A stretch of 53,418 nt of DNA, from the NCBI GenBank assembly GCA_017481825.1, contig JAFUOR010000054.1, forward strand, positions 1 to 53,418, written 5' to 3'. The DNA comes from Clostridia bacterium (GTDB lineage Bacteria > Bacillota > Clostridia > Christensenellales > Aristaeellaceae). This document shows, in pieces, positions 1 through 53,418 of the stretch. The position numbers were made by a program, and so were the translations under genes. Position 1 is the stretch's first letter. Every line of letters starts with the position of its first letter. Under the pieces are notes generated by a model. The model worked only from the letters and a program-made list of their open reading frames with translations. It ran no database searches and had not been told where the DNA came from.

Positions 1-140
1 AGATGGTCATGCCCGGTGACAACATCGACATGGAGATCACCCTGATCACCCCCATCGCCATGGAGCAGGGCCTGCGCTTCGCTATCCGCGAGGGCGGCCG
101 TACCGTTGGCTCCGGTGTTATCGCCAAGGTCATCGAGTAA
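1..140 (+). CDS. tuf: Elongation factor Tu, C-terminal fragment
   Basis: This is the last 45 residues of EF-Tu, cut by the window edge; the frame reads codons from base 3. EF-Tu carries aminoacyl-tRNA to the ribosomal A site as a GTP complex. The visible part is the beta-barrel domain 3 end: [15 protein letters not shown], then [18 protein letters not shown], which is almost invariant in bacteria. The order tuf-rpmG-secE-nusG is normal for Clostridia. The identification rests on this conserved tail alone. Confidence 0.97.
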
Positions 141-321
141 GGGGTGCCAGTCGGGCTCCGACCTTCGACCCGTTTCTCCGCCAAAAGCCTGGGAGCATGC
201 CTTCCGCGATTGGTGTTGACCGTGGTCAGACAACCGCTACACACTTACCGCCTGTCAGGCGAGGCAGCTACTTGCCTGGCAGGCTATCCCCTGATTTGTG
301 ATATGGCAGGAGGTGTCCCAA
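141..321 (+). other. tuf-rpmG intergenic region with stem-loop
   Basis: No gene is visible here. A 13-bp stem (251-263 with 271-283, two G-U pairs, 7-base loop) lies between tuf and rpmG. It has no T-run after it, so it may be a processing or mRNA 3'-end structure rather than a strong terminator. I looked for the tRNA-Trp gene often found in this neighbourhood and saw no T-arm or acceptor pairing. Confidence 0.55.
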
Positions 322-483
322 GTGGCTAATGCCGCGCGTAACAAGGTTTGCCTGGCCTGCACCGAGTGCAAGCAGCGCAACTACAACAACATGAAGAACA
401 AGAAGAACACCCCGGACCGCATCGAGCTGAAGAAGTACTGCCCCTTCTGCAAGAAGCATACCGCCCACCGCGAGACCAAGTAA
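322..483 (+). CDS. rpmG: 50S ribosomal protein L33
   Basis: A 53-residue small basic protein of the large ribosomal subunit. The start chosen is GTG at 322, because AGGAGGT at 308-314 sits 7 bases upstream; an ATG at 298 would overlap that site. The zinc-ribbon form of L33 is indicated by cysteines at C10, C13 and C16 and a CPFC pair near the C-terminus. In Bacillota the cysteine-containing L33 is the zinc-replete paralogue (established for Bacillus); whether a Cys-free copy exists elsewhere cannot be seen. It lies between tuf and secE in the usual order. Confidence 0.95.
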
Positions 484-513
484 GCAAAGCGACTACGTGA
501 GGATGTGATTTAA

Positions 514-780
514 ATGGCAGAGGAGAAGAAGTCCCCCGCGAAGGTCGAAGAGGGTAAGGAATCCAAGATGACCAAGCTGGTTTCTTGGTGCAAGGCTCTC
601 CCCGCCCGCATCGCCAAGCCGTTCAAGAACATGGTCGCTGAACTGCGCAAGGTCACCTGGCCCAGCAAGAAGAAGCTGATCGCCTGGTCTGTGACTGTGC
701 TGCTGTTCATGCTGTTCATGGGTATCGTGATCGGTCTGCTGGATCTGGGTGCGACCTCGCTGGTCAAGCTCCTGGCGTAA
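514..780 (+). CDS. secE: Preprotein translocase subunit SecE
   Basis: An 88-residue SecE of the short, single-span type found in Gram-positives. It clamps SecY in the SecYEG channel. The conserved amphipathic helix motif ELRKVTWPSKKKL is at residues 43-55, followed by one membrane segment at about 57-77. The first 40 residues are Lys/Glu-rich and cytosolic. It sits 30 bases after rpmG and 39 before nusG. Confidence 0.95.
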   Translation: MAEEKKSPAKVEEGKESKMTKLVSWCKALPARIAKPFKNMVAELRKVTWPSKKKLIAWSVTVLLFMLFMGIVIGLLDLGATSLVKLLA

Positions 781-819
781 TCCAGGGAGCTTACCTAACA
801 TGCATAGGGAGTAAGAAGA

Positions 820-1362
820 ATGTCCGAGAGAATCAACGAGGCCTGCTGGTATGTTGTGCATACCTATTCCGGGTATGAGAACAAGGTCAAGGATACCCTC
901 GAAAAGTCCATCAAGAGCAACGGTATGCAGGACTTCATCTTCGAGGTTCGCGTGCCCGTTGAGGAAGTGACGGAGATCCGGAAGGGCAAGCGTGTGAAGT
1001 CCACGCGCAAGGTCTTCCCGGGCTACGTGATCGTCAAGATGATCAAGACCAACGAGAGCTGGTATGTGGTGCGCAACACGCGCGGCGTGACCGGCTTCGT
1101 GGGCCCTGACGGCCAGCCTGTGGCGCTCACCGAGGCGGAGATTGAGATGATGCTCAATCCCCAGAGCAACGGCACCGAGTGCGACCTGGCTATTGGCGAA
1201 ACCGTCCGCATCGTGGAGGGGAGCTTTGCCAACTTCAAGGGCACGATTGTTGAGATCGACCAGATGCTCAGCAAGGTTCTGGTGAATGTGCAGATGTTCG
1301 CCAACCGCAGCGCAGAGCAGTGGTTCAACATGGAGGACGTCATGAAGGAGGAAGAGGAGTAA
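820..1362 (+). CDS. nusG: Transcription termination/antitermination protein NusG
   Basis: A 180-residue NusG, a normal length. The NGN domain (about 1-110, beginning EACWYVVHTYSGYENKV) binds RNA polymerase. The KOW domain (about 124-158, GETVRIVEGSFANFKG) binds Rho or ribosomal protein S10 in characterised homologues. The FPGYV motif at 66-70 is typical. A four-residue acidic tail ends the protein. It lies between secE and rplK as in most bacteria. Confidence 0.97.
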   Translation: MSERINEACWYVVHTYSGYENKVKDTLEKSIKSNGMQDFIFEVRVPVEEVTEIRKGKRVKSTRKVFPGYVIVKMIKTNESWYVVRNTRGVTGFVGPDGQPVALTEAEIEMMLNPQSNGTECDLAIGETVRIVEGSFANFKGTIVEIDQMLSKVLVNVQMFANRSAEQWFNMEDVMKEEEE

Positions 1363-1510
1363 TCTCTTCCTGGCAGGGTTGGAGGCTTTCGCCTCCGCCC
1401 ATGCGCCCTGTCCCTGATGCTTTCAATGGCTCATCGCCGTCCCCAAAAGGATGGCTTGAAGCAGCGGATTCATCCGCTTTTCCATGCGTCTGATCCACGG
1501 ATCCGGCGCG
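1363..1510 (+). other. nusG-rplK spacer with two stem-loops
   Basis: The spacer has a 6-bp stem with a TTTC loop (1381-1396). A second stem at 1463-1468/1473-1478 is followed by TTTT (1478-1481), giving a weak terminator-like shape. This would separate secE-nusG from rplK-rplA, but the stem is short and I did not find a convincing promoter downstream of it. The L1-like site immediately follows. Confidence 0.4.
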
Positions 1511-1548
1511 ACGTGGGAGGAAGTCACCAAGCTTCCGCGTGACCACAT
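1511..1548 (+). promoter_or_regulatory. Probable L1 autoregulatory site upstream of rplK
   Basis: GTGGGAGG at 1513-1520 is paired across an asymmetric loop with GACCAC at 1541-1546, with an inner helix GTCA/TGAC (1523-1526 with 1539-1542). The layout resembles the L1-binding helix base of 23S rRNA, where GGUGGGAGG faces AAAUACCACC. The rplK ribosome binding site (AGGAGGT, 1554-1560) lies just downstream, so L1 bound here could block translation. The resemblance is seen directly; repression is inferred from known L1 autoregulation. Confidence 0.6.
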
Positions 1549-1569
1549 TTTTTAGGAGGTGCCATTACA

Positions 1570-1995
1570 ATGGCCAAGAAGGTTACTGCTTTCATCAAGC
1601 TGCAGGTTGCTGCCGGCAAGGCCAATCCTGCTCCGCCCATCGGCCCCGCTCTGGGTCAGCACGGCGTGAACATCCCCGGCTTCTGTAAGGAGTTCAACGA
1701 GCGCACCAAGAATGACATCGGTCTGGTCATCCCCGTTGTCATCACCGTGTACTCTGACCGTACCTTCACCTTCATCACCAAGACCCCCCCGGTCCCGGTG
1801 CTGATCAAGAAGGCTCTGAATCTGGACACTGCCAGCGCCCGCCCCAACCGCGACAAGGTTGGCCAGCTGACCAAGGAGCAGCTCCGTCAGATCGCTACCA
1901 CCAAGATGCCCGACCTGAACGCCGCCAGCATCGAGGCTGCCATGTCCATGGTCGCCGGTACTGCCCGTTCCATGGGCGTCACCGTGGAGGAGTAA
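1570..1995 (+). CDS. rplK: 50S ribosomal protein L11
   Basis: A 141-residue L11, full length. It forms the GTPase-associated centre with L10 and L7/L12. The N-terminal domain shows [26 protein letters not shown], with the proline-rich hinge; the C-terminal RNA-binding domain ends [27 protein letters not shown] lies 9 bases before the ATG. It is followed after 99 bases by rplA with its own L1-like site. Confidence 0.97.
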
Positions 1996-2045
1996 TCTCT
2001 CCGCGAGCGCAAGTAAGCGATAGTCTACGGGGCTTAGCCCCTTAA

Positions 2046-2081
2046 CAATGTGGGAGGACGTAGTGCCGCTAATACCACATG
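2046..2081 (+). promoter_or_regulatory. Probable L1 autoregulatory site upstream of rplA
   Basis: ATGTGG (2048-2053) pairs with CCACAT (2075-2080), framing GTGGGAGG (2050-2057) and AATACCAC (2071-2078). These two strings also face each other at the base of the 23S rRNA L1-binding region. The rplA ribosome binding site GGGAGGA begins at 2081, abutting the stem, so occupancy would hide it. This site matches the rRNA better than the one before rplK. Confidence 0.72.
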
Positions 2082-2094
2082 GGAGGAATTTGAA

Positions 2095-2784
2095 ATGAAG
2101 CATGGTAAGAAGTACCAGGACAGCGTGAAGCTGATCGACCATCTGAACCAGTACGATCCCGACCAGGCTACCCAGCTGGTGATCTCCACCGGCAAGGCCA
2201 AGTTCGATGAGACCGTCGAGGCCCACATCCGCCTGGGTGTTGACCCCCGTCATGCGGACCAGCAGGTTCGCGGCGCGGTGGTTCTGCCCCACGGCACCGG
2301 CCGTACCATCCGTGTGCTGGTCATCGCCAAGGGCGCCAAGGCTGATGAAGCCCGCGCTGCCGGCGCTGATTACGTTGGCGATCAGGACATGATCACCAAG
2401 ATCCAGCAGGAGAACTGGTTCGACTTCGACGTTTGCGTTGCCACCCCCGACATGATGGGTCTGATCGGCCGCATCGGTCGTATCCTGGGCCCCAAGGGCC
2501 TGATGCCCAACCCCAAGTCCGGCACTGTCACCATGGACGTGGCCAAGGCCATCGCCGACATCAAGGCTGGTAAGGTTGAGTATCGTCTGGACAAGACCGC
2601 CATCATCCACTGCCCCATCGGCAAGGTCTCCTTCGGCACCGAGAAGCTCCAGGAGAACCTGCAGACCCTGATGGACGCCATCAACAAGGCGAAGCCCGCC
2701 GCCGCCAAGGGCACCTACATCCGCTCTCTGTACCTGAGCAGCACCATGGGTCCCTCCGTGCGCGTGAATCCGCTGAAGTTCTAA
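2095..2784 (+). CDS. rplA: 50S ribosomal protein L1
   Basis: A 229-residue L1, the normal length when started at ATG 2095 ([13 protein letters not shown]); GGGAGGA at 2081-2087 supports this start. An in-frame ATG at 2050 lies inside the regulatory stem and is unlikely to be used. L1 binds the mobile L1 stalk of 23S rRNA. Typical segments are [19 protein letters not shown] and [16 protein letters not shown] terminator follows at once, so rplJ and rplL are not co-transcribed here as they are in many bacteria. Confidence 0.97.
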
Positions 2785-2801
2785 TCGGCGTAACGTCACA
2801 T

Positions 2802-2835
2802 AGCCGCCCCGATCGCAAGGTCGAGGCGGCTTTTT
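2802..2835 (+). terminator. Intrinsic terminator after rplA
   Basis: AGCCGCC (2802-2808) pairs with GGCGGCT (2825-2831), followed by a T-run to 2835. It ends the ribosomal protein transcript. Confidence 0.85.
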
Positions 2836-2855
2836 CTATGCAGCGATATCGATCA

Positions 2856-3830
2856 TTACTTGGTGCAGTATCGAATGTAGCTGGTGAATTTCAGATTCAC
2901 GCCCAGGGTACGTGCCAAATCGGCAATGTCGCTTTCATCACCATCGGTGTACCAGCAGCCGCTGATGACGCTGTCGATCTTCGTGAAGCCTGCAAGCACA
3001 GTGTCCTCGTACAGATCCTCAAAAATGTCGGGACGCTGTTCCCGAAGGACGTGCTGGGTATCGTCAGGGAGGGCGGCAAGCGTTTCCCTTGTGACAAAGC
3101 CCGTTGAGGTGATGAGCCTTCCGCCTGGTTTCAGCACGCGCCAGCATTCGCGGAGGACCTCCGCCTTGCTGCCAATCGTATTACCAATGCCTCCGCCGTC
3201 GGAAATCACGTCAATGCAGCTGTCCTTGAGCGGCATATGACAAAAGTTGAAGGCGGCATAGGAAAGGTTGGGAGAATCCAGCGCCCGGTCAAGCAATTTG
3301 CGCCATTCACGCACGACAGTGGGAGAGAGGTCGTTGATGATGATCTGCGCATCCGGATCAGCCTTGAGAATGTAGGGCATGAAGCCGCCGCCAGGGCCGG
3401 CGCCAATTTCGAGAATGGTTCCGCCGAGGGCTGCGATTTCCGTTCCAACGGCATGACGGACAGGGTCGGGCTGCTCCTGGGCCGATTGCCAGTTGCGAGC
3501 GATCCATCCATTGTGGATGATCGCCTCTGCCCATGCCTGCTCCTGAGGCGTTTCGGTGTTTGGGACGAAATAAGCCACGCCATCCGCTGCCGCAGCCTGC
3601 CCGGTGAGTTCCTGCAGCAGGTCACGCTCTTCCAGCAGACTGTTGATGGAAACGTGGTAGAGACGTGACAGCATCAGCAGCAGCTCAATATCCGGCAGCG
3701 TGGTGCCGCACTCCCATTTGGACACTGCCTGTGCGGTCACCCCCAGTAACTCCGCCAGAGCTGCCTGAGAATATCCCAGCCTTCTGCGCAGTAGAGACAG
3801 CCTCTTGCCGGTATGAACCTTGTTGATCAT
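2856..3830 (-). CDS. XRE regulator fused to a class I SAM-dependent methyltransferase
   Basis: A 324-residue two-domain protein. Residues about 7-61 form an XRE/Cro helix-turn-helix (YSQAALAELLGVTAQAVSKWE, then LPDIELLLMLSRLYHVSINSL). Residues about 100-245 form a Methyltransf_11-like fold, with the SAM-binding glycine motif ILEIGAGPGG at 139-148, an acidic Asp at 167 (INDLSP) and VLKPGGRLI at 232-240. The start ATG at 3830 is preceded by AAGGAGGA with 7-base spacing; an upstream in-frame start would put that site inside the gene. Such fusions occur in Clostridia. The methyl acceptor is unknown; a small molecule or antibiotic is possible but unsupported. No partner gene lies in the same operon. 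Confidence 0.8.
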   Translation of the reverse strand: MINKVHTGKRLSLLRRRLGYSQAALAELLGVTAQAVSKWECGTTLPDIELLLMLSRLYHVSINSLLEERDLLQELTGQAAAADGVAYFVPNTETPQEQAWAEAIIHNGWIARNWQSAQEQPDPVRHAVGTEIAALGGTILEIGAGPGGGFMPYILKADPDAQIIINDLSPTVVREWRKLLDRALDSPNLSYAAFNFCHMPLKDSCIDVISDGGGIGNTIGSKAEVLRECWRVLKPGGRLITSTGFVTRETLAALPDDTQHVLREQRPDIFEDLYEDTVLAGFTKIDSVISGCWYTDGDESDIADLARTLGVNLKFTSYIRYCTK

Positions 3831-4002
3831 CGTGCATTCCTCCTTTGCTGCCTCCAGTATACATGCAAAAGGCAAAAAGGGGAAGCGACGCGTGCGTTCG
3901 CATCAGGCGGAGGTTGCAACTGCAGGTTGATATGCAGTGCGGACAGGGGGGCGGCGCATGTATGGTCATGATATAAAGAGCATAAACTTGGTGGGGCGCC
4001 AC
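3831..4002 (-). other. Spacer between ZIP gene and XRE-methyltransferase gene
   Basis: No gene is seen. The minus strand has a TATACT hexamer (about 3857-3862) upstream of the methyltransferase gene, with no good -35, so any promoter here is weak or activator-dependent. Confidence 0.3.
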
Positions 4003-4797
4003 TTAGCCCAGAGCGACATCCAGAATCATCATGATGGCAAAACCGAGCATCGTGGCAATGGTCATCATGGCTGGGCGGGTGCTCTTCTGGCTCTCCGGTA
4101 CCAGTTCCGCGATGACCACCACGACCATGGCGCCCGCTGCGAAGGCAAGCGCAAAGGGCAGGATGCTCTGCACATGCACGGCCAGCAGCGCGCCCAGAAC
4201 CGCTGAAACGGGCTCGACGATGGCGCTCGCCTGGCCGAAGAAGAAGGCTCGCCTGCGGCTCATGCCTTCCCGTCGAAGCGGCAGGCTGACCGCCGCGCCC
4301 TCGGGGAAGTTTTGAAGCCCAATGCCAAGAGCCAGCATCCATGCGCCGGTGAGCGCTGCGGGGGTCGGCATGGCAGCCAGTGCGCCAAAGGTTACGCCGA
4401 CAGCAAGGCCCTCCGGGATATTGTGGAGCGTAATGGAGGACATGAGCAGGATGGAACGGCGGTGGCTGTCCGTGACGGCAAGGGTCTGAGGGAGCGCCCG
4501 GGACAGCATGGCGTCGCAGGCCATCAGCAGCAGTCCGCCGGTCAGGAAGCCCGCTGCCGCCATCAGAAAGGGCGATTGCCCCAGCTCCTCCGCCAATGAA
4601 ACCGACGGTGACAGCAAGGAGAAGTATGACGACGCCAGCATCACGCCAGCGCCAAAGGCCAGCATGGCATCCATGACCAGCGGATGCGTCCGCCGGGTGA
4701 AAACCACCAGCGCCGCGCCAGCTGCCGTCAGAAGCCACGTCATGATAGTGGCCAGCAATGCTTGCCATAAGGGGGATAGAGTGAACAGTTCGCCCAC
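4003..4797 (-). CDS. ZIP family divalent metal transporter
   Basis: A 264-residue polytopic protein of the ZIP (GufA/ZupT) family, which moves Zn2+ or other divalent metals into the cytosol. The two family signatures in the metal-binding helices are HNIPEG at 125-130 and QNFPEG at 162-167; ELVPE at 231-235 is the conserved following-helix motif. About eight membrane segments are visible. Substrate cannot be read from sequence. It is a single gene 172 bases upstream of the XRE-methyltransferase gene; no metal-regulator box was recognised. Confidence 0.9.
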   Translation of the reverse strand: MGELFTLSPLWQALLATIMTWLLTAAGAALVVFTRRTHPLVMDAMLAFGAGVMLASSYFSLLSPSVSLAEELGQSPFLMAAAGFLTGGLLLMACDAMLSRALPQTLAVTDSHRRSILLMSSITLHNIPEGLAVGVTFGALAAMPTPAALTGAWMLALGIGLQNFPEGAAVSLPLRREGMSRRRAFFFGQASAIVEPVSAVLGALLAVHVQSILPFALAFAAGAMVVVVIAELVPESQKSTRPAMMTIATMLGFAIMMILDVALG

Positions 4798-4991
4798 GGC
4801 AAACCGCCTCGCTTTCAGAAAGGGATGCTACAGCGTATGCGCAGGCGGAGGCGGCGGTGAGAAACGAAAAAATCGCGAAAAGTTTCATGATTTCAGCAGG
4901 GATTTGGGCCGCGCGTGCAGAAATAATCAGAGTTGCCGTTTTGGAGATAGCCTCCGGAGCGGCCTTGTATATGATATGGAGTGATCATCTG

Positions 4992-7900
4992 ATGATTCAG
5001 ATTCCCTATACGCTGCGCACCATGGCCGGTGACGAGGAGACCCGCATGGGCGAGCGCCTCTTCCGCGCAGGCCGGGTACGCATTACCGACCAGAGCGCGA
5101 AGCTCCTGCGCTGCCATGTGGTGGATGAGGGTCGGCAGGAAGTCACCTTCACGCCGGACGGCGCGGGGCGATGCAGCTGCCTGATCTGCCAGGAAAACGG
5201 CGCTTGCCGCCATGTGGTAGCCGCGATGATGGCCTGCCAGGACGCCGGAGCGCTGGATGAGATGCTGCGCCGTAAGGCAGCTGCCTCTGGCCCCAAGCTT
5301 ATGGCGGCCATGGAGCGTGCCCTGCCCGAGGATGGCACGCTGCGCATGGAGGTTCGCCTGGTGGCAGAGCCTGTGCACCTGGATGAAGCGCCCAAAATGA
5401 AGATTATTCTCCTCATCGGTGAGGAGCGCCTCTATGTCGTCAAGTCCATCCCACAGATGCTGGAGTCTATCGACACGGGTACGCCGATTGAATACGGCAA
5501 GGGCTTTACCTTCCACCCCGAATGGATGCGTTTTGGCCTTGTGGAAAACCGTATTATCAAGATCTTGCGGGCGATGTGCCTGGCACAGAAGGATGCGGGC
5601 GCAGTCCTGCGCGGCGCGGAGCAGCGTGAGCTGGCCCTGCCTGATCCGTATGCGGAGGCGATTCTGAACGAGCTGCGCAATCTGCCCTTCCGCATCAAGG
5701 ATGGCGATAAGCTGATCACTGTCAAGCGCGTTCGGCAGGCGAAAATCCCGCTGCATTTCCGCGTATCCAGCGATCTTCGCGGCCTGACGGTATCTGCGCG
5801 TTTTCCGCGGGAGTTCCGCCCGCTGACGGCCTCCTGTGGATATGCGCTGGTGAATGAGAACGTCATCGCCGTGGAGGAGGCCCAGCGCTCCATTCTGCGC
5901 GTGCTCTATGCCGAGCAGCTGGGCGGGCAGTGCAGCTTTGATTATCCGGTGCGTGAGGCTGCCCGGGTCATGGGCGAGCTGGTGCCTTTCCTCAAGCTGA
6001 CGGGCGTGGTGGAAATCAGCGACGAGCTGCAAAAGCAGCTCATCCGTCTGCCTCTGGTGTCAAGGGTGTACCTTGACCGCGCGGCCAATGGGCGCGATGT
6101 GGTGGCGCGGGCGCAGTTCCGCTATGGCGACAGGGAGATCGACCCCTTTGATGAAACGCCCCTGCCGGAAAATATGTCCCGCAATGAAAAGCTGCTCCTT
6201 CGCGACGCTGCTGCAGAGCGCCAGGTGCTGGATGCTCTTGGCGCGTCGGGCTTCATTGTCAGCAAGGGCCATGTGTATCTATCCGGCCAGGATGCGATCT
6301 TTGATTTTGTGAGCGAGGGTGTGGGTAGGCTCCAGCAGCTGGCGGAGGTCTATCTGTCCAATGATTTCAGAAAGATGACGCCCCGCCGTCCGCGTTTTGC
6401 AGGCCGGATGCGCATGAATGGCGCGGCGCTGGAGCTTAAATTCACCGAGAATGGAGAACCGGCGCAGGAGATTCTGGCCATCATGGAGGCTCTGGCGCGC
6501 CGCCGCCGCTATTTCCGCTTGAAAGACGGCTCCTTCCTTGATCTCACGGCCATGGAGGAGTGGCAGCCTCTGGCAGACAGCCTCTACGAATCCGCCACGA
6601 TGGAGGGTCTTGACGCTCTCACGGCAGGGGAGGATACCCTCCAGCTGCAGGCCTATCGCACCTGCTACATGAAGAGCCTGCTGGAGGGCCTGGATCTTCC
6701 TGTGGAGATCGATGCGTCCGCCGAGGAAACCGTGCGTGCCCTGACCGATCCCGCACCGGATGCAGTGAAGCTTCCTGACGGACTGACGCTGCGTCCCTAT
6801 CAGCAGCGCGGCTTCCAGTGGCTGTATACGCTGGATCAGCTTCACATGGGCGGCGTGTTGGCGGATGACATGGGCCTGGGCAAGACCGTGCAGGTGATTG
6901 CACTGCTGCTGGCTACCCGGGAGGCGGGCCAGACCAGTTTGGTGGTTGCGCCCACGACGCTGACCTACAACTGGCTCAGCGAGCTGGAGCGCTTTGCACC
7001 CGATCTGTCGGTGATGGTTCTTGCGGGCAGCGCCGCCCAGCGTGCCAGCCAGATTCGCCACGTCAAGGAGGTTAAGGACGTAGATGTGCTGATCACCTCC
7101 TACCCGCTGATCCGTCAGGACATCGATCAGCTGACCGACATCGACTTCCGTTTTGCCATCCTCGATGAGGCGCAGCATATCAAGAATGCAGGCAGCAAGG
7201 CCGCGATGGCCGTGCGTCAGCTCCGGGCCCGCACGCGCTTTGCCCTTACCGGCACGCCCCTTGAAAACGGCGTGGGTGAACTGTGGAGCATCTTCAACTT
7301 TGTCCTGCCGGGCTATCTGTTAAGTTACAGCAGCTTCCTGCGCCGCTATCAGGACGTGGGCAGCCCCGAGGCAAACGCTGATGCGGATGATCTGCGCCGC
7401 CGCATCAGCCCCTTCCTCATGCGCCGCTTGAAGAAGGAGGTGCTGACCGAGCTGCCTGACAAGATCGAAACCGTCCTTACCGCCCAGATGAGCCCGGAGC
7501 AGAGTAAGGTCTATCAGGCCACGATGCTGCGCCTGCGGGATCGGGTGGATCATATCGTGAAGGAGAGGGGCTTCGAGCGGGGACGCACGGAGGTGTTGGC
7601 TGCCATCACCCAGCTGCGGGAGATATGCTGCCATCCGGCGCTGGTGCTGGATGATTATTCCGGCACCTCCGGCAAGCTGGACATGCTGCTGGATATTCTT
7701 CCCGAAGCCATCCAGAAGGGTCGACGCGTGCTGCTGTTCAGCGCTTTCACCTCCATGCTGAAAATCCTGAACAAGGAGCTGGAGGCCAGCGGCTATGAAA
7801 CCATGTACCTGGATGGCGATACTCCCGCCCAGCGCCGCGTAGAAATGACCGAACAGTTCAATGCGGGACAGGGGCAGATTTTCCTGATTTCCCTCAAGGC

Positions 7901-8177
7901 TGGCGGCACGGGCCTCAACCTGACCGGCGCGGACATGGTTATCCACTACGACCCCTGGTGGAACCCTGCTGCCGAGGATCAGGCCACCGACCGCGCGTAT
8001 CGCATTGGCCAGACCCGCAAGGTGGAGGTCATCCGTCTGGTGACCCACGGCTCCATTGAGGAGCAGGTGGTGGCCCTGGGCCAGCGCAAGAAGGCGCTGT
8101 TCGACCAACTCATCAAGCCTGGCGAGACCCTTGTGGGCGGCCTTTCACCCCAAGAGATCATGTCGCTGTTCCAATAA
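4992..8177 (+). CDS. SWIM zinc-finger SNF2-family DNA helicase/ATPase
   Basis: A 1061-residue protein. A SWIM finger lies near the N-terminus (C61, C63, C72, H74 in CxC...CxH). A long middle region of the bacterial SNF2-associated type follows. The C-terminal half is a SNF2 two-lobe motor: Walker A DDMGLGKT (Lys631), DEAQ box at 725-728, and motif VI DRAYRIGQ at 1000-1007. Family members move along double-stranded DNA using ATP; the bacterial role is poorly defined but likely transcription or repair related. The start ATG 4992 has GGAG 10 bases upstream; ATG 4974 is an alternative adding 6 residues. It is a lone gene ending at a shared bidirectional terminator, with no nuclease or methylase partner, so a defence role is not suggested. 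Confidence 0.88.
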   Translation: MIQIPYTLRTMAGDEETRMGERLFRAGRVRITDQSAKLLRCHVVDEGRQEVTFTPDGAGRCSCLICQENGACRHVVAAMMACQDAGALDEMLRRKAAASGPKLMAAMERALPEDGTLRMEVRLVAEPVHLDEAPKMKIILLIGEERLYVVKSIPQMLESIDTGTPIEYGKGFTFHPEWMRFGLVENRIIKILRAMCLAQKDAGAVLRGAEQRELALPDPYAEAILNELRNLPFRIKDGDKLITVKRVRQAKIPLHFRVSSDLRGLTVSARFPREFRPLTASCGYALVNENVIAVEEAQRSILRVLYAEQLGGQCSFDYPVREAARVMGELVPFLKLTGVVEISDELQKQLIRLPLVSRVYLDRAANGRDVVARAQFRYGDREIDPFDETPLPENMSRNEKLLLRDAAAERQVLDALGASGFIVSKGHVYLSGQDAIFDFVSEGVGRLQQLAEVYLSNDFRKMTPRRPRFAGRMRMNGAALELKFTENGEPAQEILAIMEALARRRRYFRLKDGSFLDLTAMEEWQPLADSLYESATMEGLDALTAGEDTLQLQAYRTCYMKSLLEGLDLPVEIDASAEETVRALTDPAPDAVKLPDGLTLRPYQQRGFQWLYTLDQLHMGGVLADDMGLGKTVQVIALLLATREAGQTSLVVAPTTLTYNWLSELERFAPDLSVMVLAGSAAQRASQIRHVKEVKDVDVLITSYPLIRQDIDQLTDIDFRFAILDEAQHIKNAGSKAAMAVRQLRARTRFALTGTPLENGVGELWSIFNFVLPGYLLSYSSFLRRYQDVGSPEANADADDLRRRISPFLMRRLKKEVLTELPDKIETVLTAQMSPEQSKVYQATMLRLRDRVDHIVKERGFERGRTEVLAAITQLREICCHPALVLDDYSGTSGKLDMLLDILPEAIQKGRRVLLFSAFTSMLKILNKELEASGYETMYLDGDTPAQRRVEMTEQFNAGQGQIFLISLKAGGTGLNLTGADMVIHYDPWWNPAAEDQATDRAYRIGQTRKVEVIRLVTHGSIEEQVVALGQRKKALFDQLIKPGETLVGGLSPQEIMSLFQ

Positions 8178-8181
8178 AGAA

Positions 8182-8208
8182 ACGGAGTGCATATATGCAC
8201 TCCGTTTT
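8182..8208. terminator. Bidirectional intrinsic terminator
   Basis: A perfect 10-bp stem ACGGAGTGCA/TGCACTCCGT (8182-8191, 8196-8205) with a TATA loop. TTTT follows on the plus strand and AAAGAAA precedes it, giving a T-rich tail on the minus strand. It separates the convergent SNF2 and membrane-protein genes. Confidence 0.9.
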
Positions 8209-8218
8209 GCTATGCTCC

Positions 8219-9703
8219 TTACCAGAAACAAAGATACAGTGTCGTTCCGTCGAACACTAGCTGCTCCTGGGGGACATATTCCGTCCAGTCTCTGCCGCCA
8301 AAATGTGCGTCGTAGACCTCTTGGGGAATCTTCATGGTTTTGTACTTCTCGCCCGTGTAGTGGTTCAGTGCAAACACATCAGCCCAGGTGACGCTGACGC
8401 AGCGCTTGTTGGTGTCATGCCCCCAGAATTGCACGCCCTCGTAGGCATAGGTAAAATGTTCGTCCCGGCAGGTAGCCACATGGGTCACGGTGAGGCCGCT
8501 CTGGGCTTCATAGGCTTCGATGCGGCTCTGCACATCCAGCATGTAGGCTTCATCCATCTCGTTGACGCGAAAGTGCTCCAGACCGATTTTCCAGATGTAC
8601 ACGCCGTTGATGATCAGCATCGCGGCCATGACCAGTGCGGTTACCGCCTGCAGGATGCGTCGATCATGGTTGAGGGCAAGGAGAACCAGTCCGCTGCCGG
8701 CGAAGAAGCTCCACATGCCGATGAGCGTGCGCTGCGCCAGCCAGACCGAGGCGGTGATGAAGTGAGGGACGAAGGGCAGCACGATGCACATGAGAAGCAC
8801 CAGCAGCAATACCAATGCATGGCGCATCCGCCCTGTCCGGTGGAGGGACAGCGCCAGCACGCCGCCCAGCACCGCGCACAGCACGGGCAGCACGCCGCCC
8901 GGCCAGAGCTTGCGCTGGCTGTACCACAGGATGCTCTGAGCGTCCCAGACCTTCTGGAGGTTGAACAGAATCTGCTGGATATCCAGCGTGGCGTTACGCG
9001 TGCCGGAAAGGCCCACCAGCCGCTGCGTTACCAGCAGAATCACGCAGGCAGCGCCGGTGACAAGCACGCCCAGGGCAAGCTCCTTCATGGTCTGTCTGGT
9101 GATGATGAAGCCGTGACGCAGCAGCGTCAGCACCAGATGCCAGATCAGGAACACCGCCATGGTCGATTGATAGGTAAACAGCGATATCTGAAACAGCACC
9201 AGCGCGCCCAGCCAGTGGTACCAACACCCGCTGCGCTGCATGAGCAGCATGCCCTCCATGGCGGTGATCAGTGCTACGGAATAATACAGCGTGTATTCCG
9301 GATAGAGATACCATTCTTCGATGAAAACGTTGATAAACGCAGACAAACAGGCTAGCCAGACCAGCGGCAGGGGGAGACTGCGCCCGCCCTGCGCCGCAGC
9401 CTGATGCGCGGTAAAGGTCAGTCTTGTATGACAAAAGGCCATTGTAACGATCAGCACGGCGGTGAAGGGAATCATCCAATCTGCCGGGTGAATGCCCAGC
9501 CATGCCAGAAGCGTGCTCAGGGCCGCTGTGACGTAGCGGGACTGGATAAGGTGCTGGGGGGCGGCGTTGCCCGTAGTATAAAGGGAATAGGTGTCCAGCG
9601 AATAATGCGTGCGCAGAAACAGGCCATAGGCGGCCAGCATTAGCAGCAGGCTCATCAGCAGCGTGCGGATCAGGGTGCGCTGCGCAGAGGATTTGCGAAC
9701 CAT
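8219..9703 (-). CDS. Polytopic membrane protein, possible GtrII-like glucosyltransferase
   Basis: A 494-residue integral membrane protein with about ten hydrophobic segments and a soluble C-terminal domain of about 110 residues. The N-terminal loop after the first span (THYSLDTYSLYTTG, then QSRYVTAALSTLLAWLGI) resembles the acidic catalytic loop and following helix of GtrII/GT-C-type lipid-linked sugar transferases, but the match is weak. The start is ATG 9703: a strong promoter predicts transcription from about 9723, which excludes an in-frame TTG at 9730. It is divergent from the CotH cluster. A role in cell-surface glycan decoration is inferred only. Confidence 0.55.
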   Translation of the reverse strand: MVRKSSAQRTLIRTLLMSLLLMLAAYGLFLRTHYSLDTYSLYTTGNAAPQHLIQSRYVTAALSTLLAWLGIHPADWMIPFTAVLIVTMAFCHTRLTFTAHQAAAQGGRSLPLPLVWLACLSAFINVFIEEWYLYPEYTLYYSVALITAMEGMLLMQRSGCWYHWLGALVLFQISLFTYQSTMAVFLIWHLVLTLLRHGFIITRQTMKELALGVLVTGAACVILLVTQRLVGLSGTRNATLDIQQILFNLQKVWDAQSILWYSQRKLWPGGVLPVLCAVLGGVLALSLHRTGRMRHALVLLLVLLMCIVLPFVPHFITASVWLAQRTLIGMWSFFAGSGLVLLALNHDRRILQAVTALVMAAMLIINGVYIWKIGLEHFRVNEMDEAYMLDVQSRIEAYEAQSGLTVTHVATCRDEHFTYAYEGVQFWGHDTNKRCVSVTWADVFALNHYTGEKYKTMKIPQEVYDAHFGGRDWTEYVPQEQLVFDGTTLYLCFW

Positions 9704-9729
9704 GGGCGTCTTCACTTCCTTCGCTTCCA

Positions 9730-9758
9730 ATCATACCACGGCGAAAAATGCCTGTCAA
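9730..9758 (-). promoter_or_regulatory. Sigma-A-type promoter for the 8219-9703 gene
   Basis: On the minus strand TTGACA (9758-9753), a 17-base spacer, then TATGAT (9735-9730) with an extended TG. This near-consensus promoter fixes the downstream ATG start. Confidence 0.82.
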
Positions 9759-9793
9759 TGCGGTGAATGTTGTGTGATATGCGGGTGCAGGGG

Positions 9794-9823
9794 TTGCGGA
9801 AACATGCCGATTTGTGGTACAAT
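9794..9823 (+). promoter_or_regulatory. Promoter for the CotH-domain gene
   Basis: TTGCGG (9794-9799), an 18-base spacer, then TACAAT (9818-9823) with TGG just before it (extended -10). It is about 110 bases upstream of the start codon. Confidence 0.65.
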
Positions 9824-9936
9824 GCAAGGACGGGGGCCCTTCGTTCGTTATATGGACGGAAACGGAGCATCCCGCGCAAAAGAAAGAAGTTACAGGGGGC
9901 CGATACGCCCCGTTCGCCTTATGAAAGGATGACAGT

Positions 9937-12900
9937 ATGCAGCCTGTACAGCCTCAGAAGCGCAGCCGCCGTGCACATGCTGCGCCTACGGTGCCGGAAA
10001 CGCCTCCGCAGGTGAAGCGCCGCAAGCAGAAGCGCAAGATTGGCAATATGGTGGCCCTGCTGGCCCTGCTGGCGCTGGTGCTGATCCTGGTGGTCGTCAG
10101 CCCGAAGGATCCGGTCAAGCATGCCTACTATACCATCGGCACCGATGATAACCTTGTCCAGGGGGCAGGTACCACGGGGGATGAGTATGCCGGATTGGTG
10201 ATCAGCGAGGTCATGACCTCCAACAAGACCGCCATGCCTGATGAAAACGGCAACTATCCGGATTGGATTGAGATATGGAACAGCTCCGACCATGACATTG
10301 AGATGGAAAACGTCGGCCTGAGCGATGACGAACTGTCCATTGCCTTCCTGTTCCCCAAGATGACGCTGGCAGCGGGCGAGCGCATCATCGTCTTGTGTGA
10401 CAAGACCAATCAGGCGGATGCCAATAAGCCCCTGCATGCCAAATTCGGCCTGTCCAGCAATGGTGAAACCATCGTGCTCTACGATCGCAACGCCTACATG
10501 ATCGACTCTGTCACCACGCCCATCATGTCTGCTGATGAGAGCTATGCCCGCCTGGAGGACAGCACCTGGGGCCGCACGACGGAGTTCAGCCCCGGCTACG
10601 CAAACACCACCGAGGGCCATCAGACCTATCGCAGTGCGACCATGGTGACCGAGGGCGCGCTGATCATCAGCGAGGTTTGCCCCGATCCGCTGACGGGCTA
10701 CCGCGATGAAAACGGCGAATTATGCGATTGGATTGAGCTGTATAACACCACGGACAAGCCTGTCTCGCTGGATAACTACGCTCTGTCCAACAAGGATAAC
10801 AAGCCCCTCAAATGGCGCTTCCCGACCGGCGCATATGTTGCGCCCTACGGGTACTACATCGTCTACTGCACGGGCGAGGACGTGGTCAACTCCGATCCCA
10901 CCGCCGTCCCCCATGCCAATTTCCGCATCAGCGCCGAGCACGATACCGTGATCCTCTCCGACAGCCGCGGCCGTCTGGTGGATCGCGTGACCATCGACAA
11001 CATTCCTGAGGATGCTTCCTATGCACGCGATGAGGGCGGCCTGTTTACCGTACATCTGCGTCCCACCCCTCAGCTGCCCAACAACGATACGGGTGCGAAC
11101 CAGATGGATGTGTATCTGCGCGCGCTCAACGGCACCGGCGTGTACATCACCGAGGTTATGGCTTCCAATGACACCACTGAGACCACCGTGGGTTCTGACT
11201 ACGTGGACTGGATTGAGCTTTACAACTCATCCAGCTCCACGGTCAATCTTTCGGGGTACGGATTGTCTGACAACCTTGGTCGTGCCCGTAAGTGGCAGTT
11301 CCCGGAGGGCACCTACATCAATCCGGGTGAATACAAGATCATCTGGTGTGATGGCGATACGACGAAGAACACTGCTTCGGAACCGCACACGTCCTTCAAG
11401 CTCGTCAAGGGCGGCGGCGAAACTCTCGTCTTTGCCGATCCTACGGGCAGGATCCTTGATAAGGTGGTGCTGCCTGCGGTGCCCACCAATGTGTCCTACG
11501 GCCGCACTGCAGGGCGTGAGGGCTTTTTTTATTATGACACGCCGACCCCCGGCACCCTCAACGGCGGCGGATTCCTGGGCTACGCAGCTGCACCGGAGCT
11601 GACTACTGCACCGGGAATGCACAATCAGGGCGTGAAGGTGGGCTTCACGCTGGTGGAGGATGCGGCGGTCTACTACACCACCGACGGCTCCATTCCCACC
11701 AAATCCAACGGCATCCTCTACACTGGCCAGGAGATCGAGCTCATCTACACAACGACTCTGCGTGCCTGTGCCTACCCCTACAGCACGCAGTACAAGGAGA
11801 GCGAGGTCACCACGGGCACCTACCTCATCAATAAGTACCATGAAATGCCCGTCGTGTGCCTGACTGTTGATCCCGAGGAGCTGTGGAACGAGACGGATGG
11901 CATGCTGGCTGAGGGCCCGAATATCAAGCGCTTTGATGAGGAAGGCAATCGCATCTTCCCCTTTGAGAACTCTATCTACCGCGAATTTGGCAAGATTCCA
12001 CGCGAGGGCTATGCGGAGTATTACACCGAGGATGGCGAACAGCTTTTCAGCCAGGGCGTAGCCATCGGCCTGATCGGCGACTACTCTCTGGACATGCCGC
12101 AGAAGTCCTTCAAGATCCGTGCCAAGTCCCTCTATGGCGAAAAGGTCTTTGCTGCGTCGGTCTTTGAGGATCGCGAGTTTACGGAGTACAAGTCCCTTGT
12201 TCTGCGCAATTCTGGTAACGACTGCGCCTGGACGCGATTGCTGGACGGCTTCCAGTCCCGCCTTGTGGACAGCTATCAGGCCATCAAGCTGGCAGAGGAT
12301 GAAAGCGGCGAATATGCCGAGCACCAGGTGATCCATCAGGCATGGATGCCCGTGGCGGTGTATCTCAACGGCACTTACTGGGGTCACTACAATCTGCGCG
12401 AGCGCGTTGACCGCTTCTTTGTGGCTCAGCACGAAGGGCTGAGCCTGGACGAGGCCAGCAACATGGATATCCTGGTGGGCGACGGCTCGGTGGAGTACGG
12501 CTCCAACAAGGAATACAAGGCCATGCTCAAGAAGATCAAGGCGGGCGATCCGGCCAACAATGCCGAGGATCTTAAGTACATTGAGGATAACATCGATCTG
12601 GACAACTTCCTGGAGTACATGGCCCTTGAGATGTTCATTGGCAACTCCGATATCGGTAACATCCGCTACTATCGCCTCCACGGCACCGATCCGGAAACGG
12701 GCGAGCCCTATAAGTGGAAGTGGATTCTCTACGACATGGACTACGGCCTGTATTCTTACAGCTTCAACAGCCCTTACAGCTATACCAAGGAAAAGGGCAT
12801 GGGCCAGATGAACATCGACAACACCATCTTCAAGAAGGTGCTGAGCGTGCCCAAGTACAAGGAGCTGTTTCTACAGAAACTGGGGGACATTTTCCAGACA

Positions 12901-13203
12901 TTTACGACGGAGTACATGTCCGCCATGCTGGACACCTGCGTGGCCGAGATCGAGCCGGAAATGAAGATGCACTTTGCCCGCTGGGCGGAGCAGCATGATA
13001 AGTGGGTGCTGAGCGAGTGGCCCACGACGATTGATGGTGCCTACCGTTACTGGGAGCGCCGCGTCAACCGCCTCTACAACACGCTGAAAATTCGTCCGAA
13101 CTACCTCTGGGACTTTGTACAGGATGAGTTCAAGCTGACGGATGAGGAGATGGAGCGCTACTTTGGTCCTCAGCCGGAGCTGCCGGACGACGCCGTGCTG
13201 TAA
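9937..13203 (+). CDS. Membrane-anchored triple lamin-tail-domain CotH kinase-family protein
   Basis: A 1088-residue protein. A very basic N-terminus (KRRKQKRK) precedes one membrane span at about 38-55, with no cleavage site, so the rest should be extracytoplasmic. Three lamin-tail-like domains follow (about 86-215, 240-355, 401-540), each with I(S/T)EVM or EVC, then DW(I)EL/I(Y/W)N. A chitobiase-C-terminal-like module (about 558-631, YYTTDGSIPT) and a CotH kinase domain (about 634-1055) complete it. CotH signatures include GHYNLRERVDRF and LYDMDYGL (Asp933, Asp935). CotH of Bacillus is a spore-coat protein kinase; here membrane anchoring and the DUF4956 and VTC neighbours suggest a different surface role. 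Confidence 0.88.
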   Translation: MQPVQPQKRSRRAHAAPTVPETPPQVKRRKQKRKIGNMVALLALLALVLILVVVSPKDPVKHAYYTIGTDDNLVQGAGTTGDEYAGLVISEVMTSNKTAMPDENGNYPDWIEIWNSSDHDIEMENVGLSDDELSIAFLFPKMTLAAGERIIVLCDKTNQADANKPLHAKFGLSSNGETIVLYDRNAYMIDSVTTPIMSADESYARLEDSTWGRTTEFSPGYANTTEGHQTYRSATMVTEGALIISEVCPDPLTGYRDENGELCDWIELYNTTDKPVSLDNYALSNKDNKPLKWRFPTGAYVAPYGYYIVYCTGEDVVNSDPTAVPHANFRISAEHDTVILSDSRGRLVDRVTIDNIPEDASYARDEGGLFTVHLRPTPQLPNNDTGANQMDVYLRALNGTGVYITEVMASNDTTETTVGSDYVDWIELYNSSSSTVNLSGYGLSDNLGRARKWQFPEGTYINPGEYKIIWCDGDTTKNTASEPHTSFKLVKGGGETLVFADPTGRILDKVVLPAVPTNVSYGRTAGREGFFYYDTPTPGTLNGGGFLGYAAAPELTTAPGMHNQGVKVGFTLVEDAAVYYTTDGSIPTKSNGILYTGQEIELIYTTTLRACAYPYSTQYKESEVTTGTYLINKYHEMPVVCLTVDPEELWNETDGMLAEGPNIKRFDEEGNRIFPFENSIYREFGKIPREGYAEYYTEDGEQLFSQGVAIGLIGDYSLDMPQKSFKIRAKSLYGEKVFAASVFEDREFTEYKSLVLRNSGNDCAWTRLLDGFQSRLVDSYQAIKLAEDESGEYAEHQVIHQAWMPVAVYLNGTYWGHYNLRERVDRFFVAQHEGLSLDEASNMDILVGDGSVEYGSNKEYKAMLKKIKAGDPANNAEDLKYIEDNIDLDNFLEYMALEMFIGNSDIGNIRYYRLHGTDPETGEPYKWKWILYDMDYGLYSYSFNSPYSYTKEKGMGQMNIDNTIFKKVLSVPKYKELFLQKLGDIFQTFTTEYMSAMLDTCVAEIEPEMKMHFARWAEQHDKWVLSEWPTTIDGAYRYWERRVNRLYNTLKIRPNYLWDFVQDEFKLTDEEMERYFGPQPELPDDAVL

Positions 13204-13228
13204 ATTGTTGAAAAACCCGCGAAAAGGT

Positions 13229-13257
13229 TTGCGGATAGACGTATCTTGTTGTATAAT
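13229..13257 (+). promoter_or_regulatory. Promoter between the CotH and DUF4956 genes
   Basis: TTGCGG (13229-13234), 17 bases, TATAAT (13252-13257). It shares its -35 hexamer with the promoter before the CotH gene, so DUF4956 and VTC can be expressed separately from CotH. Confidence 0.72.
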
Positions 13258-13309
13258 ACATAGAGTGACCTTGTGCCCTTTTCGCATTGATAAGTAAGGA
13301 GGATTCTCC

Positions 13310-14029
13310 ATGTCTGATTTGGCTCTCCTGAGCAGCCTGAGTGTCGGCAACCTGACCACGAACGGCGGCACCAACACCCTGTCCCAGTTCTTTGCCGAGC
13401 AGTTCGCCAATCTGACCCCCATGTCCGTGGCGCTGGGGCTGCTGATGTCCTTCATCGTGGGCATGATCATTGCCTTTGTGTACAAGCGCTGCTACCGCGG
13501 CGTGCTTTACAGCCCGAACTTCGCCATCACGCTGGTGATGATGACGCTGATCACCACCCCTGTGGTTATGTGTATCGGCTCCAACATCGCGCTGTCGATG
13601 GGCATGGTGGGCGCACTGTCCATTGTGCGTTTCCGTACCGCAGTGAAGGATCCCATGGATACCGCCTACATGTTCTGGGCGTTGACGATGGGCATCCTCC
13701 TGGGCGCGCAGCAGTATCTGATCGGCCTGGTGGTGGTGGCGGGTATCTCCGTCATTCTGTTCCTGCTGAACCTGCTGCAGTTCTCCACGCCCAATGGCTA
13801 TCTGCTTGTCCTGCACTACGATGAGGATGCGGAGTATGATATCAACCAGCAGCTGCGCCGCAGTGTGAAGTACCGCCGCCTGCGCTCCAAGACCGTTACC
13901 CGCGCTGGCGCCGAAATGACCTACGAAGTCCGCCTTGACAACAAGCAGGATCTCGTGGCGCTCATGCTCAACATCGATGGCGTACACGACGCCACCCTCG
14001 TCGCCTGCCAAACCGAAGCAGGCGCTTAA
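13310..14029 (+). CDS. DUF4956 family membrane protein
   Basis: A 239-residue protein with four membrane segments in the first 155 residues and a cytosolic C-terminal domain of about 80 residues. The GMVGALSIVRFRTAVKDP segment after the third span is the family hallmark. AAGGAGGA lies before the ATG. Function is unknown, but DUF4956 genes are repeatedly found beside VTC-domain and CotH genes in Clostridia and Bacteroidota (from memory of the families), as here. A membrane partner for the VTC enzyme is a reasonable inference. Confidence 0.85.
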   Translation: MSDLALLSSLSVGNLTTNGGTNTLSQFFAEQFANLTPMSVALGLLMSFIVGMIIAFVYKRCYRGVLYSPNFAITLVMMTLITTPVVMCIGSNIALSMGMVGALSIVRFRTAVKDPMDTAYMFWALTMGILLGAQQYLIGLVVVAGISVILFLLNLLQFSTPNGYLLVLHYDEDAEYDINQQLRRSVKYRRLRSKTVTRAGAEMTYEVRLDNKQDLVALMLNIDGVHDATLVACQTEAGA

Positions 14030-14144
14030 GGGGCGCTGCTCCTTAAGGCCCCCTGCCAGAGGGCCGCAGGTCCTCTGGACTCCCACCTTCTGTGCCGGAG
14101 TTTGACTGCTTTCTTGCGGGGTCACGCCGCACGGAGGGTGCGGC
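14025..14144 (+). repeat. Three consecutive stem-loops between DUF4956 and VTC genes
   Basis: Stems are CTTAAGG/CCTTAAG (14025-14031, 14041-14047), CCAGAGG/CCTCTGG (about 14054-14076) and GCCGCAC/GTGCGGC (14126-14132, 14138-14144). The first overlaps the DUF4956 stop codon. The composition resembles dispersed intergenic palindromes of Clostridia, but no second copy was found in this window. A role in mRNA stability or partial termination is possible. Confidence 0.5.
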
Positions 14145-14222
14145 GCGATGCGGGGGCTGTGGCTTTTTGGAGGAGCAGGGAGTGCAACAGGATTTTGTAT
14201 TGATAAAGTGTGGTGAAAAGGA

Positions 14223-14930
14223 TTGCCTGCCAATATTCCGCTGCGGCATGAATTGAAGTTCTTCATCAATGAGATGCAGTATCAGGTGCTGTCCCGTCAG
14301 CTCGATCACGTTTTGTGGCGTGACGAGAATGGTGATGAGAACAACGAATATCATATCCGTAGCCTGTATTTCGATACCATCTTCAACGATGCGTATTTTG
14401 ATAAGATCGACGGTGTGCAGAACCGCAACAAGTATCGTATCCGCATCTACAATCTGTCCGATGCGCTCATCAAACTGGAATGCAAGACGAAGGTCGGCAG
14501 TCTGATTTCCAAGCGCAGCCTGACCATCCCCCGAGATCTTTGTGAGCAGCTGATGGCAGGCGACCCTACGGGGTTGGAGCAGACCCGCAGCGGCTTGCTG
14601 GGCGATATGTACCGTGAAATGACCTGCGGGCTGATGCGCCCGGTGGTGATTGTCGATTATGTGCGCGAGGCATATGTTCATCCGGCGGAGGAGGTGCGCA
14701 TCACCTTTGATAAGCAGCTCCGCACGGGCCTTGGCAGCATCGACCTGTTCAACCCCTATGTGCCCACCGTTTCCCCCTTTGATAACAACGAGATCATCCT
14801 TGAGGTCAAATTCAACCGTGTGATGCCACCCTATATCCGCGACCTGCTGTGTACCTATTGCCCCAATGCGCTGCAAAGCGCCATCAGCAAGTACACCTGG
14901 TGTCGCCGGTTTGAGGGAATGGAGGCATGA
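14223..14930 (+). CDS. VTC-domain protein, putative polyphosphate polymerase
   Basis: A 235-residue protein that is all VTC domain. The family forms a basic tunnel that in yeast Vtc4 makes polyphosphate from ATP. Seen here: RHELKFFI at 8-15, SLYFDT at 47-52, YRIRIYN at 71-77, KLECKTK at 84-90, ILEVKFN at 192-198 and KYTW at 223-226, the expected Lys/Arg/Glu tunnel positions. No ATG exists before the first conserved strand: an in-frame stop is at 14214 and TTG 14223 is the only candidate, with AAAAGG almost touching it. This is an unusual, probably weak start. Polyphosphate synthesis by this bacterial member is inferred. Confidence 0.8.
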   Translation: MPANIPLRHELKFFINEMQYQVLSRQLDHVLWRDENGDENNEYHIRSLYFDTIFNDAYFDKIDGVQNRNKYRIRIYNLSDALIKLECKTKVGSLISKRSLTIPRDLCEQLMAGDPTGLEQTRSGLLGDMYREMTCGLMRPVVIVDYVREAYVHPAEEVRITFDKQLRTGLGSIDLFNPYVPTVSPFDNNEIILEVKFNRVMPPYIRDLLCTYCPNALQSAISKYTWCRRFEGMEA

Positions 14931-14939
14931 CACGCGATG

Positions 14940-14971
14940 AGGCTGTGTCTGCAAGTGGGACGCAGCCTTTT
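14940..14971 (+). terminator. Terminator after the VTC gene
   Basis: AGGCTGTGTC (14940-14949) pairs with GACGCAGCCT (14959-14968, one G-U), then TTTT to 14971. It closes the CotH-DUF4956-VTC unit. Confidence 0.85.
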
Positions 14972-15272
14972 CTTGCGTCTGATTCCTTCGCGCGGTGCAT
15001 ATATATAGAGGGAATAGCCATGCAGCCGGAGTGCTGGTGTGCCAAACCAATCGTGCCAACAAAGGCCATGTAGCTTTTGTTCTCACAATAAACATGCGCG
15101 TGCATCCCAAAACGAAGGAAACCAACTCCATCGCGAGAAGGGTGTCGAGAGGCATCGCGCCGGAACGCTTTCCCAGTGGGGAGTTCGCAGAAGGCGAAAG
15201 TGACAAGCGATGTTGAAGCGAAGATCCTTCGCGGGTGCAGGGCAGCACCCCTGGACGTGTTGCGAAAAACAC
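14972..15272. other. Structured intergenic segment, possible dispersed repeat
   Basis: About 300 bases without a convincing gene. Both strands have short open frames without ribosome binding sites. Near the 3' end are tight hairpins: GCGAAG/CTTCGC (15218-15223, 15227-15232) and GGGTGC/GCACCC (15233-15238, 15245-15250). The frames read like spurious ORFs I recall from repeated intergenic sequence in related gut Clostridia. A repeat family or non-coding RNA remnant is therefore possible, but there is no second copy in this window. Confidence 0.35.
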
Positions 15273-15301
15273 TTGAATCATAGGAAAAATGATGGTAAAA
15301 T
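15273..15301 (+). promoter_or_regulatory. Promoter for murB-rapZ-whiA-crh
   Basis: TTGAAT (15273-15278), 17 bases, TAAAAT (15296-15301), ending 21 bases before the murB start. Confidence 0.75.
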
Positions 15302-15322
15302 AGAAGGACAGGAGGAATGCAC

Positions 15323-16261
15323 ATGCTTGGAGCATCCCTGAACGAGCTGGAATCCATACTGCGCGCCAAGGACGAAACGCTGTCCATCAAGACCGGCGCG
15401 CTGATGTCCCGTTATACGACTCTGCACTTGGGCGGCCCTGCGGACATGATGGTGTCGCCTACCACATCGGAGCAGATCCGGCTGCTGCTGACCGAGGCTA
15501 AGCGGCTGAATATCCCTGTGACGATTGTTGGCAACGGCAGCAATCTGCTGGTGCGCGATGGAGGCATTCGTGGCCTGGTGATTCGGATGTGCCGCGACAT
15601 GCAGGCGGTGGAGGTATCCGGTGACCGCATCCGCGTGGAGGCGGGAGCGATGATGAGCACCCTGGCCATGGCAGCTGCGGAGAGCCATCTGGGCGGCATG
15701 ACCTTTGCCAGCGGCATCCCCGGTACAGTGGGCGGCGGCGCCTACATGAATGCGGGCGCTTACGGCGGCGAAATGAGCCACGTTGTGACGCTGGTGGAGG
15801 GCTTCAATATGAACGGCGAGCCCTTCCGCTATGGGCGTCCGGATATGAAGTTTGCCCATCGCACCTCGCGCCTGATGAAGGAAAACAAGCTGATCACCCA
15901 CGTGACCGTGCAATTGCCCCAGGGCAAGCGCGAGGAGCTGCTGGCGGAGATGGTGGAGTTCAACCGCCGCCGCGCGGAGAAGCAGCCGCTGACCATGTTC
16001 AGCGCCGGCAGCACCTTTAAGCGTCCACCGGAGGGCTATGCATCCCAGATGGTGGATGAGTGCGGACTCAAGGGCTACACCATCGGCGGTGCGCAGGTGA
16101 GCGAGAAGCATGCGGGTTTCCTGGTGAACCGTGGCGGAACGGCTGCGGATTTTCTGGCGCTGATGGCGCATGTGCAGAAGGTTGTGTACGAACAAAAGGG
16201 CGTCATGCTGCAGCCTGAGGTCAAGATTCTTGGTGAAGATGCCGGGGTGGCTGAGGTCTGA
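15323..16261 (+). CDS. murB: UDP-N-acetylenolpyruvoylglucosamine reductase MurB
   Basis: A 312-residue FAD enzyme that reduces enolpyruvyl-UDP-GlcNAc to UDP-MurNAc with NADPH, a cytosolic step of peptidoglycan precursor synthesis. FAD-binding motifs are TTLHLGGPADMMV, GNGSNLLV and SGIPGTVGGGAYMNAGAYG. The proton-donor Ser lies in SAGSTFKRP, and the active-site Glu near LQPEVKIL. This is the shorter type II MurB of Gram-positives. ATG 15323 is preferred because AGGAGGA (15310-15316) is 6 bases upstream; the ATG at 15317 would touch it. It is first in an operon with rapZ and whiA. Confidence 0.95.
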   Translation: MLGASLNELESILRAKDETLSIKTGALMSRYTTLHLGGPADMMVSPTTSEQIRLLLTEAKRLNIPVTIVGNGSNLLVRDGGIRGLVIRMCRDMQAVEVSGDRIRVEAGAMMSTLAMAAAESHLGGMTFASGIPGTVGGGAYMNAGAYGGEMSHVVTLVEGFNMNGEPFRYGRPDMKFAHRTSRLMKENKLITHVTVQLPQGKREELLAEMVEFNRRRAEKQPLTMFSAGSTFKRPPEGYASQMVDECGLKGYTIGGAQVSEKHAGFLVNRGGTAADFLALMAHVQKVVYEQKGVMLQPEVKILGEDAGVAEV

Positions 16262-16317
16262 GTGTGCCGGCGATGAAATGCCGTTACGGATGGCACGGAT
16301 ACGAAGGAGAGAGTGAA

Positions 16318-17217
16318 ATGCGCTTCCTGTTGGTTACGGGATTGAGTGGTGCGGGCAAGACGGCGGTCAACCGCAGCCTGGAGGATATGGGCGCATTCTG
16401 CGTCGATAATCTGCCGCCCACGATGATGTTCCAGATGATGGAGGCCTTTGAGCAGTCCAACATGCGCTGCCCGCTGGTGGCGATGGCGGTGGACGTGCGC
16501 AGCGCCGAGCTGTTTGACGCCAAGGCGGTCAGCGATCTGATCAGCGAAACGCGCGAGCTGGGCTATAACATCGAGTGCCTGTTCCTGGAGGCCAGTGACG
16601 AGGCACTTCTCAGCCGCTACAAGGAGACGCGCCGCGATCATCCGCTGGCCCGTAACAGTGTGACGCTGCCTGAGGCTATCCAGCAGGAGCGAGGCATCAT
16701 GCAGCCCCTGCGTGAGACGGCCAATCACATTATCGATACCACGACCCTGAGGCCCCGCGAACTGAAGCAGCTGCTCAGCACCATTGTGACGGGTGAGAGC
16801 AGAAGCGCTGCGCTGCGCGTGGAGATGTCATCCTTTGGCTTTAAGCGCGGCTTGCCCCGCCAGGCGGATCTGGTCTACGATGTGCGTTTCCTGCCCAACC
16901 CCTTCTACATTGAAGGCCTGGGCAGCCACACCGGCCTTGACGCCGATGTCCGGGCGTTCGTGATCGACAATCCGGTCACGCAGGAGTTCCTTCAAAAGGT
17001 GGAGGATCTGCTGGCCTTCTTGCTGCCTCATTATCAGGAGGAGGGCAAGAACCGCCTGTCCATCGCTATCGGCTGTACGGGCGGCGCCCATCGCAGCGTT
17101 GCCATCACGGAGCATCTGGCAGCTTTCCTGAAGGAGAAAGGCTATCAGGTGAGCGTCGATCACCGCGACCTGGCGCTGGAGCAGGCCCATTGGAAAACCA
17201 GCGCGGAGGCAAAGTAA
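16318..17217 (+). CDS. rapZ: RapZ/YvcJ family nucleotide-binding protein
   Basis: A 299-residue P-loop protein. Walker A GLSGAGKT is at 8-15. DMGAFCVDNLPP and the C-terminal IAIGCTGGAHRSVA are family signatures. RapZ in E. coli controls glmS through small RNAs by binding GlcN6P; YvcJ in Bacillus hydrolyses GTP and affects competence. ATG 16318 follows AAGGAGAG. In Bacillota the usual order is yvcJ-yvcK-whiA(yvcL)-crh; here whiA follows rapZ by zero bases, so yvcK is absent from the cluster. Being behind murB fits a link with cell-wall amino-sugar supply. Confidence 0.93.
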   Translation: MRFLLVTGLSGAGKTAVNRSLEDMGAFCVDNLPPTMMFQMMEAFEQSNMRCPLVAMAVDVRSAELFDAKAVSDLISETRELGYNIECLFLEASDEALLSRYKETRRDHPLARNSVTLPEAIQQERGIMQPLRETANHIIDTTTLRPRELKQLLSTIVTGESRSAALRVEMSSFGFKRGLPRQADLVYDVRFLPNPFYIEGLGSHTGLDADVRAFVIDNPVTQEFLQKVEDLLAFLLPHYQEEGKNRLSIAIGCTGGAHRSVAITEHLAAFLKEKGYQVSVDHRDLALEQAHWKTSAEAK

Positions 17218-18204
17218 ATGTCGTTTTCATTCGATGTCAAGGACGAGCTGTGCCGCTTGCCACTGGGTAAGAACTGCTGCATGCTGTCGGAGCTCACGGC
17301 GCTGTATCGCACCAGCGGCAGTTTGTCCTTCCATGGCTTTGGGCGCGTACAGGTGCAGTATCGTGTGGAGAATGCGGCGCTGGCCAGGCGGATTTTCCGT
17401 TTGCTGCGTGCAAGGCTCAATATTACGCCGCGACTCCACTATGTGCAGCACGCGCGCTTGGGCGGCCAGCGCACCTGCGTGCTGACCATCGGCGATGAGG
17501 ACAGCCAGAAGCTGATGCTCGCCCTGCACATGATCGATCAGGATGAGGATGGCAGCATCCGCTACCGCCGCACCACGGTGCGCCATCCCATGACGCGCCG
17601 CTGCTGCCGGAGCGCCTATCTCCGCGCGGCGTTTCTGGGTTCCGGCACCATGACCAGCCCGGATAAGGATTATCATTTTGAATTATCCACGACCGATCAA
17701 AGCATGATCAAGGAACTCAGCCGCCTGCTTGAAAAGTGCGAACTGCCGGTGAATACCTACCAGCGCAAAGGGCAGACGGTGATCTACCTTAAGGGCGCCC
17801 AGCAGATCAGCGATACGCTGGCGCTCATGGGCGCATCCAACAGCGTGTTTGCCATGGAGGATGTGCGCATCCGCAAGCAGGCCCGCGGCGCGGCGAACCG
17901 TGCCATCAACTGCGACGAGCACAATTCCGAGCGCATGCTCAACGCAGCGGACACGCAGGTGCAGGCCATCCGTCGGCTGGTGATTGAGAAGGGCCTGCGC
18001 TCGCTGCCTCCTGCACTGCAGGAGATTGCTCAGCTGCGACTGGATAATACGGACCTGTCCCTGACGGAACTGGGGCAGCTGCATGAGCCGCCGCTGTCCA
18101 AATCCGCTGTCAACCACCGTATGCGCCGCCTCATGGAGATTGTCAGACAGCTTGAGGCGGAGATATCTACTGATGCGACCGATACACAGGAGGAATCATT
18201 ATGA
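17218..18204 (+). CDS. whiA: DNA-binding protein WhiA
   Basis: A 328-residue WhiA. The N-terminal half is a degenerate LAGLIDADG homing-endonuclease fold (SAYLRAAFLGSGTM at about 126-139) that has lost nuclease function in the family. The C-terminal helix-turn-helix is LSLTELGQLHEPPLSKSAVNHRMRRL. WhiA affects sporulation in Streptomyces, and cell division and chromosome segregation in Bacillus. The ATG directly follows the rapZ stop, with GGAGG inside the end of rapZ, and the stop overlaps the next start (ATGA), so the three genes are translationally coupled. Confidence 0.95.
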   Translation: MSFSFDVKDELCRLPLGKNCCMLSELTALYRTSGSLSFHGFGRVQVQYRVENAALARRIFRLLRARLNITPRLHYVQHARLGGQRTCVLTIGDEDSQKLMLALHMIDQDEDGSIRYRRTTVRHPMTRRCCRSAYLRAAFLGSGTMTSPDKDYHFELSTTDQSMIKELSRLLEKCELPVNTYQRKGQTVIYLKGAQQISDTLALMGASNSVFAMEDVRIRKQARGAANRAINCDEHNSERMLNAADTQVQAIRRLVIEKGLRSLPPALQEIAQLRLDNTDLSLTELGQLHEPPLSKSAVNHRMRRLMEIVRQLEAEISTDATDTQEESL

Positions 18205-18449
18205 TTCGCATGCCGATCACCTTTCCCGACGGTCAGCCGCTGAACCGCGCCATGGCAGCGGAGGTCGTGCAGACGGCCAGCCGCTTTGAGTCCCGTGTGA
18301 TGATCTCCCATGAGCAGAAGCTCGTCAATGCCAAGTCCATGCTGGGCCTGCTGAGCCTGAGCGTGGATGACCAGAAGGGCATGATGCTCCTGGCAGAGGG
18401 CCCCGACGAAGCCGCGGCGGCGGACGCTGTGGCAGCGCTGCTGAAATAA
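18201..18449 (+). CDS. crh: HPr-like protein lacking the catalytic histidine (Crh type)
   Basis: An 82-residue HPr fold. HPr normally has GIHARPA with phosphorylated His15; here residues 13-18 read PLNRAM, so position 15 is Asn and Arg17 is Ala. PEP-dependent phosphotransfer should be impossible. The regulatory site is kept: KSMLG with Ser46, the target of HPr kinase. This matches Bacillus Crh, which has Gln15 and serves as a CcpA co-repressor and partner of metabolic enzymes. Position next to whiA is also that of crh. It overlaps whiA by 4 bases, with AGGAGG upstream. Three stem-loops follow. Confidence 0.88.
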   Translation: MIRMPITFPDGQPLNRAMAAEVVQTASRFESRVMISHEQKLVNAKSMLGLLSLSVDDQKGMMLLAEGPDEAAAADAVAALLK

Positions 18450-18468
18450 GCGGATGCGTTTTTGCAAG

Positions 18469-18490
18469 GCCCTCCTGTGGAGGGCTTGTT
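18469..18490 (+). terminator. Terminator after crh
   Basis: GCCCTCC (18469-18475) pairs with GGAGGGC (18479-18485), then TTGTT. The T-run is imperfect. A second stem GTGTGCCC/GGGCACAC (18494-18501, 18512-18519) follows. Confidence 0.65.
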
Positions 18491-18541
18491 GGGGTGTGCC
18501 CGTAAGGTGCAGGGCACACGGAATATCATGGCAGAAAAGTC

Positions 18542-18574
18542 AATGCACGTCCCATCAATGGGACGTGCATTTTT
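18542..18574. terminator. Bidirectional terminator between crh and the GH10-GH43 gene
   Basis: A 13-bp perfect stem (18543-18555 with 18558-18570) followed by TTTT on the plus strand and a T-rich tail on the minus strand (complement of AAAAGT). It serves both convergent units. Confidence 0.88.
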
Positions 18575-18583
18575 GTTGCGTCG

Positions 18584-21088
18584 TTATTTGCTGAAGCAAT
18601 ACCAGCTTACGCGCATGGCAGGGGCGCTGAACAGCAGGAACACGCTGTGCTGTCCTGTGATGACTTCTGCCAGATCGAGAGTGATCTCCTGGCCTGCATA
18701 GCACTTCTCCAGCGCCAGCACGGCGGAGGGAGCGGCGTTTACATCATCCAGCAGAATGGACACCGTGGCCGGGCAGGGGGAGGCGTAGCGCAGGGTGAGT
18801 TTTGCAGCGCCATCGGCGCCAAAGTCCACGCCGGACAGCATCACCCAGCTCTGCGCCACCTGCGTGTACAGCACGGGGCCGTGCTTGCCGGGATGCACCG
18901 TTACGCCTGCCAGCGTGGCCGCTGTGGCCCCAGGGATGACCTCATAGGGATTCAGTGCCTTGACTTGTGTAACGCCCGTGCGGGTACCTTGGGTGAGGGC
19001 AATGCAGCCATCAGGGGAGACGTCCATGCGATCGATGAAGGTTGCACGGTAGCCGCTGCCAAGGCCGATGGTGCGTTCAAGGGTCTGGGTGTGGTAGGCA
19101 ATGTACCACTGGCCCTGGAATTCAAACATGCAGTGATGGTTGTTGCCGCCCACACCGAAATAGTCGGCAGGATTTTTCAGCACGCGGTCAGCATAGGTGA
19201 AGGGGCCAAGGGGCTGATCCGCTATCATGGTGCAGATTTCGCCATTGCGGAAGGGTACGGGCGCATCCTCCGGCACGGAGAAATTTGTGCAGTAGGAGTA
19301 GACATATTTGCCGCCAACCTTGATGATGCCACTGTCCTCAAAGAGATAGGGCGGGCAGATGGGTTGGGGCTCGCCAAGGAGGGAGATCATGTCAGCGCCC
19401 AGCTCCACGCAACGTGCGGTGCCGGGATCGGCAGCCTTGCCCTCGGGGACGCCGCCTCCCACGTAGAGGTAGGCGCGGTCATCGTCATCCACCAGGACGG
19501 CGGGGTCAAAGAGCCAGGTCACATCGGCGCAGTTGGGGGTGGCGCGATTGATGAGCGCATGGCCCAACGGATCGTGGAAGGGGCCGGTGGGGCTGTCTGC
19601 CTCCAGAACGCCGATGCCATTGCCGCTGTCGGCAAAATACAGGAAGAACTTCTCCTTGCCGCCGATGGTCTTGTGGGCGGCAGCAGGCGCCCAGGAATTC
19701 CGTGCCCACTTGGCTGCGCCCCAGGGGCCGGCGGCGGGGATATCGCCGTGATCCGTCCAGTTCACCAGATCGGCGGAGGAGATGCAGCGCAGCTTGCTGA
19801 TGGAGCCGTAATGGTTTGGGCCTACGCTGCCATCGTCCTTGTACTCGTAGAAATCACCGGTCATGTACAGGTAGACGCGGCCATCATAGGGCATAGCCCA
19901 GGGATCCGCGCCAAAGCGCTGCGTCATGACGGGGTTGTGCTCGCCGATGGGCTTGTAGGGCGCTTCCGGCGGGAGCGTCGTGGGCAGATCGACATCATCC
20001 ATCGTGGCGGGGATGGCCTCATCCAGCATGGTGCCAAAGAAGGCTGCCTTGGGTCGCAGCATGCCGTCGAAGAAGAGCGGGTACGTCGGTCCATTCCAGC
20101 CCATGAGCCAGCTGTGATCGTCCGCCAGACCCCACATGGTGATGCTGTCGATATCGACGCCCTTGCGGCGCAGACGGCGCATCATGGCGAAATAGTCGCG
20201 ATAGCGCACGGCCAGCTTCATCTGTGTAGCAGGGTCGGCAGAACCCACGCGGACATCTGTCTCTGTGGCCTGAATGGTCAGACCGAGCGCGGCAAAATCG
20301 TAGACCGCCTGCTCGTAATCGCCAAAGTTCGGGTAGTCCAGGCCGATGTGCGTCTGGAAGCCGATGCCGTCGATCAATCCCTCGTCGTTCAGGCGCTTTG
20401 CCAGATTGTAGATCGCCTGTGTCTTGTTGGGCATGGCAACGTTGAAGTCGTTGTAGTAGAGCTTCTGTCCCTCGGCTTGGTGCTTGCGGGCTGCGCGGAA
20501 GGCCAGTGTCACGAAATCCTCGCCGAGGAGCTCGTACCACAGGCTCTTGGTGCGGAAGAGGTTCGGCGCCTGATGATCAGGCTCAATGGCCTCGTTGACC
20601 ACGTCCCAGGCATAAACGAGGTTCGGCCAGGCGGTGTTGATGTGATCCATGGTGTCCGCGATGCTGTTTTCCATACGGGCGATCATCGTTTCGCGGCTGC
20701 ACAGGGGCGCATCCGGCGCATCTGACCAGCCCTGGGTGAAGAACCAGCGAGGGGTCTGGTTGTGCCATACAAGGGTGTGGAAGCGCACGGGGATGCTGTT
20801 TTTGCGGGCATATGCCAGCAGCGGCTCGGCAGGGGCGAAGTTGAATAGCGCGCGGGTCTCGCTGCCGGAAGCAAGCGTTGCGGCGCGATCCAGCAAAGCC
20901 TCGGGCTTCATGACATTCTCAGCGGTGAGGGAGTTGAAGTGCTTGCGCACAGCGCCATCGCACTCCGGGCGGAAAAGCCAGTGCGGTGCAACTGCCACAC
21001 CGATGCGGAAATCTTCCTTGTAGAAATCCTTGAGGGAGGGGATGAGATCGACGCGCCCTGTGGCGAGATAGTCCTGATAGGCAGACAT
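18584..21088 (-). CDS. Bifunctional GH10 endo-xylanase - GH43 glycosidase with C-terminal CBM-like domain
   Basis: An 834-residue fusion. GH10 occupies about 20-360: TAENVMKPE (55-63), HTLVWHNQTPRWF (104-116), acid/base Glu166 in WDVVNEA and nucleophile Glu276 in ATETDV. GH43 occupies about 380-715: HNPVM, catalytic Asp395 in GADPW, DPAVLVDDD, and the likely acid Glu in LFEDSGI. A beta-sandwich tail (about 720-834) resembles CBM6. GH10 cuts beta-1,4-xylan chains; GH43 removes xylose or arabinose. There is no signal peptide or lipobox (MSAYQDYLATG...), so the enzyme is probably cytoplasmic and acts on imported oligosaccharides. AAGGAGG supports the start. A terminator separates it from the transporter operon upstream. 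Confidence 0.9.
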   Translation of the reverse strand: MSAYQDYLATGRVDLIPSLKDFYKEDFRIGVAVAPHWLFRPECDGAVRKHFNSLTAENVMKPEALLDRAATLASGSETRALFNFAPAEPLLAYARKNSIPVRFHTLVWHNQTPRWFFTQGWSDAPDAPLCSRETMIARMENSIADTMDHINTAWPNLVYAWDVVNEAIEPDHQAPNLFRTKSLWYELLGEDFVTLAFRAARKHQAEGQKLYYNDFNVAMPNKTQAIYNLAKRLNDEGLIDGIGFQTHIGLDYPNFGDYEQAVYDFAALGLTIQATETDVRVGSADPATQMKLAVRYRDYFAMMRRLRRKGVDIDSITMWGLADDHSWLMGWNGPTYPLFFDGMLRPKAAFFGTMLDEAIPATMDDVDLPTTLPPEAPYKPIGEHNPVMTQRFGADPWAMPYDGRVYLYMTGDFYEYKDDGSVGPNHYGSISKLRCISSADLVNWTDHGDIPAAGPWGAAKWARNSWAPAAAHKTIGGKEKFFLYFADSGNGIGVLEADSPTGPFHDPLGHALINRATPNCADVTWLFDPAVLVDDDDRAYLYVGGGVPEGKAADPGTARCVELGADMISLLGEPQPICPPYLFEDSGIIKVGGKYVYSYCTNFSVPEDAPVPFRNGEICTMIADQPLGPFTYADRVLKNPADYFGVGGNNHHCMFEFQGQWYIAYHTQTLERTIGLGSGYRATFIDRMDVSPDGCIALTQGTRTGVTQVKALNPYEVIPGATAATLAGVTVHPGKHGPVLYTQVAQSWVMLSGVDFGADGAAKLTLRYASPCPATVSILLDDVNAAPSAVLALEKCYAGQEITLDLAEVITGQHSVFLLFSAPAMRVSWYCFSK

Positions 21089-21171
21089 GAAGCATCCTCC
21101 TTTGAGATGAAAATCGTGCGTTTACGGAATATTTCTGTACGCAAAACACGTTTTTGCCGCGTTCTGGGTAC

Positions 21172-21204
21172 AAAAAGGGCGGGACAGCGAGCGCCATCCC
21201 GCCC
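21172..21204 (-). terminator. Terminator between solute-binding protein and GH10-GH43 genes
   Basis: On the minus strand GGGCGGGA (21204-21197) pairs with TCCCGCCC (21184-21177), followed by TTTTT (21176-21172). It either ends the transporter operon or attenuates read-through into the glycosidase gene. Confidence 0.85.
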
Positions 21205-21236
21205 ATGGGGTTACTTGGCCGATTCAGCCGGACAAA

Positions 21237-22622
21237 TTACTTGTTGGCTTCGTCGATGTAGGCCTGCCAGGTGCCGCGCATGGCCTCAGCCTGCTCCGCG
21301 GGGGTCGCAGCTTTGGCATACACGTCGTAGAGGTAATCGTTGCCCAGGTCATAGCCCTGCACGACGGACACGTACCAGGGAGCCTGCGTGGTGGAGTCGA
21401 ACATCATCATGTTGATGGTCTCGTCCACAGCGCGATCGTCGCGGTACTTGGTATAGTAGCCGTTCTTCCAATCTTCATCGCCGTCGTAGCCGGGAGTGTC
21501 GTTGGTGAACAGGTTGTAGGCGAAGGCGATCTTCCAGGCGCGATCAGCGTCATAGTTGGCGGGGATGACGGAGATGTTGTCGGTGGGAGCCCACTGATAC
21601 TGGGTGGCCTGGGGGCCCTTGGGGAACATCACGAAACCGTAGTCGTCTTCCATGTTGGCCAGAGAACCGGAGAAATACTCCTCGTGGCACTGGATGGCAA
21701 CTTCGCCGTTGATGAAGGCAGACTCGAAGTAGTTCCACTCGGCGCCTTCGGGAGCGGCCATCTCGTACTTGTTCAGCAGGTCAACGACCCAGTTCACAGC
21801 TTCCAGGGTGGCGTCGGACTCGGCAGCGTTGTAGTAATTGCCGTTCTCGTCAACCAGCACGAAGCCGGACATGTTGGAGGTCACAGCCGCGGGGATGATG
21901 TGGGAGGAGAAGGACATCATGGCGTAGCGGTCAATGATGCCGTCGTTATCGGTGTCACGATGCAGCTTGGCCAGCAGCTCTTCGAAAGCAGCCCAGGTCC
22001 AGGTGCCGTCGGCCTGCATGTCATAGATGGACTCGGGGTCAACACCGGCCTCAGCCAGCAGGCGCTTGTTGAAGAAGATGCCCTTACGAGCCTCGGTGGT
22101 GCCGGGGCGCACGCCGTAGACGGAATCGCCCACGGTCATCAGGGTGCTGGTCATGTCGAACCACTTGTCGTCGGTCAGGTCGATGCAGTCCAGCTTGGCC
22201 CAGTCATAGAACAGGCCAGCAGCCATGGGGGCAGCCTGCACGCCGTCACGCAGGATCCAAACATAGTTCTCTTCGGAACCGGTGGTGGCGATGTTGGTGA
22301 AGTCCGTGGGGGAGTCGCTCCAGGTGGTAGCGGCAACGTTCTTGATCGTGAAGTTGTAGGTCTCCTCGATCCACAGACGATACTCCTCAGTCGCTTCGGC
22401 AGCAGCGGTTTCGGCATTGCCGATGTTGTCGTGCCAGTCGCTGGACCACCAGTCAGCGATGGTGATGACCATGCCGCCCAGGTCGTAGGGCTTGCCGGTC
22501 GCGGGGTCGATCTGGATCTCAACGCCGTACTCTTCGTAGGGGTTCTCGATGTCCTCGGCCATCGCGGGAACGCAGGCCAGCAGCATCATCAGAGCCAGGA
22601 TCATTGCCAGGGTCTTCTTCAT
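21237..22622 (-). CDS. Extracellular sugar-binding protein of an ABC transporter
   Basis: A 461-residue family 1 solute-binding protein. The signal peptide is MKKTLAMILALMMLLACVPAMAED; it contains LLAC, so it may be a lipoprotein, or be cut after AMA. The mature part has the SBP_bac_1 pattern, with ITIADWWSSDWHD near the start and FNKRLLAEAGVDPESIYD in the ligand hinge region. It delivers oligosaccharide to the two permeases encoded just upstream (22771-24802). AAGGAGG lies before the ATG. The 148-base gap before it holds a stem-loop, which may raise its expression relative to the permeases. Confidence 0.92.
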   Translation of the reverse strand: MKKTLAMILALMMLLACVPAMAEDIENPYEEYGVEIQIDPATGKPYDLGGMVITIADWWSSDWHDNIGNAETAAAEATEEYRLWIEETYNFTIKNVAATTWSDSPTDFTNIATTGSEENYVWILRDGVQAAPMAAGLFYDWAKLDCIDLTDDKWFDMTSTLMTVGDSVYGVRPGTTEARKGIFFNKRLLAEAGVDPESIYDMQADGTWTWAAFEELLAKLHRDTDNDGIIDRYAMMSFSSHIIPAAVTSNMSGFVLVDENGNYYNAAESDATLEAVNWVVDLLNKYEMAAPEGAEWNYFESAFINGEVAIQCHEEYFSGSLANMEDDYGFVMFPKGPQATQYQWAPTDNISVIPANYDADRAWKIAFAYNLFTNDTPGYDGDEDWKNGYYTKYRDDRAVDETINMMMFDSTTQAPWYVSVVQGYDLGNDYLYDVYAKAATPAEQAEAMRGTWQAYIDEANK

Positions 22623-22687
22623 GGGTAAACCTCCTTTTTATTTTTCTAAGCTCCTTTTACAAAGAGCCAAGAATCAATGAATGGGGT

Positions 22688-22729
22688 GGGGATGGGAACG
22701 CCTGATATGCTGTAATATTCGCCATCCCC
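22688..22729 (-). other. Intercistronic stem-loop before the 461-residue binding protein gene
   Basis: GGGGATGG (22688-22695) pairs with CCATCCCC (22722-22729) around a 26-base loop, with no T-run. Such structures before binding-protein genes commonly protect the abundant binding-protein message; here this is inference. Confidence 0.5.
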
Positions 22730-22770
22730 GGGGGAAATCCTTTTTAGTGTAAGGACTTTCGGGTAAGAGA

Positions 22771-23826
22771 TTACTTCAGGCCCGTGGAGGAGATGGACTC
22801 CACAAAGCCCTTCTGCGCAAACAGGTAGAGCACCAGCAGCGGCGCGATGACCATCAGCGTACCGGTGGAAACGTACTGCTGCTTGTGGCCCATGGTGGCG
22901 ACCTGACCAAAGCCTTCAAGGGATTCGATGTACTTGCTCAGTGCATCCGCAATGCCGGAGAGGCGCATGCTCAGCATGGGCAGGGAGGAATCCTTGATGA
23001 ACATCTTGGTGTAGAAGGTATCCGTCCACTGCCACACGAAGGCGAACAGGAAGCAGGACACCAGAATCGGCAGCGCATCGGGCAGGATGACCTTGTAGAA
23101 GGTCTTGAAGGTGGAGCAGCCATCCACGTAGGCGGCCTCCTCCAGGGACTTGGGGATACCGGCGAAGAACTGGCGGATCATGTAGATGTACAGACCGTTC
23201 TTCAAGCCCATGCAGGTCGCGGACATGGCGAAGTAGGGCACCGGCACGCTGATGACGCCCAGGTTAAGGTAATAGGCCTTGCTCAGCAGATTGATCTCGT
23301 TGCCGCCGTTGAACAGCCCCACGATGCCCATTGGGTTAAAATGGGAGAAGGACAGATGCAGCGCGGTGGAGATCGTCTGCGGCGGGATGATGACGGTGAG
23401 GATGATCGCAAAGAACCACAGCTTCTTGCCGGGGAATTCAAAGCGGGCGAAGCCATAGCCCACCAGGCAGCTGGCAGCCACCTGCAGCAGCGACACCAGC
23501 AGGGACACGGTAAAGGTGTTCTTGAAGGCGGCTGCGTAGTTGAGCAGCTGGGGGAGGGCGGCGGTCTCGTAATTCTCCGTCGTCAGGTGGCGGGGGATGG
23601 AGATGATGGTGGAATCATACAGATCCTGCTCTTCCATGAAGGATACGGATATCTTGGACAGAATGGGCTGCACGATCATGAAGCACAGGCCGAACAGCAG
23701 CAGGAAGCGGATGAATTTGTACGCCTTGTTGCCGACGGTCTTCTTGAACAGATAGCCGCCGGACTTCCGGTTGCGCTCCCAGAAGCTTTCGGAGGGCTTT
23801 GCGTGCGCGACGATCTTCTTACTCAT
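22771..23826 (-). CDS. Carbohydrate ABC transporter permease, MalG type
   Basis: A 351-residue inner-membrane permease with six membrane segments. The EAA loop that docks the ATPase is EEAAYVDGCSTFKTFYKVILP. The N-terminal cytosolic extension (about 40 residues) is longer than usual for MalG. Its start overlaps the end of the preceding permease gene by 8 bases, so the two are translationally coupled and form a heterodimer by analogy with MalFG. No ATPase is encoded in the window; a shared MsmX-type ATPase is likely. Confidence 0.93.
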   Translation of the reverse strand: MSKKIVAHAKPSESFWERNRKSGGYLFKKTVGNKAYKFIRFLLLFGLCFMIVQPILSKISVSFMEEQDLYDSTIISIPRHLTTENYETAALPQLLNYAAAFKNTFTVSLLVSLLQVAASCLVGYGFARFEFPGKKLWFFAIILTVIIPPQTISTALHLSFSHFNPMGIVGLFNGGNEINLLSKAYYLNLGVISVPVPYFAMSATCMGLKNGLYIYMIRQFFAGIPKSLEEAAYVDGCSTFKTFYKVILPDALPILVSCFLFAFVWQWTDTFYTKMFIKDSSLPMLSMRLSGIADALSKYIESLEGFGQVATMGHKQQYVSTGTLMVIAPLLVLYLFAQKGFVESISSTGLK

Positions 23827-24802
23827 CGGAACTTACCACTCCCTTCGAAAGAATCACAGAGCACAGGCCGATCATCACCAGGGTGATGGCGAAGTAGATC
23901 CAGTTCATGGCGGCCACACGGTCGTAGTTGAAGTTAAGCAGCGCGTCGTCCAGCAGATCGGAGAGGTCGCCGCTCATCTTGGTGTAGAAGTCGACGATGG
24001 TGTAGATGATGTTGACGATCAGCAGGGGAGAAACCATGGGGAAGGTGATCATCCAGAAGGCCTCCCACTTGGTGCAGCCCTCCACGTCCGCTGCCTCGTA
24101 GAGGGAAGCGGGCACATTCTGGAGGCCGCTGAGGAACACGACGATCTGGATGCCGGAGCCCATGACGATGTCGTACACCTCTGCGATCAGCTCAAACACC
24201 ACGTCCAGCACATTGCCGCCCAGGCCGGTCAGACGGAGGATTTCCATCATCGAGTCGGTCACGGTGAAGGGCGTCTGCTCGCTGATCAGATCCTGCATAC
24301 CCTGCATGAGGGTGTTGTCCGTTTCCAGATTGACCAGCACGCCGCTGGAGAGGATGACGGGCAGGAAGAAGATGGCGCGGACAAAGGCACGGCCCTTGAA
24401 TTCCTGGTTGAGCAGGATGGCAATCACGAAGGACACCACAATGATGGCGATGGTGTGGGTGCCGATTTTGGTGATTTCCTCCAGCAGGTACTGATTAAAC
24501 TTGGGATCGACGGTCAGGGCGTACTTGTAGTTGTCCAGGCCCAGCAAGTCAATGACCGCAGCGATGAAGCCGCTTTCATTCACCACGCCGAGGAAAGTGG
24601 TGCCCTCCGTCATGCCAAAGTAGGAGACCATGTGGAAGCCGGTGGAGCTGATGGTTTCAGAGTTGACCTTGCTGAAGGACATCTGCAGCGACATCAGCAG
24701 GGGAGACACCATGAACGCCACAAAGCCGATGACGAACGGCAGGATGAACAGATAGCCGGAGATGGATCGCTTTGCCCTCATGGACAGATGCCTGCGGCTC
24801 AT
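23819..24802 (-). CDS. Carbohydrate ABC transporter permease, MalF/LplB type
   Basis: A 327-residue permease. It begins MSRRHLSMRAKRSISGYLFILPFVIGF, with a first span typical of LplB/UgpA-like proteins. The EAA loop is LYEAADVEGCTKWEAFWMITFP. A large periplasmic-side loop lies between the first and second spans, as in MalF relatives. It overlaps the DUF5696 gene by 4 bases (ATGA) and the next permease gene by 8. Confidence 0.93.
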   Translation of the reverse strand: MSRRHLSMRAKRSISGYLFILPFVIGFVAFMVSPLLMSLQMSFSKVNSETISSTGFHMVSYFGMTEGTTFLGVVNESGFIAAVIDLLGLDNYKYALTVDPKFNQYLLEEITKIGTHTIAIIVVSFVIAILLNQEFKGRAFVRAIFFLPVILSSGVLVNLETDNTLMQGMQDLISEQTPFTVTDSMMEILRLTGLGGNVLDVVFELIAEVYDIVMGSGIQIVVFLSGLQNVPASLYEAADVEGCTKWEAFWMITFPMVSPLLIVNIIYTIVDFYTKMSGDLSDLLDDALLNFNYDRVAAMNWIYFAITLVMIGLCSVILSKGVVSSDE

Positions 24803-27390
24803 TCGATCGCCTCCTTTGCGGTGGTGTAGGAGCGGGCCGGGATGGTCACGCCGTCCACCTCAGCGTCGGTGTAGCCGAAGTTGACGTACACCCGCATGCC
24901 GTTTTCATAGGTGGTCACAGCAACGCTGCCGGTGCGCTCATGGTCGGTCATCTTCTGATTGAAGGTGCCGCTCATGCTCTGGTTGTAGGCCTCGACGGTG
25001 GCGATCATATCATCATAGACGATGGATGCGTCCGCGCCGTAGAACTCGGAGAACCAGGAATCCTGCAGCTCCTCCACGTCGTCGGCCATCAGGGTGAACA
25101 TGAGGCTCGCGCCCATTTCAGCCGAGCGCAGCAGCAGCTCCTCACGGTCATCCGCCAGGTTGATGGCGGCGCCGGTGTAGGTCACAGAGCCATGGAGCGC
25201 AGCGGGGTAGAAGGGGATGAACTCGTCGATGATGCGGTAAGCTGTACCGTCAAGGTCCATGTCCGTCACGATGTCGGAGAGCACGGCCGCGTAGTCGTTG
25301 CCCTGGCGGATCATGATGGACTGGCCCTCGCTGCGCAGCTCCTGGAGCTTGGCGATCTGCTGCAGACGGGTCTCCTCGCGGGTGGTCAGATCCTTGGCGT
25401 TGTAGTCGCCGCTGAGCATGCCGCCCAGATCGCGGAAGGAAACGCCCGCCGCGCCGTACTGGGCCGCAGCGTCGCTGAGGACGTCCACGGCGTTCAGCGC
25501 CAGCTCAGGCTTGAGCAGGTAGTAGCTGTCACGATCCTCAATGGGGCCGTACCAGATGGAGGAATATTCGGGGATTTCCGCTTCCTCGCGGGTGGTGTGC
25601 TGGGCCGCGTCGCGCATGGCCAGGAAGCCCTCCAGCAGGCCGCTGTCACGGGCAAACTGGGTCAGGCCATCCAGGTAGAGCGGAACGCCGGCGTCGCTGG
25701 CAGCCTTGGCAAAGGCTTGGAGCTCGCTTTCGCTGCCCAGCTCGTTCATCAGGCGGATCTTGTTCAGGATCGTTTGATTCAGGCCGCCGTTCATCCAGCC
25801 AGTGTAGCGGATGGAGAGGTTCGGGAGGTTCTCGGCAAGCAGCTTTTCCAGCAGCTCGCTGGCCTGATGGTAGGTGGTCATGGCGATCGGCACGTTGGTG
25901 GGAACGCCGAAGACCTGCTGCACCTTGTCGATGGCGCCGACCATTTCGACCACGGTATGCGCCTCGGAGGAAACCTCCTGCAGCAGCTCGGGGTGCTTGG
26001 CGGTCAGGTACTCGCGATAGGCGGCAGCCATGTCCATGTAATTATCGCTGGCCACGAAGCGGTAGCGCTGACGGAGGGTGCCCTCGGGCAGCTGCTGCTC
26101 GAACATGTAGACATTGTTGTTCGTTCGCTCGGACACATCGTAGGAATCGCCGTGGATGATGGTGTATACGGCATTGGCGCTGTTGTAGGAGCCATAGCCG
26201 GAGCGTCCGGCCACGTCAGCATTCACGCCTGCCCAGGATACGCCGTCCTCCATGATGCACACGAAGGAGCTGCCGGCGGTAGCCATGCCGAAGACAGGGA
26301 AGTTCATGCGGGTTTCCGACACGATCTCCTTGCGGATGGACGCCCAGTCCCAGCCGTACATGTTGGCGTAGTAGGGATTCTGCTTGGTTTTGCCGTTGTT
26401 GTAGCGGATCAGTGCGCCGCTGCCCTCGGGCACCATGATGTAGCCGGTTTCATCCATGCCCGCAGAACCAAAGGCGGGGAGGATGTTCAGCGACGTGATC
26501 GGGTAATCGGGGTTGTAGGTGATCTTTTCCAGGGGAACCTCAACCACCAGATCATCGCCCTCCAGGCGGTAGGCGATGGTCACGTTGAAGATGGGCTTGT
26601 CAGTTGCGCCTTCCACCTGGCCCTCACGGACGATACGGCTCTCGTCGTATTCGTAATCATCCGCGGTGTAACCGCCCTTGACCAGGGCCGTTTCCAGCTT
26701 GGTCATGGCGTTGGCCTTCATGTCCTTGTTGCGGATGATCCAGACGAGCTCGTTCTTCAGGTCGGGGTAGGTGGCCTCCAGCGCAGCCACATCGTCCTTT
26801 TTCTTGTATTCGCCCTCGCCCTTGAGCTGGTAGGCGTCGGTGATGGTGCGCTGATCTTTCTTTTCAAGGTTGGCCAGGATGGTCTGCAGGCGAGCATCGG
26901 TGATGGCCTCGGGGTAGAGATAGGTGCGGGCGATATCACCAATGGTGAAGGTGACGTAGATCGTGTCGCCCTCGCGCGTGACCTCGTAGAGGCTATTGGT
27001 GACCGAACGGGCGAAGGTATTGAAGTTGGTCTGCTTGCCGGTGTTGTTCTTGTAATCAAGCGTCAGGATGGACTGCAGACGTTCCTTCTCGTTGAGCATG
27101 GTGTTGGCGTCGTTTGCAACGCCCGGGGCGATGGAAGACCACACCTTGCCCGTGCGATTGTCGGTCACGGTGAAATGGGTCGTATCGGGATCAAGGGTGA
27201 AGGTCAGGTTCTCGCTGGTGAGGGTGAAATCGCCCTCTGCGCCGGTGTAGCGTTTGATGTCGGGAACGAAGGTGGCATCGTCTGCCGAGGTGTCAAACAG
27301 GGGCAGGATGATCTTCGTGACAAAAAGCACCGCCAGCAGGAGAAGAACCAGCCCGAGTACGATGCGCCAGATGATGCGTCGTTTCTTCAT
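24799..27390 (-). CDS. DUF5696 domain protein, membrane anchored
   Basis: An 863-residue protein with one N-terminal membrane span (about 9-30) and no cleavage site, so the bulk is probably outside the membrane. The first 250 residues look beta-rich (LTFTLDPDTTHFTVTDNRTGKVW). The second half has barrel-like segments such as GVPLYLDGLTQFARDSG and GAAGVSFRDLGGML, reminiscent of a glycoside-hydrolase TIM barrel. I cannot name catalytic residues. The family recurs in sugar ABC operons of Paenibacillus and Clostridia (from memory) and has no known function. It overlaps the following permease start. A surface glycan-binding or trimming role is inferred from context. Confidence 0.78.
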   Translation of the reverse strand: MKKRRIIWRIVLGLVLLLLAVLFVTKIILPLFDTSADDATFVPDIKRYTGAEGDFTLTSENLTFTLDPDTTHFTVTDNRTGKVWSSIAPGVANDANTMLNEKERLQSILTLDYKNNTGKQTNFNTFARSVTNSLYEVTREGDTIYVTFTIGDIARTYLYPEAITDARLQTILANLEKKDQRTITDAYQLKGEGEYKKKDDVAALEATYPDLKNELVWIIRNKDMKANAMTKLETALVKGGYTADDYEYDESRIVREGQVEGATDKPIFNVTIAYRLEGDDLVVEVPLEKITYNPDYPITSLNILPAFGSAGMDETGYIMVPEGSGALIRYNNGKTKQNPYYANMYGWDWASIRKEIVSETRMNFPVFGMATAGSSFVCIMEDGVSWAGVNADVAGRSGYGSYNSANAVYTIIHGDSYDVSERTNNNVYMFEQQLPEGTLRQRYRFVASDNYMDMAAAYREYLTAKHPELLQEVSSEAHTVVEMVGAIDKVQQVFGVPTNVPIAMTTYHQASELLEKLLAENLPNLSIRYTGWMNGGLNQTILNKIRLMNELGSESELQAFAKAASDAGVPLYLDGLTQFARDSGLLEGFLAMRDAAQHTTREEAEIPEYSSIWYGPIEDRDSYYLLKPELALNAVDVLSDAAAQYGAAGVSFRDLGGMLSGDYNAKDLTTREETRLQQIAKLQELRSEGQSIMIRQGNDYAAVLSDIVTDMDLDGTAYRIIDEFIPFYPAALHGSVTYTGAAINLADDREELLLRSAEMGASLMFTLMADDVEELQDSWFSEFYGADASIVYDDMIATVEAYNQSMSGTFNQKMTDHERTGSVAVTTYENGMRVYVNFGYTDAEVDGVTIPARSYTTAKEAIE

Positions 27391-27410
27391 GAAACGGTTC
27401 TCTCCTTTCG

Positions 27411-28076
27411 TTAGTAGAGTCGGAAGGTGATCTCTTTATAGATCGAGGTGAAGTAGCCCACGCCGTCGCCCACCAGGGTGAAGAACAGCAGGAGCAGGAA
27501 GATGATGATCAGCATGGCCAGCAGCGTCATGACGATGAACAGCAGCGTCTTGGCCAGACCGTAATCGTGGATCATCATCATGCCGCACACGATCAGGCCG
27601 CCGCTCCACAGGAGGGAAAGCGTGTTCAGGATGTTGTAGAATGCGGCTTCATCCACGGTCACGGCGTTGGAGAGCACGATCATCGGCAGCTGCAAAAGGA
27701 CGTAGGGGGTCAGGGCGTAGGCCGTGGCCATGTAGACGTCCTTCAAGGTGCCCTTGCCTTCAAACAGGGTGGTCAGGCCCCAGTTGCCCACAACGAAAAT
27801 CACCAGCGGCAGCAGCACGGAGAGGCACTGCTGAACGATGTTGACTGAGGGCCAGTAGACCTCATTGAAGAGGAAGGAGGTGTGCTCCAGGGAGAGGAGG
27901 CGAACCACCAGCACGGAGAACACGATGATGTTTGCTGCGCCCATGGAGCCGCGCTTTTCGTGGGTCAGATCCCAGAAGCCGTCGAAGGGGTGGGTCATGA
28001 CATGCAGGGCGTATTTGAGCGAGGCGCCCAGGCGGCCCCAGCGCTTCTTATCCGTCAGGCTGCTTACGATGCTCAT
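27411..28076 (-). CDS. Yip1-family polytopic membrane protein
   Basis: A 221-residue protein with five predicted membrane spans and a YIP1-like arrangement: a short cytosolic N-terminus with MTHPFDGFWDLTHEKRGS, then hydrophobic helices. Start ATG 28076 is chosen because it overlaps the preceding stop (ATGA) and has GGAG upstream; a longer reading starts at 28094. Bacterial Yip1-like proteins have no established role. Its place between the NHL/TPR and DUF5696 genes suggests it helps assemble or anchor this transporter system. Confidence 0.75.
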   Translation of the reverse strand: MSIVSSLTDKKRWGRLGASLKYALHVMTHPFDGFWDLTHEKRGSMGAANIIVFSVLVVRLLSLEHTSFLFNEVYWPSVNIVQQCLSVLLPLVIFVVGNWGLTTLFEGKGTLKDVYMATAYALTPYVLLQLPMIVLSNAVTVDEAAFYNILNTLSLLWSGGLIVCGMMMIHDYGLAKTLLFIVMTLLAMLIIIFLLLLFFTLVGDGVGYFTSIYKEITFRLY

Positions 28077-29572
28077 GAATTCTCCACCTCCCACTTGATC
28101 TTCTTGATGCGGCCGATGATCATGGGAACCACCAGCAGCACAGCCACCACGCCGAAGATCCAGCCGATGTTCTGCTCCACCAGCTCGCTGCGGTAGTAGC
28201 GGAAGGCTTCGGAGTAGTTCTTGGCGTCGCGGGCCATCTTGAAGTAGTCGCAGGCTTCCTTGTACTCGCCCTGCTGGAGCTTCGCGCGGCCGATGCCGAT
28301 GTAGGCCAGATCGTAGTTGCCGTTCTGCTTGAGCACCTCCAGCCAGGTGTCGGCGGAAGCGTCGTATTCGCCGCGATCGTAGAGCTCGGTGGCCTCGTAG
28401 ATCTGCTGGCCATAGGTGGTGGGCGTCATAATGGTGAGCGCTGCGGCCTGGGAATCCAGCACCAGCAGGTCATAGCCCATGTGCTCAAGGGCGGAGGGCT
28501 TGTTGAAGTAGCCCACGGCGTTGCCCAGGCCGCCAAAGGCCCAGAGCATGTTGCCCTGATGATCGTAGCCGAAGAGGCGGTTGTGGGTTTCGTCCAGCGC
28601 AACATAGATGTCATTGTCCAGGACGGTAATATCCACAAACTTGGACGGGCCAGTGCGGGAGAGGTTGGAGTCGCCCGCGGCCCACTGCACGTCGCCCACG
28701 ACCCACCAGTTGCCGTTCTCAATGAGGATGTTGGTGCCCAGGCTGTTCAGCCGGCGGACGGGCTCTGCGCCGCCGCCCATGAGCTCATTCTCATCGAAGG
28801 TCTGGGTCACGACGTAGAAGAAGCCCTTCTCGTCGATGGCGATGTTATCGTATTCGGTGGGAACGAAGGAGGACTGCTGGGCGCGCTGCTCCTTGGTGGA
28901 GATCAGGCGCCAGATCAGCTCATACCAGGTGTACTTGACCGGGGAGGCGCCGATGAAGCCGGTGAAGGTTGCATCGGCCTCGTACTTGATCAGACCCTTG
29001 TTGACGTTCTGCGCCAGCGCGAAGACACGGCCGGAAACGTCCGCTACAAGCTTGGTGGGCAGGTAGGAGAGCTCCTGATCGAAGGTTGCGTCGGAGGGCT
29101 TGAGGAAGGACTGAATGTAGTTCAGATCCTTATCCAGCTTCAAGATGCGGTTGTTGGCGGTGTCCGCGATGTACATCGTGCCGTTTTCCTCGACGTAGAT
29201 GTCCTGCGGGCCATTGAAGGTGAGGGGCTCCACATCACCGGTGAAGCTGTCGATGTAGCGGGTTACAGTGTACGTGCCGTTATCGTGGTGCAGCTGGATG
29301 ATGCGGTTGTTGCCCGTATCCACCACGTAGATGTCATCACCCTGAACAAACAGGCCGGAGGGGTTGACCATCTGCTTATCAAGCCCCAGGTCGGCGCTGG
29401 TCAGGAAGGACTTCACGCGGTAGGCGTCGGGGCTCTGGCGGAGGTCACCCCAGTAATCGTAGGTGTAGGTGTAGGCGTAATCAAAGCCGTCGGCAGCCTG
29501 GGCCAGCGGGATACCTGCGAGCAGGCATACCGCACACAGCAGTGCCGAAAGACGCAGGATGGCGTTTTTCAT
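28073..29572 (-). CDS. Secreted NHL beta-propeller protein with TPR and C-terminal membrane span
   Basis: A 499-residue protein. Its signal peptide begins MKNAILRLSALLCAV and ends near AQAADG. NHL-type repeats follow (VNPSGLFVQGDDIYVVDTGNNRIIQL, FNGPQDIYVEENGTMYIADTANNRIL, and more), making a likely six-bladed propeller over about 50-390. A short TPR-like helical region (about 395-465) precedes a C-terminal membrane span at about 475-493 and a basic tail. Thus a large extracytoplasmic propeller is tethered by the C-terminus. ATG 29596, overlapping the previous stop as TAATG, is an alternative start adding 8 residues. Binding of glycan or of transporter partners is plausible; no enzyme motif is seen. 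Confidence 0.78.
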   Translation of the reverse strand: MKNAILRLSALLCAVCLLAGIPLAQAADGFDYAYTYTYDYWGDLRQSPDAYRVKSFLTSADLGLDKQMVNPSGLFVQGDDIYVVDTGNNRIIQLHHDNGTYTVTRYIDSFTGDVEPLTFNGPQDIYVEENGTMYIADTANNRILKLDKDLNYIQSFLKPSDATFDQELSYLPTKLVADVSGRVFALAQNVNKGLIKYEADATFTGFIGASPVKYTWYELIWRLISTKEQRAQQSSFVPTEYDNIAIDEKGFFYVVTQTFDENELMGGGAEPVRRLNSLGTNILIENGNWWVVGDVQWAAGDSNLSRTGPSKFVDITVLDNDIYVALDETHNRLFGYDHQGNMLWAFGGLGNAVGYFNKPSALEHMGYDLLVLDSQAAALTIMTPTTYGQQIYEATELYDRGEYDASADTWLEVLKQNGNYDLAYIGIGRAKLQQGEYKEACDYFKMARDAKNYSEAFRYYRSELVEQNIGWIFGVVAVLLVVPMIIGRIKKIKWEVENS

Positions 29573-29595
29573 CTTAGCGGTCGTCCTTTCTCGCA

Positions 29596-30540
29596 TTAGT
29601 CCTTCAGGCCGGAGGTGGCCATGGTTTCAAGAATCTGGCTCTGGGAGAGGATGAAGGTGATGATGGGCACCAGCATGACCACGACGGTAACCGCCGCAGC
29701 CTGACCGGTACGGGCAATGCCGCCGGCCTGGATCTGCTGGAGTGCATAGACCAGGGTCTTCTTCGCCTCGGAGTAGATGACCGTGGAGGCCTTGGCGTTC
29801 CACAGGCTTTGGACGGAGAAGATGATCATCGTCAGCCAGGCGGGCTTGACGTTGGGCATCACGATCTGCCAGAAGATACGCATTTCCTTCGCACCGTCGA
29901 TCTTGGCGGATTCGATCAGCGCCATGGGGAGGCCCTCCATGAACTGCTTCATCAGGAACATGCCCATGGGCGCCGCCAGCGCAGGCAGCAGGATGGCCCA
30001 GTAGGTATCCACGATGTGCATGTTGCTCATCAGCAGATAGTTGGGGATGGCGGTCACGTAGCCGTTGAACATCAGGGCGGTCACGACCAGGTTGAAGAAG
30101 GGCTTGCCCAGAGGGAAGTCGTACTTTGCCAGGACGTAGGCGGCCAGGGAGCCGATGACCACGTTGCCGAAGGTACCCACAACCGTAATCAGCACGGTGT
30201 TGGAGATGTAGCGGGAGAAGGGCACCCAGCTCTGGCTCATGGTGACCAGCAGATCGGAGAAGTTATCCAGGGTAGGCTGGCGGGGGAAGAGCGTGGGCGG
30301 GAAGCGGAAAAGCTCGTCAAGGGGTTTGAGGGACGAGCAGATGGCGAACAACAGCGGGAAGGCCATGGCGCAGGCCACGATGGCCAGCAGCAGGTAAATC
30401 AGGAAGTCGCCAACGCGGGAGCGGTTGGGCTTCTTGGCTTTGGCCTTGGCGGTCTGCTGGAGGCGGAGAACCTTCTTGGGCACCTCGATGGGCGTGCCGT
30501 CAGCACGGACGGGGCCCTTGTAATGCTTCACTGTCGTCAT
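29596..30540 (-). CDS. Carbohydrate ABC transporter permease, MalG type (second set)
   Basis: A 314-residue permease with six spans. A 45-residue cytosolic N-terminus rich in Lys precedes the first span (VGDFLIYLLLAIVACAMAFPLLFAI). The EAA loop is IESAKIDGAKEMRIFWQIVMP. Start ATG 30540 is preceded by AAAGGTGG; the preceding gene ends 2 bases upstream. It pairs with the permease at 30542-31480. Confidence 0.93.
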   Translation of the reverse strand: MTTVKHYKGPVRADGTPIEVPKKVLRLQQTAKAKAKKPNRSRVGDFLIYLLLAIVACAMAFPLLFAICSSLKPLDELFRFPPTLFPRQPTLDNFSDLLVTMSQSWVPFSRYISNTVLITVVGTFGNVVIGSLAAYVLAKYDFPLGKPFFNLVVTALMFNGYVTAIPNYLLMSNMHIVDTYWAILLPALAAPMGMFLMKQFMEGLPMALIESAKIDGAKEMRIFWQIVMPNVKPAWLTMIIFSVQSLWNAKASTVIYSEAKKTLVYALQQIQAGGIARTGQAAAVTVVVMLVPIITFILSQSQILETMATSGLKD

Positions 30541-30541
30541 G

Positions 30542-31480
30542 TTATGTACCCACCTTTCGCAGCGCACTCTGAATGAGCTTGTTGCAAAGGATCATCACAA
30601 TGAACAGCAGCGTTGCGATGGCCGATGCGTAGCCCATCTCAAAACGAGTGTAGCCATAGTCGAACAGGTGTGTGACAACGGTGCGGGCGGCGTAGTCCGT
30701 GGAGGGGTAGCCGGCCAGCGCCATGGGTACGTCACACACGCCGAAGGCCTGCGTGATGGCCATGACCGCACCGAAGAGCAGCATGGGCTTCATGTTGGGG
30801 AGGGTAATGTAGTACAGCTCCTGCCAGCGGTTGCGGATGCCGTCCACATAGCCGGCCTCGTACTGGGCGCGGTCAACGCCCTGCAGGCCTGCCACGAAGG
30901 ACAGGAAGCCCGTGGACATGGACATCCACAGCGTTACCACCACGATGACGGGCATGATGTAGTCCGGTGTGGTGAGCCACAGCAGGGGCGTGTTGATGAT
31001 GCCCAGACTCATCAGCAGGGAGTTCAGGTAGCCGTAGGCGTCGCCGCGGAAGATGATGGAGAATATCTGATACGCATTGCCTGCGATGGAGGGCGCGTAG
31101 AAGATCAGCACGGCGAGGGTGCGGATCCAGCGGGGCAGCTCGTTGATCAGCCAGGCGAAGCCAAAGGACATGATGTAGCCGATGGGGCCAGTGATCACCG
31201 CGAGGGTGAAGGTGTTCGTCACAGCCTTGAGGAACACGTCGTCCTGCAGGATCAGGCTGGTGTAGTTGTCTGCGCCAACGAACTTGGCGGGCTCCAGAAT
31301 GTTGTAATAGGTAAAGGAGTAGTAGATCGAGGTCAGCATCGGAAGAATGTAGAATGCCAGAAAGAGGATCGCGTAGGGAGCCAGGAAGCCATAGCAGAAC
31401 TTGTGGCGCTTGGCCTTGTCCCAGGCGATGATGGCATTGCGCTTCTTCAGTGCCGCATATTTCTTCAGAAACGTAGTCAT
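30542..31480 (-). CDS. Carbohydrate ABC transporter permease, MalF type (second set)
   Basis: A 312-residue permease with six spans, beginning MTTFLKKYAALKKRN, with first span FLAPYAILFLAFYILP. The EAA loop is YEAGYVDGIRNRWQELYYITLP. It directly follows the giant binding-protein gene (24-base gap) and precedes its MalG partner. Together these three encode one full importer apart from the ATPase. Confidence 0.93.
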   Translation of the reverse strand: MTTFLKKYAALKKRNAIIAWDKAKRHKFCYGFLAPYAILFLAFYILPMLTSIYYSFTYYNILEPAKFVGADNYTSLILQDDVFLKAVTNTFTLAVITGPIGYIMSFGFAWLINELPRWIRTLAVLIFYAPSIAGNAYQIFSIIFRGDAYGYLNSLLMSLGIINTPLLWLTTPDYIMPVIVVVTLWMSMSTGFLSFVAGLQGVDRAQYEAGYVDGIRNRWQELYYITLPNMKPMLLFGAVMAITQAFGVCDVPMALAGYPSTDYAARTVVTHLFDYGYTRFEMGYASAIATLLFIVMILCNKLIQSALRKVGT

Positions 31481-31504
31481 GTCAGGGTGTTCACTCCTTT
31501 CCTA

Positions 31505-34417
31505 TTATTCAAGCGGCAGGCCGAACTCGCTGCGCTTCTTCACGATCTCCTCGTTGATGGTACGTGCGTAGTCAAGCAGGGTCTCGCGCGGATCGGTCTT
31601 GTCATTGGTCACCTTGCGGACAGCGTTGGTCAGGTGGCGGGTGGTGTAGTAACCGCCTGCAACCTCGCGGAAGCCCACGGCCCACTGCATCTGCTCGCGG
31701 ATGACCTTGAGCTGATCCTCGGACCAGGCCAGCTGCTCGATGGCCTCGATGTTCGCGGTGGCGTAGCGGGCAGAGGAACCTAGGATGGCCTCAATCTCAC
31801 GGCCGAAGCGCACTTGGGACTCGGTGGAGACCCACCACTTCATGAACTCCCAGGCACATTCCTTGATGTACTCGTCTTCCGTGGCGATCATCATGCAGCA
31901 GGAGCCCTGAGAATGACCGGAATGGTCAACATAGGTGGTGCCGTCCTCATTCACACGCTCGGTGCCGGGCATGATGGCGATATCCCACAGGCCGCGGATT
32001 TCGGGCGCGGAAACGGTCAGAGTGTTGAAGGTCGTGTAATCGAAGATACCCATGGGCATTTCGCCGGAGCGGAAGCGGCTCACGAAGTCGAAGATCGTAG
32101 GCAGACCGTAGTCGTTGTACAGGGAGGTGTACATCTCGAAGGCCTGGACGCCCGCCTCGGAGTTGATGGTGGTCACGGTGGCGTCCTCGTTGTACAGAGC
32201 GCCGCCGCGCTGATAGAGCATCGAATACAGGCTGGACAGGTTGGGCGCCACGATGTCCGGATAGGGGATGCCCAGGGACATGTTTGCACCCTGAATGGTG
32301 GGCAGCATGGCGATCAGGTCGTCCCAGGTTTCGGGAACCTCAAGGCCATACTCCTCCAGAATGTCGCTGCGGTAGAAGAGGATGGAGCACAGCTGGGTCT
32401 CCGGCAGGGCGTAGATGCCGACGTTCTCGCCGTTGTCGAAGCTGAAGGCCTGATAGGCGCTGGGGTAGAAGTCGGAGAGGACTTCCTCCAGATCATCGAA
32501 CTGGGTCAGATCCTCCGCCGCGCCGCGCAGAGCATAGTTGACAGGGTTCCAGGAATCGGTGGAGACAACCACGTCAGGGCCGTTGCCGGCGACGGTGGCG
32601 TTCAGCAGCGCGTTGGGATCAACCAGCATGACATTGACGGGAATGCCGGTGTTGGGCGTGAAGGTATCATCGACCATGGTCTTGAGTACCGTGGACTGAT
32701 CGCGGCCGGTGAGGATCCACACCTCCAGCACGCTGTCCTCATCGCCCTCGTACACATTGCCCAGGGCGTTGTAATCGACGGTGTAGGAAGCCACACAGGA
32801 GACGATCTCGTGAATGGCCTTGCTGATGAAGCTTTCCGACTGGGCGGCGACGCTCACGCCATCGGCCGTGATGGTGATCTGGTCGATATCCAGCTTGACC
32901 TGACGCAGGTTCTGCATCGCGGTGCCCAGGGAGGTGATGTTGTCCTTGAAGTTGGTGAAGGCCTGGGTGATCTCCGCAGGGTCGTCCACGAAGGTTTCCA
33001 GCTGTACGGCCAGGGTCTGCGCCGCAGCCACGCGGTCGGACTTCTGGCCCGTCACGGCGACGGAATCATCCACCAGCTTGTAGAGCAGGCGGCTTTCCAG
33101 ATCCATGGCCTGAATGACCTCGGGGTACACCTGCTCCAGATGGTAATCGCGGTACTGATCGGGCGTCACGCCGGTGAGCACCAGAATCTTGCGGTAAATC
33201 TGGTTCAGGCGGTAGATGCTCTCCTCCATATCGGAGAGGATGGAGCCCATATCGCCCAGGGTGGCCTCCAGGCGGATGGTGTGCTTGCCTGCGGTCAGGT
33301 AGAAACGATATGCGTTGCCTTCGCTGTCGGAGAGGGTATTCATCGTCCAGGTGGTGGAGTAGGGGAACTGCACGTTCTCCAGGCCATCAAAGGGCGTTTC
33401 GCCGTCCAGGTAGAAGATGCGGCTGGACACGCTGCCGCGGCTGTAGGTCTGGCGGCCCTTGATGGTGATGTTATACCAGCCGTCCGAGGGAACCTCGAAT
33501 TCCCATTCGATCCACTGGCCCGCATCGCGCCATGCATCGCCGCCGATGTAGTTCAGCACGGTGGCATAAACGTTGCAAGGCTCGGTGGCCGGGGAGGAAC
33601 GGTCATAGCGCGCATACAGGGAGGGAGAGGAGCGGCGGGTGCTGTCCTCGCCCTGAACGGTAATGGCGAAATCCTTCAGCGCCTCTGGTTGGCTGTTCAT
33701 GGGCTGTGCGGCGATGTAATCCTCGTAGCTCTGCTGCTGGCCAGGGGCCTTGAGCGTGATGCCGCTGAGGATGAAGGGCTCGCTGCTGGCCACGAGGGTC
33801 AGGGTGCTCTCGCCTGCCGGGAAGTAGAAGCGGTAGGGCTCGGTGATGTAGCCCATGGCGTCGCGGCAATAGGCGGTCTGCCAGTCGAAGATTTCCACCT
33901 GCGTGGGGCGGATCTCGTTGCCCTGGTTGTCTGTCCTGACCTCGCCGCCGTCGGCCCACAGGCGGCTGAAAGCCATGGTGTCCGCGCCGTCAAAGGGCAA
34001 TTCGCCGTTGATGCGCAGCTCGCGCTCCAGATCAACGCCGCGGCTCTCCACGGTCAGATAGGTCAGCGCTACATTATAATAGCCTGCCTCGGGCACCGTG
34101 ACCGTCCAGGTCGCCTCGGAGCCGCTGGCGGTATAAACGCCCTCCTCGCGGACCTCGACGCCCTCTGCGGTGGTGACCGTTGCCATATCCACGGCAATAT
34201 CCGCCGTCGCATCCGGGGTACCCTCGTGCGATTGCAGATAGAGCTCATAGGTGTTGTCGCGGCCGATGCCCGCAACGCCGGTGGTCAGATCCGTACCCGC
34301 ATACTTGTCGGCGTAGTTCTCCACGCCGCTGGACAGGTAGAACCACAGCGCCAGTGCCAGCACCACCACGGCAGCTACGATCCATTTTCCGTACTTGTTG
34401 CCGAATGAACGCTCCAT
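31505..34417 (-). CDS. Giant membrane-anchored solute-binding protein with two N-terminal beta-sandwich modules
   Basis: A 970-residue protein, about twice the usual length. Instead of a lipobox it has an uncleaved-looking membrane anchor (WIVAAVVVLALALWFYLSSG, about 13-32). Two similar carbohydrate-binding-like modules follow (about 60-215 and 250-385), sharing the pattern VP(E/S)(A/D)G(Y/W)YN followed by FDG. A helical linker (about 385-520) leads to an SBP_bac_1 domain (about 555-955: VWILTGRD, GPDVVVSTDSWNP, ETWDDLIAMLP). AAGGAGGG lies 12 bases upstream. It is the first gene of the operon, divergent from an AraC regulator. Binding of a long or decorated glycan by the extra modules is inferred. 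Confidence 0.85.
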   Translation of the reverse strand: MERSFGNKYGKWIVAAVVVLALALWFYLSSGVENYADKYAGTDLTTGVAGIGRDNTYELYLQSHEGTPDATADIAVDMATVTTAEGVEVREEGVYTASGSEATWTVTVPEAGYYNVALTYLTVESRGVDLERELRINGELPFDGADTMAFSRLWADGGEVRTDNQGNEIRPTQVEIFDWQTAYCRDAMGYITEPYRFYFPAGESTLTLVASSEPFILSGITLKAPGQQQSYEDYIAAQPMNSQPEALKDFAITVQGEDSTRRSSPSLYARYDRSSPATEPCNVYATVLNYIGGDAWRDAGQWIEWEFEVPSDGWYNITIKGRQTYSRGSVSSRIFYLDGETPFDGLENVQFPYSTTWTMNTLSDSEGNAYRFYLTAGKHTIRLEATLGDMGSILSDMEESIYRLNQIYRKILVLTGVTPDQYRDYHLEQVYPEVIQAMDLESRLLYKLVDDSVAVTGQKSDRVAAAQTLAVQLETFVDDPAEITQAFTNFKDNITSLGTAMQNLRQVKLDIDQITITADGVSVAAQSESFISKAIHEIVSCVASYTVDYNALGNVYEGDEDSVLEVWILTGRDQSTVLKTMVDDTFTPNTGIPVNVMLVDPNALLNATVAGNGPDVVVSTDSWNPVNYALRGAAEDLTQFDDLEEVLSDFYPSAYQAFSFDNGENVGIYALPETQLCSILFYRSDILEEYGLEVPETWDDLIAMLPTIQGANMSLGIPYPDIVAPNLSSLYSMLYQRGGALYNEDATVTTINSEAGVQAFEMYTSLYNDYGLPTIFDFVSRFRSGEMPMGIFDYTTFNTLTVSAPEIRGLWDIAIMPGTERVNEDGTTYVDHSGHSQGSCCMMIATEDEYIKECAWEFMKWWVSTESQVRFGREIEAILGSSARYATANIEAIEQLAWSEDQLKVIREQMQWAVGFREVAGGYYTTRHLTNAVRKVTNDKTDPRETLLDYARTINEEIVKKRSEFGLPLE

Positions 34418-34539
34418 GATCTCTGTCAGCCCTCCTTAACTGATGAATGAAAATGGTAACGAAAGCCCAATGGGCGTATCGCTAGCATCATTCTGTGTTT
34501 CATCATTTGAGTTATCAAAAACGGATTGTTTCCAACCAC

Positions 34540-34545
34540 ATTATA
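34540..34545 (-). promoter_or_regulatory. -10 element for the transporter operon, poor -35
   Basis: On the minus strand a perfect TATAAT (34545-34540) lies about 120 bases before the start of the giant binding-protein gene. The hexamer 17 bases upstream is TGTAAT, a poor -35. This is the usual picture for an activator-dependent promoter, fitting the divergent AraC-type regulator. Confidence 0.6.
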
Positions 34546-34602
34546 CTATGTCAGCGGCTTTGATTACATCTCAAAATTTGCGCAGTATACGTCAGAATTT
34601 GC

Positions 34603-34631
34603 TTGAAAACTTCTGTGATTTGTGGTAGGAT
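34603..34631 (+). promoter_or_regulatory. Promoter for the AraC-type regulator
   Basis: TTGAAA (34603-34608), 17 bases, TAGGAT (34626-34631), about 75 bases before the start codon. Confidence 0.65.
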
Positions 34632-34704
34632 GGATAAGAAAAGTGGATATATTTTGTGTAAACTCTTACATGAGTGATAAAAATGCGACGGAGTTGAGCA
34701 AAGC

Positions 34705-35628
34705 ATGAAACAGAAGCCGTTGGTGCAGGAAGAGGACAGGGAGCAATTCAGGTATGGTTTTCGCGTTTTGAAGGATGACCATGAATTTGTTACCTACCCG
34801 GCGAACACCAGCATCCGCGTGTGGCACCGCCGGGGCGATCCGGATCTTTATGAAGAACATTTCCACTCTGCGGTGGAGGTGCTTTTGCCCATCGCGGGCG
34901 AGTGTGTCACGATGGTGGAGGGCACGGAGTATCATGTGCGTGCAAACGAGGTCATGATCATCCCCGCCGGCGGGCACCATACGCTGCGCATGGATGCAGG
35001 CTGCGAACGGGAATTGATGCTCTTTGAAATGAACGGCGTATTCACGATGAAGGAATTCGGCACTTTCCGCCAACTGCTGAACAAGCCGATCTATCTGACG
35101 ACTGAGCATCCCTGCTGCGAAAGGGTGCGGGAGATCTTCTTTGAGGTGATCCGTGTGCATCGCAGCGATGCGCTGCTGCGCAACCTGTATTCCTATGCGC
35201 TGCTGCTGGAGATCTACGCCCTGCTGGGGGAGGACTACCTCAAGCGCAGCGCGTCCCCGGCGGAGATGAATGCCCTCAACCGCCAGCTGTCTGGCGAGGA
35301 CGCCTTCAACCGCGCGCTGGATTATGTCAATGAGAACTACATGGACGATCTCTCCCTGGACACCCTGGCGACCTATGCCGGGTTTTCCCGCTATACGCTC
35401 TCGCGCATGTTCCGCCAGCATACGGGCTCGACTTTCACGCAGTACCTCAACGCCCGGCGCGTCCGCATGGCCATGGAGCTGCTCTCCGGCACCAGCATGC
35501 CTGTGACGCAGGTGGCGCTCCAGTGCGGCTTCAACAGCATTGCTACGTTCAATCGCGTTTTCCGGGAGATTCGCGGCTGCACGCCCACGCAGTACCGGAT
35601 GATCTACGACGAATCCCAGCGAAAATGA
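34705..35628 (+). CDS. AraC-family transcriptional regulator with cupin sensor
   Basis: A 307-residue regulator. The N-terminal cupin (about 35-115) shows HFHSAVEVLLPIAGE and NEVMIIPAGGHHTL, the usual sugar-sensing fold. The C-terminal pair of helix-turn-helix motifs (about 205-300) is typical: LSLDTLATYAGFSRYTLSRMF and PVTQVALQCGFNSIATFNRVF. The GGAG 11 bases upstream is a weak ribosome binding site. It is divergent from the 13 kb transporter operon and convergent with the GH27 gene, and is the obvious candidate activator of that operon; the ligand is probably a sugar or oligosaccharide from xylan or galactan. Confidence 0.92.
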   Translation: MKQKPLVQEEDREQFRYGFRVLKDDHEFVTYPANTSIRVWHRRGDPDLYEEHFHSAVEVLLPIAGECVTMVEGTEYHVRANEVMIIPAGGHHTLRMDAGCERELMLFEMNGVFTMKEFGTFRQLLNKPIYLTTEHPCCERVREIFFEVIRVHRSDALLRNLYSYALLLEIYALLGEDYLKRSASPAEMNALNRQLSGEDAFNRALDYVNENYMDDLSLDTLATYAGFSRYTLSRMFRQHTGSTFTQYLNARRVRMAMELLSGTSMPVTQVALQCGFNSIATFNRVFREIRGCTPTQYRMIYDESQRK

Positions 35629-35642
35629 GCACCACATAAATG

Positions 35643-35676
35643 GCCGCCTGTCCAGCAACGGACAGGCGGCTTGCTT
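35643..35676. terminator. Terminator between regulator and GH27 gene
   Basis: An 11-bp perfect stem (35643-35653 with 35660-35670) around AGCAAC, followed by TTGCTT. It lies between convergent genes and can act in both directions, though neither T-run is strong. Confidence 0.75.
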
Positions 35677-35678
35677 GC

Positions 35679-36923
35679 TTATTTGACGAGATAGACCACC
35701 GCGTCGTGGGGCTCCAGCTCGGCGCTCAGGCCGTTGGCGGCGTCAATGCTGCTGCCGCTCCACAGCTCCCGGGCGGTGCTGCCGGCCTCGTACTGGGTTG
35801 CAGCGATGGAGACGGTGCGCTTTTCGTCGCTGAGGTTGAACAGGGCCACATACACGCCCTGACCATCCTGACGGGGCGCAACCCAGACGGATTCCTCCTC
35901 GGTCGTGGTCAGCGGATGACCGCAGAAGGACTCCTTGCCGATGTTCAGCACATCCGCATTTTGCAGAAGGGACAGGGTAAAGGCATCGTTCTTGGTCATT
36001 TCGCCGCCGATCATCAGGGGCGAGCGCATCATGGACCACAGGGTCATCATCGTGTGCTGCTCGGCCTGGGTGAACTTTGTCCAGTCATCAGGGTTGTAGC
36101 ACTGGCGCAGCGCGCCCAGGGGCAGCATGTCGGCGTCCGGCCAGTGCCCAGGCGCGGCGTGGATGCACCATTTCTCTGCCCGCTCGAACATTGCCCTGAG
36201 CAGCCGCCAGTCATCCCAGAAATCGTCGGTGATGCGCCACATGTTGGCATACTGCTTGAGATGTTCGGCACGCTCCACCGGCGCAGGGCCAGGAGAGAGG
36301 GACAGCACCATGTCGCGGCCCGAGGCGCGGCATGCGTCGGAAATCAGCTCGATCTCGCGCTTGCAGTGGGGGTACTCTCGGGCGATGTCGTCGCACTTGA
36401 TGAAGTCCACGCCCCACTGGGCATAGAGACGGAAGATGCTGTCATAGTAGGCACGGGCAGCAGGCTTGTCGCAGCGCAGGCCGTACATATCAGGGTTCCA
36501 TGCGCAGATGCTGTTGGGATTGGCCACCTCATGGCAGCAGGCGTCGCTGCCGAAGATGGGCAGGTGCCGGTGAGCAGCCATGCGAGGCATGCCGCGCATG
36601 ATGTGGATGCCGAATTTCAGGCCCAGGCTGTGGACATAATCAGCCAGGGGCTTGAAACCTGCGCCCCCCGCAGCGGAAGGGAAGCGGTTCTCGGCGGGCA
36701 GCAGACGGCCGTAGTCGTCCATCGCAACGGTGGAGAAGGGCTCATACTCATGGTTGAGGGCCGTGGGCTGATACCACTGGATATCCACCACAACATATTC
36801 CCAGCCATACTGCTTGAGGTGCTTTGCCATATACTCGGCATTCTGGCGAACGATCTCCTCGGTGACGGCAGCGCCGTAGCAGTCCCAGGAGTTCCAGCCC
36901 ATGGGCGGGTGCTTTGCAATCAT
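35679..36923 (-). CDS. GH27 family alpha-galactosidase-like enzyme
   Basis: A 414-residue single-domain barrel plus beta tail. GH27 marks: PMGWNSWDCYG (7-17), YVVVDIQW (43-50), nucleophile Asp178 in FIKCDD, and the acid/base Asp at 233 or 234 in WRITDDFWDDW. The family removes terminal alpha-galactose, or less often alpha-N-acetylgalactosamine or beta-arabinopyranose. The canonical KYD is KCD here, and a 120-135 segment rich in His/Cys (SDACCHEVAN) is unusual. No signal peptide: cytoplasmic. ATG 36923 follows GGAGG; an upstream start is less likely. It lies beside the xylan/oligosaccharide operon and its regulator, so it likely serves the same substrate. Confidence 0.88.
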   Translation of the reverse strand: MIAKHPPMGWNSWDCYGAAVTEEIVRQNAEYMAKHLKQYGWEYVVVDIQWYQPTALNHEYEPFSTVAMDDYGRLLPAENRFPSAAGGAGFKPLADYVHSLGLKFGIHIMRGMPRMAAHRHLPIFGSDACCHEVANPNSICAWNPDMYGLRCDKPAARAYYDSIFRLYAQWGVDFIKCDDIAREYPHCKREIELISDACRASGRDMVLSLSPGPAPVERAEHLKQYANMWRITDDFWDDWRLLRAMFERAEKWCIHAAPGHWPDADMLPLGALRQCYNPDDWTKFTQAEQHTMMTLWSMMRSPLMIGGEMTKNDAFTLSLLQNADVLNIGKESFCGHPLTTTEEESVWVAPRQDGQGVYVALFNLSDEKRTVSIAATQYEAGSTARELWSGSSIDAANGLSAELEPHDAVVYLVK

Positions 36924-36958
36924 CGGTGATACCTCCGTAACAGGGTGGTTTTGGCGAT

Positions 36959-36987
36959 ACGATACCATACACGGCGCGTCCTGTCAA
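36959..36987 (-). promoter_or_regulatory. Promoter for the GH27 gene
   Basis: Minus strand TTGACA (36987-36982), 17 bases, TATCGT (36964-36959). GATAC is repeated in tandem across the -10 and could be an operator. It is independent of the transporter operon. Confidence 0.7.
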
Positions 36988-37001
36988 GCGGCATATGGAA
37001 A

Positions 37002-37029
37002 GCCCTGCCGTCTGCGAAAACGACAGGGC
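37002..37029 (-). terminator. Stem-loop after the MATE gene, probable terminator
   Basis: On the minus strand GCCCTGTCG (37029-37021) pairs with CGGCAGGGC (37010-37002), one wobble, followed by TTTCC. The T-run is short. Confidence 0.55.
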
Positions 37030-37035
37030 GTGGAA

Positions 37036-38430
37036 TCAGACTTCCGCTTCCACGGTGGTGCCGGCGGGATACATGCGGATGCGCAGCTTTTTCATGGCGC
37101 TGAAATAGCAGGGGAAGAGGAAGGCGTCTGCCAGCAGCCAGGCGGCGGGATTGGCCCAGACGGCTGCGTCGAAGCCGAAGACGGGCACCAGCAGCATTGC
37201 AACGGCGGCGCGGCCAATCATCTCCATCACACCGGCCACCATGGCAACCTTCGTGTAGCCCAGCCCCTGAATGGAGAAGCGCACGATGTTCACAAACAGC
37301 AGCGGAATATACAGGGCGCTGTTGACAATCAGGAACTGATGCGCCTTGGCGAGAACCTCCTCAACAATGGCGGGGTCATCAGCATTGACGAACATGCCGA
37401 CCATGCCCTGGCCGAAGAAGAGGATCACCACAAAGGCGATGACGCAGTAGATGCAGCCCACAACGGAGGCCGACTTGAGGCCCTGATGGATGCGGCTGAG
37501 CCTACGAGCGCCCACGTTCTGGCCTGCGAAGGTGGCCATGGTGGCAGCCAGAGCGTCAAACACCGTGGCGAAGAACATGCTCAGTTTGCCCGCGGCGGTG
37601 ACGCCGGCCACTGCGATGGTACCAAGACCGTTGACGGCGGCAGTTACGGTGATGGAGCCGATGGCGGTGATGGAATACTGCAGGCCGAAGGGGATGCCCA
37701 TGTTCAGCAGGCGGCGGATGAAGGGAGGGCGGATGCGCATGTCATCCGGCTGCATCCGGAGCATGGTGAAGTTTTTGCGGATGATCAGCAAACACCACAG
37801 GCCGCTGGCCAGCTGGCTGATGACTGTGGCATAGGCAGCGCCTGCCACGCCCAGATGGAACACCAGGATGAATACGATGTCCAGCACAATGTTCATCAGC
37901 GCCGCGATGGCAATGGCGACCACGGGCGTGCGGCTGTCGCCCAAAGAGCGCATGATGCCCGCACACATGTTATAGAGCACAGTGATCGGGATGGCAAAGA
38001 AGATCGGGCGGATATAGGCCACGGCCTGATCAAGCATCTCGGCAGGGGTGTCCATGGCCTGCAGCAGCACTGGGCTGAGCAGGCCGGTCAGCAGCCCCAT
38101 GGCGATGGAAATGGCGGCGCACAGGTACACCGAGTGCATCACAAAGCGGCGCAGTTCCGTCTCGTCCTTGGCGCCGAAGGCCTGGGCGATGGGGATGGCA
38201 AAGCCTGAGCAGATACCCGTACAAAAGCCGTTGATCAGGAAGTTCAGCGAGCCTGTGGAGCCCACCGCCGCCAGGGAAATATGGCCGAGATAGCGGCCCA
38301 CGATGGCGGTATCCACAAAGCTGTACAGCTGCTGAAACAGGAAGCCGCCCAGCAGCGGCAGTGAGAAGCCGAGCACCAGCTTCAGGGGCGAGCCCTGGGT
38401 CATATCACGGGTAGTATTCGTGCGAGCCAT
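37036..38430 (-). CDS. MATE family efflux transporter
   Basis: A 464-residue protein with twelve membrane spans in two homologous halves, each starting with a PLLGGFLFQQLYSFVDTAIVGRYLG- or FGLQYSITAIGS-type segment. MATE proteins export cationic drugs or metabolites using Na+ or H+ gradients. AAAGGA lies 8 bases before the ATG. It has its own promoter at 38507-38535 and a 6-bp GC stem in the leader (38462-38467/38475-38480). The substrate is not predictable. Confidence 0.92.
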   Translation of the reverse strand: MARTNTTRDMTQGSPLKLVLGFSLPLLGGFLFQQLYSFVDTAIVGRYLGHISLAAVGSTGSLNFLINGFCTGICSGFAIPIAQAFGAKDETELRRFVMHSVYLCAAISIAMGLLTGLLSPVLLQAMDTPAEMLDQAVAYIRPIFFAIPITVLYNMCAGIMRSLGDSRTPVVAIAIAALMNIVLDIVFILVFHLGVAGAAYATVISQLASGLWCLLIIRKNFTMLRMQPDDMRIRPPFIRRLLNMGIPFGLQYSITAIGSITVTAAVNGLGTIAVAGVTAAGKLSMFFATVFDALAATMATFAGQNVGARRLSRIHQGLKSASVVGCIYCVIAFVVILFFGQGMVGMFVNADDPAIVEEVLAKAHQFLIVNSALYIPLLFVNIVRFSIQGLGYTKVAMVAGVMEMIGRAAVAMLLVPVFGFDAAVWANPAAWLLADAFLFPCYFSAMKKLRIRMYPAGTTVEAEV

Positions 38431-38506
38431 GGAATATTTCCTTTCCGGTTAATGGTCGGCAGGGCGGCGGGCGTCCGCCCCGGATGTTAAGCAAAAAACC
38501 ACTGAA

Positions 38507-38535
38507 TATATAGCACACTTTTGACCGGCGCGCAA
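38507..38535 (-). promoter_or_regulatory. Promoter for the MATE gene
   Basis: Minus strand TTGCGC (38535-38530), 17 bases, TATATA (38512-38507) with an extended TG before the -10. Confidence 0.65.
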
Positions 38536-38572
38536 GCGGCGAAATGTGGCGATATGTTGACCAGAAAGGAAA

Positions 38573-38599
38573 AGGACAGGCCGCTGAACGACCTGTCCT
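38573..38599 (-). terminator. Terminator after the 614-residue membrane protein gene
   Basis: AGGACAGG (minus strand 38599-38592) pairs with CCTGTCCT (38580-38573), loop 11, then a TTTCCTTTC tail on the minus strand. Confidence 0.75.
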
Positions 38600-38616
38600 G
38601 AATGAATATGAAGCGC

Positions 38617-40461
38617 TTATTCCTCATCAGCGCGGCGACGGCGGCGGAAAGTCTCCTCCTCGCCGGATTCCTCCGCCCTGGCACGGGGATACAGCTGGCC
38701 CAGGGTCTCCTCCATGATCGCGCCTTCCTCGGCAATCGCGGCGTCATCCTCCTGCACCTCGGGAATATCCTCGGGCGCGACATCCGCGCCCACGGGGCGA
38801 GCGACGGGCTCGTCTTCCGCAGCCTCGTTTTCGGGCATCACATGGCGGTGCTTGGGATGCACGGCCTGGGTGTAATCGCGGTAGCCGTCCAGCTCCAGAT
38901 GATCCTCGGCCTTCTTGGACTTGGCGGCCTGGGCGCTGCGGCCGGCAATGCTGACCACGATCAGCGCCACGCCGACGCCAGCGAGCGCCAGCAGCACCCA
39001 CTTGGCGATGCCCAGCACCTGCTCCACGGTGTCAATGTAGGGGGGCAGATTATCCTTGGTGGGCATGTCCTCGTAGTCGGGCAGGGGAGGCGTTGCCAGC
39101 GGCACCTGAGAGGGCGTCGCGGTGGGCGCGGAGTGGATGATGCTGATGACGTTGCTCTCGAAGGTCACGCTCTCCTCCAGCTGGTTGAGCACCCGCGCAT
39201 CAAAGCGGAACTTGCCGGGGGTGTCGATGCGCACATCGCGCACGAAGGAGCGGGTCTGACCGGGCTGGATGCTGTCAAAGGTGTACAGGTCAACGCCGGT
39301 GGCGGACACGGTGACGTCCTTGGCATCTACGCCGCTGACGTTGGTGACGTTCACGGTGAACTTCACGATGCCCGGCAGCATGTAGATGGTGCTGTTGTCC
39401 ACACTGGCTTCGACGTTCAGCGTCACGTCCTTGGTGGGATCCACGGCGGTCACCGCTACGCGGCCGGTAGCCGTCTCCACCGTTGCGCCGGAGGCGTCCG
39501 CGCCGCTGACGGTGAACTGGTACTCCGCCGTGTTGGTGATGGTGATCTCCTTCTCCTGCGTCACGGTCTCACCGGCCTTTACTACAAGGCCCGTGAACAC
39601 GGTGCCCAGCTGAGCGTCGGTGACGGTGATGTTCTCGTAGTCCACCTTGCCGGTGTTCTTGAGGGTCAGCGTCAGCTTCATCGTTTCGCCGGGATTGCCG
39701 CCCTTCTTGTCAGCCTTGAGGGTGGCGGTGAGCTTCACATCGCCGTACTTGATGGTGGCATCGTCCACCGTGACGGTGGAGGATTTGCCGTTGGCCTTAT
39801 AGGTGATGGTGCCGTTGGAGGTCAGGTTCTTCGTGCCCATGGTCACGGTGAAGGTGTAGGTGGCCTTCTCGCCTGCCTTGACCGTGGCAATGGTGCCGTT
39901 GGTCTTGGAGACGGCGCTGCTCTCCTTGATCACCACATCGGTCACATCAATGGTGCCGACGTTGATGATTTCATAGATCACCGAGACCTCCTGTCCCTTG
40001 CGGGCCATGGTGGGAGTGATGGTGCGGTTGACCTCCACCTGCGCTACAGCGCCTGCATCGACGATGGGACGGTAGAAGTTTTTCTGCTTGTCCACCAGCA
40101 TGCCGTCGGCCGTCCTGATGGGATAGCGCACAGCGAAGGTCAGCTTGCCCTCGGCCAGCTGCTCCTGGGTGACCATCCAGGTGCCCACCCAGGACACGGA
40201 GCTGCCAGCGGCCAGGGTGGGGGTGCCGAAATCCTCAACCTGCTTGCCGTCAGGATAATACAGGGCCAGCGAGCCGGGCATGTCCGTATCGCTGCTGTTG
40301 GTGACCTTGATGGACACAGTGACCTCTGCCGGGCCGCTGAAGCGGTCAGCAGAAAGATCCATGTACAGGGTGATGGGATCGTCCTCTGCCATGGCTGCGC
40401 CGCAAAGCGTCAGCATCAGCATGGCCGCCACAGCCAGACAAAACAGTAAACGCTTTTTCAT
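38617..40461 (-). CDS. Exported multi-Ig-like (CARDB/DUF11-like) protein with acidic cytosolic tail
   Basis: A 614-residue protein. A signal peptide (about 1-25, ending GAAMAED) is followed by four or more beta-sandwich repeats with the CARDB/DUF11 style (VTVSIKVTNSSDTDM, VSVIYEIINVGTIDV, LTLTLKNTGKVDY, FTVNVTNVSGVDA). A Pro/Thr-rich linker precedes a membrane span at about 485-505. About 105 cytosolic residues follow, strongly acidic and ending with a short RRRRR cluster. The layout is that of a surface-exposed adhesion or scaffold protein; no enzyme motif is seen. The ribosome binding site is poor (GAGAATAAGC before the ATG) despite a strong promoter and a 100-base leader. Confidence 0.75.
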   Translation of the reverse strand: MKKRLLFCLAVAAMLMLTLCGAAMAEDDPITLYMDLSADRFSGPAEVTVSIKVTNSSDTDMPGSLALYYPDGKQVEDFGTPTLAAGSSVSWVGTWMVTQEQLAEGKLTFAVRYPIRTADGMLVDKQKNFYRPIVDAGAVAQVEVNRTITPTMARKGQEVSVIYEIINVGTIDVTDVVIKESSAVSKTNGTIATVKAGEKATYTFTVTMGTKNLTSNGTITYKANGKSSTVTVDDATIKYGDVKLTATLKADKKGGNPGETMKLTLTLKNTGKVDYENITVTDAQLGTVFTGLVVKAGETVTQEKEITITNTAEYQFTVSGADASGATVETATGRVAVTAVDPTKDVTLNVEASVDNSTIYMLPGIVKFTVNVTNVSGVDAKDVTVSATGVDLYTFDSIQPGQTRSFVRDVRIDTPGKFRFDARVLNQLEESVTFESNVISIIHSAPTATPSQVPLATPPLPDYEDMPTKDNLPPYIDTVEQVLGIAKWVLLALAGVGVALIVVSIAGRSAQAAKSKKAEDHLELDGYRDYTQAVHPKHRHVMPENEAAEDEPVARPVGADVAPEDIPEVQEDDAAIAEEGAIMEETLGQLYPRARAEESGEEETFRRRRRADEE

Positions 40462-40569
40462 TGCTTATTCTCGGGTGATCTCAACGACCACCCTTCCTCC
40501 TTCCGCGCCTGCATGCTCCGCAGGCTCAGGGATCGCATTGGCCTGATATGGTTACAGACCTTCTATCCT

Positions 40570-40599
40570 ATTGTACGCTGAAAACCGGCTCTGTGTCAA
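40570..40599 (-). promoter_or_regulatory. Strong promoter for the 614-residue membrane protein gene
   Basis: Minus strand TTGACA (40599-40594), 18 bases, TACAAT (40575-40570). Confidence 0.75.
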
Positions 40600-40705
40600 G
40601 ATGAAGTGACAGGTAAATGTAAAACTTGGCGGGCTTTTTGACCCCATTTTCCTGATTCACCCCGTTTTTTCAGTGTTTATGCAGCATGTGGTCACTTTGC
40701 CGGGC

Positions 40706-40734
40706 TTCACAAGGCGCGTTTGATGTGCTATAAT
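40706..40734 (+). promoter_or_regulatory. Promoter for the M42 peptidase operon
   Basis: TTCACA (40706-40711), 17 bases, TATAAT (40729-40734) with an extended TG; about 55 bases before the first start codon. Confidence 0.82.
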
Positions 40735-40789
40735 ATCTGTTAGTTCTGTTGGAAGCGCCGGAATCTTTCCGGCGAACAAGGAGGATGCT

Positions 40790-41827
40790 ATGGACATCAA
40801 GAAGCTGCTGTCCGAGGTCACGGCCATCCAGGGCGTGAGCGGACAGGAAGGAAATGTGGCCGGATATCTGGCGGAGCAGTTCCGTCCGCTGGTGGATGAG
40901 GTCACGGTGGACAAGATGTATTCCGTCATTGCCCATAAAAAGGGCGCTGGCCCGAAGGTCATGCTGTGCGCGCATCTGGATGAGATCGCCCTGATGGTGA
41001 GCAAGATCGAGGATGACGGCTGCGTGCGCATCACCAGCGTGGGCGGCGTGGATCCCCGCATTCTGCCCGGCAGCCGCGTTTGGGTGCATGGCAGGGAGAA
41101 GCTCTTTGGCACCATCGGCGCGCTGCCGCCCCACCTGATGAGCGCGGAGGACCGCAACAACAACTACAAGATGGACAAGCTCCATGTGGATCTGGGCATG
41201 AGCGCCGAAAAGGTGCGTGAGCTGGTGCATATCGGCGATCTGGTGACGTTCAATACGCCTTTCACCGAGCTGGCGAACGGTCAGGTGGCGTCCAAGACGC
41301 TCGATGACCGCGCCTGCGTGGCCATTCTCCTGCGCGCTGCCGAGCGCCTCCAGCGCATGGCCTGCGATGCGGATGTGTACTTCGTCTGTTCCGCGCAGGA
41401 GGAAGTAGGCGGCAAGGGAGCCCAGACGGCAGCCTTTGCCATCGCACCCGACCTGGCTGTGGTGCTGGACGTCGATTTTGCCCTCACCCCCGGCTGCGGC
41501 CCGGATGTTGCATCCCCGCTGGATGCCATGGTCGTGACCCACGGCCCCTTCGTGCAGCCCAAGCTGAACAAGCGGCTGATGGACTGCGCCGCTGCCCATC
41601 ATGTGAAGCTGAGCCAGAACGTGGCTGGCCGCTCCACCGGCACGGACGCGGACGAGATCGGCGCGTCCCGCGCGGGCGTGCCCACGGTACTGCTTTCCCT
41701 GCCGGAAAAGTATATGCACACCTCCGTGGAAACCATCAGCCTGGATACCCTCGAGGAAGGAGCGCGGTTGCTGGCGCATTTCGTCAGCGAGCTGGACGCG
41801 AGTTGGGAGGATGACCTGTGGATCTGA
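40790..41827 (+). CDS. M42 family metallo-aminopeptidase (copy 1)
   Basis: A 345-residue cytosolic dinuclear metal peptidase of the M42 (FrvX/PepA glutamyl-aminopeptidase, TET) family. Metal and catalytic positions: His62 and Asp64 in CAHLDE, LDDRA, EEVGGKG, LDVDFA, and MHTSVE near the end. TET peptidases form 12-subunit cages that trim short peptides. ATG follows AAGGAGG. It is the first of three tandem paralogues; its last 10 bases overlap the next start. Sequence around GRSTGTDADEIGASRAG replaces the GGNDGG and GGTDAS loops of copies 2 and 3, so specificity may differ. Confidence 0.92.
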   Translation: MDIKKLLSEVTAIQGVSGQEGNVAGYLAEQFRPLVDEVTVDKMYSVIAHKKGAGPKVMLCAHLDEIALMVSKIEDDGCVRITSVGGVDPRILPGSRVWVHGREKLFGTIGALPPHLMSAEDRNNNYKMDKLHVDLGMSAEKVRELVHIGDLVTFNTPFTELANGQVASKTLDDRACVAILLRAAERLQRMACDADVYFVCSAQEEVGGKGAQTAAFAIAPDLAVVLDVDFALTPGCGPDVASPLDAMVVTHGPFVQPKLNKRLMDCAAAHHVKLSQNVAGRSTGTDADEIGASRAGVPTVLLSLPEKYMHTSVETISLDTLEEGARLLAHFVSELDASWEDDLWI

Positions 41828-42828
41828 AGACATTGACGGAAATCAACGCGCCCTCGGGCCATGAGCAGCCTATTCGCCGGGCGCTGCTGGAGGAGCTGCG
41901 CGGCAAGGGCTTCCAGCCCACCATCGACCGCATGGGCAATGTGATTGTGGTCAAGGAAGGCGTGGGCCCTGCGCCCCGTAAGCGTGTGCTCGTCTCCGCC
42001 CATATGGACGAGGTGGGCCTTATCGTCACCGGTGCAACAGAGGACGGCTTCCTCAAGGTGACACAGGCGGGCGGCATCGATCCCCGCGTGCTGATCTCCA
42101 AGCGCGTGCTGGTGGGCGATGACAACATTCCCGGCGTGATCGGCGCGGTGGCCATCCACCTGCAGAGTGCCGCTGACCGCCAGCGGGTGATGGGCTATCG
42201 CGATATCTGCGTGGATATTGGCGCCACCAGCCGCGGGGAAGCCGAGGGCAAGGCGCCCAAGGGTACCTACATCAGCTTTGATACCCCCTATGTGGAATAT
42301 GGCGAGGGCTACGCCTGCGCTAAGGCCTTCGACGACCGCGTAGGCTGCTGGACGATTCTGCGCCTGCTGGAGGAGGAGCTGCCTGTCGATCTGGTGGCCG
42401 CCTTTGTCTCTGAGGAGGAGGTCGGCTGCCGCGGCGCATCCGGCGCAGCCTTCGCGCAGGAGCCGGACATCGGCATCGTGCTGGAGGGTACCACCTGCAA
42501 CGATCTGGGCGATATTCCCGAGGTCGCGCAGGTGTGCAAGACAGGCGCAGGCGTGGCGGTGTCCTTCATGGACAATGCCTCCATCGCCAATCGCGAGCTG
42601 TTCCGCAAGGCCCTCAAGGTCGGTGAGGAGAATGGCATCGCCTGTCAGGTGAAGTCCTCCGTTTCCGGCGGCAACGACGGCGGCGTGATCCAGCGGGCGA
42701 GGGAAGGCATCCCCACGCTGGTGCTGAGCGTGCCCTGCCGCTACATCCACAGCCCGTCTACAGTCATCAAGCTCAGCGATGCGGAAAGCCAGTTTGAGCT
42801 GACCCGTGCGCTGCTCAACAACCTGTAA
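41818..42828 (+). CDS. M42 family metallo-aminopeptidase (copy 2)
   Basis: A 336-residue paralogue starting at GTG 41818, inside the end of copy 1, with GGAGG 7 bases upstream. Motifs: SAHMDEVGLIV, FDDRVG, SEEEVGCRG, VLEGTTCND (Glu where copies 1 and 3 have Asp) and CRYIHSPS. The Asp/Glu exchange at the third metal ligand is known to occur in this clan. Overlap with copy 1 implies translational coupling, so mixed assemblies are possible. Confidence 0.92.
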   Translation: MDLKTLTEINAPSGHEQPIRRALLEELRGKGFQPTIDRMGNVIVVKEGVGPAPRKRVLVSAHMDEVGLIVTGATEDGFLKVTQAGGIDPRVLISKRVLVGDDNIPGVIGAVAIHLQSAADRQRVMGYRDICVDIGATSRGEAEGKAPKGTYISFDTPYVEYGEGYACAKAFDDRVGCWTILRLLEEELPVDLVAAFVSEEEVGCRGASGAAFAQEPDIGIVLEGTTCNDLGDIPEVAQVCKTGAGVAVSFMDNASIANRELFRKALKVGEENGIACQVKSSVSGGNDGGVIQRAREGIPTLVLSVPCRYIHSPSTVIKLSDAESQFELTRALLNNL

Positions 42829-42847
42829 TAGTAAGGAGTGTACATAT

Positions 42848-43828
42848 ATGTTTGATCTGCTGAAGAAGGTGCTTGCGCCTATCGGCCCCTCTGGCCTGGA
42901 GGCGCCTGCGGCCGAAGTCATCCGCGAGGAAATCAGGGGCTGCGTCGATACCATTGAGACCGACGCCCTGGGCAATCTGATTGCCACCAAGCTGGGCAAG
43001 GCGGAAAATCCCCGCAAGGTGATGCTGAGCGCCCATATGGATCATATCGGCTATATCGTCACCGGCATTGAGAAGGAAGGCTATCTGCGTGTGACCAATG
43101 TGGGTGGCATCGGCATGAACGCCAGCCTGACCCGTCATGTGGTGTTCCCCAATGGCGTGCATGGCGTGGTGGTGGCCGAGCCTGTGTCCGGCCAGCCTGC
43201 GCTGAAGAACCTGTTCGTCGATATCGGCGCGCAGGATAAGGAGGACGCGCTTAAAATGGTATCCCTTGGCGATGTAGCGGTCTATGCCAACGACTGCTTC
43301 CGCCTGGGTGAGAACCGTGTGGCGGCCCCCGCCATGGACGATCGCTGTGCCTGCGCGCTGCTGGTGAAGCTCCTGCAAACTCTGGGCGACACACAGGATA
43401 CCATCATTGCCGTGTTCTCCGTGCAGGAGGAGGTCGGCTGCCGCGGCGCGAAGGTGGCCTCCTTTGCCAAGGCGCCCGATGTGGGCATTGCGCTGGACGT
43501 GACCGGCTGGGGCGACACCCCCGGTACGACGCAGCCTGAAATCAAGCTGGGCGAGGGCGTTGGCGTGAAGGTGATGGATCGCGGCAGCATCTCCAACCCA
43601 GAATTGCGGGATGCACTGCTGGCTGCCGGTGAAAAGGCCGGCGTCAAGACCCAGCGCGAGATTCTGCCCTATGGCGGCACCGATGCTTCCGCCATGCAGC
43701 TGAGCCGCGGCGGTATTCCGGTGTGCACGCTGTCCATCCCCTGCCGCTATGTGCACTCAGCCTGCGAGGTCATCGACATGCGCGATATGGATGCGGCGCT
43801 CAGGCTCATGCAGACCTATTTTGCGTAA
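42848..43828 (+). CDS. M42 family metallo-aminopeptidase (copy 3)
   Basis: A 326-residue paralogue. ATG 42848 follows AAGGAG; a longer frame begins inside copy 2 but lacks a binding site. Motifs: SAHMDHIGYIV (His where the others have Glu), MDDRCA, QEEVGCRGAK, ALDVT, GGTDASAMQLSRGGIP and CRYVHSAC. It lies 19 bases after copy 2 and ends the peptidase operon before a stem-loop. Confidence 0.92.
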   Translation: MFDLLKKVLAPIGPSGLEAPAAEVIREEIRGCVDTIETDALGNLIATKLGKAENPRKVMLSAHMDHIGYIVTGIEKEGYLRVTNVGGIGMNASLTRHVVFPNGVHGVVVAEPVSGQPALKNLFVDIGAQDKEDALKMVSLGDVAVYANDCFRLGENRVAAPAMDDRCACALLVKLLQTLGDTQDTIIAVFSVQEEVGCRGAKVASFAKAPDVGIALDVTGWGDTPGTTQPEIKLGEGVGVKVMDRGSISNPELRDALLAAGEKAGVKTQREILPYGGTDASAMQLSRGGIPVCTLSIPCRYVHSACEVIDMRDMDAALRLMQTYFA

Positions 43829-43831
43829 ATC

Positions 43832-43884
43832 CTCGTATACGAGTGAAGCGGAGAGAAGCGGCGACGGTTTCTCTCCGCTTCCTT
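43832..43884 (+). terminator. Palindrome and long stem-loop after the peptidase operon
   Basis: A 12-bp perfect palindrome CTCGTATACGAG (43832-43843) directly precedes a 13-bp perfect stem (43845-43857 with 43869-43881), then CTT. The T-run is poor, so termination may be partial and the downstream genes may be read through. Confidence 0.55.
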
Positions 43885-43919
43885 AAAGCGTTCATCATCC
43901 TGTTCATGGAGGCTGTTTC

Positions 43920-45890
43920 ATGCTCGCCACGCTCTATCTTGCCGTCTATCTTGCCTGCGGATGCCTGATTGTCCGCTGGCTCCTTCCGCGCCACCCGGTG
44001 CTCAACCGGGCGTGGCTGGGGGCGAGCCTTGGGCTGCTCATGATGATGTGGCTCCCGGCGCTTATGGCCTTTGCGGCGGATTTCACGGTGAAGGCGCATC
44101 TGCTGGCGCTGCCGCCGCTGGGGCTGCTCACGGGCGCGGCATACCTGGCGCGGGACAGGCGTCCTGCCAGGGGCTGGGATGAGGCAGAAGCGCACCTTCT
44201 GCGCCAGATGCTGATGGTGGTGCTGCCGCTCACGGTGCTCTCGGGTTATCTGCAGTACACCCATAATGTCCGCATCGGCGAGGATGGCGGCTGGTGGGTC
44301 GGGCAGAGCACCTACGGCGATCTGGCGATGCACATGTCCTTCGTGACCTCGCTGAAAAACGCCTCCTTCCCGCCGGAGTATGCGATCTTCCCCGGTCAGC
44401 AGCTGTCCTATCCTTTCCTCATGGACAGCCTGAGCACCTCCTTTTACCTCCTTGGCTGGAGCCTGCAGGCTTCCCTGGCGATTCCTGGTACGCTGATGAT
44501 GGCGCTGTGCTACATGGGCGTGATGTGCCTGGCCCGCGAAATGACCACGGGGAAGAAAACGATCATTCTGGCGGCGCTGCTGTTCTTCCTGAACGGCGGC
44601 TTGGGCTTCCTGTATGACTTTGACCTGGCCGGTGGGACGGAATCCGACGGTACGCTGACCCTCTGGACGCGCATTGAAGCCATCCTTGACGGCTACTACA
44701 CCACCCCCACCAATCAGCCCACGCCGAATAATCTGCGCTGGTCGAACGTCATTGCCGACCTGATGCTGCCCCAGCGGACGCTCCTGGGCGGCTGGTGTAT
44801 GGTGATCCCGTGCTTCTATCTGCTGTATACGGCCTTTGATCCGGCCCGGCGGGAAGGAAAGCGCCTCCGCCCGGTGGTGCTGCTGGGCGTATGGGGCGGC
44901 GCGCTGCCGCTGATTCACACCCATTCCTTCACAGCCCTGGCGCTGTGCTCGGCGGGAATGCTGCTCTACGACCTGATTCGCGATGAAAAGCGTCTGGAGC
45001 AGCTGAGCCATTACGCCCTCTATGGCGGTATCGCGCTGGTGCTGTCGTTGCCCCAGCTTCTGGGATTCACCTTCAATCAGGTGTTCCAGGAGGATATGGC
45101 GGACGCCAGCAACTCTTTTATCGAGCTGTGGTTCAACTGGGTCAATTCTGCGGACGGCACGCCTTCCGGCATGATCGACGGATATGGCTGGTTCTATGTC
45201 AAGAACATCGGCCTGCCCTTCCTGCTGCTCATCCTCGCGCTCTTTGAAAAGGACGCCAGGCAGCGGCGCATTTTCGCCGGTGCGCTGCCCATTATCCTGG
45301 CAGCGGAATTCATCCGCTTCCAGCCGAATATCTATGATAACAATAAGCTGCTATACCTTGCATGGCTGATGTGCTGCATGATTGTAGCCAACTACTGCCG
45401 CGTGCTGTGGCAGCGCATGAAGGGCCTTCGGGCCCGTCCGGTGATCGCAGGACTGGCGGCGGTGACGTTCTTCCTCTCCGCGGGGCTGACCCTGTGGCGC
45501 GAGGGCGTCAGCAGCTATCAAGCCTTCTCCCGGCAGGCGGTGGAGGTGGGCGAGTATGCCCGCGACAACACCGAGGAGCATGCCACCTTCCTCACCGGCA
45601 CGCATCACCTGAACCCCATTGCCTCCATCGCCGGACGCAATATCGTCTGCGGCCCGGATTTGTGGCTGTACTATCACGGCTTTGACACCTCCACGCGCAA
45701 TGCGGATATCCGCCGCTTCTATTACGATCCCCAGGGTAATCAGGACGTGATCGGGCTCTATGATGTGGACTACATCCTCGTCTCCAGCTACGAGCGCTCC
45801 AACTACACCATCGATACGGAAGCGCTGGATCGGCTGTATACGCAGGTCTTCTCCAACGGCGAGGCCACGATCTGGCAGGTGGGGGAATGA
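43920..45890 (+). CDS. Large polytopic membrane protein, GT-C-like
   Basis: A 656-residue protein with about twelve membrane spans and a soluble C-terminal domain of about 125 residues. The first large external loop (GEDGGWWVGQSTYGDLAMHMSF, then PGQQLSYPFLMDSLS) has the acidic/aromatic character of GT-C glycosyltransferases that use lipid-linked sugars. I do not recognise a named family, so function is open. GGAGG lies 7 bases before the ATG. The stop overlaps the start of a 74-residue gene. It heads a tightly packed run extending to the esterase gene. Confidence 0.6.
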   Translation: MLATLYLAVYLACGCLIVRWLLPRHPVLNRAWLGASLGLLMMMWLPALMAFAADFTVKAHLLALPPLGLLTGAAYLARDRRPARGWDEAEAHLLRQMLMVVLPLTVLSGYLQYTHNVRIGEDGGWWVGQSTYGDLAMHMSFVTSLKNASFPPEYAIFPGQQLSYPFLMDSLSTSFYLLGWSLQASLAIPGTLMMALCYMGVMCLAREMTTGKKTIILAALLFFLNGGLGFLYDFDLAGGTESDGTLTLWTRIEAILDGYYTTPTNQPTPNNLRWSNVIADLMLPQRTLLGGWCMVIPCFYLLYTAFDPARREGKRLRPVVLLGVWGGALPLIHTHSFTALALCSAGMLLYDLIRDEKRLEQLSHYALYGGIALVLSLPQLLGFTFNQVFQEDMADASNSFIELWFNWVNSADGTPSGMIDGYGWFYVKNIGLPFLLLILALFEKDARQRRIFAGALPIILAAEFIRFQPNIYDNNKLLYLAWLMCCMIVANYCRVLWQRMKGLRARPVIAGLAAVTFFLSAGLTLWREGVSSYQAFSRQAVEVGEYARDNTEEHATFLTGTHHLNPIASIAGRNIVCGPDLWLYYHGFDTSTRNADIRRFYYDPQGNQDVIGLYDVDYILVSSYERSNYTIDTEALDRLYTQVFSNGEATIWQVGE

Positions 45891-46111
45891 AAATGGAAAG
45901 ACTCCTGCGCTACTCCCTTGACCATGACCGGGTCATCCGCCTGATGCTCTTTCAGGAGGGCAGGCTCAGCCAGGTCAACGCCCGCGTGATCTTCTACGAT
46001 GCGGAGAAGGTTGATTACATCACCACACGCTCGCCCCGCACCCAGACAGTGCAGCGGGCCGATATCCTGTCCGTCGATTTCCGAAAGGGGGACGACGGTC
46101 AGGTGCTATAA
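45887..46111 (+). CDS. Small hypothetical protein
   Basis: A 74-residue soluble protein, not recognised. It starts MKMERLLRYSLDHDRVIRLML at ATG 45887, overlapping the previous stop by 4 bases. The predicted pattern is beta-rich with ARVIFYDAEKVDYITTRSP, somewhat like the WYL/SH3-type small barrels, but this is only an impression. Position and coupling argue it is real. Confidence 0.6.
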   Translation: MKMERLLRYSLDHDRVIRLMLFQEGRLSQVNARVIFYDAEKVDYITTRSPRTQTVQRADILSVDFRKGDDGQVL

Positions 46112-46132
46112 CACGAAAGCGAGGGATTGGGT

Positions 46133-46408
46133 ATGTTCAAGCCTGTCATTCTGGTCGTTCTAATCATCACCAACGCAGTCGCCTTCATCCTCATGGCACT
46201 GGACAAGGCGAAGGCGAAGAAGGGAGCCTGGCGCATTCCTGAAAAGACGCTCTTCCTGGCAACCGCCCTCTTCGGCGGCCTTGGAGGAACGCTGGGCATG
46301 TTTTTGCTGCGCCATAAGACGAAGCACTGGTATTTCAAGCTCGGCTTCCCGGCGCTTCTCATCCTGCAGATCGTGCTGCTGGTGCTGGGCGCGGCGGCGC
46401 TGGCGTAA
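46133..46408 (+). CDS. DUF1294 family small membrane protein
   Basis: A 91-residue protein with an N-terminal span, the DUF1294 signature DKAKAKKGAWRIPEKTLF and GGLGGTLGMFLLRHKTKHWYF, and a C-terminal span. ATG 46133 follows GAGGGA; a TTG at 46127 is a less likely start. Function of the family is unknown. It lies 22 bases before rarA. Confidence 0.85.
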   Translation: MFKPVILVVLIITNAVAFILMALDKAKAKKGAWRIPEKTLFLATALFGGLGGTLGMFLLRHKTKHWYFKLGFPALLILQIVLLVLGAAALA

Positions 46409-46430
46409 TTCGGACGAAGGACTGAATACA

Positions 46431-47732
46431 ATGAGCGACTTATTTTCCATGGACAGTTCCGCGCCCCTGGCAGACCGGATGCGTCCGCGCACGCTGGAGG
46501 AGTTCATCGGCCAGGAGCATCTGGTGGGACAGGGTCGGCTGCTACGCCGCGCCATCGAGGCAGACCGGCTGACCTCCTCCATCTTCTTTGGCCCGCCGGG
46601 CTGCGGCAAAACGACCCTGGCGTCCATCATTGCCGGAGCGACGAAGGCCCATTTTGTGCAGCTCAATGCCGTCACCAGCGGCGTGGCAGATGTGCGCGAT
46701 GTGCTCAAGGCCGCGCAGGAGCGCCGCGCCCTCTACGGGCAGCCGACGTATTTGCTGCTGGACGAGTGCCATCGCTGGTCGAAGGCCCAGAGCGACAGCA
46801 TCCTTCCGGCCATTGAGCGGGGCATCATCCGTTTCATCGGCTCCACCACGGAGAATCCCATGGTGGCCATGACGCCCGCAATCGTCAGCCGGTGCCGGGT
46901 GTTCCAGTTCCAGGCGCTGAACGAGGGGCATATCATGACCGCCATGAAGCGCGCTCTGGCGGATAAGGAGCGCGGCTACGGCCAGCTGAACATCTGCATG
47001 GACGATGCAGCCCTGCACCACATTGCCCGCATTGCGGGCGGCGATACCCGCGCGGCGCTGGGCGCAGTGGAGTTGGCGGTGCTGACCACCCCGGCGGATG
47101 AGGACGGCGTGATACATGTTGACCTTGCCGTGGCGGAGGAGTCCATCCAGAAGCCCATGATGCGCTGCGATGAGAGTCTGTATTACGATATGCTCAGCGC
47201 GTTCTGCAAGAGCCTTCGCGGTTCGGACAGCGACGCGGCGCTGGCGTGGTTTGCGCGGCTTATCTACGCGGGGGTGGATCCGCGCATCATCTGTCGGCGC
47301 ATCATCGCCCATGCCAGCGAGGATGTGGGCGTGGCCAACCCCATCGCCATGCTGCAGGCGCAGGCAGCGGCAGCTGATCTGGAATTCGTCGGTATGCCGG
47401 AGGCGCGCTTGCCTATCGCTCAGGCCATCATCGCCGTGTGCGAGAGCCCCAAGAGCAACGCCGTATCTGCTGCGGTGGATGCTGCCATGGCAGATGCGGA
47501 AAAGGGCGGCTTCGGCCCCGTACCGGTGCACCTGCGGGACACGCACTACGCAGGTCATGAACGCATCGGCAGCGGCGATGGATATAAGTATCCGCACAAT
47601 TTCCCCGGCCACTGGGTCAGACAGGAATACATGCCCCCGGAGGTTCGCGGCAGGAAGTATTACCAGCCTACGGAAATGGGGCATGAGGCGACAATCCTCA
47701 GGAATCATCAGGTGAGGGAGGGCAAAAAATGA
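46431..47732 (+). CDS. rarA: Replication-associated recombination protein A (RarA/MgsA)
   Basis: A 433-residue AAA+ ATPase related to clamp-loader and RuvB motors, acting at stalled replication forks. Walker A GPPGCGKT is at 54-61; the Walker B region is LLLDECHRW at about 107-115, where homologues usually have DEIHR. Sensor 1 is IRFIGSTTENP. The C-terminal tetramerisation domain includes RIICRRIIAHASEDVG and ends GRKYYQPTEMGHE. ATG 46431 is chosen over an earlier frame start overlapping DUF1294, because homologues start just before LADRMRPRTLEEFIGQ. Confidence 0.94.
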   Translation: MSDLFSMDSSAPLADRMRPRTLEEFIGQEHLVGQGRLLRRAIEADRLTSSIFFGPPGCGKTTLASIIAGATKAHFVQLNAVTSGVADVRDVLKAAQERRALYGQPTYLLLDECHRWSKAQSDSILPAIERGIIRFIGSTTENPMVAMTPAIVSRCRVFQFQALNEGHIMTAMKRALADKERGYGQLNICMDDAALHHIARIAGGDTRAALGAVELAVLTTPADEDGVIHVDLAVAEESIQKPMMRCDESLYYDMLSAFCKSLRGSDSDAALAWFARLIYAGVDPRIICRRIIAHASEDVGVANPIAMLQAQAAAADLEFVGMPEARLPIAQAIIAVCESPKSNAVSAAVDAAMADAEKGGFGPVPVHLRDTHYAGHERIGSGDGYKYPHNFPGHWVRQEYMPPEVRGRKYYQPTEMGHEATILRNHQVREGKK

Positions 47733-48637
47733 AGCTGATGAAGAAGCGCGAGCGTAACATTTCCGTTCGCAAGGCGGCAAACTATGCCATCGTCATCAAC
47801 AGCCTTCAGATTCTGCTGATTCTGGTGGTGCTCTTTGCGGTGCTGATCATCCCGGAGATTGAGGCCAGCCCCAAGCTGATGCTGATGCTTACGCTGGTTG
47901 CGGCGCTGGTAGTCATCTGGGGCGCGGTGGTGGATATCCGCGAGGCGCTGTCCACCCGCAAGCTCCTCAGCCAGCTGGACGATATGGACGATACCATCGA
48001 CGCCATGTCCGATCTGAACAACACCCTGCGCTCCCAGCGCCATGACTTCCTCAACCATCTGCAGGTGGTTTACAGCCTCATGGAAATGGAAGAATACGAG
48101 GAAGCCAATGAGTACATCGAGAAGGTATATGGACGCATCACCTCTGTCAGCCGGGTGCTTAAAACGGCCAATCCCGCCATCAACGCGCTCTTGCAGGTGA
48201 AGCTCGCTGCCTGCGACAAGGCGCATGTGCCCGTGACCCTGAACATCACCTCCAAGCTGGAGACCCTGGAAATGTCCATTCCCGGGTGGGAGATGTGCAA
48301 GGTGCTGTCCAATCTCATCGACAACGCCATCGACGCGATGGAGACCATCCCCCAGAAAAAGCGCCAGCTGACCATCGCATTATCGGAAAACCTGAAGCAG
48401 TTCTGCTTCACCGTTGCCAATACCGGCACGCCGATTGCCCAGGACATGCAAGCGACGATCTTCCAGCCCGGCATGACCACCAAGGGCGATGGTCACGGCA
48501 TGGGTCTGTACATCGTGCGCAAGACGCTCAATGAGCGCGGCGGCGATATCACCCTGACCAGCGACGCCCATCAGACGGCCTTCAGCGGCTTTGTGCCCAA
48601 GGCCGCCCTCGCTGCGGAAAAGGAGGAAACGAAATGA
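47729..48637 (+). CDS. Spo0B-type sensor histidine kinase without adjacent regulator
   Basis: A 302-residue membrane kinase. Two spans (about 19-41 and 50-70) with almost no extracellular loop are followed by a SPOB_a-type phosphoacceptor helix: His105 in RSQRHDFLNHLQ. The GHKL ATPase domain has N-box LSNLIDNAIDAM and G-box GDGHGMGLYIVRKTL. Such kinases (DpiB/CitA-like core, also AgrC-like) usually pair with a response regulator; none is in this operon. With no sensory loop it may sense the membrane or an intracellular signal. Its start overlaps rarA by 4 bases and its stop overlaps the esterase gene by 4. Confidence 0.85.
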   Translation: MKLMKKRERNISVRKAANYAIVINSLQILLILVVLFAVLIIPEIEASPKLMLMLTLVAALVVIWGAVVDIREALSTRKLLSQLDDMDDTIDAMSDLNNTLRSQRHDFLNHLQVVYSLMEMEEYEEANEYIEKVYGRITSVSRVLKTANPAINALLQVKLAACDKAHVPVTLNITSKLETLEMSIPGWEMCKVLSNLIDNAIDAMETIPQKKRQLTIALSENLKQFCFTVANTGTPIAQDMQATIFQPGMTTKGDGHGMGLYIVRKTLNERGGDITLTSDAHQTAFSGFVPKAALAAEKEETK

Positions 48638-49548
48638 GCCGCACCATCCTGACGCCCTACACGCCGGAAAATTTCCCGGAGAACATGACGCTGCCCGAGG
48701 GCGCCCGTTCGGTGCGCTGGCAGGATACCTTCGGCTACGGCGTGGCTTTCAAGCCTGATATCGTCTATGCCCAGCGCGATGGCGAGACGCTGCATATCCA
48801 GCATCTCTGTCCCCGCAATGACCGTACGGACAATCCGCTGATTGTGTACGTGCAGGGGTCTGCGTGGTTCCGGCAGGATGTGTTCATCCATCTGCCGGAG
48901 ATGATACGCATGTGCCAGAAGGGCTACTGCGTGGCGCTGGTGCAGTACCGTCCCAGCACTACCGCGCCATTCCCTGCTCAGGCGGAGGACGTGAAGAGTG
49001 CGCTGCGCTTTTTGCGCAGGAACGCCCAGAAGTACCGCTTTGACCCGGATCGTGTGGCGATCTGGGGCGATTCCAGCGGCGGACACACGGCGCTCATGGC
49101 AGGGATCACGGGCGATGCATGGCCGAAGCATCCGGATGACGACACCACCACGGCGCAGGTGCGCTGCATCGTCGACTGGTACGGCCCGACCGTAATCAGT
49201 GAGATGGGCTATGAGCCCAGCGGAAACGAGCATACCAGCCCGGATTGCCCCGAGGGATGGCTCATCGGCCATCTGCCGGTGCAGGAGCATCCTGAGCTTG
49301 CGGCAAGAACCGTGCCCCAAAGTTATCTGCGCGCGGATGTGCCCACGCCGCCCATCCTGATCATGCACGGCAGCCGCGATATGACGGTCAATTTCCAGCA
49401 GAGCGTGCATCTTTACCAGAAGCTGCGCGAGATGGGCAAGGAGGCTGAATTCATCCGCCTGGAGGGCGCTGATCACGGCTGGCGGGGCTTCTGCTGTGAC
49501 GCAGCGCTGGACGAGGTGGATGCCTTCCTTCGGAAACATCTGTACTGA
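48634..49548 (+). CDS. Alpha/beta hydrolase, esterase/lipase family
   Basis: A 304-residue cytosolic hydrolase of the carboxylesterase/BD-FAE-like group. Nucleophile Ser147 in GDSSGG, Asp in HGSRDMTV and His in GADHGW form the triad. The oxyanion strand reads VYVQGSAWF instead of the common HGGGW. CIVDWYGPT is typical of acyl-esterases acting on sugars or peptides. It is translationally coupled to the kinase gene. The substrate is unknown. Confidence 0.85.
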   Translation: MSRTILTPYTPENFPENMTLPEGARSVRWQDTFGYGVAFKPDIVYAQRDGETLHIQHLCPRNDRTDNPLIVYVQGSAWFRQDVFIHLPEMIRMCQKGYCVALVQYRPSTTAPFPAQAEDVKSALRFLRRNAQKYRFDPDRVAIWGDSSGGHTALMAGITGDAWPKHPDDDTTTAQVRCIVDWYGPTVISEMGYEPSGNEHTSPDCPEGWLIGHLPVQEHPELAARTVPQSYLRADVPTPPILIMHGSRDMTVNFQQSVHLYQKLREMGKEAEFIRLEGADHGWRGFCCDAALDEVDAFLRKHLY

Positions 49549-49553
49549 CAGTA

Positions 49554-49582
49554 TAGACAAAAGCTGACCCGTGTAGTATAAT
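49554..49582 (+). promoter_or_regulatory. Promoter for the small XRE regulator
   Basis: TAGACA (49554-49559), 17 bases, TATAAT (49577-49582), 35 bases before the start codon. Confidence 0.8.
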
Positions 49583-49616
49583 AATGCTGATATCCGCAGA
49601 AACGGGGGAGGGCAAT

Positions 49617-49958
49617 ATGGATTATGTCGTGATGGGCCGCCGTGTGCACAAGCTCAGGGTGCAGCAGGGAATGACCCAGGCCGAACTGGCCAAGAAGCTG
49701 AAGGTATCGCCCTCCTTTGTGGGGCATATCGAGCGGGGAACTCGCGCCACCAGCCTGGAGACCTTCATGGCCCTGTGCGAGGTGCTGTCCACGTCTCCCA
49801 GTCACTTGATGGGTCTTGGCGTGGGGCAGTATCTGAGCAGTTTGCCGGAGGATACCACGGATCCCCAGCGCCGGATCATCGGCGTGGTGCTGGAGGCTGC
49901 GCTGGAGCAGATCCGCATCGAAAAGCAGCGGGGAGACGAAGAAACGCAGGCGGAGTGA
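49617..49958 (+). CDS. Small XRE-family transcriptional regulator
   Basis: A 113-residue protein. Residues 7-62 form an XRE helix-turn-helix (GMTQAELAKKLKVSPSFVGHIERG). The rest is a short helical tail that may dimerise. GGGGGAGGG lies before ATG 49617; an in-frame ATG at 49584 would lie at or upstream of the transcription start. It has its own near-consensus promoter, and the ileS promoter follows directly, so it is a single-gene unit. Target unknown. Confidence 0.88.
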   Translation: MDYVVMGRRVHKLRVQQGMTQAELAKKLKVSPSFVGHIERGTRATSLETFMALCEVLSTSPSHLMGLGVGQYLSSLPEDTTDPQRRIIGVVLEAALEQIRIEKQRGDEETQAE

Positions 49959-49977
49959 GAAAAAGTTGAAGAACCTC

Positions 49978-50006
49978 TTGCAAAATCTGCCGGACTCGCT
50001 TATAAT
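49978..50006 (+). promoter_or_regulatory. Promoter for the T-box-ileS transcript
   Basis: TTGCAA (49978-49983), 17 bases, TATAAT (50001-50006). Transcription should begin at about 50013. Confidence 0.82.
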
Positions 50007-50012
50007 GTAGCC

Positions 50013-50391
50013 AACGTTCACGCAGATGGGGACGGCGAGGCAGCGCGCCTTCAGCGAGCCGGTGGATGGTGAAAGTCCGGCAGGAAAGCGAGCCGTCCAG
50101 GTCGGAGCTTCAGCTCCGACGAGCGTTGTCATTGCTTGCAATGATGACGTGCAGCCAGTACCCGGCCTTGTGCCGGGAGATGGCCGGACATGCAGATCAC
50201 CCCGGAGTGAGGCGTCCTGAATCAAGTAGGGATGCCCGGGTGCTCCCGATACAGGGCAGGCAGTGGGAGTATTTCCCGTTTCTGCCATGAGTGGACGGCT
50301 GACGCCGTCAAGCTTGGGTGGTACCGCGGATTGAATCAGCCAATGGCTGTGCATCCGTCCCAGTAGATGTTTGCTGGGGCGGATTTTCTTT
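50013..50391 (+). promoter_or_regulatory. T-box leader (tRNA-Ile riboswitch) of ileS
   Basis: A long leader between promoter and ileS. The T-box core TGGGTGGTACCGCG is at 50315-50328. Stem I begins near CGTTCAC (about 50015-50021), pairing with GTGAGGCG at about 50207-50214, and includes the distal-loop style segment GCGAGCCGGTGG. The likely specifier is ATC (Ile) at 50196-50198, followed by A. Uncharged tRNA-Ile should bind the specifier and the T-box bulge, forming the antiterminator and allowing ileS transcription. The downstream terminator is listed separately. Confidence 0.93.
50353..50391 (+). terminator. Regulated terminator of the ileS T-box
   Basis: ATCCGTCCCAG (50353-50363) pairs with CTGGGGCGGAT (50374-50384, one G-U), then TTTTCTTTT. 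It competes with the antiterminator that contains the T-box sequence. Confidence 0.9.
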
Positions 50392-50423
50392 TGTCTGCCC
50401 CGTGAGTTACAGGAGGGAAAACC

Positions 50424-53418
50424 ATGTACAGGAAAGTCGCAACCGACATGAACTTCCCGGTGCGCGAGAAGGAGATCGCCGCGCTGTGGAAGGAGAAGGA
50501 CGTCATCCGTCGTTCCTTCAAGCACCGTGAGGGTGGGGAGAGCTTCACCTTCTTCGATGGCCCGCCCACGGCCAATGGCCGCCCCCATATCGGCCATATC
50601 GAGACCCGCGTCATCAAGGATCTGATTCCGCGCTACCACACCATGAAGGGCAAGAACGTCCTTCGCAAGGCGGGCTGGGATACCCACGGCCTGCCCGTGG
50701 AACTGGAGGTTGAAAAGATCCTGGGCCTGGACGGCAAGCCGCAGATCGAGTCCTACGGCATCGAGCCCTTTATCGGTGAGTGCAAGAAGTCCGTGTGGAA
50801 GTATCTCCACGACTGGGAGGAAATGTCCGAGCAGGTTGGCTACTGGGTGGATATGGAGCACCCCTATGTCACCTACCATGACGATTACATCGAGTCCGAG
50901 TGGTGGTCCCTCAAGACCATCCATGAGAAGGGGCTGCTCTATCAAGGCCACAAGATCGTGCCCTACTGCCCCCGCTGCGGCACTGCGCTGTCCTCCCACG
51001 AGGTGGCGCAGGGCTACAAGAACGTTAAGGAAACCTCTGCTTACGTGCGCTTTAAGGTTGCGGGCGAGGAGGATACCTACCTCCTGGCCTGGACGACCAC
51101 GCCCTGGACGCTGCCCTCCAACCTTGCCCTGTGCGTGAATCCCACGGACACCTACGCCCGCTTCAAGGCAGAGGACGGCAAGACCTACATCATGGCCAAG
51201 GCGCTGATCGAGGCGAACTTCCCCGAGCAGCAGGTGGAGATCATCGCCGAAATGCCCGGTAGCGAGCTCAAGGGTATGCACTACGAGCCCCTGTTTGACT
51301 TTGCTGTGGGCAAGGTGGACAAGGACGCCTGGTTTGTGGTGTGCGACGACTACGTCACCATGACCGACGGTACCGGCATCGTGCATATCGCCCCCGCCTT
51401 CGGTGAGGATGACAACCGCGTCTGCCGTGAGAACGGCCTGCCCTTCGTCAACTTCGTGGACAATCAGGGCTGCATGACTGGTGAAACCAAGTGGCCCGGC
51501 GTGTTCGTCAAGAAGGCCGACCCCATGGTGCTGGAGGATCTGGAGGGGCGCGGACTGCTGTTCCGTGCTGCGGCCTTCGCCCATGATTATCCTTTCTGCT
51601 GGCGCTGCGACACCCCCCTGCTGTATTACGCCCGCCCCACCTGGTTCATCCAGATGACCAAGGTGCGCGATCAGCTGGTGGCGAATAACCGCACCATCAA
51701 CTGGATGCCCGACAACATCAAGGAAGGCCGCATGGGCACCTGGCTGGAGAATGTCCATGACTGGGGCCTCTCCCGCGAGCGCTACTGGGGAACGCCCCTG
51801 CCTGTGTGGCAGTGCGGTTGCGGCCATATGCATGTGGTTGGTTCCCGCGCGGAGCTGCGTGAGATGGCTGTGACCGACCCGGGCGAGAACATCGAGCTGC
51901 ATCGTCCCTTCATCGACGAGGTGAAGCTCCGCTGCGAAAAGTGCGGCGGCGAAATGCAGCGCGTGAAGGAAGTTATCGACTGCTGGTACGATTCCGGCTC
52001 CATGCCCTTTGCCCAGTGGCACTATCCCTTTGAGAACAAGGACAAGTTTGAGCAGAATTTCCCCGCAAACTTCATCTCCGAGGCTATCGACCAGACCCGC
52101 GGCTGGTTCTACACGCTGGAGGCCATCAGCACCCTGCTGTTTGACAAGGCTCCCTTCAAGAACTGCATCGTCATGGGTCATGTGCAGGACGCCGAGGGCC
52201 GCAAGATGTCCAAGCACCTGGGCAATGTCGTCAATCCCTTTGACGCGCTGAACCAGTATGGCGCGGACGCCCTGCGCTGGTATTTCTACACCACCGCAGC
52301 TCCCTGGCTGCCCAAGCGCTTCTCCAAGGAGGCCGTGCAGGAGGTGCAGCGCAAGTTCCTGGCGACCTTGCAGAACGTGTATGCCTTCTTCACCATGTAT
52401 GCGGAGATCGACGGATTTGATCCCACCGCCCACAAGCTGGAGGATGTTGAACTGAGCCTGATGGACAAGTGGATACTGTCCAAGCTGAACAGTCTCATCG
52501 CCAAGGTGGACGAGGATCTGGCAGCTTACCGCATCACCGAGCCCGCCGGCGCCATTCAGGATTTCGTGGATGAGCTGTCCAACTGGTATGTCCGCCGCGG
52601 TCGTGAGCGCTTCTGGGGCAAGGGCATGGCTGGCGACAAGGAAGCTGCCTTCGTCACCCTGTACCATGTGCTGGTGACCCTGGCGAAGGTCTGCGCGCCC
52701 TTCATCCCCTTCATGGCGGAAGAAATCTACCAGAACCTCGTGGTGAACAACGTGCCCGGTGCGATTGACTCCGTGCATCTGTGCGACTTCCCTGTGGTTG
52801 ACGCTGCGCGCATCGACAAGGATATGGAGGCGCAGATGGACGCGCTGGTGGAGGCCGTGCAGCTGGGCCGTGCCTGCCGCGCGCTGGCGAACATGAAGAC
52901 CCGTCAGCCTGCCGCGAAGCTCTATGTGAAGGGCGCTGCCTTTGGCGCGGATTATCAGGCCCTGTGCGAGGATGAGCTGAACGTGAAGCAGGTCGTTTTC
53001 ACCGACAGCACCCGCGATTACACCACCTACCAGCTCAAGCCCCAGATGCGCACCCTTGGCCCGAAGTACGGCAAGCTGCTTGGTAAGATCGGCCAGCACC
53101 TGAACACCATGGACGGCAACGACGTGGTGGAGGCCTTCGACAAGGGCGAGACCGTGTCCTTCGACATCGACGGCACGACCGTGACCCTTGCCAAGGACGA
53201 CGTGCTGACTGCGCCCATGCAGAAGCCCGGCTTCGTCGCCCAGGAGGATCGCGGCGTGATGGTGGTGCTGGACACCAACCTGACCGAGGAACTGATCAAC
53301 GAGGGCTACGTGCGCGAGGTCATCAGCAAGATCCAGACCATGCGTAAGGAGAACGGCTTTGACGTGACCGACCGCATCGAGGTGCGCTACACCTGCAAGG
53401 AGAAGCTGGCGAACGCCA
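50424..53418 (+). CDS. ileS: Isoleucyl-tRNA synthetase, C-terminus beyond the window
   Basis: A class I synthetase that charges tRNA-Ile; 998 codons are visible and the frame is still open at the window end. GGAGG lies 7 bases before ATG 50424. HIGH is at residues 55-58 (ANGRPHIGH); the second signature is KMSKH at 594-598 with LGNVVNPFDAL after it. The editing domain contains AWTTTPWTLPSN. Length above 998 and KMSKH rather than KMSKS point to the longer type 2 (eukaryote-like) IleRS clade, as also found in mycobacteria. Expression is controlled by the T-box leader. Confidence 0.96.
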   Translation, partial: MYRKVATDMNFPVREKEIAALWKEKDVIRRSFKHREGGESFTFFDGPPTANGRPHIGHIETRVIKDLIPRYHTMKGKNVLRKAGWDTHGLPVELEVEKILGLDGKPQIESYGIEPFIGECKKSVWKYLHDWEEMSEQVGYWVDMEHPYVTYHDDYIESEWWSLKTIHEKGLLYQGHKIVPYCPRCGTALSSHEVAQGYKNVKETSAYVRFKVAGEEDTYLLAWTTTPWTLPSNLALCVNPTDTYARFKAEDGKTYIMAKALIEANFPEQQVEIIAEMPGSELKGMHYEPLFDFAVGKVDKDAWFVVCDDYVTMTDGTGIVHIAPAFGEDDNRVCRENGLPFVNFVDNQGCMTGETKWPGVFVKKADPMVLEDLEGRGLLFRAAAFAHDYPFCWRCDTPLLYYARPTWFIQMTKVRDQLVANNRTINWMPDNIKEGRMGTWLENVHDWGLSRERYWGTPLPVWQCGCGHMHVVGSRAELREMAVTDPGENIELHRPFIDEVKLRCEKCGGEMQRVKEVIDCWYDSGSMPFAQWHYPFENKDKFEQNFPANFISEAIDQTRGWFYTLEAISTLLFDKAPFKNCIVMGHVQDAEGRKMSKHLGNVVNPFDALNQYGADALRWYFYTTAAPWLPKRFSKEAVQEVQRKFLATLQNVYAFFTMYAEIDGFDPTAHKLEDVELSLMDKWILSKLNSLIAKVDEDLAAYRITEPAGAIQDFVDELSNWYVRRGRERFWGKGMAGDKEAAFVTLYHVLVTLAKVCAPFIPFMAEEIYQNLVVNNVPGAIDSVHLCDFPVVDAARIDKDMEAQMDALVEAVQLGRACRALANMKTRQPAAKLYVKGAAFGADYQALCEDELNVKQVVFTDSTRDYTTYQLKPQMRTLGPKYGKLLGKIGQHLNTMDGNDVVEAFDKGETVSFDIDGTTVTLAKDDVLTAPMQKPGFVAQEDRGVMVVLDTNLTEELINEGYVREVISKIQTMRKENGFDVTDRIEVRYTCKEKLANA

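Follow-up and report, generated by a model that had tools for sequence, protein, structure and literature searches.

Bacteria related to the source of the present locus degrade plant fiber in the gut, in the rumen, and in thermophilic habitats, and annotation usually treats their transporters as ordinary importers with two permeases. Classical CUT1 importers are represented by MalEFGK2 and by MsmEFG with MsmX or MsmK. Sus-type uptake in Bacteroidota captures long oligomers at the surface and imports them by one apparatus, SusC/SusD. The window analyzed here (the whole 53,418-nucleotide stretch of DNA) holds a minus-strand operon that shares with the classical CUT1 systems its family 1 solute-binding proteins, its MalF/MalG permeases with an EAA-like motif, and an ATPase encoded elsewhere. 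Unlike those systems, it forms a conserved unit of two permease pairs and three extra membrane proteins, and its first binding protein (SBP1) has 970 aa with extra domains. The likeness to Sus-type uptake lies in the outline of the function proposed below, surface capture plus import of long oligomers; the window has ABC importers instead of SusC/SusD, and no SusC-like TonB-dependent transporter or SusD-like lipoprotein was matched by Pfam among the nine genes.

The closest described locus is the xylan degradation locus (XDL) of Caldicellulosiruptor (Anaerocellum) bescii, Athe_0174-0185, which comprises xloEFG-X-GH129-axoFGE-xyn genes, is induced by xylan, and has its control attributed to XynR (LacI type) and AraR (GntR type) (PMC8579813). 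The passages on the XDL in that paper give X no role and count no inactive GH129; Athe_0181 is named in the relevant passage of a second paper as one of three proteins most specific to complex substrates (PMC5865380). The window operon follows the same order, SBP-F-G-X-GH129-F-G-SBP, and the suggestion in the first-pass annotation that this is an undescribed system falls, since by gene content and regulon the XDL, as set out in those passages, has the same operon (PMC8579813).

The two loci differ in that C. bescii has a single gene X whereas the window has separate NHL and Yip1 genes, in that XynR/AraR control is inferred in the C. bescii passages whereas an AraC-type regulator lies beside the window operon, and in that one GH10-GH43 gene follows the window operon. 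Locus L190 of our set, probably the C. bescii locus, has the same gene order, with X being an NHL-Yip1 fusion and GH129 being DUF5696. What the present analysis adds is how widespread the module is, the fusion of NHL with Yip1, a “GH129” that has degenerated, and a core that can be separated from the first importer. Literature searches found no paper on DUF5696, none on Yip1 in Caldicellulosiruptor, and nothing relevant tying Yip1 to the NHL repeat, ABC transporters, and xylan. Among the matches listed, no title dealt with NHL, Yip1, or DUF5696 as transporter parts, and a term search within PMC12838199 and PMC4765114 gave nothing pertinent.

Layout of the operon and its importers

The first-pass annotation had read nine minus-strand genes between 34417 and 21237, running from a giant binding protein through the extra membrane proteins to a second binding protein. 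This order was borne out, and Pfam agrees with the assignments:

34705-35628, plus strand: AraC-type regulator (HTH_18, E 9.2e-26; AraC_binding, E 4.6e-7)
31505-34417, minus strand: SBP1, giant membrane-anchored family 1 solute-binding protein, 970 aa
30542-31480, minus strand: MalF1, CUT1-type permease subunit (BPD_transp_1, E 3.3e-12; EAA-like motif EAGYVDG)
29596-30567, minus strand: MalG1, CUT1-type permease subunit (BPD_transp_1, E 6.1e-15; EAA-like motif ESAKIDG)
28073-29596, minus strand: NHL/TPR protein (NHL, E 5.6e-11; TPR_16, E 1.6e-6)
27411-28094, minus strand: Yip1-domain polytopic membrane protein (Yip1, E 8e-13)
24799-27390, minus strand: DUF5696 protein, 863 aa (PF18952, E 3.7e-174)
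23819-24802, minus strand: MalF2, CUT1-type permease subunit (BPD_transp_1, E 5.9e-9)
22771-23826, minus strand: MalG2, CUT1-type permease subunit (BPD_transp_1, E 2.5e-10)
21237-22622, minus strand: SBP2, solute-binding protein (profile match to 6rjy, E 6.5e-17)
21172-21204, minus strand: terminator-like stem-loop with T tail (stem 21204-21177; terminator scan)
18584-21088, minus strand: GH10-GH43 fusion enzyme (Glyco_hydro_10, E 8.5e-80; Glyco_hydro_43, E 1e-28)

Adjacent genes of the nine overlap or lie at most 24 bases apart, with MalG2-SBP2 (148 bases) as the sole exception. The terminator proposed to close the operon at 21172-21204 corresponds to the stem at 21204-21177, which has 12 pairs, 9 of them G-C, with TTTTT next; as the scan returned 14 terminator-like sites against 8.7 (sd 2.7) in shuffles, this stem counts by its strength only. 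The promoter scan did no better than shuffles (5 promoter-like sites against 6.1) and is uninformative, and an Rfam search of the window gave no match. The divergent AraC-type protein, with its sugar-sensing-like N-terminal domain, is likely a local regulator. The GH10-GH43 gene starts about 90 bases past the terminator-like stem on the same strand, and by eye its product has no obvious signal peptide.

All four window permeases contain BPD_transp_1 (Pfam, E 5.9e-9 to 6.1e-15) and keep the EAA-like motif; in the loci examined, the strict EAA pattern is found in 82/114 MalF1, 97/115 MalG1, 94/136 MalF2, and 97/135 MalG2 proteins. The operon thus supplies the permease pair with BPD_transp_1 and EAA motif and the family 1 solute-binding protein of a CUT1 importer, and candidate genes elsewhere in the genome supply the MalK/MsmX-type ATPase. 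None of the nine operon genes encodes an ATPase by Pfam; OB_MalK scores above the cut-off at three sites elsewhere in the same genome, and two of these are MsmX-like by eye, as the first-pass annotation had anticipated.

SBP1 has a hydrophobic segment at residues 13-31 (an N-terminal transmembrane helix) and an SBP_bac_1 domain over residues 578-868 (Pfam, E 4.6e-23), and its best profile match is Lin1841 (PDB 5ysb; E 6.3e-20, residues 559-822). Residues 1-555 match no PDB chain at E 1e-4 in the profile search. The AlphaFold model is poor (mean pLDDT 57.7, pTM 0.48) and places strands at about 74-223 and 251-386 and helices at 390-504; the layout it predicts is an N-terminal transmembrane helix, two β-rich domains, a helical region, and a C-terminal SBP domain. 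SBP2 matched no Pfam family, even with the cut-off relaxed to E 1; a 12-row profile searched against PDB sequences matched the arabino-oligosaccharide binding protein 6rjy (E 6.5e-17). With LLAC in its signal region (by eye), SBP2 is possibly a lipoprotein.

Conservation of the gene set

Across 100 genomes from the same family as the window, NHL/TPR places adjoin full-length DUF5696 in 84 of 86 cases and Yip1-subfamily places in 85 of 85; NHL is found in 45 genomes, Yip1 in 45, and DUF5696 in 46, the gene counts omitting second pieces and small fragments. Conversely, 3 of 87 full-length DUF5696 places have no adjoining NHL. Two of these (G028:C319 and G092:C18) are at contig ends, and the third (G063:C63; L125) is a degraded-looking copy, with the DUF5696 match in two pieces, a truncated Yip1, and no recognized NHL protein. 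Adjacency was counted over 135 full-length loci (139 minus 4 short homologs), a set that excludes the window itself and from which L036, L038, L039, and L041 were removed because they duplicate the contigs of L082, L060, L058, and L055. Yip1 or NHL-Yip1 lies directly upstream of DUF5696 in 132 of the 135 loci, and MalF2 lies directly downstream in 132; the three exceptions in each count are contig ends. Beyond this family, 15 more families of the phylum give strong matches to the module, with gene order checked in nine (up to three candidates scored per genome; phylum-wide loci being the top-ranked 40 among 55 strong places in genomes other than the window's own).

This co-occurrence and conserved adjacency reject assembly of the genes by chance. 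The first-pass annotation would have been overturned by extra families occurring mostly away from sugar permeases, and the opposite was observed: they go with the permease set. A module found in 46 of 100 family genomes, with strong matches in 15 further families, carries three uncharacterized subunits that are nearly always together.

The reading of the two importers as one set holds for 109 of 139 loci and fails as a general rule. SBP1-MalF1-MalG1 is absent from the neighborhood in the other 30 (4 of them short homologs, and some at contig ends), which means that the two permeases need not be one assembly; in two families of the phylum there are loci whose core has no such set next to it, and in L178 and L188 the set lies downstream of the core. 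The idea that the permease pairs are always together was rejected on these grounds. The invariant core is NHL/TPR, Yip1, DUF5696, MalF2, and MalG2, and it is separable from the first importer.

Within the core, the NHL/TPR protein comprises a signal-like N-terminal hydrophobic segment (residues 13-31), NHL repeats, TPR, and a C-terminal transmembrane segment (residues 472-490). In 53 other loci NHL/TPR and Yip1 form a single polypeptide with Yip1 at the C terminus. The change between fused and split forms requires six state changes on a FastTree phylogeny, five of them forced by starred branches; long branches are flagged on this tree, including joins between fused and split rows.

DUF5696 and the residues of GH129

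The first-pass annotation held that DUF5696 has no assigned function, which is too strong: the operon string in the XDL passages labels the corresponding gene GH129 (PMC8579813), and profile and fold searches agree with it. The profile matches ZgGH129 (5opq) at E 4.2e-12 and NagBb weakly (E 0.14-0.23). The AlphaFold model is of moderate quality (pLDDT 68.8, pTM 0.67) and poor in the active-face loops 534-549, 576-626, and 697-722. In Foldseek it matches 5opq (E 3.9e-27); the matches to GH129 and GH101 cover most of the chain (E 3.9e-27 and 3.3e-20; TM 0.45-0.59), ranks 1-11 being GH129 entries and ranks 12-26 being either GH101 entries or fusions derived from a GH101 entry. The β-sandwich plus TIM-barrel fold of GH129 is therefore present, as far as a moderate model and TM-scores of this size tell. 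DUF5696 shares this fold with GH129 (ZgGH129, 5opq/8rzk; NagBb, 5wzn) and GH101 but differs from them in lacking most reference residues, in its N-terminal membrane anchor, and in its place inside a transporter operon.

Eight reference positions were picked as invariant in 14 short homologs, themselves drawn from 26 short, divergent, or fragment places. These homologs keep 8/8 by construction, and the test proper is the absence of the positions from 132 long transporter-linked DUF5696 proteins. The regions of the 14 contain no NHL or Yip1 match, and 7 of them (L137, L139, L141, L144, L145, L146, and L148) contain other permease genes. We infer that positions 654 and 695 correspond to the nucleophile and the acid/base. 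The window protein keeps three of the eight (D654, D699, and H733) and has Arg at 695; it thus lacks the complete GH129 set of nucleophile and acid/base with their surroundings. All 132 proteins keep four or fewer of the eight, with H574 and D579 kept in none, E695 in 24, and D654 together with E695 in 6. This loss argues against hydrolytic activity, and DUF5696 is probably an N-terminally anchored pseudo-glycosidase with a GH129/GH101-type fold. A normal GH129 enzyme was rejected for most transporter-linked members because the reference residues are lost. The module also suggests that the protein called “GH129” in a model biomass degrader differs from ordinary enzymes.

Some members may nevertheless be active, as the nucleophile-like D654 is kept in 81/132 (window included), 67/132 have an acidic residue no more than three positions away from 695, and D654 occurs with Asp or Glu at 695 in 19/132. 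These counts, the GH129 fold found by Foldseek, and the published labels XloEFG, AxoFGE, and GH129 in the XDL passages (PMC8579813) would suit a locus in which two CUT1 importers, both ordinary but differing in specificity, are co-transcribed with an active surface GH129-type glycosidase that removes side chains ahead of uptake and with a structural NHL protein. We consider this unlikely, given that none of the 132 keeps more than 4/8 and that an independent enzyme needs no fixed place between Yip1 and MalF2.

A quite improbable alternative is that NHL/TPR-Yip1 and DUF5696 help MalF2-MalG2 to assemble or to stay stable and make no direct contact with glycan. The three are strictly linked with MalF2-MalG2 and not with SBP1-MalF1-MalG1, and MalG2 carries extra segments and is ∼38 residues longer than MalG1 (family medians of 334 and 296 aa, in length-filtered sets of 113 MalF1, 133 MalF2, 78 MalG1, and 126 MalG2). 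Against this, a glycosidase fold with conserved aromatics (Y345 in 128/132, Y451 in 129/132, and W532 in 121/132) suggests contact with sugar.

The same three proteins could be cast as a glycan sensor or transceptor that signals via the permease to transport or transcription, in that the repeat domains precede C-terminal transmembrane helices, DUF5696 is enzyme-like without the reference residues, and the divergent AraC-type regulator is close by. We regard this as very improbable: Pfam finds no known cytoplasmic output domain in the window Yip1 and NHL proteins, and control of the C. bescii operon is attributed, in the XDL passages, to XynR and AraR (PMC8579813).

Proposed path of the glycan

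Our preferred reading, to which we assign a probability of roughly 0.55, is that the products of the operon work as a single machine for glycan import, a CUT1 importer that has been enlarged to take up long or branched oligomers of hemicellulose, with the dead-enzyme DUF5696 as holder. The operon proteins may assemble at the surface into one complex that passes on a long glycan. MalF1-MalG1 would be fed by the giant anchored SBP1 and MalF2-MalG2 by SBP2, and both pairs would draw their power from an MsmX-type ATPase whose gene lies elsewhere. NHL/TPR and Yip1 would act as one unit, a membrane scaffold for DUF5696; the latter, outward facing, N-terminally anchored, and with its catalytic machinery largely gone, would hold the glycan or thread it at the entrance to MalF2-MalG2 and not cut it. 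More tentatively, the operon could represent a distinct class of ABC importer, widespread in a single bacterial phylum, whose CUT1 permeases would be joined in one surface assembly by an NHL/TPR-Yip1 scaffold and by a dead GH129-fold protein threading long, branched hemicellulose through to the pore, as a Gram-positive counterpart of Sus.

The substrate here would most likely be (arabino)xylan. The GH10-GH43 fusion is likely an intracellular xylan-oligomer hydrolase that would then cut the imported oligomers inside the cell; a gene on the same strand whose product has no obvious signal peptide fits intracellular digestion of imported glycan. A census of same-strand neighbors (first 25 families per table; 66, 74, and 75, or 215, of 325 neighbors) shows that the neighboring enzymes vary between groups of loci, and hence that the substrate is not a single glycan.

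The nine-gene operon and its surroundings

The first-pass annotation had read nine minus-strand genes in one order, and this was borne out: from 34417 to 21237 they encode a solute-binding protein (SBP1), a CUT1 permease pair (MalF1, MalG1), an NHL/TPR protein, a Yip1-like protein, DUF5696, a second CUT1 pair (MalF2, MalG2), and a second solute-binding protein (SBP2). Adjacent genes overlap or lie at most 24 bases apart, except MalG2 and SBP2, which are separated by 148 bases. SBP2 has no Pfam match; its assignment as a solute-binding protein comes from a profile match to 6rjy (E 6.5e-17). The flanking features are:

21204-21177, terminator-like stem after SBP2
18584-21088, same strand as the operon, GH10-GH43 fusion gene starting ∼90 bases past the stem
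Upstream of the operon, divergent, AraC-type regulator gene
Beyond the regulator, Melibiase_2 (alpha-galactosidase-like) gene, then MATE transporter gene

Because the GH10-GH43 gene adjoins the operon, the substrate in the window is probably (arabino)xylan; the absence of an obvious signal peptide from its product points to cutting of the glycan after import, inside the cell. Same-strand neighbors vary between groups: GH10 (9 of 66 proteins), GH5 (6), GH43 (3), and GH130 (3) at window-like loci; an arabinofuranosidase C-terminal domain (10 of 74), GH43 (7), and CBM65 (6) at other loci of the window's family; and GH26 (5 of 75), GH43 (5), GH42 (4), and GH3 (3) at the phylum loci (the best 40 of 55 strong DUF5696 places outside the window's genome). 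The module thus seems to serve several hemicelluloses.

No ATPase gene is part of the operon. On other contigs of the window's genome, OB_MalK matches occur at three places, of which two look MsmX-like by eye. Both permease pairs should couple to an ATPase, since each of the four window permeases has retained an EAA-like motif; in the fetched set a strict pattern for it is found in 82/114 MalF1, 97/115 MalG1, 94/136 MalF2, and 97/135 MalG2 sequences. MalG2 is longer than MalG1 (medians of 334 and 296 aa in length-filtered sets) and has extra segments, while a 15-residue stretch of MalF1 is missing from MalF2; both features fit docking of extra subunits. The window's genome carries three more module copies (contigs C13, C16, and C151; loci L049-L051). 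The C16 copy has an NHL-Yip1 fusion, and neither SBP1 nor MalF1 was detected on its 10-kb contig.

An invariant core and a movable importer

PF18952 (DUF5696) was searched for in 100 genomes from the window's family. Some match occurs in 54, and 46 have the full-length type, at 87 places. Profiles of NHL/TPR and Yip1 (14 rows each) were run on the same genomes. NHL/TPR hits lie at 86 places, spread over 45 genomes; 84 adjoin full-length DUF5696 and two are on contigs without it. Yip1 hits, likewise in 45 genomes, number 85, and every one adjoins DUF5696. Of the 87 full-length DUF5696 places, three lack an NHL neighbor: two are at contig ends and one is a broken-looking copy (G063:C63). Phylum-wide, 46 of 398 genomes have some DUF5696 match and 39 exceed the family cut-off; strong matches fall in 15 families apart from the window's own.

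We fetched 100 regions from the family (86 with the full-length type), 40 from the phylum (nine families), and 14 loci from a collection scan. With a DUF5696 gene above 60 bits and 1400 bases required and four duplicate contigs removed, 139 loci were kept; four are short homologs, leaving 135. In 132 of these DUF5696 is immediately preceded by Yip1 or NHL-Yip1, and in 132 it is immediately followed by MalF2; on each side the other three loci are at contig ends. The extra families, suspected from the window to be tied to sugar permeases, are therefore not found mostly away from them; the association of NHL/TPR, Yip1, and DUF5696 with the permease set is real and the module strikingly conserved.

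The pairing of two importers, claimed from the window, is not constant: SBP1-MalF1-MalG1 are present at 109 of 139 loci. In loci of families f66 (L161, L163, L164, L165) and f51 (L169, L175) NHL-Yip1, DUF5696, MalF2, and MalG2 occur without SBP1-MalF1-MalG1 in the fetched stretch; in f107 (L178, L188) these three genes lie after the core, not before it. The invariant unit is thus NHL/TPR, Yip1, DUF5696, MalF2, and MalG2, and the SBP1 importer is a frequent, movable partner, with SBP1 relatives somewhere in the genome in 10/10 core-bearing genomes tested. At phylum loci L157 and L162, at least five SBP2-like genes or pieces directly follow the core, which suggests interchangeable binding proteins serving one permease.

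Loci without a Yip1 gene of their own have an NHL gene of ∼670-840 aa (less in L104 and L177, which lie at contig ends), and the Yip1 profile matches the last 200 residues of its product. Over the whole set there are 53 such fusion genes, and no other fusions among the nine families were seen. By hydrophobicity, 79 of the 82 NHL proteins below 640 aa have a single C-terminal segment, and 51 of the 52 longer ones have five or more. A FastTree phylogeny of 132 DUF5696 sequences (53 fused, 78 split, 1 undetermined), with long branches flagged by the program, gives six state changes, at least five of them forced by starred branches. NHL/TPR and Yip1 probably act together.

DUF5696 and the glycosidase fold

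A 14-row DUF5696 profile matched the GH129 enzyme 5opq (E 4.2e-12) and, weakly, NagBb (E 0.14-0.23). With the AlphaFold model (mean pLDDT 68.8, pTM 0.67; active-face loops of low confidence), Foldseek ranks 1-11 are GH129 (5opq, E 3.9e-27; NagBb 5wzn, E 3.3e-20; TM-scores 0.44-0.61), followed by GH101 entries or fusions built on a GH101 entry. All nine short homologs scanned from outside the operon match GH101 or GH129 models weakly (best E 1.2e-8; two above the curated cut-off), which ties DUF5696 to these families; eight also match DUF6259. DUF5696 is predicted to have a glycosidase fold but to lack most of the catalytic machinery.

The 14 short homologs share Asp538, His574, Asp579, Asp654, His667, Glu695, Asp699, and His733 (window numbering). 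In the model, residues 654 and 695 follow strands 649-652 and 691-694, putatively barrel strands 4 and 5, the ends of which are the usual nucleophile and acid/base sites in GH129/GH101. PDB titles among the Foldseek matches include the mutants ZgGH129 D486N and GH101 D764N and E796Q. These eight positions were picked for invariance in the short set, and alignment at such distance is uncertain; so read, the 132 transporter-linked sequences keep H574 and D579 in none, D538 in 2, H667 in 8, E695 in 24, D699 in 42, and D654 and H733 in 81 each. D654 and E695 are kept together in six, and the best sequence keeps four of the eight; the window protein has Asn, Asp, Phe, Asp, Asp, Arg, Asp, and His. 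The conserved residues are instead glycines, prolines, and aromatics such as Y345, Y451, and W532. Judged by sequence, transporter-linked DUF5696 is likely a pseudo-glycosidase. We say likely because of the position choice, the alignment, the low-confidence loops, and nearby acidic residues (within three positions of 695 in 67/132; Asp or Glu at 574 in 91/132); single members may be active.

The short homologs themselves (L135-L148; ∼560-660 aa), which lie outside the nine-gene module and have a common GH101/GH129-like residue pattern, are possibly an uncharacterized glycoside hydrolase group; 7 of the 14 regions contain other permease genes. One DUF5696 protein (L085:7037-10945; 1302 aa) has a long additional stretch inside the chain and a C-terminal extension.

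A described xylan locus and other features of the window

The operon had been put forward as an undescribed system; Rodionov and others (PMC8579813) already describe it for a single genus, where it belongs to the xylan degradation locus of Caldicellulosiruptor bescii, induced on xylan. Phylum locus L190 has the order given there, xloEFG-X-GH129-axoFGE, with NHL-Yip1 at the place of X and DUF5696 at that of GH129. A second paper places the locus under XynR, with 14 genes that include xylan ABC transporters, and measures how XynR binds to operators (PMC12285236). In a proteome study, Athe_0181, which by gene order would be SBP2, was one of three proteins most specific to complex substrates (PMC5865380). 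The literature searched (mostly titles, with subscription papers mostly outside) contained no paper in which X, Yip1, or DUF5696 is treated as a transporter subunit or the locus's GH129 as inactive. As far as could be seen, the descriptions for that genus do not recognize the module as a transporter with constant additional subunits. The likeliest mechanism is a larger CUT1 importer, in which NHL/TPR-Yip1 would be a scaffold and DUF5696, as a pseudo-glycosidase, would handle long glycans.

Elsewhere the window contains:

49473-53099, minus strand, open frame of 1208 aa, unmatched in Pfam up to E 1; if a gene, a large protein of unfamiliar kind
38602-40449, plus strand (615 aa, no match in a Pfam scan), and 38617-40461, minus strand (614 aa), long open frames over the same stretch
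43920-45890, plus strand, 656-aa open frame, no Pfam match, following two M42 peptidase genes
9937-13203, plus strand, large CotH kinase protein, three stretches of which match the lamin-tail domain
2856-3875, minus strand, one protein with a helix-turn-helix domain and a methyltransferase domain
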